Source: an uncultured Fodinibius sp.
GTDB lineage: Bacteria > Bacteroidota > Rhodothermia > Balneolales > Balneolaceae
Length of the DNA: 64,000 nt
Assembly (NCBI GenBank): GCA_913056235.1
Contig: CAJXMW010000001.1
Coordinates: 1,054,001-1,118,000, forward strand
Reading direction: 5' to 3'
The position numbers were made by a program, and so were the translations under genes. This document shows, one piece after another, positions 1-64,000 of the stretch (positions are counted from its first letter, which is position 1; the number at the start of each line of letters is the position of its first letter). The notes beneath the pieces are model-generated. The model searched no databases. It was given only the letters and a program-made list of their open reading frames with translations, and was not told the DNA's origin.

Positions 1-1101
1 ATTGAGGGCCGAAATGATAATAATGGCCGCTAGTATCGGCATTGGCAAATAATAAAAGATCGGAGTCAGAAACAGCAGGGTTGCAATGATGACGGCAGAG
101 GTGATAATATTTGCCAGTGGCGTTTGTACGTTGGCTTGCTCTGAGGCGGCTGACCGTGAAAAGCTGCCCGAAACGGGGATAGACTGAAAGAAGCTGCCAA
201 AAAAGTTAGAAGCCCCGATGGCCACCAGCTCGTGGTTGGAATCGATGGTATAGTTGTGTCGTTTGGCAAATGTGCGTCCCAGCGAGGCTACACTCATAAA
301 CTGGACCAGCGCCAGCGTTAGAGCAGTTGGTAGCAGCTCCCGCATATTGTTAAAGTTAATTTCTGGTAAATCAATAGGGGGTAATCCCTTTGGAATTTCA
401 CCAACCAGATGGATTCCGTTTGAACCGGCATTGGTAAACCATGCCAGAAAAATACTGAGTCCTAGAATTAGGACTGATGCCGGCAGCGCCGGCTTCCAGT
501 ATTTTAAGCTAGCCAGAAGCCCCGTGGCAGAAAGTCCCCAGAACAGGGTTTGCAGATGAATCTCATCGATTTTAAAAAGAACTTTCTCAATAATAAGAAT
601 GATGTACTGTGTATTGGGTAGTTCAATGCCCAGTAGGTTATGCAGTTGGGTAAAGGCAATAATGAGTGGTGCCGCCAGCGTAAAGCCGGCGATCACGGGA
701 CGTGAGAAAAAGTTAAAGATGGCCCCCAGTTGCATTGATCCCATCAGTAGTTGCATTCCCCCGGCCATCATCGTGAGCAGAATAGTTAGTGTGATATATC
801 GCTCGGAGTTCGGTTCGGCCAGCAGGCTCACCCCGGCAGCAACGATCAGCATATCTACGGCAACGGGGCCGACAGAGAGATTCTTAGAGGTACCGAGCAA
901 TGGGTAGGTCAGCAGGGGAATGACTCCGGCATACAGACCGTAAATAGGGGGCACGCCTGCAATGACGGCATAGGCCATCCCTTGAGGAATAAACATAACA
1001 CCGGTGGTGAGTCCGGCTGTTAAATCGCCGCTAAGCTTTGATCGGTCGTAATCAGGCAGCCAAGTGGCAATTCTGAAGGTTTTCTTAAGCCAATCTTTCA
1101 T
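1..1101 (-). CDS. SulP-family inorganic anion permease (C-terminally cut by window edge)
   Basis: Membrane permease of the SulP (SLC26) type, expected to import sulfate or another small anion across the inner membrane. Read on the minus strand from ATG at 1101, the protein opens with an SulP-like N-terminus: a short cytoplasmic leader, the motif DLTAGLTTGV, then FIPQGMAYAVIAGVPPIYGL and SKNLSVGPVAV, all typical of the family's first helices. The frame stays open to base 1, so about 367 residues are present and the remaining helices and the STAS domain lie outside. Only 13 bases separate it from the SLC13-type gene upstream on the same strand, so the two are probably co-transcribed anion transporters. 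The exact anion cannot be told from sequence. Confidence 0.88.
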   Translation of the reverse strand, partial: MKDWLKKTFRIATWLPDYDRSKLSGDLTAGLTTGVMFIPQGMAYAVIAGVPPIYGLYAGVIPLLTYPLLGTSKNLSVGPVAVDMLIVAAGVSLLAEPNSERYITLTILLTMMAGGMQLLMGSMQLGAIFNFFSRPVIAGFTLAAPLIIAFTQLHNLLGIELPNTQYIILIIEKVLFKIDEIHLQTLFWGLSATGLLASLKYWKPALPASVLILGLSIFLAWFTNAGSNGIHLVGEIPKGLPPIDLPEINFNNMRELLPTALTLALVQFMSVASLGRTFAKRHNYTIDSNHELVAIGASNFFGSFFQSIPVSGSFSRSAASEQANVQTPLANIITSAVIIATLLFLTPIFYYLPMPILAAIIIISALN

Positions 1102-1114
1102 CTATTGTTATTAT

Positions 1115-2893
1115 TTAAAAAGACCATATAATCGGGATGAATGCTGTAGCAAGAATCCAAAATATGAGGTTCAGAGGCAAGCCAACTTTTGTAAAATCTG
1201 AAAATTTGAATTGGCCAGGTCCGTAAATCAAGGTATTGGCATGATGGCCAAATGGCGTAATAAAGGTCAGAGAAGCTGCATAACTGACCGCCAGAACAAG
1301 TGGCGCTGCATTTACATCGATTTGGCTGGCAACTTCGTAAGCAATGGGCGCAAGCAAAGCTACCGAAGCATTTACAGAAATGATAGCTGTAACTAACATC
1401 GTGAGAAAGTAAAATCCGGACAGGATTGCAACCGGCCCCAAACTATGAAGCAGATTAATTAATGATTCGGCCAGGAGTCCGGCCGCACCGGTTTTGTCCA
1501 TCGCCATACCCAGGGGTAATACTCCTACTAAAAGCATAATCACTTTCCAATTGATGGCTTTATAGGCTTCTTCGGCCGTAATACAGCCGGTAAGTATCAT
1601 GAGAATAACACCGGCCGGAGCCGATACAACAATTGGTGCAAGGTTAAAGGCAGCAGTACCAACGACTCCGGCCAGAATGGTGAGGGCCACAGGTATCTTG
1701 TTGGTGCGAGGTCGCATAATGTCCAACTCTGAAGAAATAACGAAATTGGGATCCTCGTTAAGGTCGTGCACGCGATCGGTACTTAGGCTGAGCAAGAGGG
1801 CATCCCCGCCAGCTAGCGATATTTCACTGAGATCTTCTTGCTGGAGCTCACCATGATGGCGAATAGCCAGCGGGATGGCACCAAAACGTTCATAGAAGTC
1901 AATATCACTGAGCGTAATACCTGCTAATGTTGATTCCGGAGCAACGGCAGCCTCGACGAGAGCATCTCTACCGTGTTCGAGGTCTACGTCCACCCACCTG
2001 TCACCAGGAACAAGCGATAAGTCTTCCCTGCGCAATAGCTTGTCAATTTCGGAGGCGCTCCCGCGGATACGCAATACGTCTCCTGCTTTCACCATGGTTT
2101 TGGTGCGCTGTGCCGAAGAGTCGCTTTCGGGTTTAAAAATTCTGATTACGTCGAGATCGAGCTCTTTAGTCAATTCCTCTTCGTTGAGATACTTGTCGAC
2201 CAAATCGGAATTTTCTTTCACCCTTAAGTCGGTGAGATATCCCTGCATTTTAAAGCCTTTGGTCAAATCCTCTTTATCACGGCGGGAGGGGATTAAGTCA
2301 ACTCCAAATAGGTACATGTACAAAAATCCGCCGCCAAGGAAAATGAGTCCCATGGGAGCAAAATCGAACATGGAAAATGCTTGTCCTGCCCGTTCTTCGA
2401 TGATAGAGCTTACAAGCAGGTTGGTGGAAGTTCCAATAAGCGTGTTAATGCCGCCCATGATTGCAGCAAACGAGAGAGGCATCAATAATTTGGAGGCGCT
2501 GATGCCTATCCGGGCTGCAATATCAATAATCACTGGGATAAAAATCATAATCACAGCCGTATTATTCATGAAGGCAGAGGCAAAACTGACAAAGAGAAGC
2601 ATCACAATCAGCCAAAGCCAGAAATTTTGTTTCATCTTCTCGCAGAAGAAGTCACCGGCCGTGTTTAGGATACCAGTCCTTCGAATGCCCTCACTAATTA
2701 CGAACATGGCAGCAATACTGATGGTAGCAGGATTATTAATTCCTGAAAACCCCTCCTCTGGGGTTAAAATGCCGGATACCAACAAACAAACTAACAGGGT
2801 GATAGATGCAACATCGAATGATACATAGTTCGTAGAAAAGAGGAATAGGGCTAATCCCAAAAGGAAAAAGACAAAAATAATATCAAATGACAT
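1115..2893 (-). CDS. SLC13/DASS-family anion permease with RCK_C (TrkA-C) domains
   Basis: Inner-membrane carrier of 592 residues. Hydrophobic helices fill roughly residues 1-200 and 390-592, and a soluble middle section (about 205-385) carries two TrkA-C-like regulatory domains. Signature stretches are NNTAVIMIFIP near residue 110 and INTLIGTSTNLLVSS near 150, which match the substrate-binding hairpins of the SLC13/DASS superfamily. Bacterial proteins with this layout are often annotated as sulfate or dicarboxylate carriers; the SulP gene 13 bases downstream favours sulfate, by inference. The coding region starts at a clear ATG with no competing upstream start. The following 140 bases up to the S46-like gene hold no gene. 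Confidence 0.88.
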   Translation of the reverse strand: MSFDIIFVFFLLGLALFLFSTNYVSFDVASITLLVCLLVSGILTPEEGFSGINNPATISIAAMFVISEGIRRTGILNTAGDFFCEKMKQNFWLWLIVMLLFVSFASAFMNNTAVIMIFIPVIIDIAARIGISASKLLMPLSFAAIMGGINTLIGTSTNLLVSSIIEERAGQAFSMFDFAPMGLIFLGGGFLYMYLFGVDLIPSRRDKEDLTKGFKMQGYLTDLRVKENSDLVDKYLNEEELTKELDLDVIRIFKPESDSSAQRTKTMVKAGDVLRIRGSASEIDKLLRREDLSLVPGDRWVDVDLEHGRDALVEAAVAPESTLAGITLSDIDFYERFGAIPLAIRHHGELQQEDLSEISLAGGDALLLSLSTDRVHDLNEDPNFVISSELDIMRPRTNKIPVALTILAGVVGTAAFNLAPIVVSAPAGVILMILTGCITAEEAYKAINWKVIMLLVGVLPLGMAMDKTGAAGLLAESLINLLHSLGPVAILSGFYFLTMLVTAIISVNASVALLAPIAYEVASQIDVNAAPLVLAVSYAASLTFITPFGHHANTLIYGPGQFKFSDFTKVGLPLNLIFWILATAFIPIIWSF

Positions 2894-3033
2894 ATCTAAT
2901 ATCTTTTGTCTTACGTTGTTTCAACAGTGTTTCAAGTCTTTTTTATTTGGGGAATATCCAAACAAAAAAAGACTTATCTCCATTTAGCTATATGGGTCCC
3001 TATGAAAAATCAATAATGAATTTCAATATTTTA

Positions 3034-5295
3034 TCAAGGCTGTATATTCATTTCTTTGGCTAAGCGCTGGTCATCTGCAAATATATCCATCAGGAAAAGA
3101 ATATAGCGAATATCCACATTTAAAGCTCGTTTAGTGGAAGGGTTATAATAATAGTCGCTGGATACCGCCTGCAGGTTGCTGTTAAAAGTGATACCGACCA
3201 GTTTGCCTTTATTGTTTAGCACCGGTCCGCCGGTATTGCCTCCCGTAATGTCGTTACTGGTGAGAAAATTGGCGGGAACCTGGTTGCGATAGGTCGCATA
3301 TTGTGTGGAGTCTTTTCGACTTATAAGTGATTTTGGGAAATCCGAAGGAGAATCACCGTTGCACATCACCAGCCCGTTAAAGGTGGTAAAAGGTAAGTAG
3401 TACATGCCGTCTCTGGGTTGATATCCGGTGACAGTGCCCGTCGTTAGTCGCAGGGTTCCGTTGGCATCGGCGTATTGCATGGTATCCGGTCGAAATTTTC
3501 GCATGCCCTCGACGTACAGCTCTTGTGCCGGATTGCGATAGGGAATATGCTGCACGTAATTTTTGCGGCTAAACTGATAATTTTCGATCAGTGAACGGTA
3601 CAGATCAATAAAATTATCGAGCGGTTTGGCTCGTGCACTGTCGACAGGTAGATTCATAAATGCTTTGGCCCGATCCAGGTTATAGACGATAGATTCCCGC
3701 TCTTGTCTATCCAAATATTGGTCAATTTGATGTTTGAGGCTGTCGCCCTGCGTATCGCCAAAAAGATCAAGCAGGTAGAACATTACCTTGCCCTCTGGAA
3801 GGGTGCTCAGCATCTGCAGCATCTGCGAAAGCATAATTTGCTGTGCCTCGATGTTTATATCGCTGAGCAATTGTTTATGCTGTTTAAGCAGGCTGTCTTT
3901 GTATGCCCGGCGGATATCTTGCTGGGAGCTATCTGCAATTACCTGGCGATATGAGTGGTAGAGATCAGCAATTTCAAGCAGCCGGTTGTTGTTGAGAGTG
4001 TAGATAGTGGCGTACAGCAAGTCGCCGGTCTGGCCTGCAATGTTGTACGCCTGATCGAGTTGGGGCAGTACGCGCCGGTAGCGGATATTGCGCATCGAAT
4101 CTTGCTTTACCCACTCCTCAAACTTGTTTTCAGCCCGCCGTGTTTTTTCAACAATGCCATGTTGCTTAAATTGTTTTAAGGCATTTTTGTAATAGGTGAG
4201 CGTATGGGCAATAGAGGCCCGTTGCGCAGCATTGTCGAGAGCTGCCTGGGAGTCTTGCTCCGCGGCATACTGAAGCCCGTCGAGGATGGCTTTATAACTG
4301 TCAATAATGATTGGAATTTGTTGATCGCGGTAAAACTTCAGGGCATAGCTGCTTTTGTGCCTGGAGGTCTGGCCGGGAAAGCCCAGTGTGGTCGTGAAAT
4401 CGCCACGGTTGATACCGCCCGCTTCAATATTGATATGACGGGCAGGATTGAAGGGCACGTTCGATGGGCTGTAGCTGCGGCTATTGCCGTTGGGGGCGAC
4501 ATATGCTCGCAAAAAAGCATAATCGCCACTGTGACGCGGCCATTCCCAGTTGTGTAAATGACCGCCAACATTGCCGATAGCCGACGGCGGAACGTGCACC
4601 AGGCGAACATCCTGTATGATGCGATATACCGACATGAAGTGTCGGTTGCCGCCCCAGAAATCGTTTATAGTAACAGCTAAATTTTTGTGGTCACCTTTTC
4701 GCTCGGCAATCAGCTTTTTTTTGATCTGCTGGGTTTGTTGTTTTCGCTTCCGATAGGTCAGGGAGTCGGCCAGTCGGTTTTTAATCTTTTCAGTAACTTC
4801 CTTTTGCTCGACCGTAATATACAGCCGATAGTTTTTTAATGGGATTTCTGAAGGCATCGAATCCGCATAAAATCCTTCTTTCAGGTAGTTCTTTTCGTTG
4901 GTGCTTGTGGAAGTAATTGCACTATAAACGGCGTTGTAATTGGTTAGGATAAGTCCCTCGGGAGATACAAACGATCCTGATCCTGCTAACTGGTCGCCAT
5001 TGTTGATGCGAACGACGGCGCGATTAAGCGAGGTGCTGTCGGGGTGATAAATTTCGTTTGGCGACAGCGCAAAGCCATTTGTTTCCATCATGGGATAGGC
5101 CTTCTCCTGGATTTGGGGAAGCAGCCACATTCCCTCGTGGTTGGTGCTGTCTTCAGGGAAGACGGGATATGGATCGTTGCTATTTGAATGGGTTGGAGTT
5201 TCTTTGAGCGATTCGGATGAGGAACAGGCGGCCAGCAAGAACATCCCGAAAGTAACAACAAGAAGACGACAACAAGAGAGTCGGCAAACAGACAT
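3034..5295 (-). CDS. S46 (DPP7/DPP11-like) lipoprotein lacking catalytic His and Ser: probable pseudopeptidase
   Basis: A 753-residue exported lipoprotein: the N-terminal hydrophobic stretch ends in the lipobox LLAAC (Cys24). The body follows the S46 dipeptidyl-peptidase fold: GSGSFVSPEGLILTN at 106-119, WEWPRHSGDYAF with the usual Asp, and the C-terminal NDITGGNTGGPV. In active members the first motif ends TNHHC and the last reads GGNSGSP. Here both histidines are Tyr120 and Asn121, and the nucleophile Ser is Thr688. The reading frame is intact and the surrounding motifs are well kept, so this is a maintained protein rather than a decayed gene. It may bind peptides or regulate a partner, but that is inference. 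It stands alone, with no partner peptidase beside it. Confidence 0.85.
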   Translation of the reverse strand: MSVCRLSCCRLLVVTFGMFLLAACSSSESLKETPTHSNSNDPYPVFPEDSTNHEGMWLLPQIQEKAYPMMETNGFALSPNEIYHPDSTSLNRAVVRINNGDQLAGSGSFVSPEGLILTNYNAVYSAITSTSTNEKNYLKEGFYADSMPSEIPLKNYRLYITVEQKEVTEKIKNRLADSLTYRKRKQQTQQIKKKLIAERKGDHKNLAVTINDFWGGNRHFMSVYRIIQDVRLVHVPPSAIGNVGGHLHNWEWPRHSGDYAFLRAYVAPNGNSRSYSPSNVPFNPARHINIEAGGINRGDFTTTLGFPGQTSRHKSSYALKFYRDQQIPIIIDSYKAILDGLQYAAEQDSQAALDNAAQRASIAHTLTYYKNALKQFKQHGIVEKTRRAENKFEEWVKQDSMRNIRYRRVLPQLDQAYNIAGQTGDLLYATIYTLNNNRLLEIADLYHSYRQVIADSSQQDIRRAYKDSLLKQHKQLLSDINIEAQQIMLSQMLQMLSTLPEGKVMFYLLDLFGDTQGDSLKHQIDQYLDRQERESIVYNLDRAKAFMNLPVDSARAKPLDNFIDLYRSLIENYQFSRKNYVQHIPYRNPAQELYVEGMRKFRPDTMQYADANGTLRLTTGTVTGYQPRDGMYYLPFTTFNGLVMCNGDSPSDFPKSLISRKDSTQYATYRNQVPANFLTSNDITGGNTGGPVLNNKGKLVGITFNSNLQAVSSDYYYNPSTKRALNVDIRYILFLMDIFADDQRLAKEMNIQP

Positions 5296-5417
5296 GAAGG
5301 GTTTGTGTGTATATATCCTTATATTTGAATTTAGTTTTAAGAAGGTGCGAAGATTTTTTCTTACATTAAAGCGGAATTAGTCTTATTAGCATTATAAACG
5401 ATTAAGAATATTGCATT

Positions 5418-5768
5418 ATGAGATATAAGCACAAGTATTTCTATCTCTGTAAAACGCCTCTGAGTGCTGAAGGTCCCAAGGACGTGGAGATTATTGATCG
5501 AGCTGAAAAAAGTGAAGAGTTTCCGGAGCTGTTCAAAGAGTATGAAGAGCGGCGCTCCCATGCCTTTAACGATGATAAGCTCTACAGCATTATCCGCGCC
5601 GACGATATCTATGATTTACTTCGGACCGGCACCCCTGAAGAGGCAAAAGAGATGGCTTTCGATAAGGCACAGCAGGAGATTGTGACTAACCTGCAGCACC
5701 GCGTGATGCAGAAAGGTGATGACGATGCCGAGGCAATTCTGAAGGAAGTACACGGTGTCGAATCATAG
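5418..5768 (+). CDS. Conserved-looking small cytoplasmic protein, function unknown
   Basis: 116 residues, no signal peptide or membrane helix. It is mostly charged, with an aromatic N-terminus (YKHKYFYLC) and a helical, acidic C-terminal half containing RADDIYDLLRTGTPEEAKEMA. I do not recognise the family. The next gene, an RluA-type pseudouridine synthase, starts 23 bases after its stop on the same strand, so the two probably form an operon. The balanced codon use and the tight spacing support a real gene. Confidence 0.7.
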   Translation: MRYKHKYFYLCKTPLSAEGPKDVEIIDRAEKSEEFPELFKEYEERRSHAFNDDKLYSIIRADDIYDLLRTGTPEEAKEMAFDKAQQEIVTNLQHRVMQKGDDDAEAILKEVHGVES

Positions 5769-5791
5769 AATCAACGATATCGGTTTAGGAT

Positions 5792-6499
5792 ATGGCTGCA
5801 AAGAAACGTCCCTTCTATATCGTCCACCAAGACAAGGATATCTTTGTAGTCGATAAACCGGCTGGGCTGTTGGCAGTGCCAATTCCCGATAGCAACGTCA
5901 AAAACCTGTTTGATCTGGTGGCCGACCATCTTGGAAAACATGGCGTTCGGGTGGGAGTTGTTCATCGTATTGACCGCTACACCAGCGGTCTGATGGTGTT
6001 TGCCAAGAACAAGCGTACTTATGACGATTTGCGTAACAAGTTTCGCAATCACGAGCCCAAGCGAACCTACCTGGCGATGGTCCGCGGGGTCATTGAACAG
6101 GATGAGGGCACACTCGAGCATCACCTGAAATTGATTAAAGATGGCTTCCGCAATATTGTAGTGGATCCGAGCGAAGAGGGAGCTACTCCTGCACGCCTGT
6201 CTTACAAAGTGAAAGAGCGCTACCTGGAGAATACGCTCGTGGAGGTGCAGCTGGATACTGGGCTCAAGAATCAAATACGGGTCCAGTTTGAAGAAATCGG
6301 CCATCAGCTTGTGGGTGATCAGCATTATGCTCCTGAAGAGGAAGGAGAGCCGTTGATTAACCGCCAGGCATTGCATGCCTACCGGTTGGCGTTTGAGCAT
6401 CCCCGCAAGAATCGGATGGTCAACTACGAGGCAAAAATTCCGGCCGATATACTTCGGTTGATGGATAAATTTAGCTGGAAAAAGGAATCCCGTCAGTAG
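5792..6499 (+). CDS. RluA-family RNA pseudouridine synthase
   Basis: Converts uridine to pseudouridine in rRNA or tRNA. The 235-residue protein is a bare catalytic domain without an N-terminal S4 domain. Motif I is VDKPAGLLAVP (20-30). The catalytic motif is HRIDRYTSGLMVFAKN, with the nucleophile at Asp61. Near the C-terminus, TGLKNQIRVQFEEIGHQLVGD matches the family motif usually written TGRxHQIR, with N in place of H. Length fits short RluA-type enzymes such as RluC/RluD-like proteins of Bacteroidota. Which RNA position it modifies cannot be said. It probably shares a transcript with the unknown gene just upstream. Confidence 0.9.
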   Translation: MAAKKRPFYIVHQDKDIFVVDKPAGLLAVPIPDSNVKNLFDLVADHLGKHGVRVGVVHRIDRYTSGLMVFAKNKRTYDDLRNKFRNHEPKRTYLAMVRGVIEQDEGTLEHHLKLIKDGFRNIVVDPSEEGATPARLSYKVKERYLENTLVEVQLDTGLKNQIRVQFEEIGHQLVGDQHYAPEEEGEPLINRQALHAYRLAFEHPRKNRMVNYEAKIPADILRLMDKFSWKKESRQ

Positions 6500-6644
6500 C
6501 TTTTAGTGAATTATTTTGGTTTTCTCAGGTGGTAGCCTATCATTCTTTTTCTATCCATCACATAGGAACCTTCTATTAGCAACAGGGAATGATTAGTGGG
6601 ATATTCCTGTATTGATTATGTTCAATTTGAAAGGAGCAGGTATT

Positions 6645-6752
6645 ATGATATTTAGAGATTTAAAAAAGTTTTTCTGTGAACTATTGCAAGAAATTTTTAA
6701 AAATTCTGATCAAACAGTGAAGTGCCGTTTGAACTGTAACTGCAATCAATAA
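6645..6752 (+). CDS. Possible 35-residue Cys-rich small protein
   Basis: A short reading frame starts with ATG at 6645, eight bases after a good AAGGAG ribosome-binding site (6631-6636). The product begins MIFRDLKKFFCEL and ends CRLNCNCNQ, with four cysteines of which three cluster in the last nine residues. The helix-forming N-terminus with a Cys-rich tail could bind metal, but there is no homology argument. It ends 10 bases before the first possible start of the Dps gene, so translation coupling or a shared transcript is possible. The rest of the 265-base spacer shows nothing else. Confidence 0.4.
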   Translation: MIFRDLKKFFCELLQEIFKNSDQTVKCRLNCNCNQ

Positions 6753-6792
6753 GTATTCAACTATGAGTACTGCAAAAAAGGGAGAAAAAAAG

Positions 6793-7260
6793 ATGGAAAT
6801 TAATATTGGAATCAATGAAGAAGATCGAAAAGCGATCTCTGATGAGTTGTCAAGAGTGTTAGCAGATTCGTATATGCTCTATTTGAAAACACATAATTAC
6901 CATTGGAATGTGACCGGTGAGCTATTCCACTCGTTGCACGAACAATTTGAGCAGCAGTATACCGAGCTTGCAGATGCCATCGATGAGATTGCTGAGCGAA
7001 TTCGTGCTCTCGGTCATCGTGCTCCGGGAACATTCAAGGAATTCAACGAGTTAACTTCTATCACCGAAGAGGAAGAAGAGCCGGAAGCACTCGAGATGGT
7101 ACGTCGTTTGGCTCTTGGCAATGAGCAAGTGCTACGCACAGCTCGCGAAGCTTTGAAGCCGGCTAACGAAGCAGAAGATGAGGCTACGATTGATCTTTTA
7201 ACCGAACGTCTTCATGTTCATGCCAAAACGGCTTGGATGCTGCGAAGTCATCTCGAATAA
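6793..7260 (+). CDS. dps: Dps-family ferritin-like DNA-protection protein
   Basis: Dps proteins form dodecamers that oxidise and store iron and shield DNA under starvation or peroxide stress. The ferroxidase motif is clear: LKTHNYHWNVTG, then a helix ending QYTELADAIDEIAERIRALG, which supply the His, Asp and Glu ligands across the dimer interface. An upstream in-frame ATG lies at 6763, giving ten extra residues rich in Lys. I prefer 6793 because it has an AGGGAG sequence just upstream and because family members commonly begin MEINIG or similar. About 155 residues is the normal length. The neighbouring coiled-coil and MscS genes suggest a general stress group. Confidence 0.92.
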   Translation: MEINIGINEEDRKAISDELSRVLADSYMLYLKTHNYHWNVTGELFHSLHEQFEQQYTELADAIDEIAERIRALGHRAPGTFKEFNELTSITEEEEEPEALEMVRRLALGNEQVLRTAREALKPANEAEDEATIDLLTERLHVHAKTAWMLRSHLE

Positions 7261-7297
7261 TATGGGTCCCGAATGTTAATCTAAAACACTATTATTT

Positions 7298-7588
7298 ATG
7301 GCTAACCGAAAAGAGTACATCGACAAGCTTGAAAAACAATTACGCGAATGGAATTCTCAGATTGATGAGCTCCAGAAAAAAGCAAACAAGGAGTCTCAGG
7401 ATCTGAAAGCGAAGCTGGAAAAGCGAATAGAAACGCTGAAAGAGAAGCGTGGGCAGCTTCGTAAAAAGTTGGACAAGATCAAAGACTCCAGCGACGATGT
7501 CTTCGGCGACATTAAAGAGGACACCGAAAAGCTCTGGAAGGATGTTAAAAAAGGGTTCTCCGAAATTCGTGATATTGTGAACGAATAA
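7298..7588 (+). CDS. Small charged coiled-coil protein
   Basis: 96 residues composed almost wholly of Lys, Glu, Asp, Gln and Leu in a heptad pattern: two helices (about 5-65) with KLEKQLREWNSQIDELQKKA and KLEKRIETLKEKRGQLRKK, followed by a short C-terminal helix (70-96). There is no signal peptide. It resembles small stress-associated coiled-coil proteins of unknown function. It lies 37 bases after dps and directly before a strong terminator, so it is likely the last gene of the dps transcript. Confidence 0.75.
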   Translation: MANRKEYIDKLEKQLREWNSQIDELQKKANKESQDLKAKLEKRIETLKEKRGQLRKKLDKIKDSSDDVFGDIKEDTEKLWKDVKKGFSEIRDIVNE

Positions 7589-7611
7589 TTATTTTTAATC
7601 AATATTTTTAG

Positions 7612-7641
7612 GAAGGCAGCAGTTCTGCTGCCTTCTTTTTT
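7612..7641 (+). terminator. Rho-independent terminator after the dps operon
   Basis: Perfect inverted repeat GAAGGCAGCAG / CTGCTGCCTTC (7612-7622 with 7625-7635; the innermost pairs form the loop) followed by six T. It lies 23 bases past the stop of the coiled-coil gene and separates the dps group from the MscS gene. Confidence 0.9.
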
Positions 7642-7676
7642 ATTGTAATCAGCTATTGTAAAAATCGGGATGGATT

Positions 7677-8501
7677 ATGGATCAGTTTAATACACTTTCG
7701 GAAGATTTAATGCCTTACTTCGTGGAGTATGGTATAGAAGTGATAGGGGCGATTACCATACTCATTATCGGGTTAGTGCTCTCTAAATGGTTGGGCCGAC
7801 GTGTTGAACGATATTTTGAACACTCTGACCGTTTTAATGAAACGCTAGAGCCGCTATTTGTGAAGGCGGTTCGTATTTTGGTTATTGCCGTAACGATTTT
7901 GGCGGTATTGAATAAGTTTGGTGTTGAAACGGCCAGTCTCATCGCGGTACTTGGTACTATTGGGTTGGCGATTGGATTAGCACTGCAGGGAACGCTCAGT
8001 AATATCGCATCCGGTATTATGCTATTGGTGCTTCGTCCTTTTGATATCGGCGATACGGTCGATATTGGAAATACTTCCGGCGTTGTGGATGAAATCGGTT
8101 TGTTTGTGACTGAGATGCATACCTTCGACAATATTGCGATAACAATGCCCAATTCTAAAGTATGGGGGAACGAAATAAAAAACTATACGAAGAATGCTAA
8201 GCGTCGTGTAGACATGGAATTTGGCATCTCTTATGATGACGATATGGATAAGGCCATGCGGATTATCCATGAGGTGCTCAACGCCGATGAGCGTGTGATG
8301 GCGGAACCTGAACCTCTTGTGGCTATTAGTAATTTGGGAGATAATGCTGTTACTATCCGCGTGCGTCCATGGACGGAAGCTGCTAATGTTTGGCCGCTTC
8401 GTTATGAGATTACCAAGCGCATCAAAGAACGATTTGATGAGGAAGATGTCACCTTCCCGTATCCGCAACGCGATGTGCACTTATTCCAACAATCTTCGTA
8501 A
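7677..8501 (+). CDS. Small mechanosensitive channel, MscS family
   Basis: A 274-residue pressure-relief channel of the inner membrane. Three membrane helices lie at about 17-38, 62-82 and 88-118. The third is the pore-lining TM3, with the Gly/Ala pattern GLAIGLALQGTLSNIASGIML, and it leads into RPFDIGDTVDIGNTSGVVDEIG, the start of the beta domain. The C-terminal alpha/beta vestibule includes NSKVWGNEIKNYT and ends PYPQRDVHL, as in MscS. The length matches the minimal MscS architecture without extra domains. It is a single gene between two terminators. Confidence 0.94.
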   Translation: MDQFNTLSEDLMPYFVEYGIEVIGAITILIIGLVLSKWLGRRVERYFEHSDRFNETLEPLFVKAVRILVIAVTILAVLNKFGVETASLIAVLGTIGLAIGLALQGTLSNIASGIMLLVLRPFDIGDTVDIGNTSGVVDEIGLFVTEMHTFDNIAITMPNSKVWGNEIKNYTKNAKRRVDMEFGISYDDDMDKAMRIIHEVLNADERVMAEPEPLVAISNLGDNAVTIRVRPWTEAANVWPLRYEITKRIKERFDEEDVTFPYPQRDVHLFQQSS

Positions 8502-8525
8502 TATTTTTCCTTTCCTTTTATTATC

Positions 8526-8559
8526 AAAGCCGGCTTATCCCAAAGTCGGCTTTGTTTGT
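8526..8559 (+). terminator. Probable terminator after the MscS gene
   Basis: Inverted repeat AAAGCCG (8526-8532) and CGGCTTT (8547-8553) with a 14-base loop, followed by the T-rich GTTTGTT, 25 bases past the stop codon. The stem is short, so it is weaker than the one at 7612. Confidence 0.6.
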
Positions 8560-8684
8560 TGAGGGGGAAAGTCTCCTATCCTCATATGAATTGTAATAAG
8601 TTCTTCAGAAATATTATCTTAGTTAGACTCAAAAGGAGTGAAGCTTAAGAATCAGAATTACAAAGCGCTGTAACAGAGGTTCCT

Positions 8685-10934
8685 GTGAAAACGACTATGG
8701 AAGATAACAAGCAGACATCCGAGTTTTTATATGAGGGTGAACACGTATTTCTCACTGATAATAATGAGCTTTTTCTCAAGGAAGATTGGCAGGGAGAAGC
8801 CCGTAAGCTTTGCGAAGTTAGTGAAGAAGAGCTTGAAGACAAGCTTGCTGAGCTTACACAGGCTTTTTCTGACTTGGAAGCCAAGGTAGAGCAGGTAATA
8901 AGCGATGATGATAAGCTTACCGAAGACTCACTAGATGCGTTGGCCGAGGATATACAAGGAACAGAAGCGATTGGAGATTTTAGTGTCTTGAGAAATCAGA
9001 TTGAACAGAAAAAGGCGGCATTGCAGCAAGAAGACACAAAAGAAGTGGCTACTGATTCTGGCGATGATGAACCTGATGAGGATACCGAAGAAGCTGAGCC
9101 TACAAGTGAAGTTGAAGAAGCTAAAGAGGCTACGGTCGAGGAGACGCAATTGGAAGATGACGTTGATGAAGCCGATTCTGAGGAAGAGGTCGAAGCTGAA
9201 GCAAATGAAGAGTCTGCCGATGAGGATGAAGAGTCGACAGATAGTAAAGATGAAGAAGACCCTATCACATATTACGAGGAGATTGTTGAGAAAGCTGAAG
9301 ACTTGGCCAAGCAAACCGATTGGCCATACGTGTCGATGGAGCTCGATAACTTAAGCCATGAGTGGTCTGATGGACCGGATGTGGATTCTGATCGGGTACA
9401 GGAGCTCTACCAAAAGTTTAATGACGCAGTCGAAAAATTTGAGGAGCGCAAAGAAGAGCATTATGAGCAGCTCAACAAGCAGAAAAAAGAAAACCTGGAA
9501 ACAAAAAAGAAGCTGCTTGAGGAGTTTGAAGGCATTATATCGAACGAGACCTGGACGGCCACGCGTCGGGTCAATCAAATGAAAGGACAGTGGAATAGTA
9601 CGGGTCCGTTGCCCTCGGATAAAGGCGATGAGCTGAATGAACGGTTCGAGGAGCTGCTGGAGATTTTTAATGAGCACAAAGTAGATCGTTTGGTGCAGCA
9701 GCGCCAGAAAGAAGAAGATAACCTGATGGTGAAGCTGACGGTGCTCGAAAAGATGGAGCGCGTGGTAGAATCTATTGATCACGAAACTGAAAACTGGGAT
9801 GAAATCGACGAGAGGTTTGACGATCTGACCAAGCAGTGGAAGAAAATAGGCCGTGTTCCCAAAGACAAATCCAACGAAGTCTGGGATCGGTACAAGAGCG
9901 TCCAGGATAACTATTACGATCAAAAATACAAGCATGACCCCGAGCATCAGAGCAAGGTTGACCAGTTTTATCACAAGAAGGAGAAGATTTGTGAAGAAGC
10001 GGAAGCTCTGCTCGAAGAAGACGATATTGCCTCGGCTGCGCGGGAGATCAACCGCCTGCATCGTCGCTGGAAAAAAGTGGGTAACCTTCCGCAGCGTGAT
10101 GAGGATGAGCTTTGGAATCGCTTTAAGTCAGCAACTGATGCCTTTAATGAGCGTAAGTCCAAGAATCAGGACAAAATTCGCGAACAGGAAGAAGAGCACT
10201 ATCAGCAGAAGCTGGAGCTGATCGACAAGGCAAAAGCGATAAAAGACATTGACGATTTTGAAAAGGGGCACGACAAGATGCAGAGCTATATGGATCGCTG
10301 GAAAGAAATTGGTCCTGTGCCGCGCAAAAAATCTGACAAGATTTGGAAACAGTTCAAAGGGGCGATGGATGAATTTTATGATCGCCGCCGCGAACATTTC
10401 AAAGAGGTTAAAGAAGAACGCAAAGAGAACCTCGAAAAGAAGAAAGAAATACTTGAGAAGCTTCGTGAATTAGGCAAGCACGATGATCCTATTGAGGCTG
10501 TCGACATTGCCAAGGGACTGCAGGAAAAGTTCAAGAATGTTGGATACGTGCCTATTAAGCATAAAAATAAGATGTGGAAGCAGTACAGAGAGGCATGTGA
10601 TGTTATTTATGATCGCATGCGTGCTGCGAAATCCGGTGATAAGTTTGATCAGGAGTTGGCCAAAGCCGATTTGGATCCCGAAGACCGAAGCAAGATTCAG
10701 AAGCTTCGCAAACAGTATAACAAGGTTAAAAAAGAAGCCAAGGAGCTAGAAAAAGAGGTTCTGCAATACAAGGAAAAGAAAACCTACTTTAAACCTTCGA
10801 GTGGCAGCAACAGCCTGCTCGACGAGGTGGAAAACAAGATTGAAAAGGTGGAGCAGAAGCTTGAGAAAAAGCAGGATAAAATGGATTCCCTTACTGACGA
10901 AATGGATGAGATCAGGGAAGAATCTGCTGGGTAG
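8685..10934 (+). CDS. DUF349-repeat protein with acidic N-terminal region
   Basis: 749 residues, soluble. Residues 1-100 form a short helical head. Residues about 110-205 are extremely acidic and low in complexity (Glu/Asp runs such as DDEPDEDTEEAEP). From about 210 to 670 there are five or six tandem DUF349 units, recognised by the repeating pattern of a WK-IG-VP core followed by W-RF/YK and a helix rich in Lys and Glu. A coiled coil closes the protein. DUF349 proteins are widespread in Bacteroidota and are thought to act in nucleic-acid or translation-related processes, without a firm role. The start could also be Met5 (8697). It is monocistronic. Confidence 0.88.
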   Translation: MKTTMEDNKQTSEFLYEGEHVFLTDNNELFLKEDWQGEARKLCEVSEEELEDKLAELTQAFSDLEAKVEQVISDDDKLTEDSLDALAEDIQGTEAIGDFSVLRNQIEQKKAALQQEDTKEVATDSGDDEPDEDTEEAEPTSEVEEAKEATVEETQLEDDVDEADSEEEVEAEANEESADEDEESTDSKDEEDPITYYEEIVEKAEDLAKQTDWPYVSMELDNLSHEWSDGPDVDSDRVQELYQKFNDAVEKFEERKEEHYEQLNKQKKENLETKKKLLEEFEGIISNETWTATRRVNQMKGQWNSTGPLPSDKGDELNERFEELLEIFNEHKVDRLVQQRQKEEDNLMVKLTVLEKMERVVESIDHETENWDEIDERFDDLTKQWKKIGRVPKDKSNEVWDRYKSVQDNYYDQKYKHDPEHQSKVDQFYHKKEKICEEAEALLEEDDIASAAREINRLHRRWKKVGNLPQRDEDELWNRFKSATDAFNERKSKNQDKIREQEEEHYQQKLELIDKAKAIKDIDDFEKGHDKMQSYMDRWKEIGPVPRKKSDKIWKQFKGAMDEFYDRRREHFKEVKEERKENLEKKKEILEKLRELGKHDDPIEAVDIAKGLQEKFKNVGYVPIKHKNKMWKQYREACDVIYDRMRAAKSGDKFDQELAKADLDPEDRSKIQKLRKQYNKVKKEAKELEKEVLQYKEKKTYFKPSSGSNSLLDEVENKIEKVEQKLEKKQDKMDSLTDEMDEIREESAG

Positions 10935-11099
10935 CTTCTGATTTGCTTTTCTGATTGCTTGCTATATTTTGGAACAATCAAAATAAATTAAAATTGGCGC
11001 CGTACAACAGGTAATAGAATAGTTTAATATACACGGATGGTTGGGGATTGAGAAAAGTTGCTGCTGGCGGTGTTCATTATCTAAAACACCAACTTATTG

Positions 11100-11969
11100 A
11101 TGGGAGATAGCAAACAAGAAGTAAGTCTTACTTTTTGGGGAGTGCGCGGTTCCACGCCGTGCGCAAATAAAGAGAATATGCTATTCGGGGGTAACACTAC
11201 TTGTGTGCAAGTCCATATCCCCCATTCCGATGAAATTTTAATTCTTGACAGTGGTACGGGCATCCGCAATCTGGGTAACAAACTTGTTGATCAGCCCGGT
11301 AAAATAAGCGGACGCATCTTTATTACCCATCCACACTGGGATCACATCCAGGGCTTTCCGTTTTTTAAACCTATTTATGGATCGAAAAATCATTTTCGTA
11401 TCCACATGCCTGAGCAGGAAAATGGCGAAAGCTGCAAAGATATATTATCGGGGCACTTGACCAAGACCTTTTTCCCTGTCACGCTGGATATGATCGATGC
11501 TAATCTTGAATACACTACGCAAATATCCGAACGATGTGAGTATGAGGGATACGATATCGAATTTATGTTTGCCAATCATACAATTAATACGGCGATCTAC
11601 AAGATTCATGTGGATGGCAAACAGATTGTGTTTTGTCCCGATAATGAGATCAACCAGTCGGCTGAAAATGCTGATCCCGATTTTTACCACAGGCTGGAAC
11701 AGTTCTTCGATGATGTGGACCTGCTAATCCACGACGGGCAATACAATTTAGATTCATACGAGGGCAAACAAGGTTGGGGCCACTCGGCATGGGAGAATGT
11801 CGTTGATTTTGCGGCTAAATCAGGCGTACAACGGTTGTTTATTACCCATCACGATCCTGATTCTGGGGATCAAAAACTGCAAGCGCTCGACCGGCGGATA
11901 CGCGCGGAATTTGGTGATCAGTTCACCTCAATTCAGTTGGCCAAAGAAGGCGAAACAATATCATGCTAA
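11100..11969 (+). CDS. MBL-fold metallo-hydrolase, cyclic-phosphodiesterase-like
   Basis: A 289-residue beta-lactamase-fold hydrolase. The zinc motif is THPHWDHIQG (His77, His79, Asp81, His82). It is preceded by TFWGVRGSTP and GGNTTCVQV near the N-terminus and by LDSGTGIRNLG at 50-58. A further ligand motif, LIHDGQY, and the final His in ITHHDP are also present. The GVRGS/GGNT signature is typical of the subgroup annotated as class III 3',5'-cyclic-nucleotide phosphodiesterase or PhnP-like hydrolases. The substrate is unknown here. A TTG three bases upstream (11097) is an alternative start; ATG at 11100 is preferred. Confidence 0.85.
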   Translation: MGDSKQEVSLTFWGVRGSTPCANKENMLFGGNTTCVQVHIPHSDEILILDSGTGIRNLGNKLVDQPGKISGRIFITHPHWDHIQGFPFFKPIYGSKNHFRIHMPEQENGESCKDILSGHLTKTFFPVTLDMIDANLEYTTQISERCEYEGYDIEFMFANHTINTAIYKIHVDGKQIVFCPDNEINQSAENADPDFYHRLEQFFDDVDLLIHDGQYNLDSYEGKQGWGHSAWENVVDFAAKSGVQRLFITHHDPDSGDQKLQALDRRIRAEFGDQFTSIQLAKEGETISC

Positions 11970-11970
11970 A

Positions 11971-12005
11971 ATAAAAATGAGGATGCACTACATGGTGCAC
12001 CCTCA
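11971..12005 (-). terminator. Terminator between convergent genes
   Basis: Stem TGAGG-TGCAC (11978-11988) with GTGCA-CCTCA (11995-12005) contains one A/C mismatch. On the minus strand it is followed by TTTTTAT, so it serves the minus-strand barrel gene. It may also stop readthrough from the MBL gene on the plus strand. Confidence 0.7.
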
Positions 12006-12026
12006 TAGATTCTTCGGTTTGCGATT

Positions 12027-12503
12027 TTATAGATAAAAGCGAACCCCTACACCGCCATTTACATGAAAGTCGGTTGATGGTAATATATCCAGCACAGGAG
12101 CAACTTCTACGAAAAGGCCTATGGGCGAATCTTCAAACAAGTAATTGAGACCCACAGGAACACGGGCGCCAATCACAGCATCATTTTCGGCGAAAATAAC
12201 ACGGCCGCCTATACCATAATAAAGCGGCAGAGTTCCTGAATCGACGTCACTAAATGCATCATAGTTGTGCCACAAGTAGTCTCCGTGAATATTTATTGCT
12301 TCATATGGCCCAACAAAAGACCAGGATAAGCCCAAATCAAAAGCATTATTGCCGCCGGTCCAGGATTTAAGACTTATTCCCGTAGGTTCACCGACCATGA
12401 AGCCGATACCCAGATCTTTCTCAGTATCCTGAGCTTGCGCTAGTGATCCAAAAGAAATGCTTAGAAAAATAGTAAGTATGGTAACTGTTATTAACTTTTT
12501 CAT
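12027..12503 (-). CDS. Small secreted outer-membrane beta-barrel-like protein
   Basis: 158 residues from the ATG at 12503, chosen because it begins a clean signal peptide (MKKLITVTILTIF, cleavage near AQAQ at 22-25). An upstream in-frame start at 12557 would only add a hydrophobic leader and is less likely. The mature part alternates polar and hydrophobic residues and is Gly/aromatic rich (GIGFMVGEPTGISLK, YYGIGGRVIF). It ends with an aromatic/Leu C-terminus (GVGVRFYL), as expected for a small eight-stranded barrel. I cannot name the family. Confidence 0.75.
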   Translation of the reverse strand: MKKLITVTILTIFLSISFGSLAQAQDTEKDLGIGFMVGEPTGISLKSWTGGNNAFDLGLSWSFVGPYEAINIHGDYLWHNYDAFSDVDSGTLPLYYGIGGRVIFAENDAVIGARVPVGLNYLFEDSPIGLFVEVAPVLDILPSTDFHVNGGVGVRFYL

Positions 12504-12757
12504 AGATGAAATAATTATTTGAAGTTTATTTAGAAACCAACCGATTACTATGATCAAATTAAAGGGATATTTCGGCTAAACGTTCCAGCTATATATATTC
12601 TAAAAAATTTTTAACTTTTTATGGTCTTAATTCCTAATCTTATTATCCATAAATAACTCAAAACATAATTATTATAGGTTTATTACGTGGTGAAATTTTA
12701 GAAGCTGGAGCCTTGTTAGCCTTTAAAAATTATTGGATTACCTGTAGTTACTATACT

Positions 12758-13372
12758 ATGTTGTCTAGCTCTACAAAAGTATTGTTAACTTTTATAAAAA
12801 ATCCACAGAAAGGAAAAGTAAAAACCCGTCTTGCGCAGTCGCTGGGGGATCAAAAAGCGTTGGACATATATCGACAGCTGGTGCAGAAAACCCGGGAAGT
12901 CACCGACGCTGTGCAGTGCGACCGGCAGGTATGGTATTCAAGTTTTATCGAAGATAATGACGGCTGGTCCTCTGGTGGATACGACAAACGCCTGCAGCAT
13001 GGTGATGATCTTGGGGAAAGAATGGCAGAGGCATTCCGACAAGCTTTTGATGAGGGGTATTCAAAGCCAGTAATTATTGGGAGCGACTGCCCGGGGCTTA
13101 CGCCACAAATTATAGAAAAGGCCTTTGACGGGCTGGTTACTCATGATGTGGTGCTTGGCCCCTCCCACGATGGCGGTTATTATCTGCTTGGGATGTCCTC
13201 TTTTTATGGGGATCTGTTTATCGATATTCCGTGGAGTACCCCCTTTGTCTTTGACCAAACAGTGGCGAAGATTAAAAGCCTGGATCTCTCATTTAACACG
13301 CTCCCAGTACTTAATGATATTGACACCGAACAAGATCTAATTGAATCTGATTTTATTCCAGAACGTTCATGA
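12758..13372 (+). CDS. TIGR04282-type glycosyltransferase (DUF2064)
   Basis: 204 residues, nucleotidyltransferase-like glycosyltransferase fold. It opens with LLTFIKNPQKGKVKTRLAQSLG, the diagnostic N-terminal motif of this family. It continues with GDDLGERM and then IIGSDCPGLTP and DVVLGPSHDGGYYLLG, which hold the metal-binding Asp. The family was named for arsenosugar biosynthesis from its co-occurrence with arsenosugar genes, but many members occur without arsenic genes and their acceptor is unproven. The start at ATG 12758 is preferred over a TTG at 12713 because the core motif follows directly. Its stop overlaps the next gene by four bases (ATGA), so the pair is translationally coupled. 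Confidence 0.88.
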   Translation: MLSSSTKVLLTFIKNPQKGKVKTRLAQSLGDQKALDIYRQLVQKTREVTDAVQCDRQVWYSSFIEDNDGWSSGGYDKRLQHGDDLGERMAEAFRQAFDEGYSKPVIIGSDCPGLTPQIIEKAFDGLVTHDVVLGPSHDGGYYLLGMSSFYGDLFIDIPWSTPFVFDQTVAKIKSLDLSFNTLPVLNDIDTEQDLIESDFIPERS

Positions 13373-14049
13373 ATCTCAGCGTGATTATTCCTGCTTTTAA
13401 CGAAGAAGGTGAAATAGCAGAAACAATCAGATGTGTGCAAGATCGAGGGGATGAGCTGCTGCAAGAGGTGATTGTTGTGGATGGAGGCAGTATGGACGCA
13501 ACTGTTAAAAATGCAAAAGAAGCGGGGGCTAAGGTAGTATTTTCATCCCAAAAAGGTCGAGCGGCCCAAATGAACTACGGTGCTGAAAAGGCTGCTGGCG
13601 ATATATTCTATTTTTTGCATGCCGATAGTAAGCCTCCTCAAAATTTTGCGAACAGTGTCTGTCAGGCAGTAGAATCGGGATATGATGCAGGCTGCTTTCG
13701 CCTGACTTTTGACCAGAATCACGTACTCCTGGATGTCTATGCATGGTTCACTCGCTTTGATATTGATGCATTTCGCTTTGGAGATCAGAGTTTGTTTATA
13801 CGGTCTAATGCTTTTTGGGCCATCGGTGGATACCGTAATGATCATATCGTCATGGAAGACAATGAGATCGTGCGGCGCATCAAAGAAGAGTACACGTTTG
13901 CCATCCTGGACGATGCGGTAGAAACATCAGCCCGCATGTATCGGGAAGTGGGAGTGTTTAAGTTACAGTTGATTTTTTTGCTAATTTATACGCTTTATTT
14001 TTTGGGTGTCGAACAGGAGACGCTGGCTAATATCAAGTCTAATGTATAA
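13369..14049 (+). CDS. TIGR04283-type family 2 glycosyltransferase
   Basis: 226 residues, GT-A fold. The N-terminus SVIIPAFNEEGEIAETI and VIVVDGGSMDATV form the nucleotide-sugar pocket. The metal site is FLHADSKPP, a His-Ala-Asp variant of the DxD motif typical of this subfamily. The acceptor side includes FGDQSLFIRSNAFWAIGGY and EDNEIVRRIK. A hydrophobic C-terminal helix (about 200-216) may attach it to the membrane. It overlaps the TIGR04282 gene by four bases. The two families are usual partners and probably build one sugar product, perhaps a glycolipid. No ArsS or ArsM gene is nearby. Confidence 0.88.
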   Translation: MNLSVIIPAFNEEGEIAETIRCVQDRGDELLQEVIVVDGGSMDATVKNAKEAGAKVVFSSQKGRAAQMNYGAEKAAGDIFYFLHADSKPPQNFANSVCQAVESGYDAGCFRLTFDQNHVLLDVYAWFTRFDIDAFRFGDQSLFIRSNAFWAIGGYRNDHIVMEDNEIVRRIKEEYTFAILDDAVETSARMYREVGVFKLQLIFLLIYTLYFLGVEQETLANIKSNV

Positions 14050-14308
14050 AGAGCCGATTATGTTGTTTAATACCTATTTCAAGGAGGGGATTTCATTTAT
14101 ATTTAACATTAAGCTAATCTTAGGATTCTTATAATTACAGCGCTGGAAATAAGTACAATTAGTTGTTGATCTTTTTTATATTCACGCCTCGGAAAAAGAG
14201 GCCGAAATAGACTATTAAGTCAAAGGCTAATTGTCTATAATACAACAATTTGCGTGCTATCAATAGTACACACTCAATTCCAAAGCTAACCAAACATATC
14301 TATCGATT

Positions 14309-17300
14309 ATGAAACGTTACTTATTCTTACTGGCAGCAGTATTATTGCTCCCGGTAGCTATGTTCGCTCAGGGCACTACCTCGGGTTCCATTGAGGGACT
14401 CATTACAGATGCCTCCGGCGAACCACTACCCGGTGCAAATATCGTAGCCATTCACCAACCAACTGGCACCCGCTATGGTACCGCTAGTCGTGCAAACGGC
14501 CGGTACACCATCAAGAGTGTACGCGTTGGTGGACCTTATGAAATTCAGGTTTCTTTCGTCGGATACAATCCGAAAAAGAAAGAAATAACAAGTGTCGAGC
14601 TTAGTCAAACTGTCGAGGTTGATTTCACCCTGGAAGAAGGTGAAATGAGTCTTGATGAGATTTCGGTTACAGCTCAGGCCGACCCTACTTTTAATCGAAA
14701 TCGCACAGGCGCTAAGACCAACATCGGTCAAGAGCAGATTAACCAAACGCCAACGTTGACGCGTTCGCTTGGCGACTTTACGCGACTGACGCCCCAGGCA
14801 ACCGGCGGCGGTAGTTTTAGCGGTGCCAATGACCGATATAATAACCTATTGGTTGACGGTGCTACACTTAATGATGTGTTTGGTCTTGGAGAAGGAACGC
14901 CCGGATCGCAAGCTGGTGTAAGCTCTCCCATTAGCATCGATGCTATCGAAGAGTTCAACGTTGATATTGCACCTTTCGAGGTAACCAATAACAACTTTAC
15001 CGGTGGCCAAATTAACGCTATTACCAAGAGCGGAACCAACGAATACACCGGATCAGCGTACTTCCAAACACGCAATGAAGCGTTTGTTGGAAATTACATT
15101 ACCCAATCAGGCGATGTTTCTGAAGATGTTGAATCATTCGACGAAAAGTACCTGGGTCTTACATTGGGTGGACCAATTGTAAAAGACAAGGCGTTCTTTT
15201 TTGTCAACGCTGAATTTAAGCGCGAAACTGCACCATTAACAGGCGGTCTCTTAAATAGTGGGCAGGATAATAGTTTTGATGTTGCTCCTTCTACTTTTGC
15301 AGAAATTAAAAGTATTGCCGAAAGCGAGTATGGATATAATCCCGGCACCTATGGTAATACACTTGATCAAACGCAGGATAACAACAAAATTCTTGCTAAG
15401 ATAGACTGGAATATTGCGGAAGATCATAAGTTGACGTTTCGTTACAACTACGTTGATGCTACTGATGAAGAGGGTTTGAGCCGTGGATCTAGCTCGTACA
15501 GCTTCTCTAATCGCCAGTATAATTTCAACAGTACGCAAAATTCATTTGTAGCTGAGCTGAACAGCAGCTTTGGAAATAATATGGATAACACCTTCCGTGC
15601 GGTTTATACTTCCATCCGCGACTCGCGCGATGTTGTTGCACAACCTTTCCCAGAAGTTAATGTAAGTGTGCCGCTGCAAAACAATACTGGTAACTTTGGC
15701 GGTATCTACATGGGAATTGATCGATTCTCGCAGGCCAATGCGCTTGATCAGGATCTGATAGAAATCACCGACAATTTCACCTACATCATGGGTGATCACG
15801 AGTTTACCTTTGGTACAAGCAACCAGATTTACCAGTTCCGAAACTTGTTTGTACAGGATGATTTTGGAACGTATGAATTTCGTGGTGGTAATGGCCGAAG
15901 TTCTGCTGAGAACTTTGAAGCCGGGAACCCTTATTCATACAACTATAGTTATCTGCTACCAGGCGGTAACCGTGCAGCTGAATTTGGTGCTATCCAGTTG
16001 GGAGCATATGTACAGGACAAATGGACGGTTCAAGATAATCTAAAACTGACCTTTGGTTTGCGTGCTGATGTACCCATCATGCCCGACAAGCCGACGTCTA
16101 ATCCCGATGTTGCGGATGCGTTCCCGAACTTTCGCACCGACCGCGTAGCCAGTGGCAATGTGCTCTGGTCTCCACGCTTCGGCTTTAATTGGGCACCAGA
16201 AACTGGCGAATATACTACACAAATTCGTGGTGGTGCCGGTATCTTTTCCGGAACGCCTCCCTTCGTTTGGATCTCAAACCAGTACAGCAATACCGGCGCC
16301 GATTATGGCCGTATTGATGTAAATGATTATGGAATAAATGGTACAGGAGATGATTTGGGAGATGGTTTCTTTAGCCCAGACCCAGACAATCAGCCTACAC
16401 CTGGAGGTAATAACAATTTACCAACAGTTGCTACTACCGAGGTTAACCTGATTACACAGGACTTTAAATACCCACAGGCGGCCAAGTTCAACCTGGCACT
16501 TGACCAAGATCTGCCATATGGTATTACGGCAACGTTAGAAGGTGTTTACTCGAAGTCGATCAATGCTGTTACCTATCGTAACATTAACTTGGGGCAAACG
16601 GGTACTTCTGCTTATGGTCGTCCTCTTTACGGAGACATTTATTATAATTCCTTCTTCGGAACGGCTTCCGGAAACCCAAACCGTATTGACTCTCGTTTTA
16701 CCAACGCTCTGGTACTTGACAACACCGACAAGGGTTACAACTATAGCCTAACTGCTGAATTTGAGAAGCAGTTCGACTGGGGCTTGCGTGCAAAAGTTTC
16801 TTATACAAGAAATCGAGCAGAAAACGTGAATAACGGTACCTCCAGCCGGGCGATTTCCAACTGGCAGTACAATGAGAATAAGGATGTAAATAGTCCTCGA
16901 ATAGGTACGGCTGACTTTGAGCGTCGTCACCGCATTCTTGCCAACGTTGGCTACACCTTTTCATGGGCCGAACGTTTCCGCACCACTGTTTCGGTGATTT
17001 TTGACGGACAATCCGGCACGCCTTTTAGCTGGATCTACGACGGGAATGCCAACGGTGATACCCGTTACGACAATGACTTGATGTATGTTCCTGCTTCGTC
17101 TGACGAAGTTGTGCTTACCAGTGGCAACTGGAACGAGCTCAACAACTGGATTTCCAGTGAAGCATCGCTGAATGATTACCGCGGAGAGGTAGTACCACGA
17201 GGAACAGCTCGTGAACCGTGGACCAACTACCTAGATCTGCGCATAAACCAAGAGATCGAGACGTTTTCAGGTCAGAAGCTTGAGATCACAGCCAGCATGT

Positions 17301-17563
17301 TCAATGTGTTGAACTTCCTGAACCAAGAGTGGGGTCTGCGTGAAAGTGTGAGTTTCAACAACTACCGGGCTGTTCAGTTTGAGCAGTACGTAGATCAAGA
17401 TTTCATCAACAATCGTGGTAGCCAGTACAATCTGAGCAGCGATGATATTGGCAAGCCCGTCTTGAATTTTAGTCCGGATAATGTAACGGACGATGAGATG
17501 TATAGCACCAATAATATCGGCTCAAGATGGCGAATGCAGATAGGTCTTAAGTACTCGTTCTAA
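14309..17563 (+). CDS. TonB-dependent receptor with carboxypeptidase-like N-terminal domain (Oar-like)
   Basis: 1084-residue outer-membrane protein. A signal peptide ends near residue 20 (MFAQG). Residues about 25-110 form a CarboxypepD_reg domain, beginning GSIEGLITDASGEPLPGANIVA and running to VEVDFTLEEG. The plug follows with LTRSLGDFTRLTP and NNLLVDGATLNDVFG. The rest is a large 22-strand-type barrel ending MQIGLKYSF, with the usual C-terminal Phe. It belongs with Oar-like receptors, not SusC, since there is no SusD partner and no SusC-type plug signature. The ligand is unknown. The 259 bases upstream are AT-rich and hold no gene. A strong terminator follows. Confidence 0.92.
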   Translation: MKRYLFLLAAVLLLPVAMFAQGTTSGSIEGLITDASGEPLPGANIVAIHQPTGTRYGTASRANGRYTIKSVRVGGPYEIQVSFVGYNPKKKEITSVELSQTVEVDFTLEEGEMSLDEISVTAQADPTFNRNRTGAKTNIGQEQINQTPTLTRSLGDFTRLTPQATGGGSFSGANDRYNNLLVDGATLNDVFGLGEGTPGSQAGVSSPISIDAIEEFNVDIAPFEVTNNNFTGGQINAITKSGTNEYTGSAYFQTRNEAFVGNYITQSGDVSEDVESFDEKYLGLTLGGPIVKDKAFFFVNAEFKRETAPLTGGLLNSGQDNSFDVAPSTFAEIKSIAESEYGYNPGTYGNTLDQTQDNNKILAKIDWNIAEDHKLTFRYNYVDATDEEGLSRGSSSYSFSNRQYNFNSTQNSFVAELNSSFGNNMDNTFRAVYTSIRDSRDVVAQPFPEVNVSVPLQNNTGNFGGIYMGIDRFSQANALDQDLIEITDNFTYIMGDHEFTFGTSNQIYQFRNLFVQDDFGTYEFRGGNGRSSAENFEAGNPYSYNYSYLLPGGNRAAEFGAIQLGAYVQDKWTVQDNLKLTFGLRADVPIMPDKPTSNPDVADAFPNFRTDRVASGNVLWSPRFGFNWAPETGEYTTQIRGGAGIFSGTPPFVWISNQYSNTGADYGRIDVNDYGINGTGDDLGDGFFSPDPDNQPTPGGNNNLPTVATTEVNLITQDFKYPQAAKFNLALDQDLPYGITATLEGVYSKSINAVTYRNINLGQTGTSAYGRPLYGDIYYNSFFGTASGNPNRIDSRFTNALVLDNTDKGYNYSLTAEFEKQFDWGLRAKVSYTRNRAENVNNGTSSRAISNWQYNENKDVNSPRIGTADFERRHRILANVGYTFSWAERFRTTVSVIFDGQSGTPFSWIYDGNANGDTRYDNDLMYVPASSDEVVLTSGNWNELNNWISSEASLNDYRGEVVPRGTAREPWTNYLDLRINQEIETFSGQKLEITASMFNVLNFLNQEWGLRESVSFNNYRAVQFEQYVDQDFINNRGSQYNLSSDDIGKPVLNFSPDNVTDDEMYSTNNIGSRWRMQIGLKYSF

Positions 17564-17591
17564 ACGAGCAGCCTATCATTGGTTTTACAGA

Positions 17592-17620
17592 GGGCTCCGA
17601 GTATTCGGAGCCCTTTTTTA
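17592..17620 (+). terminator. Rho-independent terminator after the Oar-like receptor
   Basis: Perfect nine-base stem GGGCTCCGA (17592-17600) with TCGGAGCCC (17605-17613), a four-base loop, then six T. Confidence 0.93.
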
Positions 17621-17687
17621 TTTACAAAACCTGTCAGCATCCGCAGGATTTGAAAGCGTTTAACTAACAGTTTGAACTGATACTATT

Positions 17688-18923
17688 ATGACTATGAGCA
17701 GAAAAAGATATCTATTGCTGCTGTCTATGGTTGTTATGATCATCAGCAGTTGCAGTCAACACAAGCAACAAGATCCCCATAAAACACTACTGATTTCATT
17801 TGATGGATTTCGTTACGATTATTTGAGCAAAGCCGATACGCCGCACTTCGACAGCCTGGCGGCCGGTGGGATACAGGCGGAAGGGCTGGTTCCCGTATTT
17901 CCCAGCTCAACTTTTCCCAACCATTATAGTATTGCTACCGGATTGTATCCCGAGCATACTGGTTTTGTGGGCAATACCATGTACGATCCCAAATGGGATG
18001 AGTGGTACCGCATCAGCGATCGCCAGGCGGTAGAGGATAAAAAATGGTACGGCGGCGAACCGATCTGGAATACCCTTGAAAAGCAGGGACTGCGAACCGG
18101 GACGATGTTTTGGGTGGGCTCGGAGGCCGACATCCAGGGCATGCATCCAAGCCGTTGGAAGTCCTACGACGAGTCAATGCCGTATAAGGCCCGCATTGAT
18201 ACCGTTGTTAAATGGTTAAGCGCCCCTGATAGCTCGGCCGTGGATTTTGCAACGCTCTATTTCGATGAGCCCGATCATATGGGGCACATGTACGGTCCGC
18301 AATCCGATTCTGTGAAAGCTCAAATCCAGCGAGCTGATCAATTGATTGGCTACTTGAAGGATCGGATGCAGCAACAGCAGCTTTGGCAGAATACAAATGT
18401 TATTGTGCTGTCGGATCACGGGATGACCGAGCTCTCTGGCGATAAGCTGATTGAGCTGAACAGTATTATCAGTATGGATAATGTGGAGCGCACCATCTGG
18501 GGAGCGTTGACGATGCTGCAGCCGAAGGAAGGCAAGACGCAACAAGTTTACGAGACATTAAAGGCTCACGAGAACCATTACAAGGTTTACAGGAAACAGA
18601 ATATTCCTGCTCGCTATCACCTGAAGGGCAGTCGACGGGTGTCAGATATCGTTATGATGGCAGATCTGGGCTATACCATTTTGAAAAACGATTACAAGCA
18701 AGAGTTTTTGGAGTCACTGCCCCGTGGAACCCACGGCTATGATAACAACCAGAAGAAAATGCAGGCACTGTTTATGGCACACGGTCCTGATTTCAAAAAT
18801 GGGGCAACAGCACCGTCGTTCCAGAATGCGCATGTATACGAGTTGATCAATCATCTGATGGGTACCAAGCCGGCTGCCAATGATGGATCACTCGACAGCG
18901 TTAAGGTACTTTTGAAAGAATAA
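17688..18923 (+). CDS. ENPP-type ectonucleotide pyrophosphatase/phosphodiesterase lipoprotein
   Basis: 411 residues of the alkaline-phosphatase superfamily. The signal sequence ends in the lipobox IISSC (Cys22), so it is anchored on the periplasmic or outer side. Metal and catalytic motifs of nucleotide pyrophosphatase/phosphodiesterases are present: LLISFDGFRYDYL (metal Asp39), PSSTFPNHYSIATGLYPE (nucleophile Thr75), DEPDHMGHMYGP, VIVLSDHGM and RGTHGYDN, which together supply the six metal ligands. It would hydrolyse nucleotide pyrophosphates or phosphodiester head groups outside the cytoplasm. It is a single gene. An alternative start at Met3 changes nothing. Confidence 0.92.
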   Translation: MTMSRKRYLLLLSMVVMIISSCSQHKQQDPHKTLLISFDGFRYDYLSKADTPHFDSLAAGGIQAEGLVPVFPSSTFPNHYSIATGLYPEHTGFVGNTMYDPKWDEWYRISDRQAVEDKKWYGGEPIWNTLEKQGLRTGTMFWVGSEADIQGMHPSRWKSYDESMPYKARIDTVVKWLSAPDSSAVDFATLYFDEPDHMGHMYGPQSDSVKAQIQRADQLIGYLKDRMQQQQLWQNTNVIVLSDHGMTELSGDKLIELNSIISMDNVERTIWGALTMLQPKEGKTQQVYETLKAHENHYKVYRKQNIPARYHLKGSRRVSDIVMMADLGYTILKNDYKQEFLESLPRGTHGYDNNQKKMQALFMAHGPDFKNGATAPSFQNAHVYELINHLMGTKPAANDGSLDSVKVLLKE

Positions 18924-19122
18924 TATCATAAAAAATAGTCAGCTTCTGCACAGAACTGATAGTGTTTTTAGGTGACGAATAAAGCTCATGGGTAACGTAG
19001 TTGTGCCTCCTCAATCAAGAATGGAAATAAATAAGCATTTGCTCTATAAAACGTTGCATCTATCCGTTTAAGCCGAGATATTTAGTTCAACTTTCAAACA
19101 GCAACAGAATCGTTTACACCCG

Positions 19123-19458
19123 ATGGCTTACGTAGTAACTGAACCATGCATCAACTGTAAATACACGAATTGCGCAGCAGTTTGTCCGGTTGATGCTTTC
19201 CGGGAAGGGCCCAACTTCCTGACCATTGATCCTCTCGAATGTATCGACTGCGATGCTTGTGTCGCTGAATGTCCGGTCGAGGCTATTTATCCCGATGACG
19301 AGGTGCCCATGGAGTGGGAACACTATATTGAGCTTAACGAGCGGTTGGCCGAAGAATGGCAGGAACATATCATCAACGAAACGAAAGAGGATTTCCCTGA
19401 TGCAGATGAATGGGCCGAGGTCGAAGACAAGCGCGAACACCTGCAGGAGTCTTGGTAA
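19123..19458 (+). CDS. fdxA: Seven-iron type ferredoxin (FdxA-like)
   Basis: 111-residue electron carrier. The Cys pattern is C9, C12, C17, C21-Pro and then C40, C43, C46, C50-Pro, matching FdxA-type ferredoxins that hold one 3Fe-4S cluster (by analogy C9, C17, C50) and one 4Fe-4S cluster (C21, C40, C43, C46). The N-terminus [21 protein letters not shown] is close to the family consensus. The acidic C-terminal extension (about 60-111) is also typical. It stands alone, with about 200 bases of gene-free DNA upstream and an unusual inverted-repeat spacer downstream. Confidence 0.92.
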
Positions 19459-19467
19459 AACAGTATA

Positions 19468-19526
19468 GTGATTAGGTGATTGAGTTATTAAGTGATTTTA
19501 CCTAATCACTTAGTCACTTAATAACT
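19468..19526. repeat. Interleaved pair of inverted repeats in the fdxA-folP spacer
   Basis: Two perfect inverted repeats are interlaced in the order A-B-A'-B'. Arm A is GTGATTAGGT (19468-19477) with A' ACCTAATCAC (19500-19509). Arm B is AGTTATTAAGTGA (19483-19495) with B' TCACTTAATAACT (19514-19526). The two stems cannot form together without a pseudoknot. It may work as a terminator or be a small repeat element; there is no T run after it. Confidence 0.7.
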
Positions 19527-19532
19527 TATTTG

Positions 19533-20393
19533 ATGAATCATCGCTCAACTAATTCCCTTCAACTTACACTAAGAGATAAAACTCTGGATTTATCATCCCC
19601 AAGAATAATGGGGATTCTCAACGCTACCCCCGATTCCTTTTCTGACGGAGGAGAATTTAATGAGCTCGAATCGGCCATTGGCCAAATTGGGCTGATGGTC
19701 TCGCAAGGCGCTTCCATTATTGATATTGGTGGAGAGTCTACGCGGCCCGGTTCCGAGCCGGTCACCGAGCAGCGAGAGCTTGACCGCGTGTTGCCTATCC
19801 TAGAAAAAGCCATCCGCCAGTTCCCCGATACTTTTTTCTCCATCGATACCACCAAATACCGCGTGGCCAAAGAGGCGCTCAAGCTGGGTGCGCATATGGT
19901 GAATGACATCAGTGGATTGCAAAAAGAGCCTCGTTTTGCAGATTTGTGCACGCAGTACCAGGCAGGTTATGTTATGATGCACTCGCAGGGCAATCCCAAA
20001 ACCATGCAGGAAGATCCTACCTATGATGATGTCTTCAATGATATCTACCAGTTTTTTGAGCAGCAGCTGCAAACGTGCCGAGAGAAGGGACTTAAAAATA
20101 TTATCATCGATCCTGGTATTGGTTTCGGCAAGACTCTGGATCACAACCTGAAGCTTCTGGCCAATTTGGATAAGTTCAAGCAGCTTGGACCCCCTATCTT
20201 AGTTGGGGCATCGCGCAAATCCATGATTGGATCTATCCTGAATGATCGTCCCGTAGATGATCGTGTGACCGGAACGGTGGCTGTTCACTATCATGCCATG
20301 ATGCAGGGTGCCAATATTATTCGCGTGCATGATGTGAAAGAAGCCTACGACTCGATGATGGTATTCCAGGCATTAAATAACATAGACAAGTAG
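19533..20393 (+). CDS. folP: Dihydropteroate synthase
   Basis: Condenses p-aminobenzoate with hydroxymethyl-dihydropterin pyrophosphate in folate synthesis. 286 residues, TIM barrel. Family motifs are in order: IMGILNATPDSFSDGGEF near residue 28, IDIGGESTRPGSEPV near 65, FFSIDTTKYRVA, MVNDISGLQ, YVMMHSQGNPKTMQ, NIIIDPGIGFGKTLDHNL, ILVGASRKSMIG and the C-terminal NIIRVHDVKEA. I take ATG at 19533; a TTG three bases upstream is possible. It is followed at 158 bases by cdaA, an order often seen in Bacteroidota. Confidence 0.96.
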   Translation: MNHRSTNSLQLTLRDKTLDLSSPRIMGILNATPDSFSDGGEFNELESAIGQIGLMVSQGASIIDIGGESTRPGSEPVTEQRELDRVLPILEKAIRQFPDTFFSIDTTKYRVAKEALKLGAHMVNDISGLQKEPRFADLCTQYQAGYVMMHSQGNPKTMQEDPTYDDVFNDIYQFFEQQLQTCREKGLKNIIIDPGIGFGKTLDHNLKLLANLDKFKQLGPPILVGASRKSMIGSILNDRPVDDRVTGTVAVHYHAMMQGANIIRVHDVKEAYDSMMVFQALNNIDK

Positions 20394-20550
20394 TTTTATC
20401 TGACGACTGCGTTTGTCGCCTGATGAATTATTGAAAAAATCATTGGTGTCTGGATGTTTCCAATAAAACGGACAACTAGCTACCTGTAAATAAGTTCTCG
20501 AATTATAGTTATATTGATTTGAAGAAAAATTAGTTATAAGAGGTACCCCA

Positions 20551-21369
20551 TTGATTCCCATTGGTTTCCTAGAATTTGGTATCAAGGACTTTGTCGAAGT
20601 TCTTATCATTACCACGGTGCTGTTTTACCTGTACCGCTGGATACGGGGGACGTTTGCCATCCAGGCAGCAGTGGGACTGGTTTTTATCATCGTTGTCAAT
20701 GCCGCTGTCAGCGCACTGGGACTCACCACTATCAACTTTATCCTTCGCGGTATTTTGGATGTGGGAGTTTTAGCGGTATTTATCATTTTTCAACCCGAAA
20801 TACGCAAGCTGCTCTATAGCTTGGGGCAGAATACTAATCTCGACCGTTTTTTCGTGCAATCCCACTCGGAGACCATCATTGATGAGGTGATTGACGCTGT
20901 CCGGAATATGTCACACTCAAAGACGGGCGCGCTGATTGTCTTTGCTCGCTCTTCATCATTGCAGGATTTAGTAGATGTGGGCGTCAATCTTGATGCCCGC
21001 GTAAACAGCGAACTGTTGCAGACCATTTTTAATCGTCATACACCTCTGCATGACGGTGCGGTGGTCATTCGCAATAATCGTATTGTAGCAGCCAGTTGTT
21101 ACCTGCCGATCTCACAAAATCAGAATATTTCTTCAGTGTTTGGTACACGTCACCGCGCAGCTGTGGGTATTACTGAGACGAATAACGTTTTTGTAGTGGT
21201 TGTATCCGAAGAGACTGGGCGCATATCCATTGCCCGCAACGGATCGCTCACCAGTGGACTGACTATCCAGAAACTCCGCAGTGAAATGCAACAGGCCCTT
21301 GGTGACCAAGATATCGATGACGAGGAAGTCGCATTTTCATCCCCGCAATCTGAGCTGAATATAAGCTGA
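20551..21369 (+). CDS. cdaA: Membrane diadenylate cyclase CdaA (DisA_N domain)
   Basis: Makes the second messenger cyclic di-AMP from two ATP. Three membrane helices occupy about residues 12-30, 36-55 and 60-82. A DAC catalytic domain follows, with the two diagnostic motifs LHDGAVVI (DGA at 168-170) and GTRHRAAVGITE (RHR at 200-202). The 272-residue length is usual. Translation appears to start at TTG 20551: an in-frame TAG lies about 20 bases upstream, no ATG or GTG lies between them, and AAGAGG sits at a suitable distance. Its position after folP matches a common Bacteroidota arrangement, suggesting co-expression. Confidence 0.94.
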   Translation: MIPIGFLEFGIKDFVEVLIITTVLFYLYRWIRGTFAIQAAVGLVFIIVVNAAVSALGLTTINFILRGILDVGVLAVFIIFQPEIRKLLYSLGQNTNLDRFFVQSHSETIIDEVIDAVRNMSHSKTGALIVFARSSSLQDLVDVGVNLDARVNSELLQTIFNRHTPLHDGAVVIRNNRIVAASCYLPISQNQNISSVFGTRHRAAVGITETNNVFVVVVSEETGRISIARNGSLTSGLTIQKLRSEMQQALGDQDIDDEEVAFSSPQSELNIS

Positions 21370-21452
21370 GTTTATATTACGCTGAAGCTAAACAATTCTT
21401 CATTATTTTCGTACGGCAAGCCGTATTGTAATGAAAACCAAAAGTGCAGCTC

Positions 21453-22325
21453 ATGGACATATTTAAATCAGCAGTTTTATCAATACTAATTTTTGTAATT
21501 GGGATATCAGCACAAGGCCAGGATTCAGAATATAACCTGGATGAGACCTACCAGATTGATCAGGATGGCACGGTGTATCTGAAAAGCAATGATGCCGAAG
21601 TGACTATCAGGGGCAGTGAGCGGTCCGACGTGCACCTGGTTGTTTACCATAACGTGGATGTGGATGGCTGGGAGCTGAAATCAGGCGAAGAATTTAAGAT
21701 GGATGTTGAAAACCGCAATGGCGATCTGCATATCAAAGAAGCGGATAGAGACGGAAGCCGCCTGCTTTTTGGGAATGTGCAGAAAGAGTACCGGATTCGA
21801 GTGGAAGTACCCCGCAGCGTAGCTTTAAACATTCAGGGTGATGATGATGACTACGAAATTTCGGACATTGGTTCAGCCCTGCGACTTGATGCCGATGATG
21901 CAGAAGTAGAGCTGAATGGAGCTACCGGTGAAAGTTTTGAATTTGATATGGATGATGGTAGTATCCGTATGGATCAAGGCCAAGGTGAGCTTAAGCTAAA
22001 CATGGATGATGGGGAACTCAATGTCAGGAAAGCTGATTTCAGCGAGATTGATACGGATGTAGATGATGCTGAACTGGAGATTACCACCTCGTTGGCTAAC
22101 GACGGCTACTACCTATTTGACATGGATGATGGGGATCTAGAGATGAATATTGCCGGCGGTGGCGGTGAGTTTGATATTAATCACGACGACAATAATGTGA
22201 ATATCGACAGCAATTTTGAGGTCGTCAGTGAAGATGAAGAGCGTTCGGTGTATCGCCTGCCCGGCGGTAATGCAAAAATTGAAATTGATACTGATGACGG
22301 GGATATCTCGTTGCGTACAATCTAG
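21453..22325 (+). CDS. Secreted beta-helix-like protein with DxDD repeats
   Basis: 290 residues with a signal peptide (cleavage near SAQGQ). A GTG nine bases upstream could also be used. The N-terminal part (30-110) resembles DUF4097-type putative adhesin sheets. From about residue 135 the sequence repeats every 18-22 residues around an acidic turn: DADDAEVEL, DMDDGSIRM, NMDDGELNV, DVDDAELEI, DMDDGDLEM, NHDDNNVNI, DTDDGDISL. Each unit looks like one coil of a right-handed beta helix with an Asp-lined edge that could hold calcium. No function can be assigned. It is followed by a clear terminator. Confidence 0.75.
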   Translation: MDIFKSAVLSILIFVIGISAQGQDSEYNLDETYQIDQDGTVYLKSNDAEVTIRGSERSDVHLVVYHNVDVDGWELKSGEEFKMDVENRNGDLHIKEADRDGSRLLFGNVQKEYRIRVEVPRSVALNIQGDDDDYEISDIGSALRLDADDAEVELNGATGESFEFDMDDGSIRMDQGQGELKLNMDDGELNVRKADFSEIDTDVDDAELEITTSLANDGYYLFDMDDGDLEMNIAGGGGEFDINHDDNNVNIDSNFEVVSEDEERSVYRLPGGNAKIEIDTDDGDISLRTI

Positions 22326-22345
22326 AAACAGTTGATGTCATACAA

Positions 22346-22393
22346 GAATTGCCCGGCACTGATGAGGAGTTGGTGTTGGGCAATTCTATTTTT
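22346..22393 (+). terminator. Terminator after the DxDD-repeat protein
   Basis: Stem GAATTGCCC (22346-22354) and GGGCAATTC (22378-22386) with a 23-base loop that may pair further, followed by TATTTTT. It lies between this gene and the convergent meaB. Confidence 0.85.
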
Positions 22394-22437
22394 AAATATT
22401 CAAGCACAAAGAAATGCAGCTAGTGTTTTTCTAATGT

Positions 22438-23529
22438 CTATAGATTCTTGAAATAAATATCCAACAACAGTTGGGCCGCCCTGAATGAGCTCAGCTCTCC
22501 ATTTAAGACCTTTTGCTCAATTTTCTGTTGTTCTTGTTTAACCGCCGGATGATCAAAAAAGTGCTGATTCAGCCTGTTGTTAATTGTATCGTACATCCAA
22601 TGCTTAGCCTGTCGGTTGCGCTTCTCCTGGAAGTAATCGTTTTCCTTTAAAAGTGCGATATACTCTTGAACGATGTCCCAGATGTCCGGAATCCCGTTAC
22701 CTGTCAGCGCCGAACAGGTGGTCACTTTAGGGCTCCACCCCGATTTGGTCTCTGGATATAGATGCAGTGCATTCTTGTATTCCCGGACAGCCTGCTTAAC
22801 CGATTTGTCACTGGCCTCGTCAATTTTGTTGATGGCAATGGCATCGGCCATTTCCATGATACCACGTTTAATGCCCTGAAGTTCATCTCCGGCACCAGCA
22901 AGCATCAGAAGCAGAAAGAAATCAACCATTGAGTGGACAGCCGTTTCGGATTGGCCTACTCCTACAGTCTCGATGAAAATAGTATCATAGCCGGCCGCTT
23001 CGCAGAGATAAATAGTTTCGCGGGTTTTCCGTGCCACGCCTCCCAGCGAACCAGCCGTTGGCGACGGACGTATAAACGCCTGATCGTTGTTGGCTAGCGT
23101 TTCCATCCGGGTTTTGTCGCCCAGAATACTACCCTTGGTACGTGTACTGCTGGGATCAATGGCTAGTACCGCAAGTTTATTTCCCTGTTCAATGATATGG
23201 TTCCCCAACGATTCGATAAAAGTGCTTTTACCCACACCGGGCACACCGGTAATTCCAATTCGGATAGAATTGCCGGTTTCAGGCAGACACTTCTCAATGA
23301 TGTCTTGAGCCAGCTCCCGGTGGTCTGATTTTGTGCTTTCGATGAGTGTGATAGCTCTGCTTAGAATTGTACGGTTGCCACTTTTGATGCCTTCGACATA
23401 CTCCTCCAGCGAAAGCAATTTGCGCCGGCCTTTAAAGCGATCCATTATATCAGGGTTGATGGATGACTGTTGATCCACACCGTCATTTACGGAGAGAGAA
23501 GAATCCTTGTTATTGCTTTTGTCAGACAA
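22438..23529 (-). CDS. meaB: MeaB, methylmalonyl-CoA mutase G-protein chaperone
   Basis: GTPase of the MeaB/ArgK type that protects methylmalonyl-CoA mutase and gates loading of adenosylcobalamin. 363 residues. The P-loop is GVPGVGKST (95-103). Further motifs are VLAIDPSSTRTKGSILGDKTRM, FIRPSPTAGSLGGVARKTRE, the Walker-B-like DTIFIETVGVGQSE and the base-recognition motif NKID. The N-terminal helical arm and C-terminal dimerisation helices are present, so it is full length. It is last in the minus-strand order mutA, mutB, meaB, as expected for a propionyl-CoA/methylmalonyl-CoA pathway. Confidence 0.96.
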   Translation of the reverse strand: MSDKSNNKDSSLSVNDGVDQQSSINPDIMDRFKGRRKLLSLEEYVEGIKSGNRTILSRAITLIESTKSDHRELAQDIIEKCLPETGNSIRIGITGVPGVGKSTFIESLGNHIIEQGNKLAVLAIDPSSTRTKGSILGDKTRMETLANNDQAFIRPSPTAGSLGGVARKTRETIYLCEAAGYDTIFIETVGVGQSETAVHSMVDFFLLLMLAGAGDELQGIKRGIMEMADAIAINKIDEASDKSVKQAVREYKNALHLYPETKSGWSPKVTTCSALTGNGIPDIWDIVQEYIALLKENDYFQEKRNRQAKHWMYDTINNRLNQHFFDHPAVKQEQQKIEQKVLNGELSSFRAAQLLLDIYFKNL

Positions 23530-23546
23530 AATAAACAGGTACTTAA

Positions 23547-23576
23547 AACCCTGCGTTTTTGGGAATCCGCAGGGTT
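23547..23576 (-). promoter_or_regulatory. Hairpin between mutB and meaB
   Basis: Nine-base perfect stem AACCCTGCG (23547-23555) and CGCAGGGTT (23568-23576), read on the minus strand, followed by a short TTTT. It could reduce transcription into meaB relative to mutB or stabilise the upstream mRNA end; which of these is inference. Confidence 0.55.
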
Positions 23577-23600
23577 AATTGTGTATTAATTTAGGGTAGT

Positions 23601-25733
23601 CTAACGCTTTTGGTTATCAATTAAGATCTTTAGAATCTGCTGGGCGGCCAGTGAAATCACAGTGCCGGGGCCGAAAATGCCGACGACCCCCTTGTTATAC
23701 AGGAATTCATAATCTTGTTCGGGCACCACGCCGCCAACAATAACCATGATGTCTTCGCGTCCCTGTTTTTCGAGTTCTTCTATTACTTGTGGCACAAGCG
23801 TTTTATGTCCTCCAGCCAAGCTTGAAACACCCAGAATATGTACATCATTTTCAACGGCCTGTCGTGCCGCTTCTTCGGGCGTCTGAAAGAGTGGGCCGAT
23901 ATCCACATCAAAACCAAGATCAGCAAAGCTGGTAGAAATTACTTTGGCACCGCGATCGTGGCCATCCTGACCCATCTTGGCCACCATGATGCGCGGGCGC
24001 CGACCTGCGATTTCTGCAAAATCATCGGCCAGTTGCTGCGCTTTTTTAAAGTTTTCGTCCTTGTCTATTTCAGAAGAATACACGCCAGATACTGATCTTA
24101 CGGTTGCGGTGTAGCGTCCGAATTCTTGCTCCATCGCATCGGATATTTCACCGAGCGTGGCTCGTTTTCGTGCGGCATTCACCGCCACTTCGAGCAAGTT
24201 GCCGTCACCTGTTTTGGCGACATTGCTTATGGTGTTGAGCGCAGCTTGTACTTCGTCTTCGTTGCGTTCGGCTTTTAGCTTTTTGAGCCGATCGAGCTGC
24301 GTATTTCGGACCTTGGTGTTGTCTACTTCAAGAATATCAATCGGGTCTTCTTTGTCAAGCTGATATTTATTGACGCCTACAATCGTTTCTTTGCCGGAAT
24401 CAATGCGCGCCTGTTTCTTCGCTGCAGCCTCCTCGATCCGCATTTTTGGCACTCCCGTTTCAATAGCTTTGGCCATACCGCCCAGTTCTTCTACTTCTTC
24501 GATGAGTTCCCAGGCCCGGCGCGCAATGCGGTCGGTCAGATACTCTACGTAGTACGAACCTGCCCACGGATCCACCGCTTTGGTGATTCCCGTTTCTTCC
24601 TGCAGATAGGTTTGCGTATTACGGGCAATACGCGAAGTGAAATCAGAGGGTAGGGCGATCGCCTCATCCAATGCATTGGTATGCATCGACTGGGTGTGGC
24701 CCAGTGCGGCGGCCATCGCTTCGGCAGTAGTTCGTGCTACATTGTTGTAAGGGTCCTGCTTTGTAAGGCTCCATCCCGAGGTCTGGCTGTGGGTACGCAG
24801 CGACATGGATTTCGGATTTCTGGGATCAAAGCGCTTGACCAGCTTGGCCCACAGCATGCGGGCTGCCCGCATCTTGGCGATCTCCATAAAGTGGTTCATC
24901 CCAATGGCCCAGAAGAACGAAATTCGAGGAGCAAAGTCATCAATATCGAGTCCAGCATCGATGCCTTTACGGAGATATTCAAGTCCGTCGGCCAGTGTGT
25001 AGGCCAGCTCGATATCGCAAGTGGCCCCGGCCTCTTGCATGTGATAGCCTGAGACAGAAATAGAATTGAACTTGGGCATATATTTTGAGGTGTACTCAAA
25101 AATATCCCCAATGATACGCATCGACGGCTTGGGCGGATAGATATAGGTGTTGCGCACCATAAACTCTTTGAGGATATCGTTTTGGATAGTGCCTGCCAGT
25201 TTTTCCTTATCAACGCCCTGCTCTTCGGCCGTCACGATATAAAAGGCCATAATGGGGATGACCGCACCGTTCATCGTCATCGATACCGACATCTCATCCA
25301 GCGGAATCTGGTCAAAGAGTACCTTCATATCCAGGATGGAATCAATAGCTACGCCCGCTTTGCCGACGTCGCCCGAGACGCGCGGATGGTCGGAGTCGTA
25401 TCCACGGTGCGTGGCCAGATCAAAAGCGACCGACAGCCCTTTTTGTCCCTGAGCAAGCGCCTTGCGGTAAAATTCGTTGGATTCTTCAGCTGTCGAAAAG
25501 CCGGCGTACTGACGAATCGTCCACGGACGGAAAGTGTACATTGTAGAATAGGGGCCGCGCAGGTAGGGCGGTATACCAGCGGCATAATCCAGATGCTCCA
25601 TCTCCTCAAGGTCTGAGGCATCAAATTGTGGTTTCACTGGAATTTGCTCGGCAGTGTTCCACTGTTCCCCGTTGGTTTGGTGTTGATCCGAAAGTGAACC
25701 ACTGAATGATATGTCAGAAAAATCAGGTCTCAT
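23601..25733 (-). CDS. mutB: Methylmalonyl-CoA mutase, catalytic large subunit
   Basis: Adenosylcobalamin enzyme that interconverts succinyl-CoA and (R)-methylmalonyl-CoA. 710 residues. The N-terminal TIM barrel (about 60-480) holds the substrate motif [16 protein letters not shown] near 65-81, [23 protein letters not shown] and [12 protein letters not shown]. The C-terminal B12-binding domain carries DGHDRG at 590-595 (base-off axial ligand His592), then GVSSLAGGH and GGVVPEQD. All catalytic parts are present. It lies between mutA upstream and meaB downstream on the same strand, with an unusual AT-rich repeat spacer before it. Confidence 0.97.
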
Positions 25734-25736
25734 AAC

Positions 25737-25803
25737 AATTAGGATTTAGGAATTAAGAATTACGAATGATGAATTCCCAATTCCTAATTTTTAATTCTCA
25801 ATT
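25737..25803. repeat. AT-rich interleaved repeat spacer between mutA and mutB
   Basis: Built from repeated TTAGGAATT/GAATTA-like units in both orientations: TTAGGAATT (about 25747) pairs with AATTCCTAA (about 25780), while AATTAAGAATT just inside pairs imperfectly with AATTTTTAATTCTC. The layout is similar to the fdxA-folP spacer. It overlaps the last few codons of mutA. No T-run terminator is seen. Confidence 0.6.
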
Positions 25804-27812
25804 ATGTTAAGCTTATGTTGGAATCTGGTCAGGGTTTCTAAAACATTACAGCCGGAGTAAATAAACTCATCAACGCCGGCTTTTTTGTATTCCTCGACAT
25901 CCTCCTTCGGATATCCTGCTAATACTGCGACCGGACGGTCCTCCAGTTTATTAAGCTGATTACAAATGGCCGGGACGAACTCTTTGTATTCCTTATCAGA
26001 GCTGCAGATAACGACAATATCCGGTTGCTGATCTTTGACGGCTTCAAGGGCAGTATCCACATCCTCAAAACCTATGGGATCTTTAATGTCATAACCCACA
26101 CAGCCAAAGAAATTAGCGGTAAATGTAGAGCGCCCTTTACGCCACTTTTTGTTGCCGAGTGGCAACGTTAGTACCTTCGGCGTTTCGTCGTGATTTTCAG
26201 TTGCCAGCCGCAACTCTTCAAATGCTTTTGTTCCGCGATAAGGAGTGACAGTACGAAATTGGTGCTTACCCACATCAAGTAAGTGCGGAACCACATCGCC
26301 CAATTTAGCACCGTTGGCAAAAGCTTTTGCGAGGTCAGCCGGTAGGTTTTTGATTTCGAGTTCAACATCATCTTCCGACTCATTCAGGGAGACGGTTTTG
26401 AATTTTGTATCAACTTTATCAGCCATGCTGTTATCGGCGTTGGAGTACTGGTTGGTGCCTACAAAAATGCGTCCCCGATTGGCAATGGCTTGATCGCGTT
26501 TTTGCTGGGATTCTTTAATGACCGATTGCACTATTCCATTTTCGATAGCTTTCAGCAGGCCACCTTCGGTTTCGATTTCCTGGAATAACTCCCATGCTGC
26601 TTGACCGAGATCATCGGTAAGCTTTTCGATGTAGTATGATCCAGCGCCGGGATCTTCCACCTTGTCGAGGTAGGCCTCTTCGCTGAAAATAATTTGCTGG
26701 TTGCGGGCAATGCGCTGTGAAAAATCATTGGGCTGACGAAAATGCTCATCAAAGGGCAAGATCGTCATCGAGTCACAGCCTGCGATAGCGGCTGACATGC
26801 CTTCGGTGGAGGTTCGCAGCATGTTGCTATAGGGATCATACAGCGTTTTGTTCCATCGCGAAGTTTCACCATGCAGGTATGCACTCGTTTCTGGATCACC
26901 GCCATATGCATCGAGTAGATTTTTCCAGAGTAGGCGTGCCGCTCGGAATTTGGCGATTTCCAGGAAGTAGTTTGATCCTACCGAAAAACTGAAGTGCAAG
27001 GCCTCGGTAACCTCATCTATCTCAAGGCCGGCTTCGGTCAATATGGATAGATACTCTGAGGCTGTGGCCAAGGCATAACCAAGTTCCTGTACAATGGTGC
27101 CGCCCGAATTGTGATAGGCACGTGCATCTACGGCAAGGGGACGAACACTGGGCATATTCTGAATGCCAAACTGAGCCAGCTGCTGGATATCGCGCTTTAA
27201 TGCTTGCTGATTTTTTGGATATTGACCGTTCTTTAATACATACACAAAAGGATCATAGGTGAAGGTAGCCCAGGCTTTTTGTGGATTTATATTTCGGTCC
27301 TGCATCTCATTCCTGAGCATCCCCATCAGGGCGGGTGAGGCCATGCCTGCATCAAAATGAAAGGGTGTTTTATTTAGCGAAATGTCTTGTAACAGATCAG
27401 AAAAATCGTGCTGATCTTGAACAGGGAGTCCCTGGAGGTCGCCCCCCATCATACCCTCGGTGCGCCGGATTTTTAAATGGAATTGCAGAGCCTCAGCCCC
27501 GCGGTCTAGCGCATTGCGGGCCTGAGTATTGGCCGAAGAAATATCCTCCGCAAAAATAGGTTCACGGATCTCCCAGCTGTTAGCATTTTTATCCGCATAC
27601 TTCTTGGGAATCGTTGCCTGTCGATCAATCTGTTTAAGAACTTCGCGGCGATAAAAGGGAAGTGGCGCTACGCCTTCATCAGTGTCCCAGCGAAGTTTTT
27701 CTTTGTAATCGGCTCCCTTCAGATCGCGGGTAATAACTTTTTCCCACTCCTCGGTAGAAACAGGGGGAAATTCATGAAACAGGGATTGTTCCGTGGTCTT
27801 GGATTCACTCAT
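25791..27812 (-). CDS. mutA: Methylmalonyl-CoA mutase, non-catalytic small subunit
   Basis: 673-residue paralogue of the large subunit that forms the heterodimer with MutB. It keeps the mutase barrel: SYYIEKLTD and the motif FSFSVGSNYFLEIAKFRAARLLW are shared with MutB. The C-terminal B12-like domain (about 560-673) lacks the DxHxxG cobalamin motif, as is normal for the small subunit. No internal stop or gap is seen. It is first in the minus-strand order. The acyl-CoA dehydrogenase gene is transcribed divergently from the 184-base gap, in which I saw no cobalamin riboswitch. Confidence 0.95.
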   Translation of the reverse strand: MSESKTTEQSLFHEFPPVSTEEWEKVITRDLKGADYKEKLRWDTDEGVAPLPFYRREVLKQIDRQATIPKKYADKNANSWEIREPIFAEDISSANTQARNALDRGAEALQFHLKIRRTEGMMGGDLQGLPVQDQHDFSDLLQDISLNKTPFHFDAGMASPALMGMLRNEMQDRNINPQKAWATFTYDPFVYVLKNGQYPKNQQALKRDIQQLAQFGIQNMPSVRPLAVDARAYHNSGGTIVQELGYALATASEYLSILTEAGLEIDEVTEALHFSFSVGSNYFLEIAKFRAARLLWKNLLDAYGGDPETSAYLHGETSRWNKTLYDPYSNMLRTSTEGMSAAIAGCDSMTILPFDEHFRQPNDFSQRIARNQQIIFSEEAYLDKVEDPGAGSYYIEKLTDDLGQAAWELFQEIETEGGLLKAIENGIVQSVIKESQQKRDQAIANRGRIFVGTNQYSNADNSMADKVDTKFKTVSLNESEDDVELEIKNLPADLAKAFANGAKLGDVVPHLLDVGKHQFRTVTPYRGTKAFEELRLATENHDETPKVLTLPLGNKKWRKGRSTFTANFFGCVGYDIKDPIGFEDVDTALEAVKDQQPDIVVICSSDKEYKEFVPAICNQLNKLEDRPVAVLAGYPKEDVEEYKKAGVDEFIYSGCNVLETLTRFQHKLNIIEN

Positions 27813-27996
27813 ATATATCTGTTTAGTCTCGATTTTGAGTCTTCAAAATAATGAGCTTGCCGTTACTTTACTAACGTTTTGAGGGAGCAGTCTGTGTTAC
27901 TCTTAAAACATAATACACGTGGGCGAATCTTTGTTGATGAATTCCTATATTAGGACACTAAATTTTAAACTATATCAATATTAAAGAAGCTATTCT

Positions 27997-29160
27997 ATGG
28001 AACAAGTAGACCAACAGATGCCTCCGTTGACAAAGCTAACGGAAGACGAAAAAATGCTTCGCGACGCTTCTCGCGACTTCGCTGAAAGCGTTATCAAACC
28101 CAAGGTGGAAGAGATGGATCAACAGGCAAAGCTGGATCCGGACCTGGTACAAGAGTTTTTTGATATGGGATTGATGGGAGTGGAAGTGCCCGAAAAGTAC
28201 AGCGGGGGCGGTGGTTCCTTTTTTATGTCCATTTTGTCCATTGAGCAAATTTCCCGCGTGGATGCATCAGCCGGAGTATTTATGGATGTGCAGAATACGC
28301 TGGTTAACAACGCCTTTCTGAATTTTGGTAGTGAAGATGTTAAACAGCGATACCTTCCGCAGCTGGCTACTGAGAAAGTCGGCGCCTATTGCCTCTCGGA
28401 GGCCGGATCGGGCAGCGATGCTTTTGCCCTTAAAACAACGGCTAAAGAAGAGGGTGACCATTATGTGTTGAACGGTTCCAAAATGTGGATCACCAATGCC
28501 AATGAAGCAGATATTTTCCTGGTATTTGCCACGATTAATCCTGAGGCGGGATACAAAGGCATCACCGCGTTTGTGGTCGAACGGGATTTTGAAGGCTTCT
28601 CGGTATCCAAGAAAGAGAATAAGCTGGGAATCCGTGCCAGTTCTACCTGCGAAGTATTGCTGGAGGACTGCAAGGTACCCAAAGAGAATGTGCTTGGCGA
28701 AGTAGGCAAGGGATACAAGGTTGCAATCGAAACCCTCAACGAGGGACGCATTGGTATCGGCGCGCAGATGATCGGTATTGCACAGGGGGCACTGGATGCG
28801 ACACTCGAATATACCAAAGAGCGTGAGCAGTTTGGAAAGTCAATTTCTGAGTTCCAGGGGGTACAGTTCCAGTTGGCCAAGATGGCTACTGATATTGAGA
28901 CGGCCCGACTGCTGGTGTACAATGCCGCCCGAATGAAGGAAAATGGCGAAAATTTTCTCAAAGAAGCTGCCATGGCCAAATATCACTCTTCAGAAGTGGC
29001 TGAGCGCGTTAGTTCCCAGGCCGTTGATCTGTTTGGCGGTTATGGATATGTCAAAGAGTATCCTGTGGAAAAATATTTCCGGGATTCCAAGATTGGCAAG
29101 ATCTACGAGGGTACCTCTAATATGCAGCTCAATACCATTGCAAAGTTAATATTGAAATAA
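27997..29160 (+). CDS. Acyl-CoA dehydrogenase
   Basis: FAD enzyme that introduces the alpha-beta double bond in acyl-CoA. 387 residues, full length. Motifs: YCLSEAGSGSDAFALKTTA (family signature 1), LNGSKMWITNANEAD, ERIGIGAQMIG-type helices in the form NEGRIGIGAQMIGIAQGAL, EREQFGKSISEFQ, and the C-terminal DLFGGYGYVKEYPVEKYFRD-K with YEGTSNMQ, where Glu371 is the catalytic base. It is closest in style to short-chain or short/branched-chain enzymes. Its divergent position next to mutA-mutB fits breakdown of fatty or branched acids towards propionyl-CoA, which is inference. Confidence 0.94.
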   Translation: MEQVDQQMPPLTKLTEDEKMLRDASRDFAESVIKPKVEEMDQQAKLDPDLVQEFFDMGLMGVEVPEKYSGGGGSFFMSILSIEQISRVDASAGVFMDVQNTLVNNAFLNFGSEDVKQRYLPQLATEKVGAYCLSEAGSGSDAFALKTTAKEEGDHYVLNGSKMWITNANEADIFLVFATINPEAGYKGITAFVVERDFEGFSVSKKENKLGIRASSTCEVLLEDCKVPKENVLGEVGKGYKVAIETLNEGRIGIGAQMIGIAQGALDATLEYTKEREQFGKSISEFQGVQFQLAKMATDIETARLLVYNAARMKENGENFLKEAAMAKYHSSEVAERVSSQAVDLFGGYGYVKEYPVEKYFRDSKIGKIYEGTSNMQLNTIAKLILK

Positions 29161-29186
29161 AACTGGTAATAGACTTTTTGCTTAAG

Positions 29187-29221
29187 AAAACCTCGGTATT
29201 TCTGCCGGGGTTTTCTATTTT
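29187..29221 (+). terminator. Terminator after the acyl-CoA dehydrogenase gene
   Basis: Stem AAAACCTCGG (29187-29196) with CCGGGGTTTT (29205-29214), one mismatch, eight-base loop, then CTATTTT. It starts 26 bases past the stop codon. Confidence 0.85.
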
Positions 29222-29625
29222 GTGCTTACTTCCTTTTTTCTCTCTCCAGAAAATCAATGTACCAATAACTTACGTCATCCTTTCCGAATTTTTAGCATAT
29301 CCTGCCTGTAGTAATTTTGTGCCGCCAAGCTTTTTTCTTTCTTCCGTTTCGGGTCACATAATTCCATCCCTGGTCAGTGGGAAAGCACCGGCTGTGAAAT
29401 CACAAGATGTTGGTATCCGTCAAGATGATATAGACTACAGCACGGTACCCGAGCTAAAGCAGAATTGGTCTCCGTCATCGATTCTGATGAAAAAAGGTTT
29501 TGAAAAATAAAGATTTTTGGGAATGATAGCTGTTTGCATTGTTGTTGATTGAAAGTATTATTGCAAAGAAGAATACAAAGTAACACTCTAAACGTTCATT
29601 AAATACATTAAAGCGCTTTTTTGAT
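29222..29625. other. Gene-poor spacer with a possible C-terminal coding remnant
   Basis: No convincing gene. An open frame ends at 29510 and its last 40 or so residues (ending SSILMKKGFEK) look protein-like in composition. It would have to begin inside the terminator at 29187 with a very hydrophobic, unconvincing N-terminus. It may be the tail of a lost gene. The last 110 bases before 29626 are AT-rich and probably hold the promoter of the PAS protein. Confidence 0.35.
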
Positions 29626-30894
29626 ATGCAGACAGACGATCTAAATAAGCTCAAGAAATGGAGTAAAGATGAAAAATCTTTCGAAAAAATTAAGCAGTTT
29701 GTCGAAGATCTGATTGAAGAGCGCGATGAAACGGAACAAAATCTTGAGCTTCTTGAGTCTGCCATTCGAAGTGATTATGATTCTATCCTGATTACTGAAT
29801 TAAAGTTGGAGAAGCCTGGCCCCCGTATTGTGTATGTCAATGATGGCTTCTGCAAGATGACTGGATACAGCAAAGAAGAGGTTATTGGCAAGACGCCGCG
29901 CATTTTGCAGGGTCCCAAGACCGATCGCGAAGTGCTTGATAAGCTGAAGGAACGGCTTCGGGAAGGGCAGTCATTTTTCGGGCAGGCTGTTAACTATCGC
30001 AAAGATGGCTCCGAATTTATCAACCAATGGGATATTCATCCGTTAACCGACAGTGAGGGTAATATTACTCATTGGGTTTCATATCAGCATGACATTACCA
30101 AGCGCAAGCGTGCCGAAGAGCAACTCGTGAATCAAAAAGTAGAATTTGATAGTCTCCGGGAAGAGTCACAGCGTACGGTTGTGGACGTGGACGTGCAGGG
30201 TAATATTGTAATGGCTAACAAGGCATTTCGAGAACTTATCGGCTATACCAAAGATGAGCTCAAGCAGATTAAGGTTTGGGATCTGTTTCCTGACAAGTAC
30301 ATGGATTCGCTGAAAGGACGTTTTGATGAGCAGGATGAAGATACTTATTTCGACGGCGAAGACTTCAAGGGAATCATCATGCATAAAGATGGTATCCCGG
30401 TACAGATCAAGGGTAGTACAGAGATTTTAGATCTCAAAGACCAGAAGCTGATCCGTGCTGAAATCGAAAATATATCGCTGCAAAAACGTATCATGGATAC
30501 GTTGAAAAAACGGAACGATGATTTTACCCGCGTGGTAGGCAAAGCTTCCGAGTTTACCTACAGTTTTCAGTATGACGGGGACGAACTAATTTTGTCGGCT
30601 GTTTCTGAAGAGTTTCCCGAAATTACTTCTCTCTCAAGCGAAGCAGTACTGGGGAAAGATACTCTCCGAAAATTTGTGCATGAAGATGATCTGGAAAAGG
30701 TTAAAACTCACCTACATAAGATTTTAGGCGGCAAGAATTCAACTTGTGAATATCGTTTGCTGTCTCAACAAGGCGAATACATTACGGTGCTTGATTACGG
30801 CAGACCTGAATGGGGCGACGACAAAGAAAAAGTTCAGGCGGGGCAGTGTGCCGTGTCGGTTGACGAGGCTTATGTAAATATGTCGGATGCATAG
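29626..30894 (+). CDS. Three-PAS sensor protein; first PAS is LOV-like with Cys replaced by Pro
   Basis: 422 residues, cytoplasmic, no kinase or other output domain. Helical coil at 1-45; PAS 1 about 46-160; PAS 2 about 170-285; PAS 3 about 295-410. PAS 1 aligns with LOV photoreceptor domains: IVYVNDGFCKMTGYSKEEVIG, then GKTPRILQGPKTD where LOV proteins have GxNCRFLQG, then NYRKDGSEFINQW and VSYQHDITKRK. The residues that bind flavin in LOV domains are kept (Asn123, Asn133, Gln154, Arg92, Gln95), but the adduct-forming Cys is Pro91. It may bind flavin without the usual photocycle, or be a redox or ligand sensor. The next gene, sufE, begins 69 bases later. Confidence 0.82.
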   Translation: MQTDDLNKLKKWSKDEKSFEKIKQFVEDLIEERDETEQNLELLESAIRSDYDSILITELKLEKPGPRIVYVNDGFCKMTGYSKEEVIGKTPRILQGPKTDREVLDKLKERLREGQSFFGQAVNYRKDGSEFINQWDIHPLTDSEGNITHWVSYQHDITKRKRAEEQLVNQKVEFDSLREESQRTVVDVDVQGNIVMANKAFRELIGYTKDELKQIKVWDLFPDKYMDSLKGRFDEQDEDTYFDGEDFKGIIMHKDGIPVQIKGSTEILDLKDQKLIRAEIENISLQKRIMDTLKKRNDDFTRVVGKASEFTYSFQYDGDELILSAVSEEFPEITSLSSEAVLGKDTLRKFVHEDDLEKVKTHLHKILGGKNSTCEYRLLSQQGEYITVLDYGRPEWGDDKEKVQAGQCAVSVDEAYVNMSDA

Positions 30895-30963
30895 TATTAT
30901 TTTGTATTAATTTCTTTGTAGTTTACAGAGTTACACTGCAACACTCACAACGACTCTTTAGCT

Positions 30964-31401
30964 ATGGCCGATATCCTGGAAGTTCAGCAACAGATTATTG
31001 ATGAGTTTAGAGCACTCGGCGACTGGACCGAAAGATATAAGCATATCATTAAGCAAGGTCGTAATCTTGATCCGTTGGATGAGCAGTACAAAGTGGATGA
31101 GAACTTGGTTCGTGGCTGCCAGTCGCAAGTATGGCTGCACACCCGGTTCGAAGATGGAAAAGTAATATTTGAGGCCGACAGCGACGCCGCCATTACCAAA
31201 GGATTGGTGGCGTTGATGGTTCGCTTTTATTCCGAGAGGGAACCCGAAACCATTATCAACACCAGTCCCGATTTTATTAAAAAAATTGGGATGGAACAGC
31301 ATCTCTCACCTACCCGTTCTAATGGTTTGGCTTCGATGGTAAAGCAGATGAAGATTTATGCCATGGCTTACAAAACAAAGCAGGAACAAGCTGAAGCTTA
31401 A
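30964..31401 (+). CDS. sufE: SufE-family cysteine desulfurase partner
   Basis: Accepts persulfide sulfur from the cysteine desulfurase SufS and passes it to the SufBCD scaffold for Fe-S cluster building. 145 residues. The sulfur-accepting Cys52 sits in the loop VRGCQSQVWL, the family signature, preceded by DWTERYKHIIKQGRNL and followed by the GLVALMVRFYSERE and MKQMKIYA-type helices. Length and motifs are standard. It is away from any suf operon, as is common. Confidence 0.94.
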   Translation: MADILEVQQQIIDEFRALGDWTERYKHIIKQGRNLDPLDEQYKVDENLVRGCQSQVWLHTRFEDGKVIFEADSDAAITKGLVALMVRFYSEREPETIINTSPDFIKKIGMEQHLSPTRSNGLASMVKQMKIYAMAYKTKQEQAEA

Positions 31402-31515
31402 TCACATCATCATTAGGTTCTCTTAATAATATTTTAGTTACATTTTGGTTTTAGCGGAATTTCCGTTACTTAATATGCAATATACAGCCGCCAAGGCAAT
31501 TACTACCACGATAGC

Positions 31516-33351
31516 ATGTATTCTTTATCCGGTTTAAAGAAAATGGTTTCTGCTCGTGATCTTCGGGATGACCATGTGGAAAAAATTGATAATACCGGGC
31601 TCATCATTTTACAAAATGTATCATTTTCGTTGGCCGGCGTTGGGTTGCTGTTTCTGATTGCCTTTCGGATGAACGAATCTATTTCGCTCTCATGGTTTTT
31701 CCTGAGCGTGACGATTGCCTTTGCCCTTATACCTCTGCTTGCGCGAAAAGGATATGAGAATACCTCCAAGTTCTTGCTGCTTGCCTATGTGAATGTTTGC
31801 ATATTGATTCTTAGCTCAGTCTTTGGCAAAGAGATGTTTATCCAGGCGTTTTACATCCCGGCCTCCGGTTTATCCATTCTTTTATTTGAGAAAGAGCACC
31901 AGCAGTTGCGCAACCTTGGGATAGCTATGGCTGTGATTGGATATCTGATCCTCGACTATATTATTTTTGATCAGATTTATCTCACGGCCGACGAGGGGGT
32001 ATTTGTGAAATGGTGTATCCTGGGAGCCGCATTTGTAACGACATGGATGACCTTTAACAAGTTTTCGGAATCCAAAGAGGCAGCGGAGGAGAGAAACCAA
32101 CAGCTGCTTGAGAAAACGCAAGCGCTGAATAAAGAGCTGTTGCAGAAAAAAGAGCAGCTCGAGAAAAATGTGCGTGAGCTGGAGAAGGCCAAACAAAAAG
32201 TCGAAGAGGGGTCGAGGGCTAAATCGGAGTTTCTGTCTACCATGAGTCACGAGATCCGTACGCCCATGAATGCTATTATTGGGATGACAAATTTACTGAT
32301 TAAAGACGATCCGCGCGAAGATCAGCTTGAGCAGCTTGAGATTCTCGATTTTTCGGCTAAAACATTGCTATCATTGATTAACGATATTCTGGATTTTTCG
32401 AAAATTGAGTCCGGCAAAATTGAATTTGAACGGGTTGCTTTTAATCTCCAGAATTTGATGAATGGGGTGCTTGAAAGTTTTCGTTTTACAGCCGAAAAAA
32501 AAGATGTAGATTTATTTCTGGATATTGATGAAAACCTGCCTGAAATGATAGTGGGCGATCCTAATCGCTTGACCCAGATTTTGAACAATCTCCTCAGTAA
32601 TGCAGTGAAGTTCACTGAAGATGGATATGTTAAGCTTTCTGTTGAGCTACAAAGCAGCAAGCAGAAGGAGCTTAGTCTGCTGTTTAAAGTTGCCGACACG
32701 GGGGTTGGTATCTCAAAGGACAAAAAAGAGGAAATTTTCGAAAGTTTTACGCAAGAACGAACCGACACTTCCCGAGTTTTTGGAGGTACTGGATTGGGGC
32801 TCACCATCAGTGAGAAGCTGGTGGATCTGCAGGGTGGAAGTATCGACCTTGATAGTGAAAAAGATCAGGGAAGTACTTTTTACGTAGAACTGCCTTTCGA
32901 AAAAAATGACGAAGTTGACGTTGAGAAACACTCTTACAAGCAATTTAGTCAGCCGGATTCGTTAAAAGGGACGACCATATTGCTGGTCGAGGATAATGCG
33001 ATCAATCAAAAAGTGATGACCCGCTTTTTGGATAAATGGGACATCTCAGTAATCGTGGCCGAAGACGGGCAGGAAGCGGTGGATAAGATAAAGGAAAATT
33101 TTGTACACTTGGTGCTGATGGATCTTCAGATGCCCAGAATGGACGGCTATGAGGCGACACGACTGATCCGTGAGATGGATGACAAGAAAAAATCGAATGT
33201 ACCCGTGCTGGCATTAACAGCGGCGGCACTTAAAGAGGTGCGGGAGAAGGTATTTGCTTCGGGTATGAACGATTATTTGACGAAGCCTTTTAATCCCGCC
33301 GAGCTCCAGAAGAAGCTTGAATTCTATATTTTAGACCAGAGCCAGAACTAG
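31516..33351 (+). CDS. Membrane hybrid histidine kinase with receiver domain
   Basis: 611 residues. About five or six membrane helices lie between residues 28 and 180, with no recognised ligand-binding domain. A coiled coil (180-235) links to HisKA with MSHEIRTPMNAIIGM (phospho-acceptor His245). HATPase_c motifs follow: N-box NNLLSNAVKFT at 357-367, G1 DTGVGIS at 394-400, G2 GGTGLGLTI. The C-terminal receiver (about 486-605) has VEDN, the phospho-acceptor Asp536 in LMDLQMPRMDGY, and ALTA. There is no separate regulator gene beside it. The stop overlaps the convergent dodecin stop. Confidence 0.93.
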   Translation: MYSLSGLKKMVSARDLRDDHVEKIDNTGLIILQNVSFSLAGVGLLFLIAFRMNESISLSWFFLSVTIAFALIPLLARKGYENTSKFLLLAYVNVCILILSSVFGKEMFIQAFYIPASGLSILLFEKEHQQLRNLGIAMAVIGYLILDYIIFDQIYLTADEGVFVKWCILGAAFVTTWMTFNKFSESKEAAEERNQQLLEKTQALNKELLQKKEQLEKNVRELEKAKQKVEEGSRAKSEFLSTMSHEIRTPMNAIIGMTNLLIKDDPREDQLEQLEILDFSAKTLLSLINDILDFSKIESGKIEFERVAFNLQNLMNGVLESFRFTAEKKDVDLFLDIDENLPEMIVGDPNRLTQILNNLLSNAVKFTEDGYVKLSVELQSSKQKELSLLFKVADTGVGISKDKKEEIFESFTQERTDTSRVFGGTGLGLTISEKLVDLQGGSIDLDSEKDQGSTFYVELPFEKNDEVDVEKHSYKQFSQPDSLKGTTILLVEDNAINQKVMTRFLDKWDISVIVAEDGQEAVDKIKENFVHLVLMDLQMPRMDGYEATRLIREMDDKKKSNVPVLALTAAALKEVREKVFASGMNDYLTKPFNPAELQKKLEFYILDQSQN

Positions 33352-33557
33352 CCTTTCAGCGTAAATCCTATCTTCAGTCCAACCTGCCACTGGACCACGT
33401 TCCCGTTTTCAATGCTTCCACGGGTTTCAGTAACTTCAAACCAGCTCATATCGTCTACCGTTTTCGAGGCTTTTGCTACAGCATTTTCAATAGCTGCTTC
33501 CATTGACTTGTCAGAAGTACCGGTAATCTCGATCTTTTTATAGGTATGATTTTCCAT
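33348..33557 (-). CDS. Dodecin-family flavin-binding protein
   Basis: 69 residues from ATG 33557 (an upstream start at 33605 adds an unlikely leader that runs into the csp terminator). Dodecins are small dodecamers that store or buffer flavins. The sequence shows the beta-alpha-beta-beta pattern: YKKIEITGTSDKSMEAAIEN, helix, then SWFEVTETRGSIENG and QVGLKIGFTL. The Trp of the SWFEV motif is the flavin-stacking residue known from the family. Its stop shares the tetranucleotide CTAG with the convergent hybrid kinase stop. Confidence 0.9.
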   Translation of the reverse strand: MENHTYKKIEITGTSDKSMEAAIENAVAKASKTVDDMSWFEVTETRGSIENGNVVQWQVGLKIGFTLKG

Positions 33558-33584
33558 TGTCTTTGTTTTTTTGAATTTAAGAAT

Positions 33585-33621
33585 CAATAAAAAAAGCGTC
33601 ATCAAATTGATGACGCTTTAA
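33585..33621 (-). terminator. Terminator of the cold-shock gene
   Basis: Twelve-base perfect stem AAAGCGTCATCA (33593-33604) with TGATGACGCTTT (33608-33619), three-base loop. On the minus strand it is followed by a run of T, so it ends the csp transcript just before the dodecin start. Confidence 0.92.
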
Positions 33622-33644
33622 AAATAAATATGTAATAATGTTTT

Positions 33645-33854
33645 TTACAGGGGAATCACCTCTTGCGCTTGTAGTCCTTTATCGCCTTCAGCAACAGTGA
33701 ACTCAACTTCTTGGCCTTCCTCTAGTTTTTTGTAGCCTTCCATTACAATTTCACTGAAGTGTACGAAGATATCTTCGCCTTCATCTCTAGTGATAAATCC
33801 ATAACCTTTTCCGTTATGGAACCATTTAACGGTACCTACTTCACGTTCTGCCAT
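33645..33854 (-). CDS. Cold-shock domain protein
   Basis: 69-residue single-stranded nucleic-acid chaperone of the CspA type. RNP1 is KGYGFITRD and RNP2 is DIFVHFSEI, preceded by GTVKWFHNG. The C-terminus [14 protein letters not shown] is standard. The 190-base divergent region upstream would hold the csp leader. I could not identify a specific cold-box there. Confidence 0.95.
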
Positions 33855-34046
33855 CTTAATTACTCCGAGAAATTTTACTTCGTGTGCTACTTAAATGTTC
33901 TAAAACGCCTTGCAAATGCATTAAACAGCGCCTGAACGCCTAAGTATAGTATATTTTTTGTGGATTACCTACTATAAGCAAAATTTCGGGTCTCAATTTT
34001 TGATATTTTAAGCAACAAGCATTATTTGCAGATAAACCAACAGCTA

Positions 34047-34916
34047 ATGTCTGACCAAAAACGCCTTTTTGATCATTACAATCCTATCGAGGAACGGGTG
34101 GGCAAATCATTTTTTGAAGAGCTTCCCAGACAGCCCGGTATCTATAAAATGTTTGGCCGTAAGCAGGAGCTCCTTTATGTGGGTAAAGCCAAAGATCTTC
34201 GTGATCGGCTCTTCACTTATCGACGTGCTAAAATGGGAAGCACGCGTCGTAAAATCGTTCGCTTAATTCGAATGACGCACCAGGTGGAAATTGAAACCTG
34301 CAATACCGAAAAAGAAGCACTGCTGCTGGAAAACAAGCTAATCCGTGAGCACCAGCCTGAATTTAATCATGCCAAGAAACAGCCGGAGACCTACTATTTT
34401 GTGGGGCTGGAAAAGAAGGATAGGGCACTCGCTTTTAACTTGCAGATGCATCAGCCGGATAACGAATTTGTATTTGGCGCTTTTAAAGGGCACCGCGTGA
34501 TTCGCAAGTCGCTGGGCGGACTTATCCGTATACTTTACTTGCTAGAACACCAGGTGGATTCCGTTTTTGAGCTGCCCTCGATATTAACCCGCAAGCTTAC
34601 GCCTATGCAGTATGAGTTGCCCATAGCCTGGAGTAGAGAATTGATGACTAACATCTGGCCACTTATGCTTGATTACTTTCTGGGAAAACGGATGGATTTG
34701 CTCGAAACGTTCATGGAAACCTGTCGGAAAAGGGAGTTGTTAGAATCATTTGCCGGATCGATGATCCTTGATGATCTGGAGGCGATGAAATGGTTTTATG
34801 AGCGCTGTTCGCGCCGTAATTTTGAGATCCAGCAACAGTTGGGATTGTATAATCCACTCATTCCTCAAGAAAAGCTTGATGACTATCTGATTGAGTGGGC
34901 TTTTGCAGAAGAATAA
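34047..34916 (+). CDS. GIY-YIG nuclease domain protein, UvrC/Cho-like N-terminus
   Basis: 289 residues from ATG 34047 (a TTG at 34026 is possible). The N-terminal GIY-YIG domain (about 30-125) is like that of UvrC and Cho: QPGIYKMFGRKQELLYVGKAKDLRDRL, with the tyrosines, the catalytic Arg, and Glu in EKEALLLENKLIREHQPEFN. The C-terminal 165 residues do not show a UvrB-binding or helix-hairpin-helix region and are unfamiliar. It may nick damaged DNA like Cho, but the partner is unknown. The next gene follows after 15 bases. Confidence 0.85.
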   Translation: MSDQKRLFDHYNPIEERVGKSFFEELPRQPGIYKMFGRKQELLYVGKAKDLRDRLFTYRRAKMGSTRRKIVRLIRMTHQVEIETCNTEKEALLLENKLIREHQPEFNHAKKQPETYYFVGLEKKDRALAFNLQMHQPDNEFVFGAFKGHRVIRKSLGGLIRILYLLEHQVDSVFELPSILTRKLTPMQYELPIAWSRELMTNIWPLMLDYFLGKRMDLLETFMETCRKRELLESFAGSMILDDLEAMKWFYERCSRRNFEIQQQLGLYNPLIPQEKLDDYLIEWAFAEE

Positions 34917-34931
34917 ATCAATACAAAGAGT

Positions 34932-35522
34932 ATGTTTCAATGTAAGAAAATAACCCTTGCTGAGGGAAATTCATATAAATACGTTCTGTATAATCAGGAT
35001 GACCAGCTTTCATATGACAACTTTTTAACATTTTTGCAGCAGGATGAGGCATTCCTTGATTTCTTTATCAACGTCCTGTCGGAAATTTCCTTCTATGCCT
35101 ACCAATGGGAGACACCGCCGGTTACATCATGCACCATAGACCAGCCCTTCGAGTTCGTGGTGACAAACAGTCCCGGTATTGATTTGTCACCCGATCCCGG
35201 TCCGTTTCTACAGTACTTTAATGACCTTTATGGGGATGATGACGTGGCGGTATTCAATAACCTGGGCAAGGATGCCAAACTTATTGCCCCGGCGCCACTG
35301 GGTAATGGTCGTAATTACTCGCATATTGGCGTATTTACAGATGAAGCGCCGAAAGAACAACAGAAAACACTCTGGAAAAAAGTAGGCGAAGTGACCACAC
35401 GGCAAATATCCGATCAGCCTATCTGGCTTAACACTACTGGTGGAGGTGTGGCATGGCTGCACGTACGGCTGGATTCACGTCCCAAATATTATCGTCATCA
35501 TCCGTACTGCGAGGCTCCGTAA
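34932..35522 (+). CDS. DUF6940-like protein
   Basis: 196 residues, soluble, acidic, aromatic-rich. The C-terminal stretch WLNTTGGGVAWLHVRLDSRP, followed by KYYRH, is striking and matches my memory of DUF6940. The central part has APAPLGNGRNYSHIGVFTD. No catalytic motif is recognised. It is 15 bases after the GIY-YIG gene, so they are probably co-transcribed. The 182 bases after it contain no gene or clear terminator. Confidence 0.75.
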   Translation: MFQCKKITLAEGNSYKYVLYNQDDQLSYDNFLTFLQQDEAFLDFFINVLSEISFYAYQWETPPVTSCTIDQPFEFVVTNSPGIDLSPDPGPFLQYFNDLYGDDDVAVFNNLGKDAKLIAPAPLGNGRNYSHIGVFTDEAPKEQQKTLWKKVGEVTTRQISDQPIWLNTTGGGVAWLHVRLDSRPKYYRHHPYCEAP

Positions 35523-35704
35523 TTATGTTGGCAGATATGAGTCGGGATTTACCTTTTAGCTGGTCTTTTGCCGCCACAGATTCATAAAGTGCAGACTTCC
35601 GCGTCGGTAAGGTTATAAATCCTCGGTATCCCTTATTCGATAACAAGTAAGGCTGTTCATGAAATACTGGATCCCGCCACGATCTTAAGACTGTCGGTCC
35701 ATAA

Positions 35705-36109
35705 TTAGCTGTTTTTTACCAATCCTTGCTTTTTAGCTTCGATGCTGTAACGCGTGTGCGGTACGGCTTCTAGTCGTTCCTTGGATATTGGATTTCCTGT
35801 AGCCTGGCAAATGCCGTAGGTTTTGTTCTCAATACGTTTAAGGGCGTCGTTAATATGCTTAATATATTCGCGCGTACGCTCGATTTGTAGATAATTCATT
35901 TCAGACTCCTGCTCCTCAGAGTCTACATCCGCCATGTGATGGGCAATAGAAGAATAATCTGCATCATCTGCTTCATCGAGATTGGCCTGCGTGCTGCGGA
36001 TTTTATCCAGTTTTTCCTGTGCTTCAGCTCGGTTATCAAGGAGTAGCTTCTTAAAATGCTTTAGCTCCTTATTGCTGAGTGGGGTTTTTGTATTTTGATG
36101 ATTAGCCAT
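35705..36109 (-). CDS. TraR/DksA-family transcription factor with reduced zinc finger
   Basis: 134 residues. The N-terminal coiled coil (about 10-90) carries the acidic DEADDADYSS region equivalent to the DksA tip that enters the RNA-polymerase secondary channel. The C-terminal finger reads YGICQATGNPISKERLEAVPHTRYSIEAK. Only one of the four zinc cysteines remains, as is usual in Bacteroidota members. By analogy it would act with ppGpp on rRNA and stress promoters. It marks the right end of the core-like part; decayed IS3 DNA begins about 250 bases further on. Confidence 0.9.
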   Translation of the reverse strand: MANHQNTKTPLSNKELKHFKKLLLDNRAEAQEKLDKIRSTQANLDEADDADYSSIAHHMADVDSEEQESEMNYLQIERTREYIKHINDALKRIENKTYGICQATGNPISKERLEAVPHTRYSIEAKKQGLVKNS

Positions 36110-36369
36110 AGGTTAGGAAGTTTTGATGTTTACGTTTACTGATAATTATCAGTTTGCCACTAGGAAATCTATGGGATTGGCACTGAGATTGTTGTAATGG
36201 ATAGGCTTACAGTAGGTATCAGAGATATTCTCGGTTCTTATGAATAGCGTGGGAGAACGGTCCAGTCTAGCGGAAATATATCCATCTCGAGTTAATGGCA
36301 CTGTCCTTATAAGGAGAACTGTGTTGTTTACATAGGGAAATTGTAATTGTCTGGAATTGTTACAAAAAA

Positions 36370-37020
36370 TGGGCAGTTAGTTACCCAAGATCATGCAGAC
36401 AGTTCTTGTTGTTGGGTTAAATACTGTTGAATTTCGCTGGTGTAAGGTAGTTAGCGTGGAATGCAGCCGGTGCCGGTTATACCAAATTTCAATAAAGTTA
36501 AATATTACTCTTCGAAGTACCTCATAACTGTAGTGTTTAGGTTTTTGGGTAGTTTTTCTTTAAAGGTTTAAAAGAAGCTTTCCACTGATGTATTATCTCA
36601 GCAGTTATCTTTGCGGCTCATGCTTTGGCGAACGAAGGGTCGGGGATCCAGTCGTTTCCTAAACTCTTGGCAACAATATTATATTGGATACCTTGGTCAG
36701 CATGAAAGATTAACTTCTCCTGAGACGGGTGCTGCTAAATGGCCTCTTTTTCAGGCCGGAATAATGGTCTCACCAGTACTCATACCTTCCGAGAACGACC
36801 AACCTAAAATCTGGTGGACGGCAAGATCCATGATCGTCGTCAGGTACAGCCAACCCTGGGTGCTTGGTATATAGGTGACGTGGCTTACCCACACCTGACC
36901 CAATCGCCTGGTGGTAAAGTCCTCGATCCAATCAGTTCGGGGCCATCGGCTGGGTATGCTTGGAATCCGCGGTTGTGATACATTTCCGGCGCATCTCGCT
37001 TTTAGCTATTTATGTACCAG
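36370..37020 (-). pseudogene. Decayed IS3-family transposase (OrfB) remnant
   Basis: Read on the minus strand from about 37020, broken frames give the order typical of IS3 OrfB: MRRKCITTADSKH, MAPN, then QVWVSHVTYIPSTQGWLYL and TIMDLAVHQILGW, then FHADQGIQY, then DNTSVESFF and further down a degraded IEIWYNRHRLHS. Several frameshifts and stops interrupt it, and the first catalytic Asp (WVSDITYI in active elements) is His. It is truncated at its N-terminal side and inactive. A possible left end, beginning TGTCTGGAATTG, lies at 36349, but no matching right inverted repeat was found. Confidence 0.85.
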
Positions 37021-37186
37021 AAAACTATGCTTACAGAGCTATATGAAAAGTTTTAAATATAAAAATGGGGTGTGGTTATTCCTCCAAACTCCATCAAAAA
37101 TGCATAATGGAAGTTTTTTTGTCTTTGTTTTGTTATCTTTTGCTCTTGTTATTTTGCATTTACTTTCAATAGGGTATCCATTATAA

Positions 37187-37951
37187 ATGAAGTCTACAGT
37201 AGACCGAAGAAATAAGATCATTAAAAAGATCCAGAATGAAGGGTCTGTACGGGTTGATGAACTAAGTGAAGAGTTTGATGTTTCTACAGTTACCATTAGA
37301 AATGATTTGGATTTTTTTGAAGAAAAGGGACTTATTGACCGTACTTATGGAGGAGCCCTTTTAAGAAATAATGTTTATAACGATCCATCAATCGAAGAGA
37401 AGAAAAAGATTAATGTAGAAGAAAAAAAACGTATTGGTGAATATGCCTCTACTCTTGTAAATGATGGTGAATCGATCATATTGGATTCAGGTTCTACTAC
37501 CCGTGAAATTGCTTTTCACTTAAAAAACAAAACGAATCTGACGATTATGACCAATGCCATAAATATTGGGCTAGAATTGGCAGGCTCCTCAGGCTTAGAG
37601 ATTATGTTAACAGGGGGGGTGTTAAGAAATGAATCTTATTCGCTTGTTGGCCCTGAAGCCGAAAGAGCAATGCAAAACTATTACTTTGATACTCTTTTCT
37701 TGGGAGTTGATGGATTGGACTTTGATCATGGTCTTACAACTTCTAATCCTTTGGAAGCACAATTAAACCGTGTAATGGTAGAACGCTCAAATAGAGTTAT
37801 TGCAGTTACTGACTCGACAAAATTTGGTCGTCACAGCTTTTCCTTTATATGTAACCTCGATCCTATCGATGTTATTATTACTGACAAGAAGATTACTGCT
37901 GATTTTGAAGATAAGTTTAACAAGAGAGATATCGAGGTTGTAAAAGTATAG
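37187..37951 (+). CDS. agaR: DeoR/GlpR-family repressor, AgaR-like
   Basis: 254 residues. The N-terminal winged helix (about 5-58) has the DeoR signature VRVDELSEEFDVSTVTIRND and then RTYGGALL. The C-terminal DeoRC sugar-phosphate sensor (75-235) includes ILDSGSTTREIA, TNAINIGLEL, LTGGVLRNESYSLVGPEAE and VTDSTKFGRHSF. AgaR, the repressor of GalNAc and galactosamine genes, belongs to this family. The neighbouring agaS and aldolase genes make that role likely. It points towards the convergent minus-strand arm and is expected to bind in the 41.98-42.29 kb divergent region. Confidence 0.88.
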   Translation: MKSTVDRRNKIIKKIQNEGSVRVDELSEEFDVSTVTIRNDLDFFEEKGLIDRTYGGALLRNNVYNDPSIEEKKKINVEEKKRIGEYASTLVNDGESIILDSGSTTREIAFHLKNKTNLTIMTNAINIGLELAGSSGLEIMLTGGVLRNESYSLVGPEAERAMQNYYFDTLFLGVDGLDFDHGLTTSNPLEAQLNRVMVERSNRVIAVTDSTKFGRHSFSFICNLDPIDVIITDKKITADFEDKFNKRDIEVVKV

Positions 37952-37991
37952 TAGGATTTATTTAACTATATCATTTTAAATGGGAATACCT

Positions 37992-38984
37992 TTAAAGTTT
38001 ATACCATTCTATAGCGTTTTTCCGGTATATTTTTTTCAGGATACTACTGGACAGATTTAGTCCTTGAAAGGATGAGTCAATTTCCTCACTATTTAGTTTA
38101 TTATTTGTAGCTAGAAACTGCCAATGTGTGGTCCAACGATGTTCTAAATCTCTTTTTACACTATCTGGATTAGATGTTGGGTTACTAATGATATCAGTCC
38201 CATAGATTATGCGATTTTGGTACTTCCTAAAGAAATTTATGACCCGATCTTTGTTCTCAGCTGCATGATAATAAAGGTGTACAATACGTTCAGCAAGATC
38301 GACAGCCAGGTTAGGATATTTCTCGAGTCGTTTAGATACCTCATCTAAATTCCACTCAAGACTAGCCAAATGTAGCCCTACAAATGGAAGATTGGGATAT
38401 TCTTCTAGTATATTATCTCGAGCATTAATGTGTTGCCAATAGCCAGGGTATTCATCATGTAGATACATATGATATTCTGGATGTTTGGCAAAGTATTCTT
38501 TGTCGCCTTTTACGGTCATTTTTTCTATTGGTAACCAACAATTCTTTGGCTCCCCTTGGTGACCTAGTACAGGTATTTGGTTTTTTTCTAGAAAGCTAAA
38601 TACAGGCTTAAACTTGTTATCATCCAGCATGAGGAAGGAATTGTCTGGTTTTTGTATAGACATTCCTATGTTTTTCCAAAATTTTACCCCACTGGCTCCA
38701 TTATTAATATCCTTTTTTATCTTTTTAATAGTTTTTTCGGCCCAATCATCCCGAAATATTTCTTTGGTACTAACTGTAGCAGCATAAAACAAGTCAACTT
38801 TAGAATGGTGCCGATATTTTTGTGCAAGAACTTGTTGTTTATCAATGGAAGGAAATGCAGGAACTTCTGTGTTAATGGTTAGTAGGTCAAAATTGTGGCT
38901 TTCTGCCACTTCTAGAATGGTATCTTGGTCTGAATTGAAATGTATATGGGCATCAATTTTTGGAAAATCACCAAAAGAACACAT
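37992..38984 (-). CDS. Cytoplasmic amidohydrolase-superfamily protein (PF04909-like)
   Basis: 330 residues, no signal peptide. TIM-barrel metal-dependent hydrolase: KIDAHIHFNSD supplies the HxH ligands, VLGHQGEP and VGLHLASLEWN further His residues, and RIIYGTDIISNP the catalytic Asp. The family includes hydrolases and decarboxylases, so the substrate is open. Its start overlaps the aldolase stop by one base (TAATG), so the two are translationally coupled. No NagA/AgaA-type deacetylase is seen in this locus, so this protein is a candidate GalNAc-6-phosphate deacetylase or lactonase, by context only. A paralogue with a signal peptide lies at 47.9 kb. Confidence 0.82.
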   Translation of the reverse strand: MCSFGDFPKIDAHIHFNSDQDTILEVAESHNFDLLTINTEVPAFPSIDKQQVLAQKYRHHSKVDLFYAATVSTKEIFRDDWAEKTIKKIKKDINNGASGVKFWKNIGMSIQKPDNSFLMLDDNKFKPVFSFLEKNQIPVLGHQGEPKNCWLPIEKMTVKGDKEYFAKHPEYHMYLHDEYPGYWQHINARDNILEEYPNLPFVGLHLASLEWNLDEVSKRLEKYPNLAVDLAERIVHLYYHAAENKDRVINFFRKYQNRIIYGTDIISNPTSNPDSVKRDLEHRWTTHWQFLATNNKLNSEEIDSSFQGLNLSSSILKKIYRKNAIEWYKL

Positions 38985-39808
38985 TACGCTTGATTGACCA
39001 TTTCCATTTTCTTTGTAAGTAGCTGTTGGACATGCTTGATAGCTTTAGGAAAAACTTTCCGTAGATCAATTTCGCTAGTTTTGGGTAGTTCTTCACGTAA
39101 TGTATTCATAAAACCATTTTTGACTTCTGTAGCGACATTTATTTTCCGGATACCATTTTGGATAGCTTTTTCGATTTGCGAATCCGGTATGCCCGACCCT
39201 CCATGTAGTACTAGTGCAGCAGCCGTATTTTTCCGAATACGGTCTACCAACTTAGTATCTAAATTAGGTTCTTTGTCGTAAAAGCCGTGTGCAGAACCGA
39301 TGGCAATAGCTAGAGCATCTACTCCTGTTTTATCGACAAATTCTTGTGCCTCCTCAGGTTGGGTGAACGACGCATTTTCTTTTGACTGTCCTAGTTTGGC
39401 TATATATCCTAACTCAGCTTCTACATTAGCACCATAGGGTGCGGCAGTTTCAACTACTTCGCGAGTAATTTTACAGTTTTCTTCGAAAGGTTCTTCGCTT
39501 GCATCAATCATTACAGAGTCGTAGCCGGCATCTAATGCTCTTTTGATAAGATCAATGTCTTCTGCATGGTCCAAGTGCAACCAAGCTTGTACATCGTACT
39601 GTTGAATAGCTGTTTTGGCTAAATTAGCAGTGACATCCAGCCCTAAATAATCAATTGTATTTTTAGTAGACTGCAAAATGACGGCTGATTCCGTAGCTTT
39701 TGCAGCACTAAGGATTGCAGAAAGAGTCTCAAAATTATAAAAGTTGACAGCTAGAACAGCTTTATTTTGGTTGTCCAGTTCTTTGAAGTAATCTTGTAAA
39801 GATTTCAT
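38984..39808 (-). CDS. Class II tagatose/fructose-bisphosphate aldolase, catalytic subunit (KbaY/GatY type)
   Basis: 274-residue zinc aldolase that splits tagatose-1,6-bisphosphate into dihydroxyacetone phosphate and glyceraldehyde-3-phosphate. Ligand motifs are AWLHLDHAEDI, AIAIGSAHGFY and LVLHGGSGIPD; the last and NVATEVKNGF bind the phosphate. DSVMIDASEEPFEEN is also characteristic. Enzymes of the KbaY/GatY type need a KbaZ/GatZ partner, which is encoded 15 kb away on the plus strand at 54.9 kb. Position beside agaS and under an AgaR-like regulator supports the amino-sugar role. Confidence 0.9.
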   Translation of the reverse strand: MKSLQDYFKELDNQNKAVLAVNFYNFETLSAILSAAKATESAVILQSTKNTIDYLGLDVTANLAKTAIQQYDVQAWLHLDHAEDIDLIKRALDAGYDSVMIDASEEPFEENCKITREVVETAAPYGANVEAELGYIAKLGQSKENASFTQPEEAQEFVDKTGVDALAIAIGSAHGFYDKEPNLDTKLVDRIRKNTAAALVLHGGSGIPDSQIEKAIQNGIRKINVATEVKNGFMNTLREELPKTSEIDLRKVFPKAIKHVQQLLTKKMEMVNQA

Positions 39809-39848
39809 TGAATATGGTAGATCTTTAGCGTTTAAGGGAGAAAAAGTT

Positions 39849-41006
39849 TTAAATATAAATATTTACTCCTTCTACAACTCTAGAAATAGCTCCATTTTGT
39901 GAGGGGTTATCAGGATTCAAACTTAGATTTTTAGATTTAAGGAAACCAATTATTTGAGCAATTAATATATAAGGTATGGCGAGGAATGTTTCGGGTAGGC
40001 TGTCTAAGTCTTCAATTTGAATATATGAATCAACATAGTCATTAACTTCCTCTGTATTACCAATAGCCAAGGAATGCATCCCTAAGTTTTGAGTAGATAT
40101 TTGTTTAATTAAATCATATTGGTATTTGATAACATTTTCATCATTACTTAATAAGTAGATCAACAATGAGTTGTCATTAACTACTGCTTTTGGTCCATGT
40201 CTGAATCCCAAGAATGAATCAAACTTTCCCAGGCAGATACCATCGGATAATTCTTGGACTTTAAGGTGAGACTCTCGTGCGCAACCTAAAAGTGGACCAT
40301 CTCCCAGAAAAATAACTCTAGTAAAATCTTTGTTAGAAATTTCATGTAGTAGTTTTGAGTATTGTTGGAGTATCTTTTTACCTATTTGTACAGTTTTAGA
40401 AACAATTGGTTCATACTTTTCCAATTGGTTGATATTACTGATTATATTTGCGGCTAATACCATCCCTGAAAAGCTACCAGTCATTGCAAGTCCTTGATCT
40501 TCTGCAGGCGGGGGTAAGATAAAGGCATGAGTATTTGGTTCATTAGCTTTTTGGGCTAGTTCACCACTTTCATTACAGCTGATAATTAAATGACTAACTT
40601 CGCTGCAGTGCTTATTGGCTAACTTAATAGCAGCAATACTTTCTGGACTATTGCCAGAACGTCCAAACGATACAAGTAGTAATGGCTTCTGAACATCTAC
40701 GATATCAGTGAAATGGGTAACCAGATCGGTTGTTGGAACTGCCTTGGTGTTTTTAAAACCTGCCTTCCTGAATGAGTATTGTGCTATTTCCCCAATAAAT
40801 GCTGATGAGCCAGCTCCAGTTAAAATGATATTTAAATTTTTAGAGTTATTAATACTCTCTCGCTTAAAGAAGTCGTGAATTTCCTTTTCCTGATTTCTAA
40901 TTTTTTTGTAAACGTCAGCCCATAATTTAGGTTGTCCCAATATTTCCTTGCTGGTATGGGTATCCATATCATTAAAAACTTCTAGTATTGGTTGTGACTT
41001 ATTCAT
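39849..41006 (-). CDS. agaS: AgaS-type SIS-domain sugar isomerase/deaminase
   Basis: 385 residues with two SIS domains (about 45-190 and 215-360). AgaS converts galactosamine-6-phosphate to tagatose-6-phosphate with loss of ammonia. Motifs of the family seen here: ILTGAGSSAFIGEIAQY, VSFGRSGNSPESIAAIKLA, CNESGELAQ, TGSFSGMVLAAN, FLGDGPLLGCARESHLKVQELSDG and FLGFRHGPKAVVN, the last being the sugar-phosphate loop. It is 40 bases upstream of the aldolase gene on the same strand. The identification is firm at family level; the substrate is inferred from the locus. Confidence 0.9.
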   Translation of the reverse strand: MNKSQPILEVFNDMDTHTSKEILGQPKLWADVYKKIRNQEKEIHDFFKRESINNSKNLNIILTGAGSSAFIGEIAQYSFRKAGFKNTKAVPTTDLVTHFTDIVDVQKPLLLVSFGRSGNSPESIAAIKLANKHCSEVSHLIISCNESGELAQKANEPNTHAFILPPPAEDQGLAMTGSFSGMVLAANIISNINQLEKYEPIVSKTVQIGKKILQQYSKLLHEISNKDFTRVIFLGDGPLLGCARESHLKVQELSDGICLGKFDSFLGFRHGPKAVVNDNSLLIYLLSNDENVIKYQYDLIKQISTQNLGMHSLAIGNTEEVNDYVDSYIQIEDLDSLPETFLAIPYILIAQIIGFLKSKNLSLNPDNPSQNGAISRVVEGVNIYI

Positions 41007-41056
41007 AGCTGCAACTTATTTGCTGATAGTTCAAAATTTTTGAGACGTAAATGACA

Positions 41057-41977
41057 CTACTGAGTAGTTTCTGCAGTTAATTCTTGAGGATTTTCTTCGT
41101 CTATTTCTTCTTCATACCCCATAAGTAAGGTGGCAATTACCGCTAGTACCATTCCGGTGATAATAATTGGATGGGGGATAACAGAATAAATGCTCAGTGA
41201 TAATATAATAGTTATCACAGGTGCCAGAGCATTTGTCATAGGAGAAACAATAATTGCTTTACCATATCTGAAGGCAAATACAAGCATTAAAGCCCCCACA
41301 GAATTTAAAGTCTGTATGAGAGCAGCTAAATATGGTCCTTTAAATCCCCAATTTATAGGTTGAGAGAAGTCAGTCATAAAAATGGCAACAGGGATTAAAA
41401 TGATGGCAGTGGCCATCATATAAAAGAAAATGCTCTCAGCCTTCATGCTTTTGTTTGCAAAGCGTAATACATAGGCTTGAAACCCCCATGCGCCAAAAAC
41501 AATTAAGGCCAATACAAGCCAGAGGATTCCTGTGGTAGTACTTGTGGATGGTTCTTGATATGAAAGAAGAGGTATCGCAATTAATGCAAGTGTAATTCCG
41601 CCCCAACCAAGTTTACCGGTTTTTTCATTAAGAAATATTGTGGATAATATAATAGTTACTACCGGTGATAAAGATATTATGGGAAATACAAGATAGGCTG
41701 GACCTAAGCGAAGTGTTTCAAAAAGTATAAGCTGTCCCCCAGCTCCAGTGAAACCTGCTAATGAACCATAAATAATTGCATTTCTGGAAAAATCGAGTTC
41801 CCAATTAATATTATACAAAGCTGCTATTGCTGGTGGGATCATGGTTAGTGCCCAGACAACATATCCCAAGGTGGCAGGGAATCCAGCTTTTTCGGTTATT
41901 TCGATCAAAGCTCCCCAAACTCCCCAGAAAAGTGTGGTTATTATGGCATATACCAGCCAATTTTTTGATTTAGTCAT
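41057..41977 (-). CDS. DMT/EamA-superfamily permease, probable sugar importer of the locus
   Basis: 306 residues with about ten membrane helices and a charged C-terminal tail (EEEIDEENPQ). The two EamA-like halves are visible: GPAYLVFPIISLSPVVTIILS in the first and GKAIIVSPMTNALAPVITIIL in the second, matching positions of the internal duplication. Relatives include glucose/ribose-type uptake proteins and metabolite exporters. As first gene of the minus arm and the only inner-membrane transporter in the locus, it is the best candidate for uptake of the released sugar. Direction of transport is not shown by sequence. Confidence 0.82.
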   Translation of the reverse strand: MTKSKNWLVYAIITTLFWGVWGALIEITEKAGFPATLGYVVWALTMIPPAIAALYNINWELDFSRNAIIYGSLAGFTGAGGQLILFETLRLGPAYLVFPIISLSPVVTIILSTIFLNEKTGKLGWGGITLALIAIPLLSYQEPSTSTTTGILWLVLALIVFGAWGFQAYVLRFANKSMKAESIFFYMMATAIILIPVAIFMTDFSQPINWGFKGPYLAALIQTLNSVGALMLVFAFRYGKAIIVSPMTNALAPVITIILSLSIYSVIPHPIIITGMVLAVIATLLMGYEEEIDEENPQELTAETTQ

Positions 41978-42151
41978 AGTTAATATCTCAAATACTTAAT
42001 ATACCTTTCGATTAATAAAAATATCTTCTAATAAGTAAGGAAAAAAAAGCCAAACAGTAAAATAAAATAAATATATATTATTACTGGATTTCTCTATATG
42101 ACCCATTTAAATGCTATTAAAGTTGTTTTATGCAGTTTAAGCGCCATTATT

Positions 42152-42224
42152 ATCTTTTTGTTATTTTATTTTGATTTTGAGTTTTCGAATCCTTTAATTG
42201 ACGAGAGGAAAGGAAACAAAAGAT
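42152..42224. promoter_or_regulatory. Divergent control region with a spaced inverted repeat (candidate AgaR site)
   Basis: The 312-base gap between the divergent DMT gene and susC is AT-rich and must hold the promoters of both arms. ATCTTTTTGTT (42152-42162) and AACAAAAGAT (42215-42224) are inverted copies apart from one base. The right copy is followed by an A-rich tract and preceded by GAGGAAAGG. Whether these are operator sites is conjecture. Confidence 0.3.
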
Positions 42225-42289
42225 AAATTATGGGTTAATCGAAATAAAATCGTTACTAATTAATCACTTCAGGAAAAGGTTCTAATACA

Positions 42290-45200
42290 ATGAAAAGGAT
42301 AAAAAAAGTAAGTAGGAGCTTAGCAAGCATACGGTTAGCAATCGGGATGGTACTGTGTCTTTTTATAATTAGTGGATTGACCAACTCAGTAAATGGTCAA
42401 GGAAATGAAGTGAGGGTCACGGGAACCGTTACTGATAGTCTGGCTGGACAAACATTGATTGGTGTCAATGTTGTGGTAAAAGGTACAAACTCAGGAACAG
42501 TCACAAATGGGGATGGTGAGTTCGCACTGACAGTACCCAATAGAAATTCGGTGCTTGTGTTTTCTTATGTGGGATACAAGTCTAAGGAAGTAACTGTTGG
42601 AGACAAAAGGGATTTAAATATTCAGCTTACGAAAGATGTAGGTAGTCTGTCTGAGGTTGTAGTTGTTGGATATGGAACAAAACGAAGGGCGGATGTAACA
42701 TCTTCAATATCTTCTGTTTCCTCGGATGAAATTGCAGAACAGACTGCAACTAATCTGAATCAAGCGATGCAGGGCCGAATTTCTGGAGTAAATATTACTC
42801 AGAATAGTGGTGCACCTGGAGCAGGTATTTCGGTTGATGTTAGAGGAATTGGTACTATTGGTAATAGTAGTCCATTATATGTAATCGATGGGATTCCAGG
42901 AGGGGATATTAACTCTATAAACCCACAAAACATTGAATCAATTGAAATTCTGAAAGATGCATCTGCAGCTGCTATATATGGTGCAAATGGTGCAAACGGT
43001 GTTGTATTAGTTACTACTAAAGGAGGTAGTAGTGGCGAAACAATGGTGAATTTTGATATGACATATGGTATCCAGGAGTTATCTAATAAGGTAGACATGT
43101 TAAATGCAGAGCAATATGCTCGAATGCAGAATGAAGCGCGATCAGCATCTGGGTTACAAACTTATTGGGATAATCCATCATCATTAGGATCTGGTACTGA
43201 TTGGCAAGATGCTTTATCAAGAAATGCAGGAGTTCAAAAATATAACTTATCAGTATCTGGTGGTAATGAGAAGCTGCAGTATTTTATATCAGGTGGCCAT
43301 TATGATCAAGAAGGGGTTTTAATTGGTAGCGGTTACAATCGGTCTACCATCAGGGTAAATGCTGATTATAGGGTTTCTGATTTTTTCAAAATTGGTAATA
43401 AAATTTCATTAGCCCGTACCAATCAGGCTTCGATACCAGAAGATTATCCATTTGCTAGTGATAATCGTATTGTTGGGGCACTGGAAATGTCGCCAACAGT
43501 ACCTGTTTATAGGGATGGAACATTTGCTGGTCCGCAGGGAGATTTCGAAGGAAGTAGTCAAGGGCCTAATCCGGTTGGAATGGCAACTATTAATGATGTT
43601 GATGATGAGTCTTCTAATGTTTCAAACCGGGCATATATTGAGGTTAATCCTCTCAATAATCTTACTATCAGGTCTGAATTTGGTATAGATTACACCGACG
43701 GTAATTATTACGAATTTCAACCTACATATAGATGGGGTATTACTTCTAACGCAATTGCACAGCTTTACAGGGGAAGCAGTAACAGTTTTGGTTGGACTAG
43801 CCAAACAACTGTTAACTATTTAGATACCTTTGGTGAATATCATGATGTAGAGTTACTGGGTGGTTTTTCCATTAATGAATCTCGATATGAGTCTATTGAT
43901 GCATCTGCCCAAGGTTTTATTAATGAGGATGTAACGGTCTTGAGTGCAGCTGATCAGATAAATAGCCTATCTGAATATGCGGAAGAACAATCAATGATTG
44001 GTTATTTTGGACGTGTAAATTACTCATACAAAAACAAATATCTGTTTACAGGTAATGTACGAGTTGATGGATCTTCTAAGTTTGGAGAAGGGCATCGATA
44101 TGGTACTTTCCCTTCTTTTTCACTGGGATGGAGAGCTTCTGAAGAAGAGTTTTTATCAGATGTTGGTTTCCTAAGCAATTTGAAGTTTCGATTTAGCTGG
44201 GGGAAGTCAGGCAACTCGCAGATCGGTAATTATAATTATGCGACTCGTTTGAACTTGTCACAATATTATGTGCTTGGTGGGGGTATAGTCCCAGGAGTAG
44301 CTCCAACGAGTGTTCCCAACGAGGAGGTAAAGTGGGAAACAACTACACAAACAAATGTAGGGGTAGATATCGGACTGTTTGAAGATAAGGTCAACTTATC
44401 GGCTGACTATTATGTAAAAACTACTTCCGATATGTTGGTGCCTGTCCCGATTCCAAGTAGTGCAGGAATTACCGAAGCACCCTATCAGAATGCTGGTAAG
44501 GTGGAAAACAAAGGCTTCGAGTTATCACTTAAATATCAAGATTCTGTTGGAGACCTTTCTTACAATGTTGGAGGTAATTTCTCTACTGCGAAAAATAAAG
44601 TACTGTCTCTTGGAGGCGGTCTCCCCATTTCATCTCCCATTTTATATCGAGAATCTGTTCGTTTGACGAGAACACAAAAAGGGCGCTCTATTGGTGAGTT
44701 TTATGGTTACAAGACAAATGGTCTGTTTCAGAATCAGCAGGACATTAGTAATCATGCTACTCAACCAGGAGCGGAACCCGGTGATATTCGGTTTGTTGAT
44801 GTTAATGACGATGGGGTAATAAATGATGACGATCGAACATACATTGGAAGTCCGATTCCCGATTTCCAATATGGGTTTAATGCTGGTGTCTCCTACAAAA
44901 ACTTTGACCTGAAGTTGTTGATAAGTGGAGTCTACGGCAATGAACTTATGAACACTGTGGGTTATCGCTTGCTCAATGGTTCTCATGTTGGGAATAAAAT
45001 GGCTGGTGTTTTAGATCGATGGACAGGTGAAGGCACAAGCAATAGTATGCCTCGTCTTACTTGGAATGATCCGAACAATAATGCCCGTATTTCAGATCGA
45101 TATGTTGAGGACGGATCTTATTTACGACTTAAAAATGTTCAGATTGGTTATAATCTGCCCAATTCGTTGTTAAATAAGTTTGGAGCAAGGAAAGTCAGAG

Positions 45201-45358
45201 TTTACGTAAGCGGACGTAACTTATTTACTATCACTGATTACAATGGTTTTGACCCAGAGTTAGGTAAGGTCGACAATAATAATCTTAACTACGGTATTGA
45301 CATGGGTAACTATCCAGTACCTCGAACATTTAATGTTGGGTTAAATATTGGGTTTTAA
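42290..45358 (+). CDS. SusC/RagA-family TonB-linked outer-membrane glycan importer
   Basis: 1022 residues. Signal peptide to about residue 37. CarboxypepD_reg domain about 42-120 (VTGTVTDSLAGQTLIGVNVVV, VLVFSYVGYKSKEV). SusC plug signature: VVVVGYGTKRRADVTSSIS at about 125, then GRISGVNIT and the diagnostic IEILKDASAAAIYGANGANG. The barrel runs to the C-terminal FNVGLNIGF. It imports oligosaccharides captured with the SusD-like lipoprotein encoded 42 bases downstream, using TonB energy. It is the first gene of the plus-strand arm. Confidence 0.97.
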   Translation: MKRIKKVSRSLASIRLAIGMVLCLFIISGLTNSVNGQGNEVRVTGTVTDSLAGQTLIGVNVVVKGTNSGTVTNGDGEFALTVPNRNSVLVFSYVGYKSKEVTVGDKRDLNIQLTKDVGSLSEVVVVGYGTKRRADVTSSISSVSSDEIAEQTATNLNQAMQGRISGVNITQNSGAPGAGISVDVRGIGTIGNSSPLYVIDGIPGGDINSINPQNIESIEILKDASAAAIYGANGANGVVLVTTKGGSSGETMVNFDMTYGIQELSNKVDMLNAEQYARMQNEARSASGLQTYWDNPSSLGSGTDWQDALSRNAGVQKYNLSVSGGNEKLQYFISGGHYDQEGVLIGSGYNRSTIRVNADYRVSDFFKIGNKISLARTNQASIPEDYPFASDNRIVGALEMSPTVPVYRDGTFAGPQGDFEGSSQGPNPVGMATINDVDDESSNVSNRAYIEVNPLNNLTIRSEFGIDYTDGNYYEFQPTYRWGITSNAIAQLYRGSSNSFGWTSQTTVNYLDTFGEYHDVELLGGFSINESRYESIDASAQGFINEDVTVLSAADQINSLSEYAEEQSMIGYFGRVNYSYKNKYLFTGNVRVDGSSKFGEGHRYGTFPSFSLGWRASEEEFLSDVGFLSNLKFRFSWGKSGNSQIGNYNYATRLNLSQYYVLGGGIVPGVAPTSVPNEEVKWETTTQTNVGVDIGLFEDKVNLSADYYVKTTSDMLVPVPIPSSAGITEAPYQNAGKVENKGFELSLKYQDSVGDLSYNVGGNFSTAKNKVLSLGGGLPISSPILYRESVRLTRTQKGRSIGEFYGYKTNGLFQNQQDISNHATQPGAEPGDIRFVDVNDDGVINDDDRTYIGSPIPDFQYGFNAGVSYKNFDLKLLISGVYGNELMNTVGYRLLNGSHVGNKMAGVLDRWTGEGTSNSMPRLTWNDPNNNARISDRYVEDGSYLRLKNVQIGYNLPNSLLNKFGARKVRVYVSGRNLFTITDYNGFDPELGKVDNNNLNYGIDMGNYPVPRTFNVGLNIGF

Positions 45359-45400
45359 ATAATGAAGTCTCCTAGTTATAAATTTAAAAAGTCAAAAGTT

Positions 45401-46879
45401 ATGAAGTTTATTAAAGGATTAACATTGCTAGCTCTCGTTTTAATTGCCGGGTGTAGTGATGAGATATTGACAAAGAATTCTCCTAATGAGGTAACGGCAG
45501 CTAACTTTTACAAAAATTCAGACGATGCCGTAGCAGCAGTAAATGCAGCTTATGATCCGCTCCAATATGGCGGCCTATTCAAGAACAGTTATTGGTCCAT
45601 TGGAGATATTGCTTCTGATGATGCTTATAAGGGTGATGGGGGTAAGTCTGATGGACCTGCTTGGTGGGAGTTCGACCTGTTTGATATAAATTCTACAAAC
45701 TCCCTATTAGCTGATAGTTGGGCAGACAGTTATACCGGTATCTATAGGGCAAATATCGCTTTGAAAGAGATACCGAATATTGATATGGATAGTAATCTAC
45801 AAGGTAGATTAATAGGAGAAGCAAAATTCTTACGAGGATTCTATTACTTTTGGTTAGTAAGATTGTTTGGTGATGTGCCTTTAATAACAAAGCCACAAAA
45901 ATTAGGAGATCTAAAAGTCCAACGTACTGCCAAAAGTGAAGTCTACAATCAAATCATAAAGGATATGAGTGAGGCGGCATCAGCTTTGCCAGAGACATAT
46001 GCGGGTTCTAACCAAGGCCGTATTACGAAGGGGGCAGCCAACGCGATGCTTGCTAAAGTGTATATGTGGCAAAAAAATTGGGACAAAGCAGCAGAATACT
46101 CCAAAAAGGTAATTGACTCAGGGGTATATGAATTGCTGGATAGCTATGCTGATAACTTTAAAGAAGAATATGAAAATAGTAAGGAGTCAGTATTTGAAGT
46201 TCAGTTTATGAAAGGTGGCCCAAATGGAGCTTGGGGTAATGCTAGTGATGGAACAATACAACACATTAGTATAGCTCCGAGAAATTCCGGTGTTGCAGGT
46301 CTCGAAGGTTGGGGTTTTGATATGCCTACCCAAGATTTGGTTGATGAATTTGAAAGTGGTGATCCTAGACTAGAGACTACGGTGCTAATGCAGGGCTCTA
46401 CTATCCAAGGAGGTAAGCAATATGATCCTGCTTGGTCATCAACAGGATATAATACACGAAAGTATCTCATTAAAAGAGATGGATTTATCGGTTCAGGAAG
46501 TGATTCACCGGTAAATTATCGTGTAATGCGATATTCCGAGGTACTTCTGAATTATGCAGAGGCTCTCAATGAAATGGGTGAAACCTCAAAAGCAAAACAA
46601 TACGTCGATCAGGTTAGAGAAAGGGTTGGGCTAAATGAATTGCAAGCAGGTTTGAGCCAATCAGAGTTCCGTGAAGCAGTTTATCACGAGCGTCGTGTTG
46701 AACTAGCTCTTGAAGGACACCGTTGGTGGGACTTGGTGAGAACTGGTCGTGCCCTGGAAGTAATGCAAGATCAACCTAATGGACATGGAGGCCAGATTCA
46801 GGAACACAACTTAATCTTTCCTATCCCACAATCTGAGATCGATGTTAATCCAGATTTATCTCAAAATCCAGGTTATTAA
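45401..46879 (+). CDS. SusD/RagB-family surface glycan-binding lipoprotein
   Basis: 492 residues from ATG 45401, which begins the lipoprotein signal MKFIKGLTLLALVLIAGC (lipid Cys18); an in-frame ATG at 45362 gives a charged leader and is less likely. SusD features: NEVTAANFYKNSDDAVAAVNAAYDPL, the TPR-like helices with EAKFLRGFYYFWLVRLFGDVPL, and the C-terminal YSEVLLNYAEALNEMG with HERRVELALEGHRWWDLVRTGRA. It forms the lid of the SusC importer. A strong hairpin lies between it and the downstream enzyme genes. Confidence 0.97.
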   Translation: MKFIKGLTLLALVLIAGCSDEILTKNSPNEVTAANFYKNSDDAVAAVNAAYDPLQYGGLFKNSYWSIGDIASDDAYKGDGGKSDGPAWWEFDLFDINSTNSLLADSWADSYTGIYRANIALKEIPNIDMDSNLQGRLIGEAKFLRGFYYFWLVRLFGDVPLITKPQKLGDLKVQRTAKSEVYNQIIKDMSEAASALPETYAGSNQGRITKGAANAMLAKVYMWQKNWDKAAEYSKKVIDSGVYELLDSYADNFKEEYENSKESVFEVQFMKGGPNGAWGNASDGTIQHISIAPRNSGVAGLEGWGFDMPTQDLVDEFESGDPRLETTVLMQGSTIQGGKQYDPAWSSTGYNTRKYLIKRDGFIGSGSDSPVNYRVMRYSEVLLNYAEALNEMGETSKAKQYVDQVRERVGLNELQAGLSQSEFREAVYHERRVELALEGHRWWDLVRTGRALEVMQDQPNGHGGQIQEHNLIFPIPQSEIDVNPDLSQNPGY

Positions 46880-46904
46880 TTATCTAGCTAATAAGGATTT
46901 GAGA

Positions 46905-46940
46905 TTAAATACCCGGGGGAAGTAAACCCCGGGTATTTAA
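46905..46940 (+). promoter_or_regulatory. Strong hairpin after susD (processing or partial terminator)
   Basis: Fourteen-base perfect inverted repeat TTAAATACCCGGGG / CCCCGGGTATTTAA with an eight-base loop. There is no T run beyond the stem, so it may act as a partial terminator or as an mRNA stabiliser that keeps susCD levels above those of the downstream genes. Confidence 0.8.
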
Positions 46941-46970
46941 AATTAAGCTAATAATTTTCAGAATTAATAA

Positions 46971-47948
46971 GTGTCGAATCGAATGCAGCAAGGAAAATCG
47001 GATGTACTTGTCGTAGGGGAGTTAAACGTTGATTTAATTCTCAATGAGATTGATGGATTCCCGGAAATTGGGAAAGAGAAACTTGCAAACAGTCTTACAA
47101 ACACATTGGGTAGCTCTTCGGCAATATTTGCTAGTAATTTATCCAGTCTTGGCCCGCAGGTAAGTTTTCTAGGTAAGATTGGGGAGGACTCATTTGGTCA
47201 GAAAGTACTTAGATCATTGGATCAGATGAATGTTGATACGAATTTTGTAATTCAAGATCCAAAATTAACAACGGGGGTAACAGTAGCGTTAAATTATGGT
47301 AATGAACGTGCTATGGTTACTCATCAAGGTGCGATGAAGCACCTTGAGATTGACGATATAACTGATACTCATTTAAAAGAAGCCAAACACCTACACTTCT
47401 CTTCATTTTTTTTACAACCAAATATTGCAAAAGATCTCCATATTCTAATGGAAAGAGCAAAAAATATGGGGTTAACGACATCCTTTGATCCGCAGTGGGA
47501 TCCTAGCGAAAAGTGGGAAATTCAGTTAGATAAGATATTGCCCCATGTAGATGTATTCCTTCCGAATGAAGCTGAGTTAAAGTCATTAGCAGGCTTAACT
47601 GATTGGAAATCTGCACTAAAGGAAATTAGCGAGATGGCTAATGTGGTAGTTGCTAAGCTGGGGGCTAACGGATCTGCTTTCTGTAAGGATGGGGAGGTTA
47701 AAATGGTAGAACCATTTGAAAATAATCATATAGTCGACGCGATTGGTGCGGGTGATAGTTTCAATGCAGGTTTCATAAGTAGGTTTATATTGGGAGATTC
47801 AGTTGAGGAATGCGCAAGATTCGGAAATTTGGCAGGGGCACTTTCTACCACAGGTTCTGGAGGAACTGAAGCATTTTTGAATAGAGAAAGAATGATAAAA
47901 TTGGCAATGGAAGAGTTCGGTTTAAATAGAGAAGAATTAGCATTATGA
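46971..47948 (+). CDS. PfkB-family sugar kinase
   Basis: 325 residues from GTG 46971 (ATG 46983 is equally possible). Ribokinase-like fold: VVGELNVDLIL near the N-terminus, GSSSAIFASNLSSLG as the sugar-binding glycine region, FLPNEAEL at 196-203, and the catalytic signature DAIGAGDSFNAGF (GAGDSF at 259-264, base Asp262). In this locus it would phosphorylate GalNAc or galactosamine, or tagatose-6-phosphate, the two kinase steps of the Aga pathway. It overlaps the next gene by four bases (ATGA), which shows coupling. Confidence 0.92.
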   Translation: MSNRMQQGKSDVLVVGELNVDLILNEIDGFPEIGKEKLANSLTNTLGSSSAIFASNLSSLGPQVSFLGKIGEDSFGQKVLRSLDQMNVDTNFVIQDPKLTTGVTVALNYGNERAMVTHQGAMKHLEIDDITDTHLKEAKHLHFSSFFLQPNIAKDLHILMERAKNMGLTTSFDPQWDPSEKWEIQLDKILPHVDVFLPNEAELKSLAGLTDWKSALKEISEMANVVVAKLGANGSAFCKDGEVKMVEPFENNHIVDAIGAGDSFNAGFISRFILGDSVEECARFGNLAGALSTTGSGGTEAFLNRERMIKLAMEEFGLNREELAL

Positions 47949-49033
47949 AAAAAATCAGTTTTTTTATTTCGGTTTTCATTCTTTTGAATGGAATTTGTTT
48001 GGCACAAGATTCTTCTGGAGATCCACCAGCAGAGTCCTTATTGCTAAAAAATTATCGGCCCGAATCTTTATATAAAGTTCATGATTACAAGGCTGATAAG
48101 CCAAAGTTTTCAACCATTGATATGCATTCTCATGCTTACCCTCAATCAGAAACGGATATTAAAGCATGGGTTGAGACGATGAAGAAGAATGATATTGATA
48201 AAACAATACTGCTTACCAAAGCTACCGGTGCTAAGTACGACTCACTGTACTCAGTTTATTCTCAGTATGGAAATTACTTTGAAGTATGGTGTGGCATTGA
48301 TTATTCGGGATATAAACAACCAGGATTTGCAGAAAAGGCTATACAAGAGCTTGAGCGATTGCATAAAATGGGTGCAACAGGAATTGGAGAATTAGGTGAT
48401 AAAGGCGAAGGATTGGTTTATTCGCATCCTAAGCAAGCTTTAGGTATGCATATCGATGACAAAAGGTTGGCTCCCGTACTGGAACGGGCAGGTGAATTAA
48501 ATATGCCCATTAATGTTCATGTAGCTGAACCCTATTGGTTTTATATGGACATGGATTCTACCAATGATGGATTAATGAACGCAGTAAATTGGCGACTTGA
48601 TAATAAAGAAGGAATTCTTGGCCACAGTGCAATGCTTAAAACCTTAGAAAATGCGGTCAAGAAGCATCCCAATACAACATTTATTGCTGCCCATCTGGGG
48701 AATAGTTCATATGATTTAAAGATTATTGGCAGTATGCTTGAGAAGTATCCAAACCTCTATGCTGATGTTTCAGCACGATATGCTGAATTATCACAAATTC
48801 CTCGCCATGTCAAAGAGTTTATTACAGAACACCAGGATAAGATTGTTTATGGAACAGATATGGGTACTGGAGGCAGTATGTATGACGTAACATTCAGAGT
48901 ATTAGAAACGATGGATGAGCATTTCTACCGGCATGAGATGTTTGGATATCACTGGAGCTTAAATGGCTTTAACCTTAATGACAAGGTGTTGAAGAAGATT
49001 TATCAAAGTAATGCAAAGAAAATAATTAATTAA
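47945..49033 (+). CDS. Exported amidohydrolase-superfamily protein
   Basis: 362 residues with a signal peptide (MKKISFFISVFILLNGICLAQ), thus periplasmic. It is a paralogue of the cytoplasmic protein at 38.0-39.0 kb: both have a DxHxH start (STIDMHSHAYPQSE), a middle His (INVHVAEPYWF), FIAAHLGNSS, the KYPNLYADVSAR pattern, IVYGTDMGTGG with the catalytic Asp, and a C-terminus LKKIYQSNA. The catalytic ligands appear complete. The substrate is unknown; deacylation or ring opening of a released sugar are options. It overlaps the kinase gene and ends one base before the GH36 gene. Confidence 0.82.
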   Translation: MKKISFFISVFILLNGICLAQDSSGDPPAESLLLKNYRPESLYKVHDYKADKPKFSTIDMHSHAYPQSETDIKAWVETMKKNDIDKTILLTKATGAKYDSLYSVYSQYGNYFEVWCGIDYSGYKQPGFAEKAIQELERLHKMGATGIGELGDKGEGLVYSHPKQALGMHIDDKRLAPVLERAGELNMPINVHVAEPYWFYMDMDSTNDGLMNAVNWRLDNKEGILGHSAMLKTLENAVKKHPNTTFIAAHLGNSSYDLKIIGSMLEKYPNLYADVSARYAELSQIPRHVKEFITEHQDKIVYGTDMGTGGSMYDVTFRVLETMDEHFYRHEMFGYHWSLNGFNLNDKVLKKIYQSNAKKIIN

Positions 49034-49034
49034 T

Positions 49035-51125
49035 ATGAAAACGCCACTAGTGGACATGCGTCTTTTAATAGCAATCACTGTAATATTTTGTTTTTCCAGC
49101 TGTGTAAATAAACAGCAACCTCAGATTACAAGTGGTAAGGTTACCTTAACGTTTGATGAGCTGTTGCATACTAAGGTCGATTTCGAAGACGCTAAAAAAG
49201 CGTTGCTTTTGGATGGGTATCAGCCTTCAGAAACGATAACTATAAATGGTGAGGTCTTGCGTGACTTTGAGCTCAAAGATTACCGTTTGACATCAATTAG
49301 TAATGATTTAGGAACTGGCAACCGTCTTATCGTAACTGGTAACACAACTAATCCGAAGTACAAAATACAGAAAAAAGTTATAGCGACAGCATATGACAGT
49401 ATTCCAAACCTGATAACCACCCGTGTAGAGTATGTAAATAACGGAGGACAAGTTCTGACCTTAGGGGGCTGGAAAAACAATCAATATGTCTTACAACCTT
49501 TGGATAAGTCCTTGTCAGAAAAAAGTTTCTGGTCGTTTCAAAGTGCTTCCTATCCATCGCGTAAAGACTGGGTATTACCTGTCGGGCAGAATTTTGAGCA
49601 ACAAAATTACCAAGGAATGAATGCCACTGATTATGGAGGTGGTACTCCCGTTGTTGATCTATGGAGGTCAGATGCTGGCTTGGCAGTGGGGCATGTAGAA
49701 ACAGAACCCCAGCTTATTTCTTTGCCTGTAAAAACAACTTCCAAAAATAAGGGAATCAAATTATCGGTTTCTTTTGCTACTGATAGTGTTTCGACGTTAA
49801 AATATCCCCACTCGATACAGCCGAAAGATAGTGTATCTACTTTTGAAACTTTTCTTACTTCCCATAAAGGTGATTACTATACATCAATCAGGAAATATAG
49901 AAAGGTCCTCGATTCGAAGGGGATTGAGTTTGCAGAACCAACAGAAACGGCCTACGAGCCCATTTGGTGTGCTTGGGGTTATGGCCGTGACTTTACCCTT
50001 GATAAGGTTATAAATACTCTCCCAAAGGTTAAGGAACTTGGCTTCGAATGGGCAGTATTGGACGATGGATGGCAAATTGCTGAAGGAGATTGGCAAACGA
50101 ATGCCAAGTTTAACAAGACTACCATGAAGCAATTTGTGGATGAGGTACATGAATATGATTTGAAAGCAAAGTTGTGGTGGGCACCCTTGGCAGCAGATCC
50201 AGGATCCAGAGTTCATGAAAATGAATCGAATATGCTCTTAATCAATAAACAAGGGAATTACCAAAAAATAACCTGGTGGGATAGTCACTATCTGAATCCA
50301 GCCCTGAAAACAACAAAAGAATACCACAAACAGCTTGTTCAAAAGTTTATGGAAGAATGGGGTTATGATGGCCTCAAAATTGATGGTCAACATTTAAACC
50401 AGGTACCGCCCGATTATAGTCACAGCGAAGCACAAAAATATCCCGAGGAGTCTGTTGAAGAGTTGCCTGACTTTTACAAAGAAATTTATAAAACGGCTAA
50501 AAATATAAAATCTGACGCTGTGGTAGAGATTTGTCCCTGTGGCACCTCTGGTTCTTCGTTTATTATGCCCTACATGAACCAGCCGGTTTCATCCGATCCG
50601 CTGGATTCATGGCAAATACGACACAAAGGGAAAACATATAAAGCCTTGATGGGAGAGAGTGCGGCATATTACGGTGATCATGTCGAGTTGAGTGATGATC
50701 AGAGTGATTTCGCTTCTACAGTGGGTATAGGAGGAGTTATTGGGTCTAAATTTACCTGGCCAAAGTCAGCAGATCCAGATAATGAGTTTTTGTTGACGGA
50801 CGAAAAAGAAGCCCTTATCAAAAAATGGATGGGTATTTATAAAAATTATATGCTTCCCAAGGGGGAGTATAGAGGTGAGCTATATGATATTGGGTTTGAC
50901 CGTCCAGAAGCTCATGCCATTGAGAGAAATGGAAAGCTTTTCTATGCATTTTATGCGGATTCTTTTGAGGGGAAGGTAGAACTGCGCGGCCTAAAAGCAG
51001 ATACCAGTTATGAACTTGCTAATTACGAAACAGGCAAGCAGATGGGTACTGTTGAAGGATCAGGTGCAAGCCTGGAAACGAGTTTTTCTGATCATCTGAT
51101 GATAGTGGCGAAACCACAAGAATGA
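49035..51125 (+). CDS. GH36-type alpha-galactosidase/alpha-N-acetylgalactosaminidase lipoprotein
   Basis: 696 residues with a lipoprotein signal (FCFSSC, Cys23). The N-terminal beta domain (30-290) is followed by the barrel: CAWGYGRDF, VLDDGWQIAEGDW (342-353), AKLWWAPL, and the nucleophile motif DGLKIDGQH with Asp450. The probable acid/base is Asp521 in SSDPLDSWQIRH. EICPCGTSGSSF sits between them. The family hydrolyses alpha-galactosides, and some members alpha-GalNAc or raffinose-type sugars. In a locus with agaS and GH109, alpha-GalNAc or alpha-Gal ends are likely. It begins one base after the exported amidohydrolase gene. Confidence 0.88.
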   Translation: MKTPLVDMRLLIAITVIFCFSSCVNKQQPQITSGKVTLTFDELLHTKVDFEDAKKALLLDGYQPSETITINGEVLRDFELKDYRLTSISNDLGTGNRLIVTGNTTNPKYKIQKKVIATAYDSIPNLITTRVEYVNNGGQVLTLGGWKNNQYVLQPLDKSLSEKSFWSFQSASYPSRKDWVLPVGQNFEQQNYQGMNATDYGGGTPVVDLWRSDAGLAVGHVETEPQLISLPVKTTSKNKGIKLSVSFATDSVSTLKYPHSIQPKDSVSTFETFLTSHKGDYYTSIRKYRKVLDSKGIEFAEPTETAYEPIWCAWGYGRDFTLDKVINTLPKVKELGFEWAVLDDGWQIAEGDWQTNAKFNKTTMKQFVDEVHEYDLKAKLWWAPLAADPGSRVHENESNMLLINKQGNYQKITWWDSHYLNPALKTTKEYHKQLVQKFMEEWGYDGLKIDGQHLNQVPPDYSHSEAQKYPEESVEELPDFYKEIYKTAKNIKSDAVVEICPCGTSGSSFIMPYMNQPVSSDPLDSWQIRHKGKTYKALMGESAAYYGDHVELSDDQSDFASTVGIGGVIGSKFTWPKSADPDNEFLLTDEKEALIKKWMGIYKNYMLPKGEYRGELYDIGFDRPEAHAIERNGKLFYAFYADSFEGKVELRGLKADTSYELANYETGKQMGTVEGSGASLETSFSDHLMIVAKPQE

Positions 51126-51150
51126 GTTCAAGTTTATAATCCCCTTGGTT

Positions 51151-52612
51151 ATGGACAGAAGGAGCTTTATCAAAAAAAGTTCGTTAGCTGGTATTGGTCT
51201 GTCAGCAATGCCTTTTGATATGATAGAAAAGAGCAATGGATCTACTTCAAATCCATCTACAAAAAAGAAGATTATCGTAGCCGGTGCGGGTATTGCGGGT
51301 TTATGTTGTGCATATGAGCTAAAGAGGATGGGGCATGAAGTTGAAGTACTGGAAGCTGCTGGTCGATATGGGGGCACAGTGCAAACAGTACATGATGGAT
51401 TAGCAGGCGGATTGTATGCTGATTATGGAGCCGAAAACATAACAAAACCAGGATATGAGAACTATTGGAAATATATTGAAGAGTTTGATATTCCAGTTCT
51501 TCCATATTTGCACCGAAAAAATAGGATGACAAGAGAGGGCGATGAATGGCTTACAAAGGCAGATCTGCAAAAAAGACGTGAAAGACAACTTAAAAAACTA
51601 GGTGGACTTAACGAGAAAGAATCTCACTTTCTATCATCTCGTTCCTTTCAAAATTTACGAACAGATTTAGAACGACTCTATCTGGGGCCCTATCTTGAAA
51701 AATTTAACGATGAATATCAGCCTTTTGGAATCGGATATGACCATTTGGATGAAGTCCCGATTTCAGAGATTTATAAAAAAGAAGGAGCGTCTAAGGCTGC
51801 TCTCCAAGTGTTGGGTGGGGGTAATACCTCGGCACTCTATAAATTATGGCAATCTTATATCAAGAATAAAAGAGGGTATTGGGGAGAGTATGATCTTTAT
51901 CGAATTGAAGGGGGTAATGATATTTTACCTAAGGAATTTGCTGAGCGATTGGGTACAAGGGTAAAGCTGGGTTGTAAAATACTGGGTATAGAACATGGTG
52001 ATACTGGTGTTACCGTTCTGTATAGAGAGTTTGGAGAAGAGAAAAAAATGTCTGCTGATTATTTAGCTAATTGCCTGCCTGTATCCGCATTGCGAAATAT
52101 TGCTATTACCCCAGAACTACCTCCTGAAAAGAAATTTATTATCAATGAGATTACTTATGAGCAGAAGTCGAGAATTGTATTTCAGGCACGGACAGAGTTT
52201 TGGAAGAAAGATAACATCAGCATTAATCTAACCTTTAACCATCCTCACTTGCGCACTATTTGGCAGGTAGCCGAAGAAGTGGATACTCCCAGAGCTGTAT
52301 TGATGGCTAAGGCTTCTGCTGGCACGAATCCTCTCCGAGCGCTTGAAGTCTTCAAAGAGCATTATCCGGGTGATAGGTCGAATATCGACATAGAGCAGGC
52401 TTTGGTGAAAGATTGGTCTGCAGATCAGTTTACTCCTGGATGTGAAAGGGGAGGTTTTCCTATGGGGGGAGCTATCAAAATTTTGGCCCCACCTTATTAA
52501 GCCTCATGGAAGAATTTATTTTGCGGGTGGTTATGCCGACAACCGAAGTTGGGGTATGGAGGCTGCAACGAATTCAGCTAACCGGGTAGCCAGGGAAATA
52601 GATCAAGCCTAG
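51151..52612 (+). CDS. Tat-exported FAD amine-oxidase-like dehydrogenase, frameshifted near the C-terminus
   Basis: Begins with the twin-arginine leader MDRRSFIKKSSLAG, so it should be exported folded with its cofactor. FAD-binding GAGIAGLCCAYELKRMG (45-61) and EVEVLEAAGRYGGTV follow; the family covers flavin amine oxidases and related dehydrogenases. The frame stops at 52500, but continuing one frame over gives PHGRIYFAGGYADNRSWGME and EAATNSANRV up to TAG 52612, the expected C-terminal FAD motif. The break coincides with six G at 52464-52469; five G would restore the gene. It is either a sequencing or assembly error, a recent mutation, or a slippery phase-variable tract. The cytochrome c gene begins six bases after the restored stop. 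Confidence 0.85.
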
Positions 52613-52618
52613 TAGTAT

Positions 52619-53341
52619 ATGAAAACTCTGATAACAATGGTCATTTCCACTTTAGGGGTCATGTTTTTTTACCAGTATGAAATATCAAGTGGAAAGGGCG
52701 GAGCCAGTTTTAAAGTAGAACCTTCTGTAGAGCTATCGCTTGCTGATAACAATGAAACTGTTTCTTGGGGGGCGCAAGTACGATACGGGATTCAAGTTCG
52801 TAGTCCGGTCGATGGGAATTCAAGGTATGGAGAGATTGATCCCAAACAGGTATTTCTGAGTGTTAGTTTTTTTCCTAATGCTACTGATTCTTCCGATATA
52901 ACTCATCAAAAAGAGAAGACAAGGTTAGCAAACCAATCAGGTTTAACCTTAATGGGGCAGGGAAGTTGTTTTAGTTGCCATGCCGACGAGAACAGTATTT
53001 CAGGGCCTTCATTTACAGAAATTGCTAGTTCATACAGTAACGGAAAAAGAAATAAGCAAGACCTCATAAATAGTATTAGAAAAGGATCTGAAGGCGAATG
53101 GGGTAGCATGACAATGCCCGCCAATTCTGAATATTCTGAAGAAGAAGCTGCAAAAATGGTTGCGTATATCATAAGCCAAGGTTCATGCGAGCATTGTTGG
53201 GTGTATCCAGGTCTTGAAGGCGTTTTGAAGATTATTACAGCCCCGAAAAATATTGAGACAGGATTATATTTGTTAACAGCTAGTTATACCTCTTCAAATG
53301 AGGAGCGTGGGAAAGATACAATGGTATTAAAAGTAGAATAA
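52619..53341 (+). CDS. Exported c-type cytochrome with flanking beta domains
   Basis: 240 residues. An N-terminal hydrophobic segment (1-18) exports or anchors it. An immunoglobulin-like domain (about 30-95; YGIQVRSPVDGNSRYGEI) comes first. A single cytochrome c domain has the haem motif CFSCH (117-121) and a likely axial Met in GSMTMPANSE. After it lies CEHCW, a second CxxC that is not a haem site, and a beta domain to the end (GLYLLTASYTS). The position six bases behind the restored FAD dehydrogenase suggests it accepts that enzyme's electrons in the periplasm. Confidence 0.88.
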   Translation: MKTLITMVISTLGVMFFYQYEISSGKGGASFKVEPSVELSLADNNETVSWGAQVRYGIQVRSPVDGNSRYGEIDPKQVFLSVSFFPNATDSSDITHQKEKTRLANQSGLTLMGQGSCFSCHADENSISGPSFTEIASSYSNGKRNKQDLINSIRKGSEGEWGSMTMPANSEYSEEEAAKMVAYIISQGSCEHCWVYPGLEGVLKIITAPKNIETGLYLLTASYTSSNEERGKDTMVLKVE

Positions 53342-53353
53342 AGGGCCTTTTCT

Positions 53354-54868
53354 ATGGACAGAAAAAAATTTATCAAATCTGTAGGCATGACGGGACTAGC
53401 GTCTACTATGGGAATTCGAGGTTTCAGGGATCATACTTCTCAACCTGATTGTAATGGTCCGGAAATTGACGATCGTCTTTATCAAGGTCCTTTCCCTGTA
53501 GAAGTAGTACCGGGATGGGATGTGGTGATGACCACAGTGCCTTCTGATCGTGTTTTGGATAACTTTGGAATGGGACTGGTGACCTATGTTGTGGATGAAG
53601 CAGGCCCGCCATCCGTTGACGGGGAATCCTTATCACAGTCAATTGAAAAGTTAGCCAAGATACCTCTTGGACAAAAACTTTACCTGAGAGTTAATTGGAA
53701 AGATCTGCAGGACAAACCTGGTGAGTTAAATCCATCAAAAGAGTGGCAACTGGCTTTTGAGATGGCTGAGAAATATAACAAAAAGATAGCATTCCGGGTT
53801 ATGCTTAGTAATCCGGAAATACCCGGTATGGCTATTCCCGACTTTGTAGCAGAAAAAGTACCAAAGGTTAAACTGGGGACAACTGATCAGATCGGGTTGA
53901 AAGGAAAGGTACATTATGAGCCACGATACGATCACCCGGCTTTTCAGAAAGCATTTAGAGAATTTAATGAGCTAATGGCTTTGAAATATAACGGGCACCC
54001 CCAAATCGAATATATGGATACTTTTATGTATGGTTTTTGGGGCGAAGGTCATACTTGGCCATTTGAAGGCAATCCTTTTCCTGATTCCGTTGTTGCAGAG
54101 CAAACGTTTACCAAGATGTTTCAACATCAGCTGTCATGTTGGGACCATGTCCCTTTGACCACGAATACACAGCCTGATTTCAGCAATGTGGGCAATGATA
54201 CTATTCTAAGAGAGACACTCAGAACCAATAATTGGCTTCGTTCAGATACCATTTTTATTGAAAACCAGCAGATTGCAGCTCTCAGCAATCGCTCTCCCTG
54301 GATTGGAGCCACACTGGAAGTGGGTATGTCAGATGGAAAACAGCAAAATATTCAGCTGTCTGATGGCCAAACTCATACCGATAATGAGATCCATCATGTT
54401 ATGGATGTCGGAGCTAACTATTATTCACTTTGGAATTGGCAGGCCATAGCCGCTGATAAAATACTCAGATACTATGAAAAGTATCCCGATACCATCGATA
54501 CTATAGCTAGGAAAGTTGGGTACAGGATTCGCCCTTCCTGGGTCTGGAGTTTTGAAAGAAAAGGACATCCTGGCCTAATTTTTGGTCTCGTTAATGATGG
54601 AATATCGGGTATACCGGGTAGTTTGAAATTAACATTAAAGACTGAAAAAGGTGAAGTGTTAGAGAGTGGGTATGTAGATCCGGGCTACCCCAATCCAAGT
54701 GGTGTCAGGCAAGTCAGAATGATGTTGCCCAGAGGTATGAGCTGGAAGGGATTACGACTATATGCCGAGATTAACGTGAAGGGCCAACTGTATCCTGTGG
54801 AGTGGGCTACAAGAGTGGAACCCAACAAAGATGGCAGTTTAACACTAAGTCCTACTCCACATGTATGA
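53354..54868 (+). CDS. Exported protein of glycosidase-like build, family not recognised
   Basis: 504 residues with a Tat-like leader (MDRKKFIKSVGMTGLAS, an RK variant). The middle (about 70-380) reads like a TIM barrel of beta-galactosidase type: GQKLYLRVNWKDLQ, KKIAFRVMLSNPE, YMDTFMYGFWGEGHTWPFEG and IEYMDTFM, with conserved acidic and aromatic residues. The C-terminal 130 residues are a beta-sandwich (HPGLIFGLVNDGISGIPGSLK). Candidate catalytic acids are the Asp of EYMDTF and the Glu of GFWGEGH. It could be a DUF4832-like or GH42-related enzyme; the assignment is open. It starts 12 bases after the cytochrome gene. Confidence 0.65.
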   Translation: MDRKKFIKSVGMTGLASTMGIRGFRDHTSQPDCNGPEIDDRLYQGPFPVEVVPGWDVVMTTVPSDRVLDNFGMGLVTYVVDEAGPPSVDGESLSQSIEKLAKIPLGQKLYLRVNWKDLQDKPGELNPSKEWQLAFEMAEKYNKKIAFRVMLSNPEIPGMAIPDFVAEKVPKVKLGTTDQIGLKGKVHYEPRYDHPAFQKAFREFNELMALKYNGHPQIEYMDTFMYGFWGEGHTWPFEGNPFPDSVVAEQTFTKMFQHQLSCWDHVPLTTNTQPDFSNVGNDTILRETLRTNNWLRSDTIFIENQQIAALSNRSPWIGATLEVGMSDGKQQNIQLSDGQTHTDNEIHHVMDVGANYYSLWNWQAIAADKILRYYEKYPDTIDTIARKVGYRIRPSWVWSFERKGHPGLIFGLVNDGISGIPGSLKLTLKTEKGEVLESGYVDPGYPNPSGVRQVRMMLPRGMSWKGLRLYAEINVKGQLYPVEWATRVEPNKDGSLTLSPTPHV

Positions 54869-54924
54869 AGACATTTCCATATTGCTCATTTTATTTCGAA
54901 TTATTGCAAGTCTAAACTATAGCG

Positions 54925-56235
54925 ATGAAAAATTATCTTCTAGATTTAGTACGTCATAAGCACCGTGAGTCTTCAATCGGGATTTATTCCGTTTGTTCGT
55001 CAAATAGCTATGTCCTTAAAGCTTCTTTATTACAGGCGAAGGAGGATAATAGTTTCCTACTTATCGAACCTACAGTGAATCAGGTTAATCAGTATGGAGG
55101 TTATACTGGACGTACGCCTGCGGATTTTGTTGACTTTATATCACATTTGAGTGACGATGTGGGGTTCCCTGAGGATAAACTGATTCTAGGTGGGGATCAT
55201 CTGGGCCCCAATCCTTGGAAGGGAGAGCCTGCTGCTCAAGCAATGGAGAAATCAAAAGAATTAATTCGTTCCTACGTCGAAGCTGGATTTAAGAAAATTC
55301 ATCTGGATACAAGTATGCCCTGTGCCGATGATGATGTTGATCTAGGTGTGCCCATGAAAGATGAGATTGTAGCTAGCCGTGCAGCGGAATTATGCAAAGT
55401 TGCGGAAGAGACTTACGAAAAAAAAGTATCAGATTCTGTACAACCTGTTTATGTAATAGGAACGGAAGTGCCAATTCCAGGAGGGGCCGAGGGGTCAATA
55501 CATGATATTCAGGTTACGAGTGTTGATTCAGCAAAGGCAACTATTGAAATAACTAAGAGAGCATTTCAGGAAAAGGGACTTGAAGATGCGTGGGATCGTG
55601 TTATTGCTCAAGTTGTACAACCAGGAGTAGAGTTCGGGAATAGTGACATTGTAGAATATGATCCCCAAAAGGCGGTTGACCTTTCTTCTTTTATTAAAAA
55701 CCGTGATACAATGATATTTGAGGCCCATTCAACTGACTATCAGGCTGAAAATAATTTGAGAAAGCTGGTTACGGATGGTTTTGCAATTTTAAAGGTAGGA
55801 CCTTGGCTCACCTTTTCTTTTAGAGAAGCAATTTTTGCCTTATCACTTATCGAAAAGGAATTATTCTCTTCAACACCATCAGTAGAGTTATCAAATTTAC
55901 AAGAGGTATTGGATCAAGTAATGGTCAATAATCCCGAATCATGGAAGGATCATTATGATGGTGACGAAGAAAGGTTGAAATTTTTGCGAAAGTATAGCTA
56001 TAGCGATCGGTCAAGATATTATTGGTCGAATCCCGAAGTAAAACAGGCTGTAAAAAAGTTATTTGAAAATCTTGAAAAGCATGATATTCCTTTGCCTTTG
56101 TTGAGTCAGTTTTTACCGAATCAATATCGAGCAATTAAGCAGAGTGAATTAGAAAATGATCCCCGCCAAATTGTACTTCATAAGATTCAGAGGACAATAG
56201 ATGTATATTCTCATGCAACTAAACAGGCAGTCTAG
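54925..56235 (+). CDS. D-tagatose-bisphosphate aldolase non-catalytic subunit (KbaZ/GatZ/AgaZ)
   Basis: 436 residues. Needed for full activity and stability of the class II tagatose-bisphosphate aldolase. Family hallmarks: IGIYSVCSSNSYVLKASLLQA, LLIEPTVNQVNQYGGYTGRTP, ILGGDHLGPNPWKG, AGFKKIHLDTSMPCADD, VYVIGTEVPIPGGA, MIFEAHSTDYQ and LKVGPWLTFSFREAIFAL. It pairs with the KbaY-type subunit on the opposite strand at 39.0-39.8 kb, so the two halves of one enzyme are 15 kb apart and under different promoters. There is no signal peptide, although its neighbours are exported enzymes. Confidence 0.94.
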   Translation: MKNYLLDLVRHKHRESSIGIYSVCSSNSYVLKASLLQAKEDNSFLLIEPTVNQVNQYGGYTGRTPADFVDFISHLSDDVGFPEDKLILGGDHLGPNPWKGEPAAQAMEKSKELIRSYVEAGFKKIHLDTSMPCADDDVDLGVPMKDEIVASRAAELCKVAEETYEKKVSDSVQPVYVIGTEVPIPGGAEGSIHDIQVTSVDSAKATIEITKRAFQEKGLEDAWDRVIAQVVQPGVEFGNSDIVEYDPQKAVDLSSFIKNRDTMIFEAHSTDYQAENNLRKLVTDGFAILKVGPWLTFSFREAIFALSLIEKELFSSTPSVELSNLQEVLDQVMVNNPESWKDHYDGDEERLKFLRKYSYSDRSRYYWSNPEVKQAVKKLFENLEKHDIPLPLLSQFLPNQYRAIKQSELENDPRQIVLHKIQRTIDVYSHATKQAV

Positions 56236-56314
56236 TCAGTAATTTGGGACGAAAGGAGCAAAATTTTGAGCTTAATGTTTTATCACAGAATAATCTGGCA
56301 AAAATATAGAGGTT

Positions 56315-57649
56315 ATGGATAAAGAAATTAACCGAAAAGATTTTCTCAAAACATCTGCATTAACAGGATTGGGACTTTCTATAGCACCTTATTCGGTGTT
56401 AACTGGAAGTGATGACCGGACGGTTACGTTGGGATTTTTGGGAGTGGGTTCTCGAGGTACTAGCCATTTGGAAGGTATGCTGAATAGGGATGATGTTGTA
56501 GTAAAAGCTATTTTAGACCCTAAGACGGAAAATCTAAAACGAGCACTGGATATTGTAGAAAAGGCTGGACAAGATCGACCAGATGCATATTCAAGTGAGG
56601 AGGACTATATCAAGCTTTGCCAACGAGAAGATCTTGATGGCGTTATTATTTCGTCTCCGTGGGTATACCATAAGAGGCAAGCAGTAGCCGCTATGGAGAA
56701 TGGGAAGTATGCGGGGGTAGAAGTCCCGGCAGCTCTAACTGTAGAGGATTGCTGGGAACTAGTAGAAACCTCAGAACGCACGGGGATGCCTTGTATGATG
56801 CTGGAAAATGTTTGCTATAGACGTGATGTAATGGCGGTGTTGAACATGGTCCGCGATGGTATCTTTGGCGAAATGATACATGCAAGGTGCGGTTATCAGC
56901 ATTCGCTCACGCCATATTTGTTTAATGATGATCTCGAATTTGGTTCTGGTACAGGTAGTGTTTCTAGTTGGAGAACTGAACACTACATCAAGAGAAATGG
57001 GGATCACTATCCCACACACGGTGTTGGACCTGTAGCACATTGGTTGGATATAAACCGGGGAAACCGATTCGTAAAGTTAACTTCTAATGCTACGAAAGCA
57101 GAAGGACTGGAGAATCATATTGAGCATTATGGTGGGCAGAATCATCCAAACGAGGAGATAGACTGGAAGACAGGAGATATCGTAACGACGACTATCACAA
57201 CAGCTAATGACGAAACTATTTTAATAACGTTTGATACTACATTGCCTCGACCCTATTCATTGGGTTTCAGAGCACAGGGTACGAATGGACTTTGGCAGAT
57301 GGAAAGAGATGCTGTTCATGTTCGTGGGAGAAGTAATCAACATGAGTGGGAAGACTTTCAGAAATATCGTAAAGAGTTTGACGCTGAACTATGGAAGCGC
57401 CATGAGCATGAAGCAGAGGGGGCTGGACATGGGGGAATGGACTATTTTGTCAGAAATGCTTTCGTCGAATCAATCAAGAATAAAATGCCAACTCCACAAG
57501 ATGTATATGATGCTGCAACATGGAGTGTGATAGCTCCTTTATCAGAGGAATCAATTGCCAAAGGCGGTACACCAGTTGATTTTCCTGATTTTACGAGTGG
57601 TAAGTGGATGGAGAATGAACAGATATTCGATCCCAACGGAAAATTTTAA
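56315..57649 (+). CDS. GH109-type alpha-N-acetylgalactosaminidase (Gfo/Idh/MocA fold)
   Basis: 444 residues with a Tat-type leader (NRKDFLKTSALTG, RK variant). GH109 enzymes cleave terminal alpha-GalNAc through a transient NAD-dependent oxidation. NAD site: FLGVGSRGTSHLEGM (41-55). Family signatures: VIISSPWVYHKRQAVAAM, KYAGVEVPAALTVEDCWELV, PCMMLENVCYRRDVMAVLNM, GDHYPTHGVGPVAHWLDINR (catalytic His/Tyr region) and LPRPYSLGFRAQGTNGLW. These stretches match what I know of the founding alpha-N-acetylgalactosaminidase. This gene is the strongest evidence that the locus targets alpha-GalNAc glycans. Confidence 0.92.
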   Translation: MDKEINRKDFLKTSALTGLGLSIAPYSVLTGSDDRTVTLGFLGVGSRGTSHLEGMLNRDDVVVKAILDPKTENLKRALDIVEKAGQDRPDAYSSEEDYIKLCQREDLDGVIISSPWVYHKRQAVAAMENGKYAGVEVPAALTVEDCWELVETSERTGMPCMMLENVCYRRDVMAVLNMVRDGIFGEMIHARCGYQHSLTPYLFNDDLEFGSGTGSVSSWRTEHYIKRNGDHYPTHGVGPVAHWLDINRGNRFVKLTSNATKAEGLENHIEHYGGQNHPNEEIDWKTGDIVTTTITTANDETILITFDTTLPRPYSLGFRAQGTNGLWQMERDAVHVRGRSNQHEWEDFQKYRKEFDAELWKRHEHEAEGAGHGGMDYFVRNAFVESIKNKMPTPQDVYDAATWSVIAPLSEESIAKGGTPVDFPDFTSGKWMENEQIFDPNGKF

Positions 57650-57669
57650 ATTCAAGGTTATTTAGATTA

Positions 57670-59265
57670 GTGATTAGAACAATTGTAAGAGTGTTTCTTA
57701 TTTGTCTGATTCTCAGTGGCTCTTTTGTAGGGGTTCAAGCTCAGGATACCCTCACATTAGAAATAGAAAAGGATGAATATTGGTGGGGAGGTGTAAGTTC
57801 AGATAGTCATTTAATGCCATATTCCTCTTCTACCTCACTTGAACGCGATTTGTTGGGAAATAACTATGGAAATCAAGCGCAACCTCTGCTGGTATCTAAT
57901 CATGGTAGGTATATTTGGTCGGAAAAACCTATAGCTTACCGTTTCGATGAAGGGTCTATTATGGTTACAAGTAAGTATGGGGAAATAAAGGCTGGTCAGC
58001 AGAAATCTAGTCTTCGAAAGGCGTTTCAGTATAGTATAAGACATTTTTTCCCGCCCCAGGGTCAGTCGCCCGAAGAACTTATGTTTACTGCCCCACAATA
58101 CAATACGTGGATTGAGTTAATGTATGATCAAAACCAGAAGGACGTCTTGGAATATGCCCGTAGTATTATTGATCAGGGATACCCACCCGGCGTAATTATG
58201 ATTGATGATAATTGGCAGGAAGATTATGGTGTTTGGGAGTTTTCTAAAGAGCGCTTTCCGAACCCTCAAAAAATGATGGATGAACTCCACAGCATGGGTT
58301 TTAAAGTGATGTTGTGGGTAGTTCCATTGGTTAGTCCAGACTCTCGGGTCTATCGCAATTTAGCTGAAAAAGATATGTTGCTGAAAAATAAAGATAAGGA
58401 ACCGGCAATGATTCGATGGTGGAATGGCGTCAGTGCTTCTTTAGACCTGAGTAACCCCGATACCCGGTCATGGTTTAAAAATAAGCTTGATTATCTAGTT
58501 GATGAATATGGGGTTGATGGATTTAAATTTGATGGTGGAGATACCCACCATTACCAAGGCAAATTAATATCCCATAAACCTTCACTCCCTAATGACCACA
58601 CTCGCTTTTTTGCAGAAATCGGGTTGGATTATCCGTTAAATGAATATCGTGCGTCATGGAAGATGGGTGGGTATCCATTAGCACAACGCTTGAGAGATAA
58701 AAGTCATAGTTGGGAAGATATGAGGAAGTTAATTCCTGGTATTATAGCTCAGGGTCTGATGGGATACGCATTTACCTGTCCTGATATGATTGGAGGTGGA
58801 GAATTTACTTCTTTCCTAGATGAGTCAAAAATTGATGAAGAACTAATTGTCCGTTCGGCTCAAGTACATGCTCTGATGCCCATGATGCAATTTTCGGTTG
58901 CTCCCTGGAGAGTTTTATCCAAAGAGAATCAACAGCGGGTAAAACGAATGGCGACCCTTCATGCCCAAATGGGGGATACCATTTTAGCATTGGCAGAGAA
59001 GTCTGCACAAACTGGTGAGCCTATTGTGCGTCCAATGGCTTATACCTATCCCAATCAAGGTTATGCTACAATTAACGATCAATTTATGTTAGGCTCACAG
59101 ATAATGGTTGCTCCTGTAGTTCGAAAGGGACAACGAGAAAGAACAATCGTCATTCCCCAAGGTACTTGGGAAGCAGAAAATGGGAATACATATCATGGAC
59201 CGACCACAGTTAAAATCGATGTACCTTTAGGACGATTACCTTTGTTTAAAAAAGTAGAGTCTTAA
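57670..59265 (+). CDS. GH31-family alpha-glycosidase (MYORG/alpha-galactosidase-like)
   Basis: 531 residues from GTG 57670, which starts a signal peptide (cleavage near VQAQD). The GH31 barrel has GVIMIDDNWQEDYG, FKVMLWVVPLVSPDS, the nucleophile motif YGVDGFKFDGGD (Asp288) and the later SHSWEDMRKLIPG with the likely acid/base Asp just before it. It is shorter than classic alpha-glucosidases and resembles the MYORG-like branch. GH31 also contains alpha-galactosidases and alpha-N-acetylgalactosaminidases, which fits the locus. It is the last enzyme of the plus arm, 20 bases after GH109. Confidence 0.88.
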   Translation: MIRTIVRVFLICLILSGSFVGVQAQDTLTLEIEKDEYWWGGVSSDSHLMPYSSSTSLERDLLGNNYGNQAQPLLVSNHGRYIWSEKPIAYRFDEGSIMVTSKYGEIKAGQQKSSLRKAFQYSIRHFFPPQGQSPEELMFTAPQYNTWIELMYDQNQKDVLEYARSIIDQGYPPGVIMIDDNWQEDYGVWEFSKERFPNPQKMMDELHSMGFKVMLWVVPLVSPDSRVYRNLAEKDMLLKNKDKEPAMIRWWNGVSASLDLSNPDTRSWFKNKLDYLVDEYGVDGFKFDGGDTHHYQGKLISHKPSLPNDHTRFFAEIGLDYPLNEYRASWKMGGYPLAQRLRDKSHSWEDMRKLIPGIIAQGLMGYAFTCPDMIGGGEFTSFLDESKIDEELIVRSAQVHALMPMMQFSVAPWRVLSKENQQRVKRMATLHAQMGDTILALAEKSAQTGEPIVRPMAYTYPNQGYATINDQFMLGSQIMVAPVVRKGQRERTIVIPQGTWEAENGNTYHGPTTVKIDVPLGRLPLFKKVES

Positions 59266-59658
59266 ACTTAGGCACCTAGGTGAACTAATTAGGATCGATA
59301 GATCTACCTTTCAGAGAAATATATTGGGAAGGAGCATAGGCTTGTTCTTCCTGAAAAATAACGGGGGTATGAAGGTGGAGATGACCACTTAGGGTGGGCG
59401 TACTGTCAGTTGGTTGCTATTCATTGTTGGGTTTTGGGTAGTCGTAGGCTTCCCTGAAAGTTGACCGTTTGAAAAAAGAGAAAATTCACTACTTCCAATG
59501 AAGAAACTAACTGAATAAATATTCCGGAAAAATTTTAAGAAATAGTGCGTAACACCGATAACTAAATATGGGTTAGTTGCCAGGGTTATTAAATGATTTT
59601 TAAAAAAATGAGATCAGAGACGTTATAATATAGGCACTGAAAAATACTGGGACTTGTT
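59266..59658. other. Gene-free gap with a possible degraded coding remnant on the minus strand
   Basis: No intact gene and no clear terminator. On the minus strand, a frame ending at 59285 gives TFREAYDYPKPNNE, an in-frame stop, then STPTLSGHLHLHTP and ISLKGRSIDPN. This looks like the decayed tail of a protein, family unknown. The last 150 bases are AT-rich and lead into the histidine kinase start. Confidence 0.3.
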
Positions 59659-61659
59659 GTGAGTAAAATAAATAATATTCTTCGTATAAAAGAGCACCTT
59701 CCTGAAAGAAAAAGTGGTATAGAACTAGAGATATCAAGAAGCAGGAATCGATTTGAGCGACTATTGCAGGCCGCTTCGGATGGTATTTTAATTATTGGAG
59801 AGGATGGAATTATCCAACATCTAAACTCTCAACTCACCGAAATAGTGGGGTATAAGAAGAAGGAACTGTTAGGCCAACCGGTCGAATATTTAATACCTGA
59901 ATCTCAAAAAAAAGACCTCGTTAAATTACGTAAGCAGTATCAACAAAATTCCCATAAGCGTTCTATGAGATGCGGTTTAGAATTATATGCTAAACATAAA
60001 AACGGATCTCGGGTTCCTGTTGATATTAAGCTGGAGCCTCTTGATGAAGGGATGGAACGGAATACCATTGCGATTATCCGCGACGTTAGCAAGTTCAAGG
60101 AGATGCAAAAAAGGGTAGAAAGGGAGGAAGGTTTTATAAAGCTGCTTAATAAGTTAACGACGATAGCCAATCAAAATATAAACTTAACCCAGACATTGGA
60201 CGAAAGTGTCCGGGTCATCTGCGAATATATGTGTTGGGATGTCGGTCACGTCTATTGTTTAGCTGATGATGAATCCCAGGAATTTTATCCGACTGATATT
60301 TGGTACATCGAAAATGAAGATAAATTCCAATCCTTTAAAAGGATGATGATGGAAACATCTTTTAACCCTGGAATGGGAATGGTCGGAGAAGTTATTGACT
60401 CGGGCGAACCACAATGGTACGCAAATGCCCATGAGAATCCAGGTTTTGTGCACCGAATGCCTGATATTGACTTAAATATTCGGGCCTGTTTTGGATTGCC
60501 GATATTAATTCGAGATAAGGTTGTAGGGGTGCTTGAGTTTTTTTCAGATCAAATAGTTTCCCAGGGTTCTGTACTGCTTAAGAAAATGGAAACTATTGGT
60601 CACCAGCTGGGCAGAGTTATAGAACGAGAAAGATCAGAAAGCTTGATGAAGAAAAATACTAAGTTCTTTCAACAGCTTTTTGAACATGTACCCGTTGGAA
60701 TCGTTGTTTTAGATGAGGAAAAAAAAGTAATTGATGTCAACAATATTTTTACAAGCATTTTTGGATATGTTTCTGAAGAATTAGTTGGTAATAAGATTGA
60801 TGACTTACTTGTATCAGAAGAATTTAAGGATAATGCCAAAGATTTAAGTCGTCAAGCATTCAATGGAGAATTAGTTAGCAAAGAAACTATTCGAAAGCAT
60901 AAAGATGGGACCGAAGTACCGGTCATAATCCATACTGTTCCAGTTATAGTTGATGATGAAATAGAAGCCGTTTTTGAAATGTATATTAACCTCTTAAAAG
61001 TAAAAGAGGCAGAAGATCAGCTTAGAAATTCTATAGAAGAAAAGAAATTTTTATTACAGGAAATCCATCATCGAGTTAAAAATAATCTAGCGCTTATTAC
61101 GAGCTTATTGGAACTACAAATCCATCAGGCAGAAAATGAAATAGCTATCAAGCAACTTAAAGATAGCCGATCACGAATTTATAGCATGGCGATGGTACAC
61201 GAACACTTGTATCAAATGGACTCATTTTCCTATTTAGAGCTGGATGTTTATTTGGAGAATCTTGTTAATAAGATAAACACAACATTTGAAGAGTCTGACA
61301 CGCAGATTGATATAGATTTTAAAACTGAATCAGTCAAGTTAAGTCTTGATAAGGCTATTTACTGTGGGCAACTTATTAATGAAATAGTTACGAATGCTAT
61401 AAAGCATGCTTTTCCACATACCAAGAAAGGACATATCTCTATTTCATTAATTCACGAAAATGAAACGATTGTCTTGGAAATTAGTGATAATGGACTGGGT
61501 ATTTCGCAAAAAATATTAAACGGGGAACAATCATCCCTTGGTCTTAAATTGATAAATACATTAACAAAACAGCTGCAGGGTGAAATTGAGGTTGATGGCG
61601 AAAATGGTACCACCTATAGGGTTCATTTTCCAGCAGAAGAAAATATTAATCATGGTTAA
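59659..61659 (+). CDS. Cytoplasmic PAS-GAF-PAS sensor histidine kinase (HisKA_2 type)
   Basis: 666 residues from GTG 59659, no membrane helix. PAS 1 about 30-148 (AASDGILIIGEDGIIQHLN, then HKNGSRVPVDIKLEPL). GAF about 165-325 (GMVGEVIDSGEPQWYANA, RACFGLPILIRDKVVGVLEF). PAS 2 about 335-448. The transmitter is of the HisKA_2/HWE-like class: LLQEIHHRVKNNLALITSLLELQ with the phospho-acceptor at His470 or 471, followed by HATPase motifs LINEIVTNAIKHAF and ISDNGLGIS. No response regulator is adjacent. Its A+T-rich sequence groups it with the island. Confidence 0.92.
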   Translation: MSKINNILRIKEHLPERKSGIELEISRSRNRFERLLQAASDGILIIGEDGIIQHLNSQLTEIVGYKKKELLGQPVEYLIPESQKKDLVKLRKQYQQNSHKRSMRCGLELYAKHKNGSRVPVDIKLEPLDEGMERNTIAIIRDVSKFKEMQKRVEREEGFIKLLNKLTTIANQNINLTQTLDESVRVICEYMCWDVGHVYCLADDESQEFYPTDIWYIENEDKFQSFKRMMMETSFNPGMGMVGEVIDSGEPQWYANAHENPGFVHRMPDIDLNIRACFGLPILIRDKVVGVLEFFSDQIVSQGSVLLKKMETIGHQLGRVIERERSESLMKKNTKFFQQLFEHVPVGIVVLDEEKKVIDVNNIFTSIFGYVSEELVGNKIDDLLVSEEFKDNAKDLSRQAFNGELVSKETIRKHKDGTEVPVIIHTVPVIVDDEIEAVFEMYINLLKVKEAEDQLRNSIEEKKFLLQEIHHRVKNNLALITSLLELQIHQAENEIAIKQLKDSRSRIYSMAMVHEHLYQMDSFSYLELDVYLENLVNKINTTFEESDTQIDIDFKTESVKLSLDKAIYCGQLINEIVTNAIKHAFPHTKKGHISISLIHENETIVLEISDNGLGISQKILNGEQSSLGLKLINTLTKQLQGEIEVDGENGTTYRVHFPAEENINHG

Positions 61660-62029
61660 TATCAGATAAAGTGAACAATAATATGAAGTAGTTACGATGA
61701 AATCTTACAGTTTATTTAGATTAGAGTTTCCAAAACCTAACTACTAAACCCAGAATCACCATGATTACTCAAGACAAAATAATCTAAACTTAGGATTATT
61801 AAAGTTAGCCAATCATTTAACTGATGTCTCCAAGGACTCCCGGCGATGGCTATTCCCCTGAAGTTATTACCGGATGAAAGAGTTGTACGAGACCAGTGGG
61901 AAGCTTACACCGCCTCTCCAGGACTCTCCCCGCGCAAGCCCAACAAAAAAACCAGGTAGAGAAGGTCAGGTTGTTGACATGGCGTTTGAGTGTCCGGCTT
62001 ATAGTCAGCAGCGAGTTGTGTTGCTGTCA
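61660..62029. other. Gene-free DNA left of the IS256 remnant
   Basis: No gene recognised. The part from about 61820 may continue the degraded IS256 transposase on the minus strand, but frames are too broken to follow. The first 150 bases after the kinase stop are AT-rich without a clear terminator. Confidence 0.4.
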
Positions 62030-62177
62030 TCCAAGTAGAGCATCCATCTCAGCCTCAATGAAGTTTTTGAGCATCGGAGTGAATGCTGCATCCTTGCCGA
62101 ACAATGACTCACCTGATTTAAGATTTAAGCTGAGCCAACGCTTTTTCTTGGAGTTGATCGAGTTCTTTTTGTTTCAT
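62030..62177 (-). pseudogene. IS256-family transposase, N-terminal fragment
   Basis: Minus-strand ATG at 62177 gives MKQKELDQLQEKALAQLK, then, after a stop or frame change, SLFGKDAAFTPMLKNFIEAE followed by MDALLG. This matches the conserved N-terminus of IS256-family (mutator) transposases. The rest of the protein is lost or unreadable. Confidence 0.7.
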
Positions 62178-62204
62178 GATTTACGAAACTTACAAAGTTA
62201 GATT

Positions 62205-62455
62205 CAAACTCTCCTTTTTAATGGTTAGGGTCCAGTTTAGTAGTAGACTTGTCCATTTCTTTTCAATTTTCTTAGTGGCCATATGCAAAAGCTTGAGCAA
62301 GACAACGTTGCTGGCTAAAAGCCCCTTTGGTCTTGGAGTCCTTTCGCATTTGCCGGTAAGTAGGCCTGCCCATTATTAGTAATATATATGAGTTTGCGAA
62401 TTGGAGCTGTATACTGGAAGTAGGTAGGCTGCTTCTCGCAGTTGTACCGCCTATT
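62205..62455 (-). pseudogene. IS256-family transposase, C-terminal fragment
   Basis: On the minus strand from about 62455: RYNCEKQPTYFQYTAPIRKL, then IYITN, then, after frameshifts, MRKDSKTKGAFSQ and LLKLLHMATKKIEKKWTSLL. These are the IRK-IYTTN and KxxTKTKGAF regions and the closing helix of IS256 transposases. On the minus strand it precedes the N-terminal fragment, the reverse of a normal gene order. Confidence 0.75.
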
Positions 62456-62791
62456 ATACACTTTCGTGAATTTTAATCTTTTAATTGCTCTTCTCGTTGT
62501 CAGTATACCAATGACCTACTCTTTTCAAAGTTACCCGCAACAAATATTTTCGAATATATGGGAACTAATTCATTTATTACTTCTTGGCACATTTGTGAAA
62601 TGTTAAATAAAGTCTAAATACTTTCGCAATTTTCCCTAGATTAGGAAATAGTTTCTAATGGAATAAATGGACCGCGATTTTATATATTCACATATTTAGA
62701 TTCATAAGGAGATGAAATGTAGCTGGAGAATTTTAAACTTTATCGGAGGCTATATAGCTTTATTTTAACTATAGGATAGTTTATTTGTTTT
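62456..62791. other. Gene-free AT-rich DNA before the winged-helix gene
   Basis: No gene. It contains the palindromic CCTAGATTAGG near 62633 (CCTA and TAGG arms) and is very A+T-rich up to the start at 62792. It probably includes the promoter of the next gene. The distal IS256 sequence may extend a little into it. Confidence 0.4.
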
Positions 62792-63304
62792 ATGAAAGAG
62801 CACAAAGGAATACGTCCACAGGATATTGTTATTCTGTTGAAAATTATTTTATTAGAAGATTTGAATTGGCATCTGAAAGATGTGGCTGAGCAGCTGAATA
62901 TCAGCAATTCGGAGGTAAGCGAATCGGTAAACCGGTCTTTAATTAGTGGACTTATTGAGGATGATAAGAGATTAGTAAAAAAAGAGGCCCTTCGGGAGTT
63001 TTTAGTTTATGGTGTCCAGTATGTTTTTCCGGCTCTCGAGGGACGATTAATGCGTGGAATGCCAACGGCTTTTTCTGCTTCGGTACTAAGTGAAGCGTTT
63101 GTAGTTGAAGACCCATATATCTGGCCCGTGAAAGGATATAGCAACAAGGGAATTTCTATTAATCCTTTGTATCATACGGTGCCGGGTGCATGTAAAGAAG
63201 ATGAGAGGCTGTATGATTTGTTGGCCCTAACTGATGCCCTTCGGATGGGGGCAAAAAGTAATGTAATTATTAAGCTCTTATCCCAAAAAATGGGCATCAG
63301 TTAA
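62792..63304 (+). CDS. Winged-helix DNA-binding protein of unknown target
   Basis: 170 residues. The N-terminus (about 8-75) is a winged helix: IRPQDIVILLKIILLEDLNW, then LKDVAEQLNISNSEVSESVNRS as the recognition helix region. The C-terminal half (80-170) has VYGVQYVFPALEGRLMRGMPTA and DPYIWPVKGYSNKGISINPL, which look like a small ligand- or protein-binding domain. It ends ALRMGAKSNVIIKLLSQKM. It resembles MarR-like regulators at the N-terminus, but I do not know the whole family. Neighbours give no further hint. Confidence 0.7.
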   Translation: MKEHKGIRPQDIVILLKIILLEDLNWHLKDVAEQLNISNSEVSESVNRSLISGLIEDDKRLVKKEALREFLVYGVQYVFPALEGRLMRGMPTAFSASVLSEAFVVEDPYIWPVKGYSNKGISINPLYHTVPGACKEDERLYDLLALTDALRMGAKSNVIIKLLSQKMGIS

Positions 63305-63316
63305 GCCAAATAGATT

Positions 63317-64000
63317 TTAAATTTCTAGCTGAAGGACGGCAAAGAAGTTAGAATATTCAATACTATGATCTGTTGGCAGCACATACGTAAGTTTTAACTT
63401 GGTAAAACTGTTGGGTTTATGATTAAAGCCAACGAAAACCTGCTCTGTATCCTGAGTTAGGTCATCGCCTTCAAAGGCATCCCATCGGACTAACAACTGA
63501 CTGCTACTTGTTACGTAGTATCCTGCCGTAACATAGTAACCGTAGGGATTACTGTCCGGTCCAACAACTGGATTTCTCCATCCTTGTATAAACTCTCCAT
63601 CCAAGAGCAATTTATTCTTTTTAATGCTGGTGTATGCGGTAACTGAGGTTTGCTTACCCACATAATCAGAGGATAGATTTCCGTGACCAGCTACGTCTTT
63701 TGCTTCATGGGCAATACTTGTTCCAAGTTTTACCTTATTATGGTGGTCATTGGCCAGGTAACTTTCAACTCGCCCTATATATAGGAATTTATCATCGCTG
63801 TTTTTATTGGAATGGAAATTACTGCCGTTGAATATACCGCCCGTAAACCGGAATGTTTTCTTCGAAGTATAAGTATCCAGCTGCACTCCAACCTGACGCT
63901 TTGTTCCCAGTTGATTAACAACTGTAGATCGACTTGCAAAGAGTATCGAACCAGCTCCTGTTGCATATTCATGTGAAAAGGGAGATTTGAACACTCCTGC
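63317..64000 (-). CDS. Phosphate-selective porin O/P-like outer-membrane protein (N-terminus outside window)
   Basis: Minus-strand frame open through the window edge, so only the C-terminal 227 residues are visible. Sequence begins AGVFKSPFSHEYATG, a pattern common in OprO/OprP-type and related porins (FKxPFS), and continues with alternating beta strands (RQVGVQLDTYTSKKTFRFTG, YVTAGYYVTSSSQLLVRWDA). It ends with FFAVLQLEI, an outer-membrane barrel C-terminus. The substrate is unknown. It is convergent with the winged-helix gene, 12 bases apart. Confidence 0.78.
   Translation of the reverse strand, partial: AGVFKSPFSHEYATGAGSILFASRSTVVNQLGTKRQVGVQLDTYTSKKTFRFTGGIFNGSNFHSNKNSDDKFLYIGRVESYLANDHHNKVKLGTSIAHEAKDVAGHGNLSSDYVGKQTSVTAYTSIKKNKLLLDGEFIQGWRNPVVGPDSNPYGYYVTAGYYVTSSSQLLVRWDAFEGDDLTQDTEQVFVGFNHKPNSFTKLKLTYVLPTDHSIEYSNFFAVLQLEI

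Follow-up and report, generated by a model that had tools for sequence, protein, structure and literature searches.

A flavin amine oxidoreductase-family gene with a twin-arginine start and a cytochrome c gene form a conserved pair that is recurrent but optional in GH109/GalNAc-type loci

Gene content of the locus

The window, by which we mean the whole 64,000-nucleotide stretch analysed here, comes from an uncultured Fodinibius sp. (GCA_913056235.1, contig CAJXMW010000001.1, positions 1,054,001 to 1,118,000). It contains a gene coding for a flavoprotein of the flavin amine oxidoreductase (FAO) family (PF01593, E 1.2e-30), followed by a gene coding for a cytochrome c (Table 1). As the first-pass annotation had proposed, the pair lies in a glycan locus: genes for SusC and SusD, a PfkB kinase, GH36/melibiase-like, GH31 and GH109 proteins, KbaZ, a SIS-domain protein and a class II aldolase surround it, and a DeoR-type regulator is also encoded there. 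Judging from this gene content, the locus would fit the use of GalNAc or galactosamine. Loci and genomes are referred to below by our own L and G numbers.

Table 1. Features of the FAO-cytochrome locus (positions within the window).
Feature	Position	Strand	Remarks
Second PF04909 amidohydrolase	37992-38984
Class II aldolase	38984-39808	-	KbaY-like by context
SIS-domain protein	39849-41006	-	AgaS-like by context
SusC-type receptor	42290-45358	+
SusD	45362-46879	+
PfkB sugar kinase	46971-47948	+
PF04909 amidohydrolase	47945-49033	+	recurrent FAO neighbour
GH36/melibiase-like hydrolase	49035-51125	+
FAO-family flavoprotein, main part	51151-52500	+	449 aa; PF01593; ends at premature stop
Twin-arginine start MDRRSFIKK	51151		identified by eye
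FAD motif GAGIAG	51283-51300
Conserved Cys-Glu	52441-52446
Frame break	52460-52500
Premature stop codon	52498-52500
FAO C-terminal part	52469-52612	+	another frame; conserved residues begin slightly downstream of 52469
Stop codon of downstream FAO frame	52610-52612
Exported monohaem cytochrome c	52619-53341	+	240 aa; signal segment; c551-type domain; CFSCH at 52967-52981
orf53354, conserved protein	53354-54868	+	Tat- or lipoprotein-like start (by eye); no Pfam family
Tagatose-bisphosphate aldolase non-catalytic subunit (GatZ/KbaZ/AgaZ)	54925-56235	+	TIGR02810 over cut-off
GH109	56315-57649	+
GH31 hydrolase	57670-59265	+

The flavoprotein gene begins with a twin-arginine start and carries the FAD motif, as annotated, and alignments of the FAO family, read by eye, likewise open with an R-R/K-x-F-type start. 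The FAD motif stands, but the enzyme as a whole is not intact: the frame opened at the twin-arginine start runs into a premature stop, and the rest of the protein lies in another frame. The six-base gap described before the cytochrome ATG is correct when counted from the stop of this downstream frame. Both parts form a single protein in the intact orthologue of L031 (Gracilimonas mengyeensis), with 71% identity over 447 aa for the main part and 85% over 47 aa for the C-terminal part, and relatives carry the frame intact. A search for repeats around the break returned none. The window FAO as written is therefore frame-broken, and either the pair has been lost in this genome or the sequence contains an error. 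Decay of the locus, in which the frameshift would mark loss of the FAO and the cytochrome would be left over, is a possibility that we take seriously without favouring it. In favour of such a loss are the premature stop and a search of 11 further genomes of the genus that gave no FAO match at E 1e-30, but both FAO parts are still conserved, the main part contains no further stop, the cytochrome gene is intact, and a small sequencing or assembly error would give the same picture. Elsewhere in the same genome, an open frame of 505 aa (L075, G000:C1:840778-842178) encodes a second, distant FAO-family protein (28% identity).

The exported CFSCH cytochrome of the first-pass annotation was confirmed, with PF13442 and PF00034 both over their cut-offs. 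In the structural model, residues 106-189 form a c551/c552-like core (Z 13.2, 2.1 Å over 82 residues). The flanks jointly match Ig- and macroglobulin-type sandwiches over residues 33-240, with 88-103 residues aligned at Z 8.2-9.1, slightly above the level that the tool calls common. Together with the strand order of the model, these matches suggest that the haem domain is inserted in a single Ig-like sandwich. The Ig-like flanks annotated earlier thus keep their Ig-like match, but would be better described as one sandwich that the haem domain splits. Across 18 sequences, the two Cys, the His and Met166 do not vary, and Met166 is presumably the axial haem ligand.

A matching gene order was found in G. 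mengyeensis (L031/L036: SusC, SusD, PfkB, amidohydrolase, GH36, FAO, cytochrome and orf53354, then GH31 and KbaZ) and in a second genome of the family (L032), which has the same order minus PfkB and with an extra gene before GH31. In L036 (G. mengyeensis DSM 21985), the intact FAO occupies 9001-10464 and the cytochrome 10486-11229. A search for GH109 in the G. mengyeensis genome gave no match. Homologues of the two PF04909 amidohydrolases of the window recur near FAO genes, including in loci without a GalNAc label. The protein encoded by orf53354 has 504 aa and is 73-74% identical in two relatives. At E 1e-60 it was found in 3 of 394 genomes, each of which has the FAO-cytochrome pair. A relaxed Pfam search of orf53354 and its neighbours assigned it to no family, and it possibly represents an undescribed glycosidase-like family. 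Within 20 kb of the orf53354 homologue of Chryseolinea serpens (L082) no FAO was found; the FAO of this species sits on a different contig.

Conservation of the pair and its link to GH109 loci

The cytochrome was searched in 394 drawn genomes at E 1e-10 or better, and 58 of them, the window's included, gave matches. Many of these matches are short cytochromes with just the haem core in common, or modules within large proteins. Nine of the 24 large frames carrying the module were scanned for domains (L006, L008, L010, L012, L014, L018, L020, L024 and L028), and all nine combine GSDH, PKD and cytochrome domains, with CBM6 over cut-off in five. The window cytochrome belongs to the same module family as the one fused to GSDH-type proteins in many surveyed genomes; the matches cover both of its flanks, yet it stands alone beside an FAO instead of within a large GSDH-domain protein. 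Since the same module sits behind GSDH and PKD domains in the large proteins, it may be an exchangeable electron-accepting part. Among the matches listed from open-licence PMC papers, we found no description of the GSDH-cytochrome architecture.

Besides the window's, the survey yielded five standalone cytochromes with flanks. An FAO lies directly upstream of four of them, and the fifth is truncated where its contig ends, in a genome that has an FAO at the end of another contig. Furthermore, scanning the collection of species genomes with an alignment of FAO sequences returned 34 loci. After removal of two cut loci (L041 and L068) and a fragment (L069), 31 had a full FAO and readable downstream sequence, and a cytochrome adjoined the FAO in 27 of these 31 (the exceptions being L048, L054, L064 and L066). 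The tally was then extended by the window, L032, L102 (from the genome that also holds L035) and, from the Maribacter orientalis family, a further ten genes, eight of which have the cytochrome. L073 and L099, identical to L041 and L056, were dropped, and L031/L036, L033/L040 and L035/L102, being the same loci, were counted once. In total, 38 of the 44 distinct FAO genes whose downstream sequence could be read have the cytochrome immediately downstream, and this adjacency spans Balneolota, Bacteroidota and Verrucomicrobiota. FAO and cytochrome are thus a conserved two-gene unit, as the proposal of an exported FAO-type enzyme going with its neighbour cytochrome had anticipated. Six FAO genes have no adjoining cytochrome, and the GH109 loci L098 and L105 account for two of the six. 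These exceptions could be read as accidental adjacency, the FAO being an ordinary oxidase and its neighbour a cytochrome that works for another system; given the 38 adjacent pairs in three phyla, we regard this reading as very improbable. The FAO family itself is patchy: at E 1e-30 it was matched in 5 of the 92 genomes in the window's family, and at E 1e-100 in 10 of the 397 in the Maribacter family.

Several individual loci depart from the usual arrangement. In L054 (9055-13667), the place of the usual cytochrome after the FAO is taken by a 1048-aa DUF7133-HEAT protein that has one haem motif. The FAO fragment of L069 (8914-9395), in Arenibacter echinorum, is apparently a remnant. The FAO genes without adjoining cytochrome in the GH109 loci occupy 9318-10781 in L098 and 9173-10642 in L105; the genome of the latter (G671) carries a second FAO, with cytochrome (L106), at a distance of about 34 kb on that contig.

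The tie to GalNAc loci implied by the first-pass annotation was upheld in part. By our own labels, 8 of the 45 rows of the FAO tree belong to GalNAc-type loci (the window, L036, L032, L038, L065, L098, L105 and L106), while the other 37 showed no GalNAc-type genes, meaning no homologue of the window's GalNAc-type proteins within the stretch compared. This comparison relied on BLAST against the proteins encoded in the window and reached about 20 kb at most, less on several short contigs, so that other sugar genes would escape notice. SusC/SusD homologues occur in six of the unlabelled loci (L054, L056, L066, L096, L100 and L101). With 37 of 45 rows unlabelled, the pair is not dedicated to GalNAc, and we rejected the idea of a GalNAc-specific device. 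We also discarded the expectation that about 60% identity to the Gracilimonas FAO would mark a GalNAc locus and about 50% would not. It failed both ways: the locus of the L097 FAO (60%) showed no GalNAc-type genes, and the FAOs of L098 (50%) and L105 (48%) lie in GH109 loci.

On the FAO tree, the GalNAc rows do not form one clade but require five label changes, a number as low being reached in 6 of 500 shuffles. In all, 43 GH109 genes were counted in twenty genomes. In the 14 FAO-bearing genomes used to assess proximity, 4 of the 17 FAO loci have a GH109 gene no more than 15 kb away, where 0.20 would be expected (p 3e-5), the limit of 15 kb having been set after the loci were seen, genome sizes being rounded and contig ends ignored. 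Thirteen of the genomes tested were drawn regardless of neighbourhood, to which G441, the draw's centre genome, was added. Because G441 had been reached via a locus known to be of GalNAc type, the test was repeated without it and gave 3 of 16 against 0.18 expected (p 7e-4). The proximity test indicates that the FAO is a recurrent but optional member of GH109/GalNAc-type loci. For GalNAc and GH109 loci, we found no account of this pair, or of an enzyme related to it, among the matches listed from open-licence PMC papers.

Fold and predicted flavin site of the FAO

By sequence, L-amino acid oxidases (LAAOs) rank first among the solved structures, at E 4.3e-22 from a single sequence and 4.5e-45 from the family profile; NicA2 was matched at 2.8e-4 from one family member and 1.3e-19 from the profile. 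The Gracilimonas orthologue was modelled with a mean pLDDT of 84, and Foldseek also ranked an LAAO best (E 1.2e-29). With VIA-align, monoamine oxidase (MAO) A (2bxr; Z 33.6, 3.5 Å, 418 residues) and LAAO (5ts5; Z 33.3, 3.3 Å, 430 residues) were tied, and NicA2 scored Z 30. NCBIfam models for protoporphyrinogen oxidases and carotenoid desaturases reached 25-39 bits, below their curated cut-offs, among the matches listed (25 of 52 families), and a carotenoid- or protoporphyrin-type oxidase was accordingly rejected. The FAO is nearer to LAAOs and MAO than to these enzymes and the pair co-occurs in other genomes, so neither of the two outcomes named in advance against the first-pass reading was found.

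A Cys kept in 45 of 45 FAO rows falls, with no gap around it, on the residue that in MAO carries 8alpha-S-cysteinyl FAD, both in MAO A (1o5w) and in a bacterial MAO (8p84). The following residue is Glu in all 45 rows and Tyr in both MAO structures. Monoamine oxidase has an aromatic cage of two Tyr-type residues, and it is the first of these that Glu replaces in the FAO rows. The position of the second cage Tyr aligns with Gly against 1o5w and with a gap against 8p84, and a Trp stands one residue before it in all but three of the aligned FAO rows, which leaves this half of the cage comparison unsure. Glu where MAO has Tyr indicates a pocket unlike the one in a typical amine oxidase. In the aligned LAAOs an Arg presumably binds the substrate carboxylate; in the FAO family this Arg is replaced by Asn in the window's relatives and mostly by His elsewhere (Asn, His, Gly or Leu across the 45 rows). 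Taken together, the MAO-aligned Cys, the adjacent Glu and the replaced Arg lead us to predict a covalent FAD, probably attached through the conserved Cys in the manner of monoamine oxidase, and a polar pocket.

Several features thus separate the family from its nearest solved relatives. Like MAO A and B it has the FAO fold and the aligned Cys, but it carries a Tat-like signal for export, has a cytochrome partner and bears Glu for Tyr after the Cys. Despite being closest to LAAOs by sequence and Foldseek, it lacks their Arg, goes with a cytochrome and has a Cys with no counterpart in the aligned LAAOs; L-amino acid oxidase was therefore rejected as a family label. An L-amino acid dehydrogenase, exported and LAAO-like with the cytochrome in place of O2, would agree with the ranking of the solved relatives, but because of the replaced Arg and the additional Cys we consider it quite improbable.

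A candidate two-protein dehydrogenase

The main text of Akram et al. (2025; PMC12224317) reports stopped-flow kinetics which show that, where an FAO bears a Tat signal and is encoded next to a cytochrome c, it is in many cases a dehydrogenase that uses the cytochrome. The present family shows both of these gene-level features. The same text reports that clade 1 pairs reacted modestly with their own cytochromes, with weaker transfer, so that adjacency alone is no proof of fast transfer. The window pair resembles NicA2/Pnao-CycN and the other FAO/cytochrome c dehydrogenases of that paper in its FAO fold, its Tat-signal flavoprotein, and the two-gene unit completed by a neighbouring class I cytochrome c that is exported and monohaem. 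It differs from the NicA2 type in being remote in sequence, as shown by the E values above, in its conserved MAO-type Cys, in a cytochrome of the GSDH-linked module family that is apparently inserted in an Ig-like domain, and in its hosts (Bacteroidota, Balneolota and Verrucomicrobiota) and GH109 loci. The strings 'bacteroid', 'flavobacter' and 'covalent' have 0 occurrences in the main text of PMC12224317, a version with some species names missing and to which the 2911-sequence tree and the supplement are external.

By analogy with these enzymes, as far as the main text describes them, the pair would work in the same way, and we consider it likely that FAO and cytochrome form an exported two-protein dehydrogenase whose electrons pass from the FAO to the cytochrome and then to the respiratory chain. 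The folded FAO would cross the inner membrane via Tat and oxidise its substrate by hydride transfer to FAD; the neighbouring cytochrome c would re-oxidise the reduced flavin in one-electron steps and hand the electrons to the respiratory chain. The window's own genome encodes TatC and four haem-copper oxidases over cut-off, making a route to oxygen possible.

The likeliest substrate is an amine, which in GalNAc loci would perhaps be an amino sugar or be set free from the glycan, since this fits both the superfamily and the loci. Alternatively, the FAO could oxidise a sugar C-OH group of an aldose or glycoside and pass the electrons to the cytochrome, with the lactone opened by neighbouring amidohydrolases or metallo-lactamase-fold proteins. 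The invariant Glu beside the flavin Cys, the fusion of the cytochrome module to GSDH proteins in all nine scanned cases, the PF04909 homologues near FAO in unlabelled loci (L037, L051, L066 and L096), the lactamase-fold proteins in L038 and L096, and the enrichment of FAO near GH109 are all consistent with sugar oxidation. However, the loci counted above as free of GalNAc-type genes, by comparison with the window's proteins, argue against it, and a PDB sequence search with both window amidohydrolases returned nothing up to E 0.1, so that a lactonase role for them is a guess. Moreover, the superfamily is described in the main text of PMC12224317 as acting on C-N bonds, and we think oxidation of a sugar C-OH unlikely. 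Equally doubtful is a broader conjecture, in which an FAO-fold lineage with covalent FAD would have left amine chemistry for periplasmic sugar or amino-sugar dehydrogenation via the GSDH-shared cytochrome, repeatedly joining GH109/GalNAc loci as an energy-yielding oxidative step.

With a two-protein dehydrogenase of the proposed kind, the FAO/cytochrome c dehydrogenases would gain a family from Bacteroidota, Balneolota and Verrucomicrobiota whose cytochrome is built differently and whose FAD is predicted to be covalently bound. The pair also suggests that some GalNAc-type loci include a respiratory oxidation, a step that does not figure in the usual GalNAc scheme of transport, hydrolysis, kinase and aldolase.
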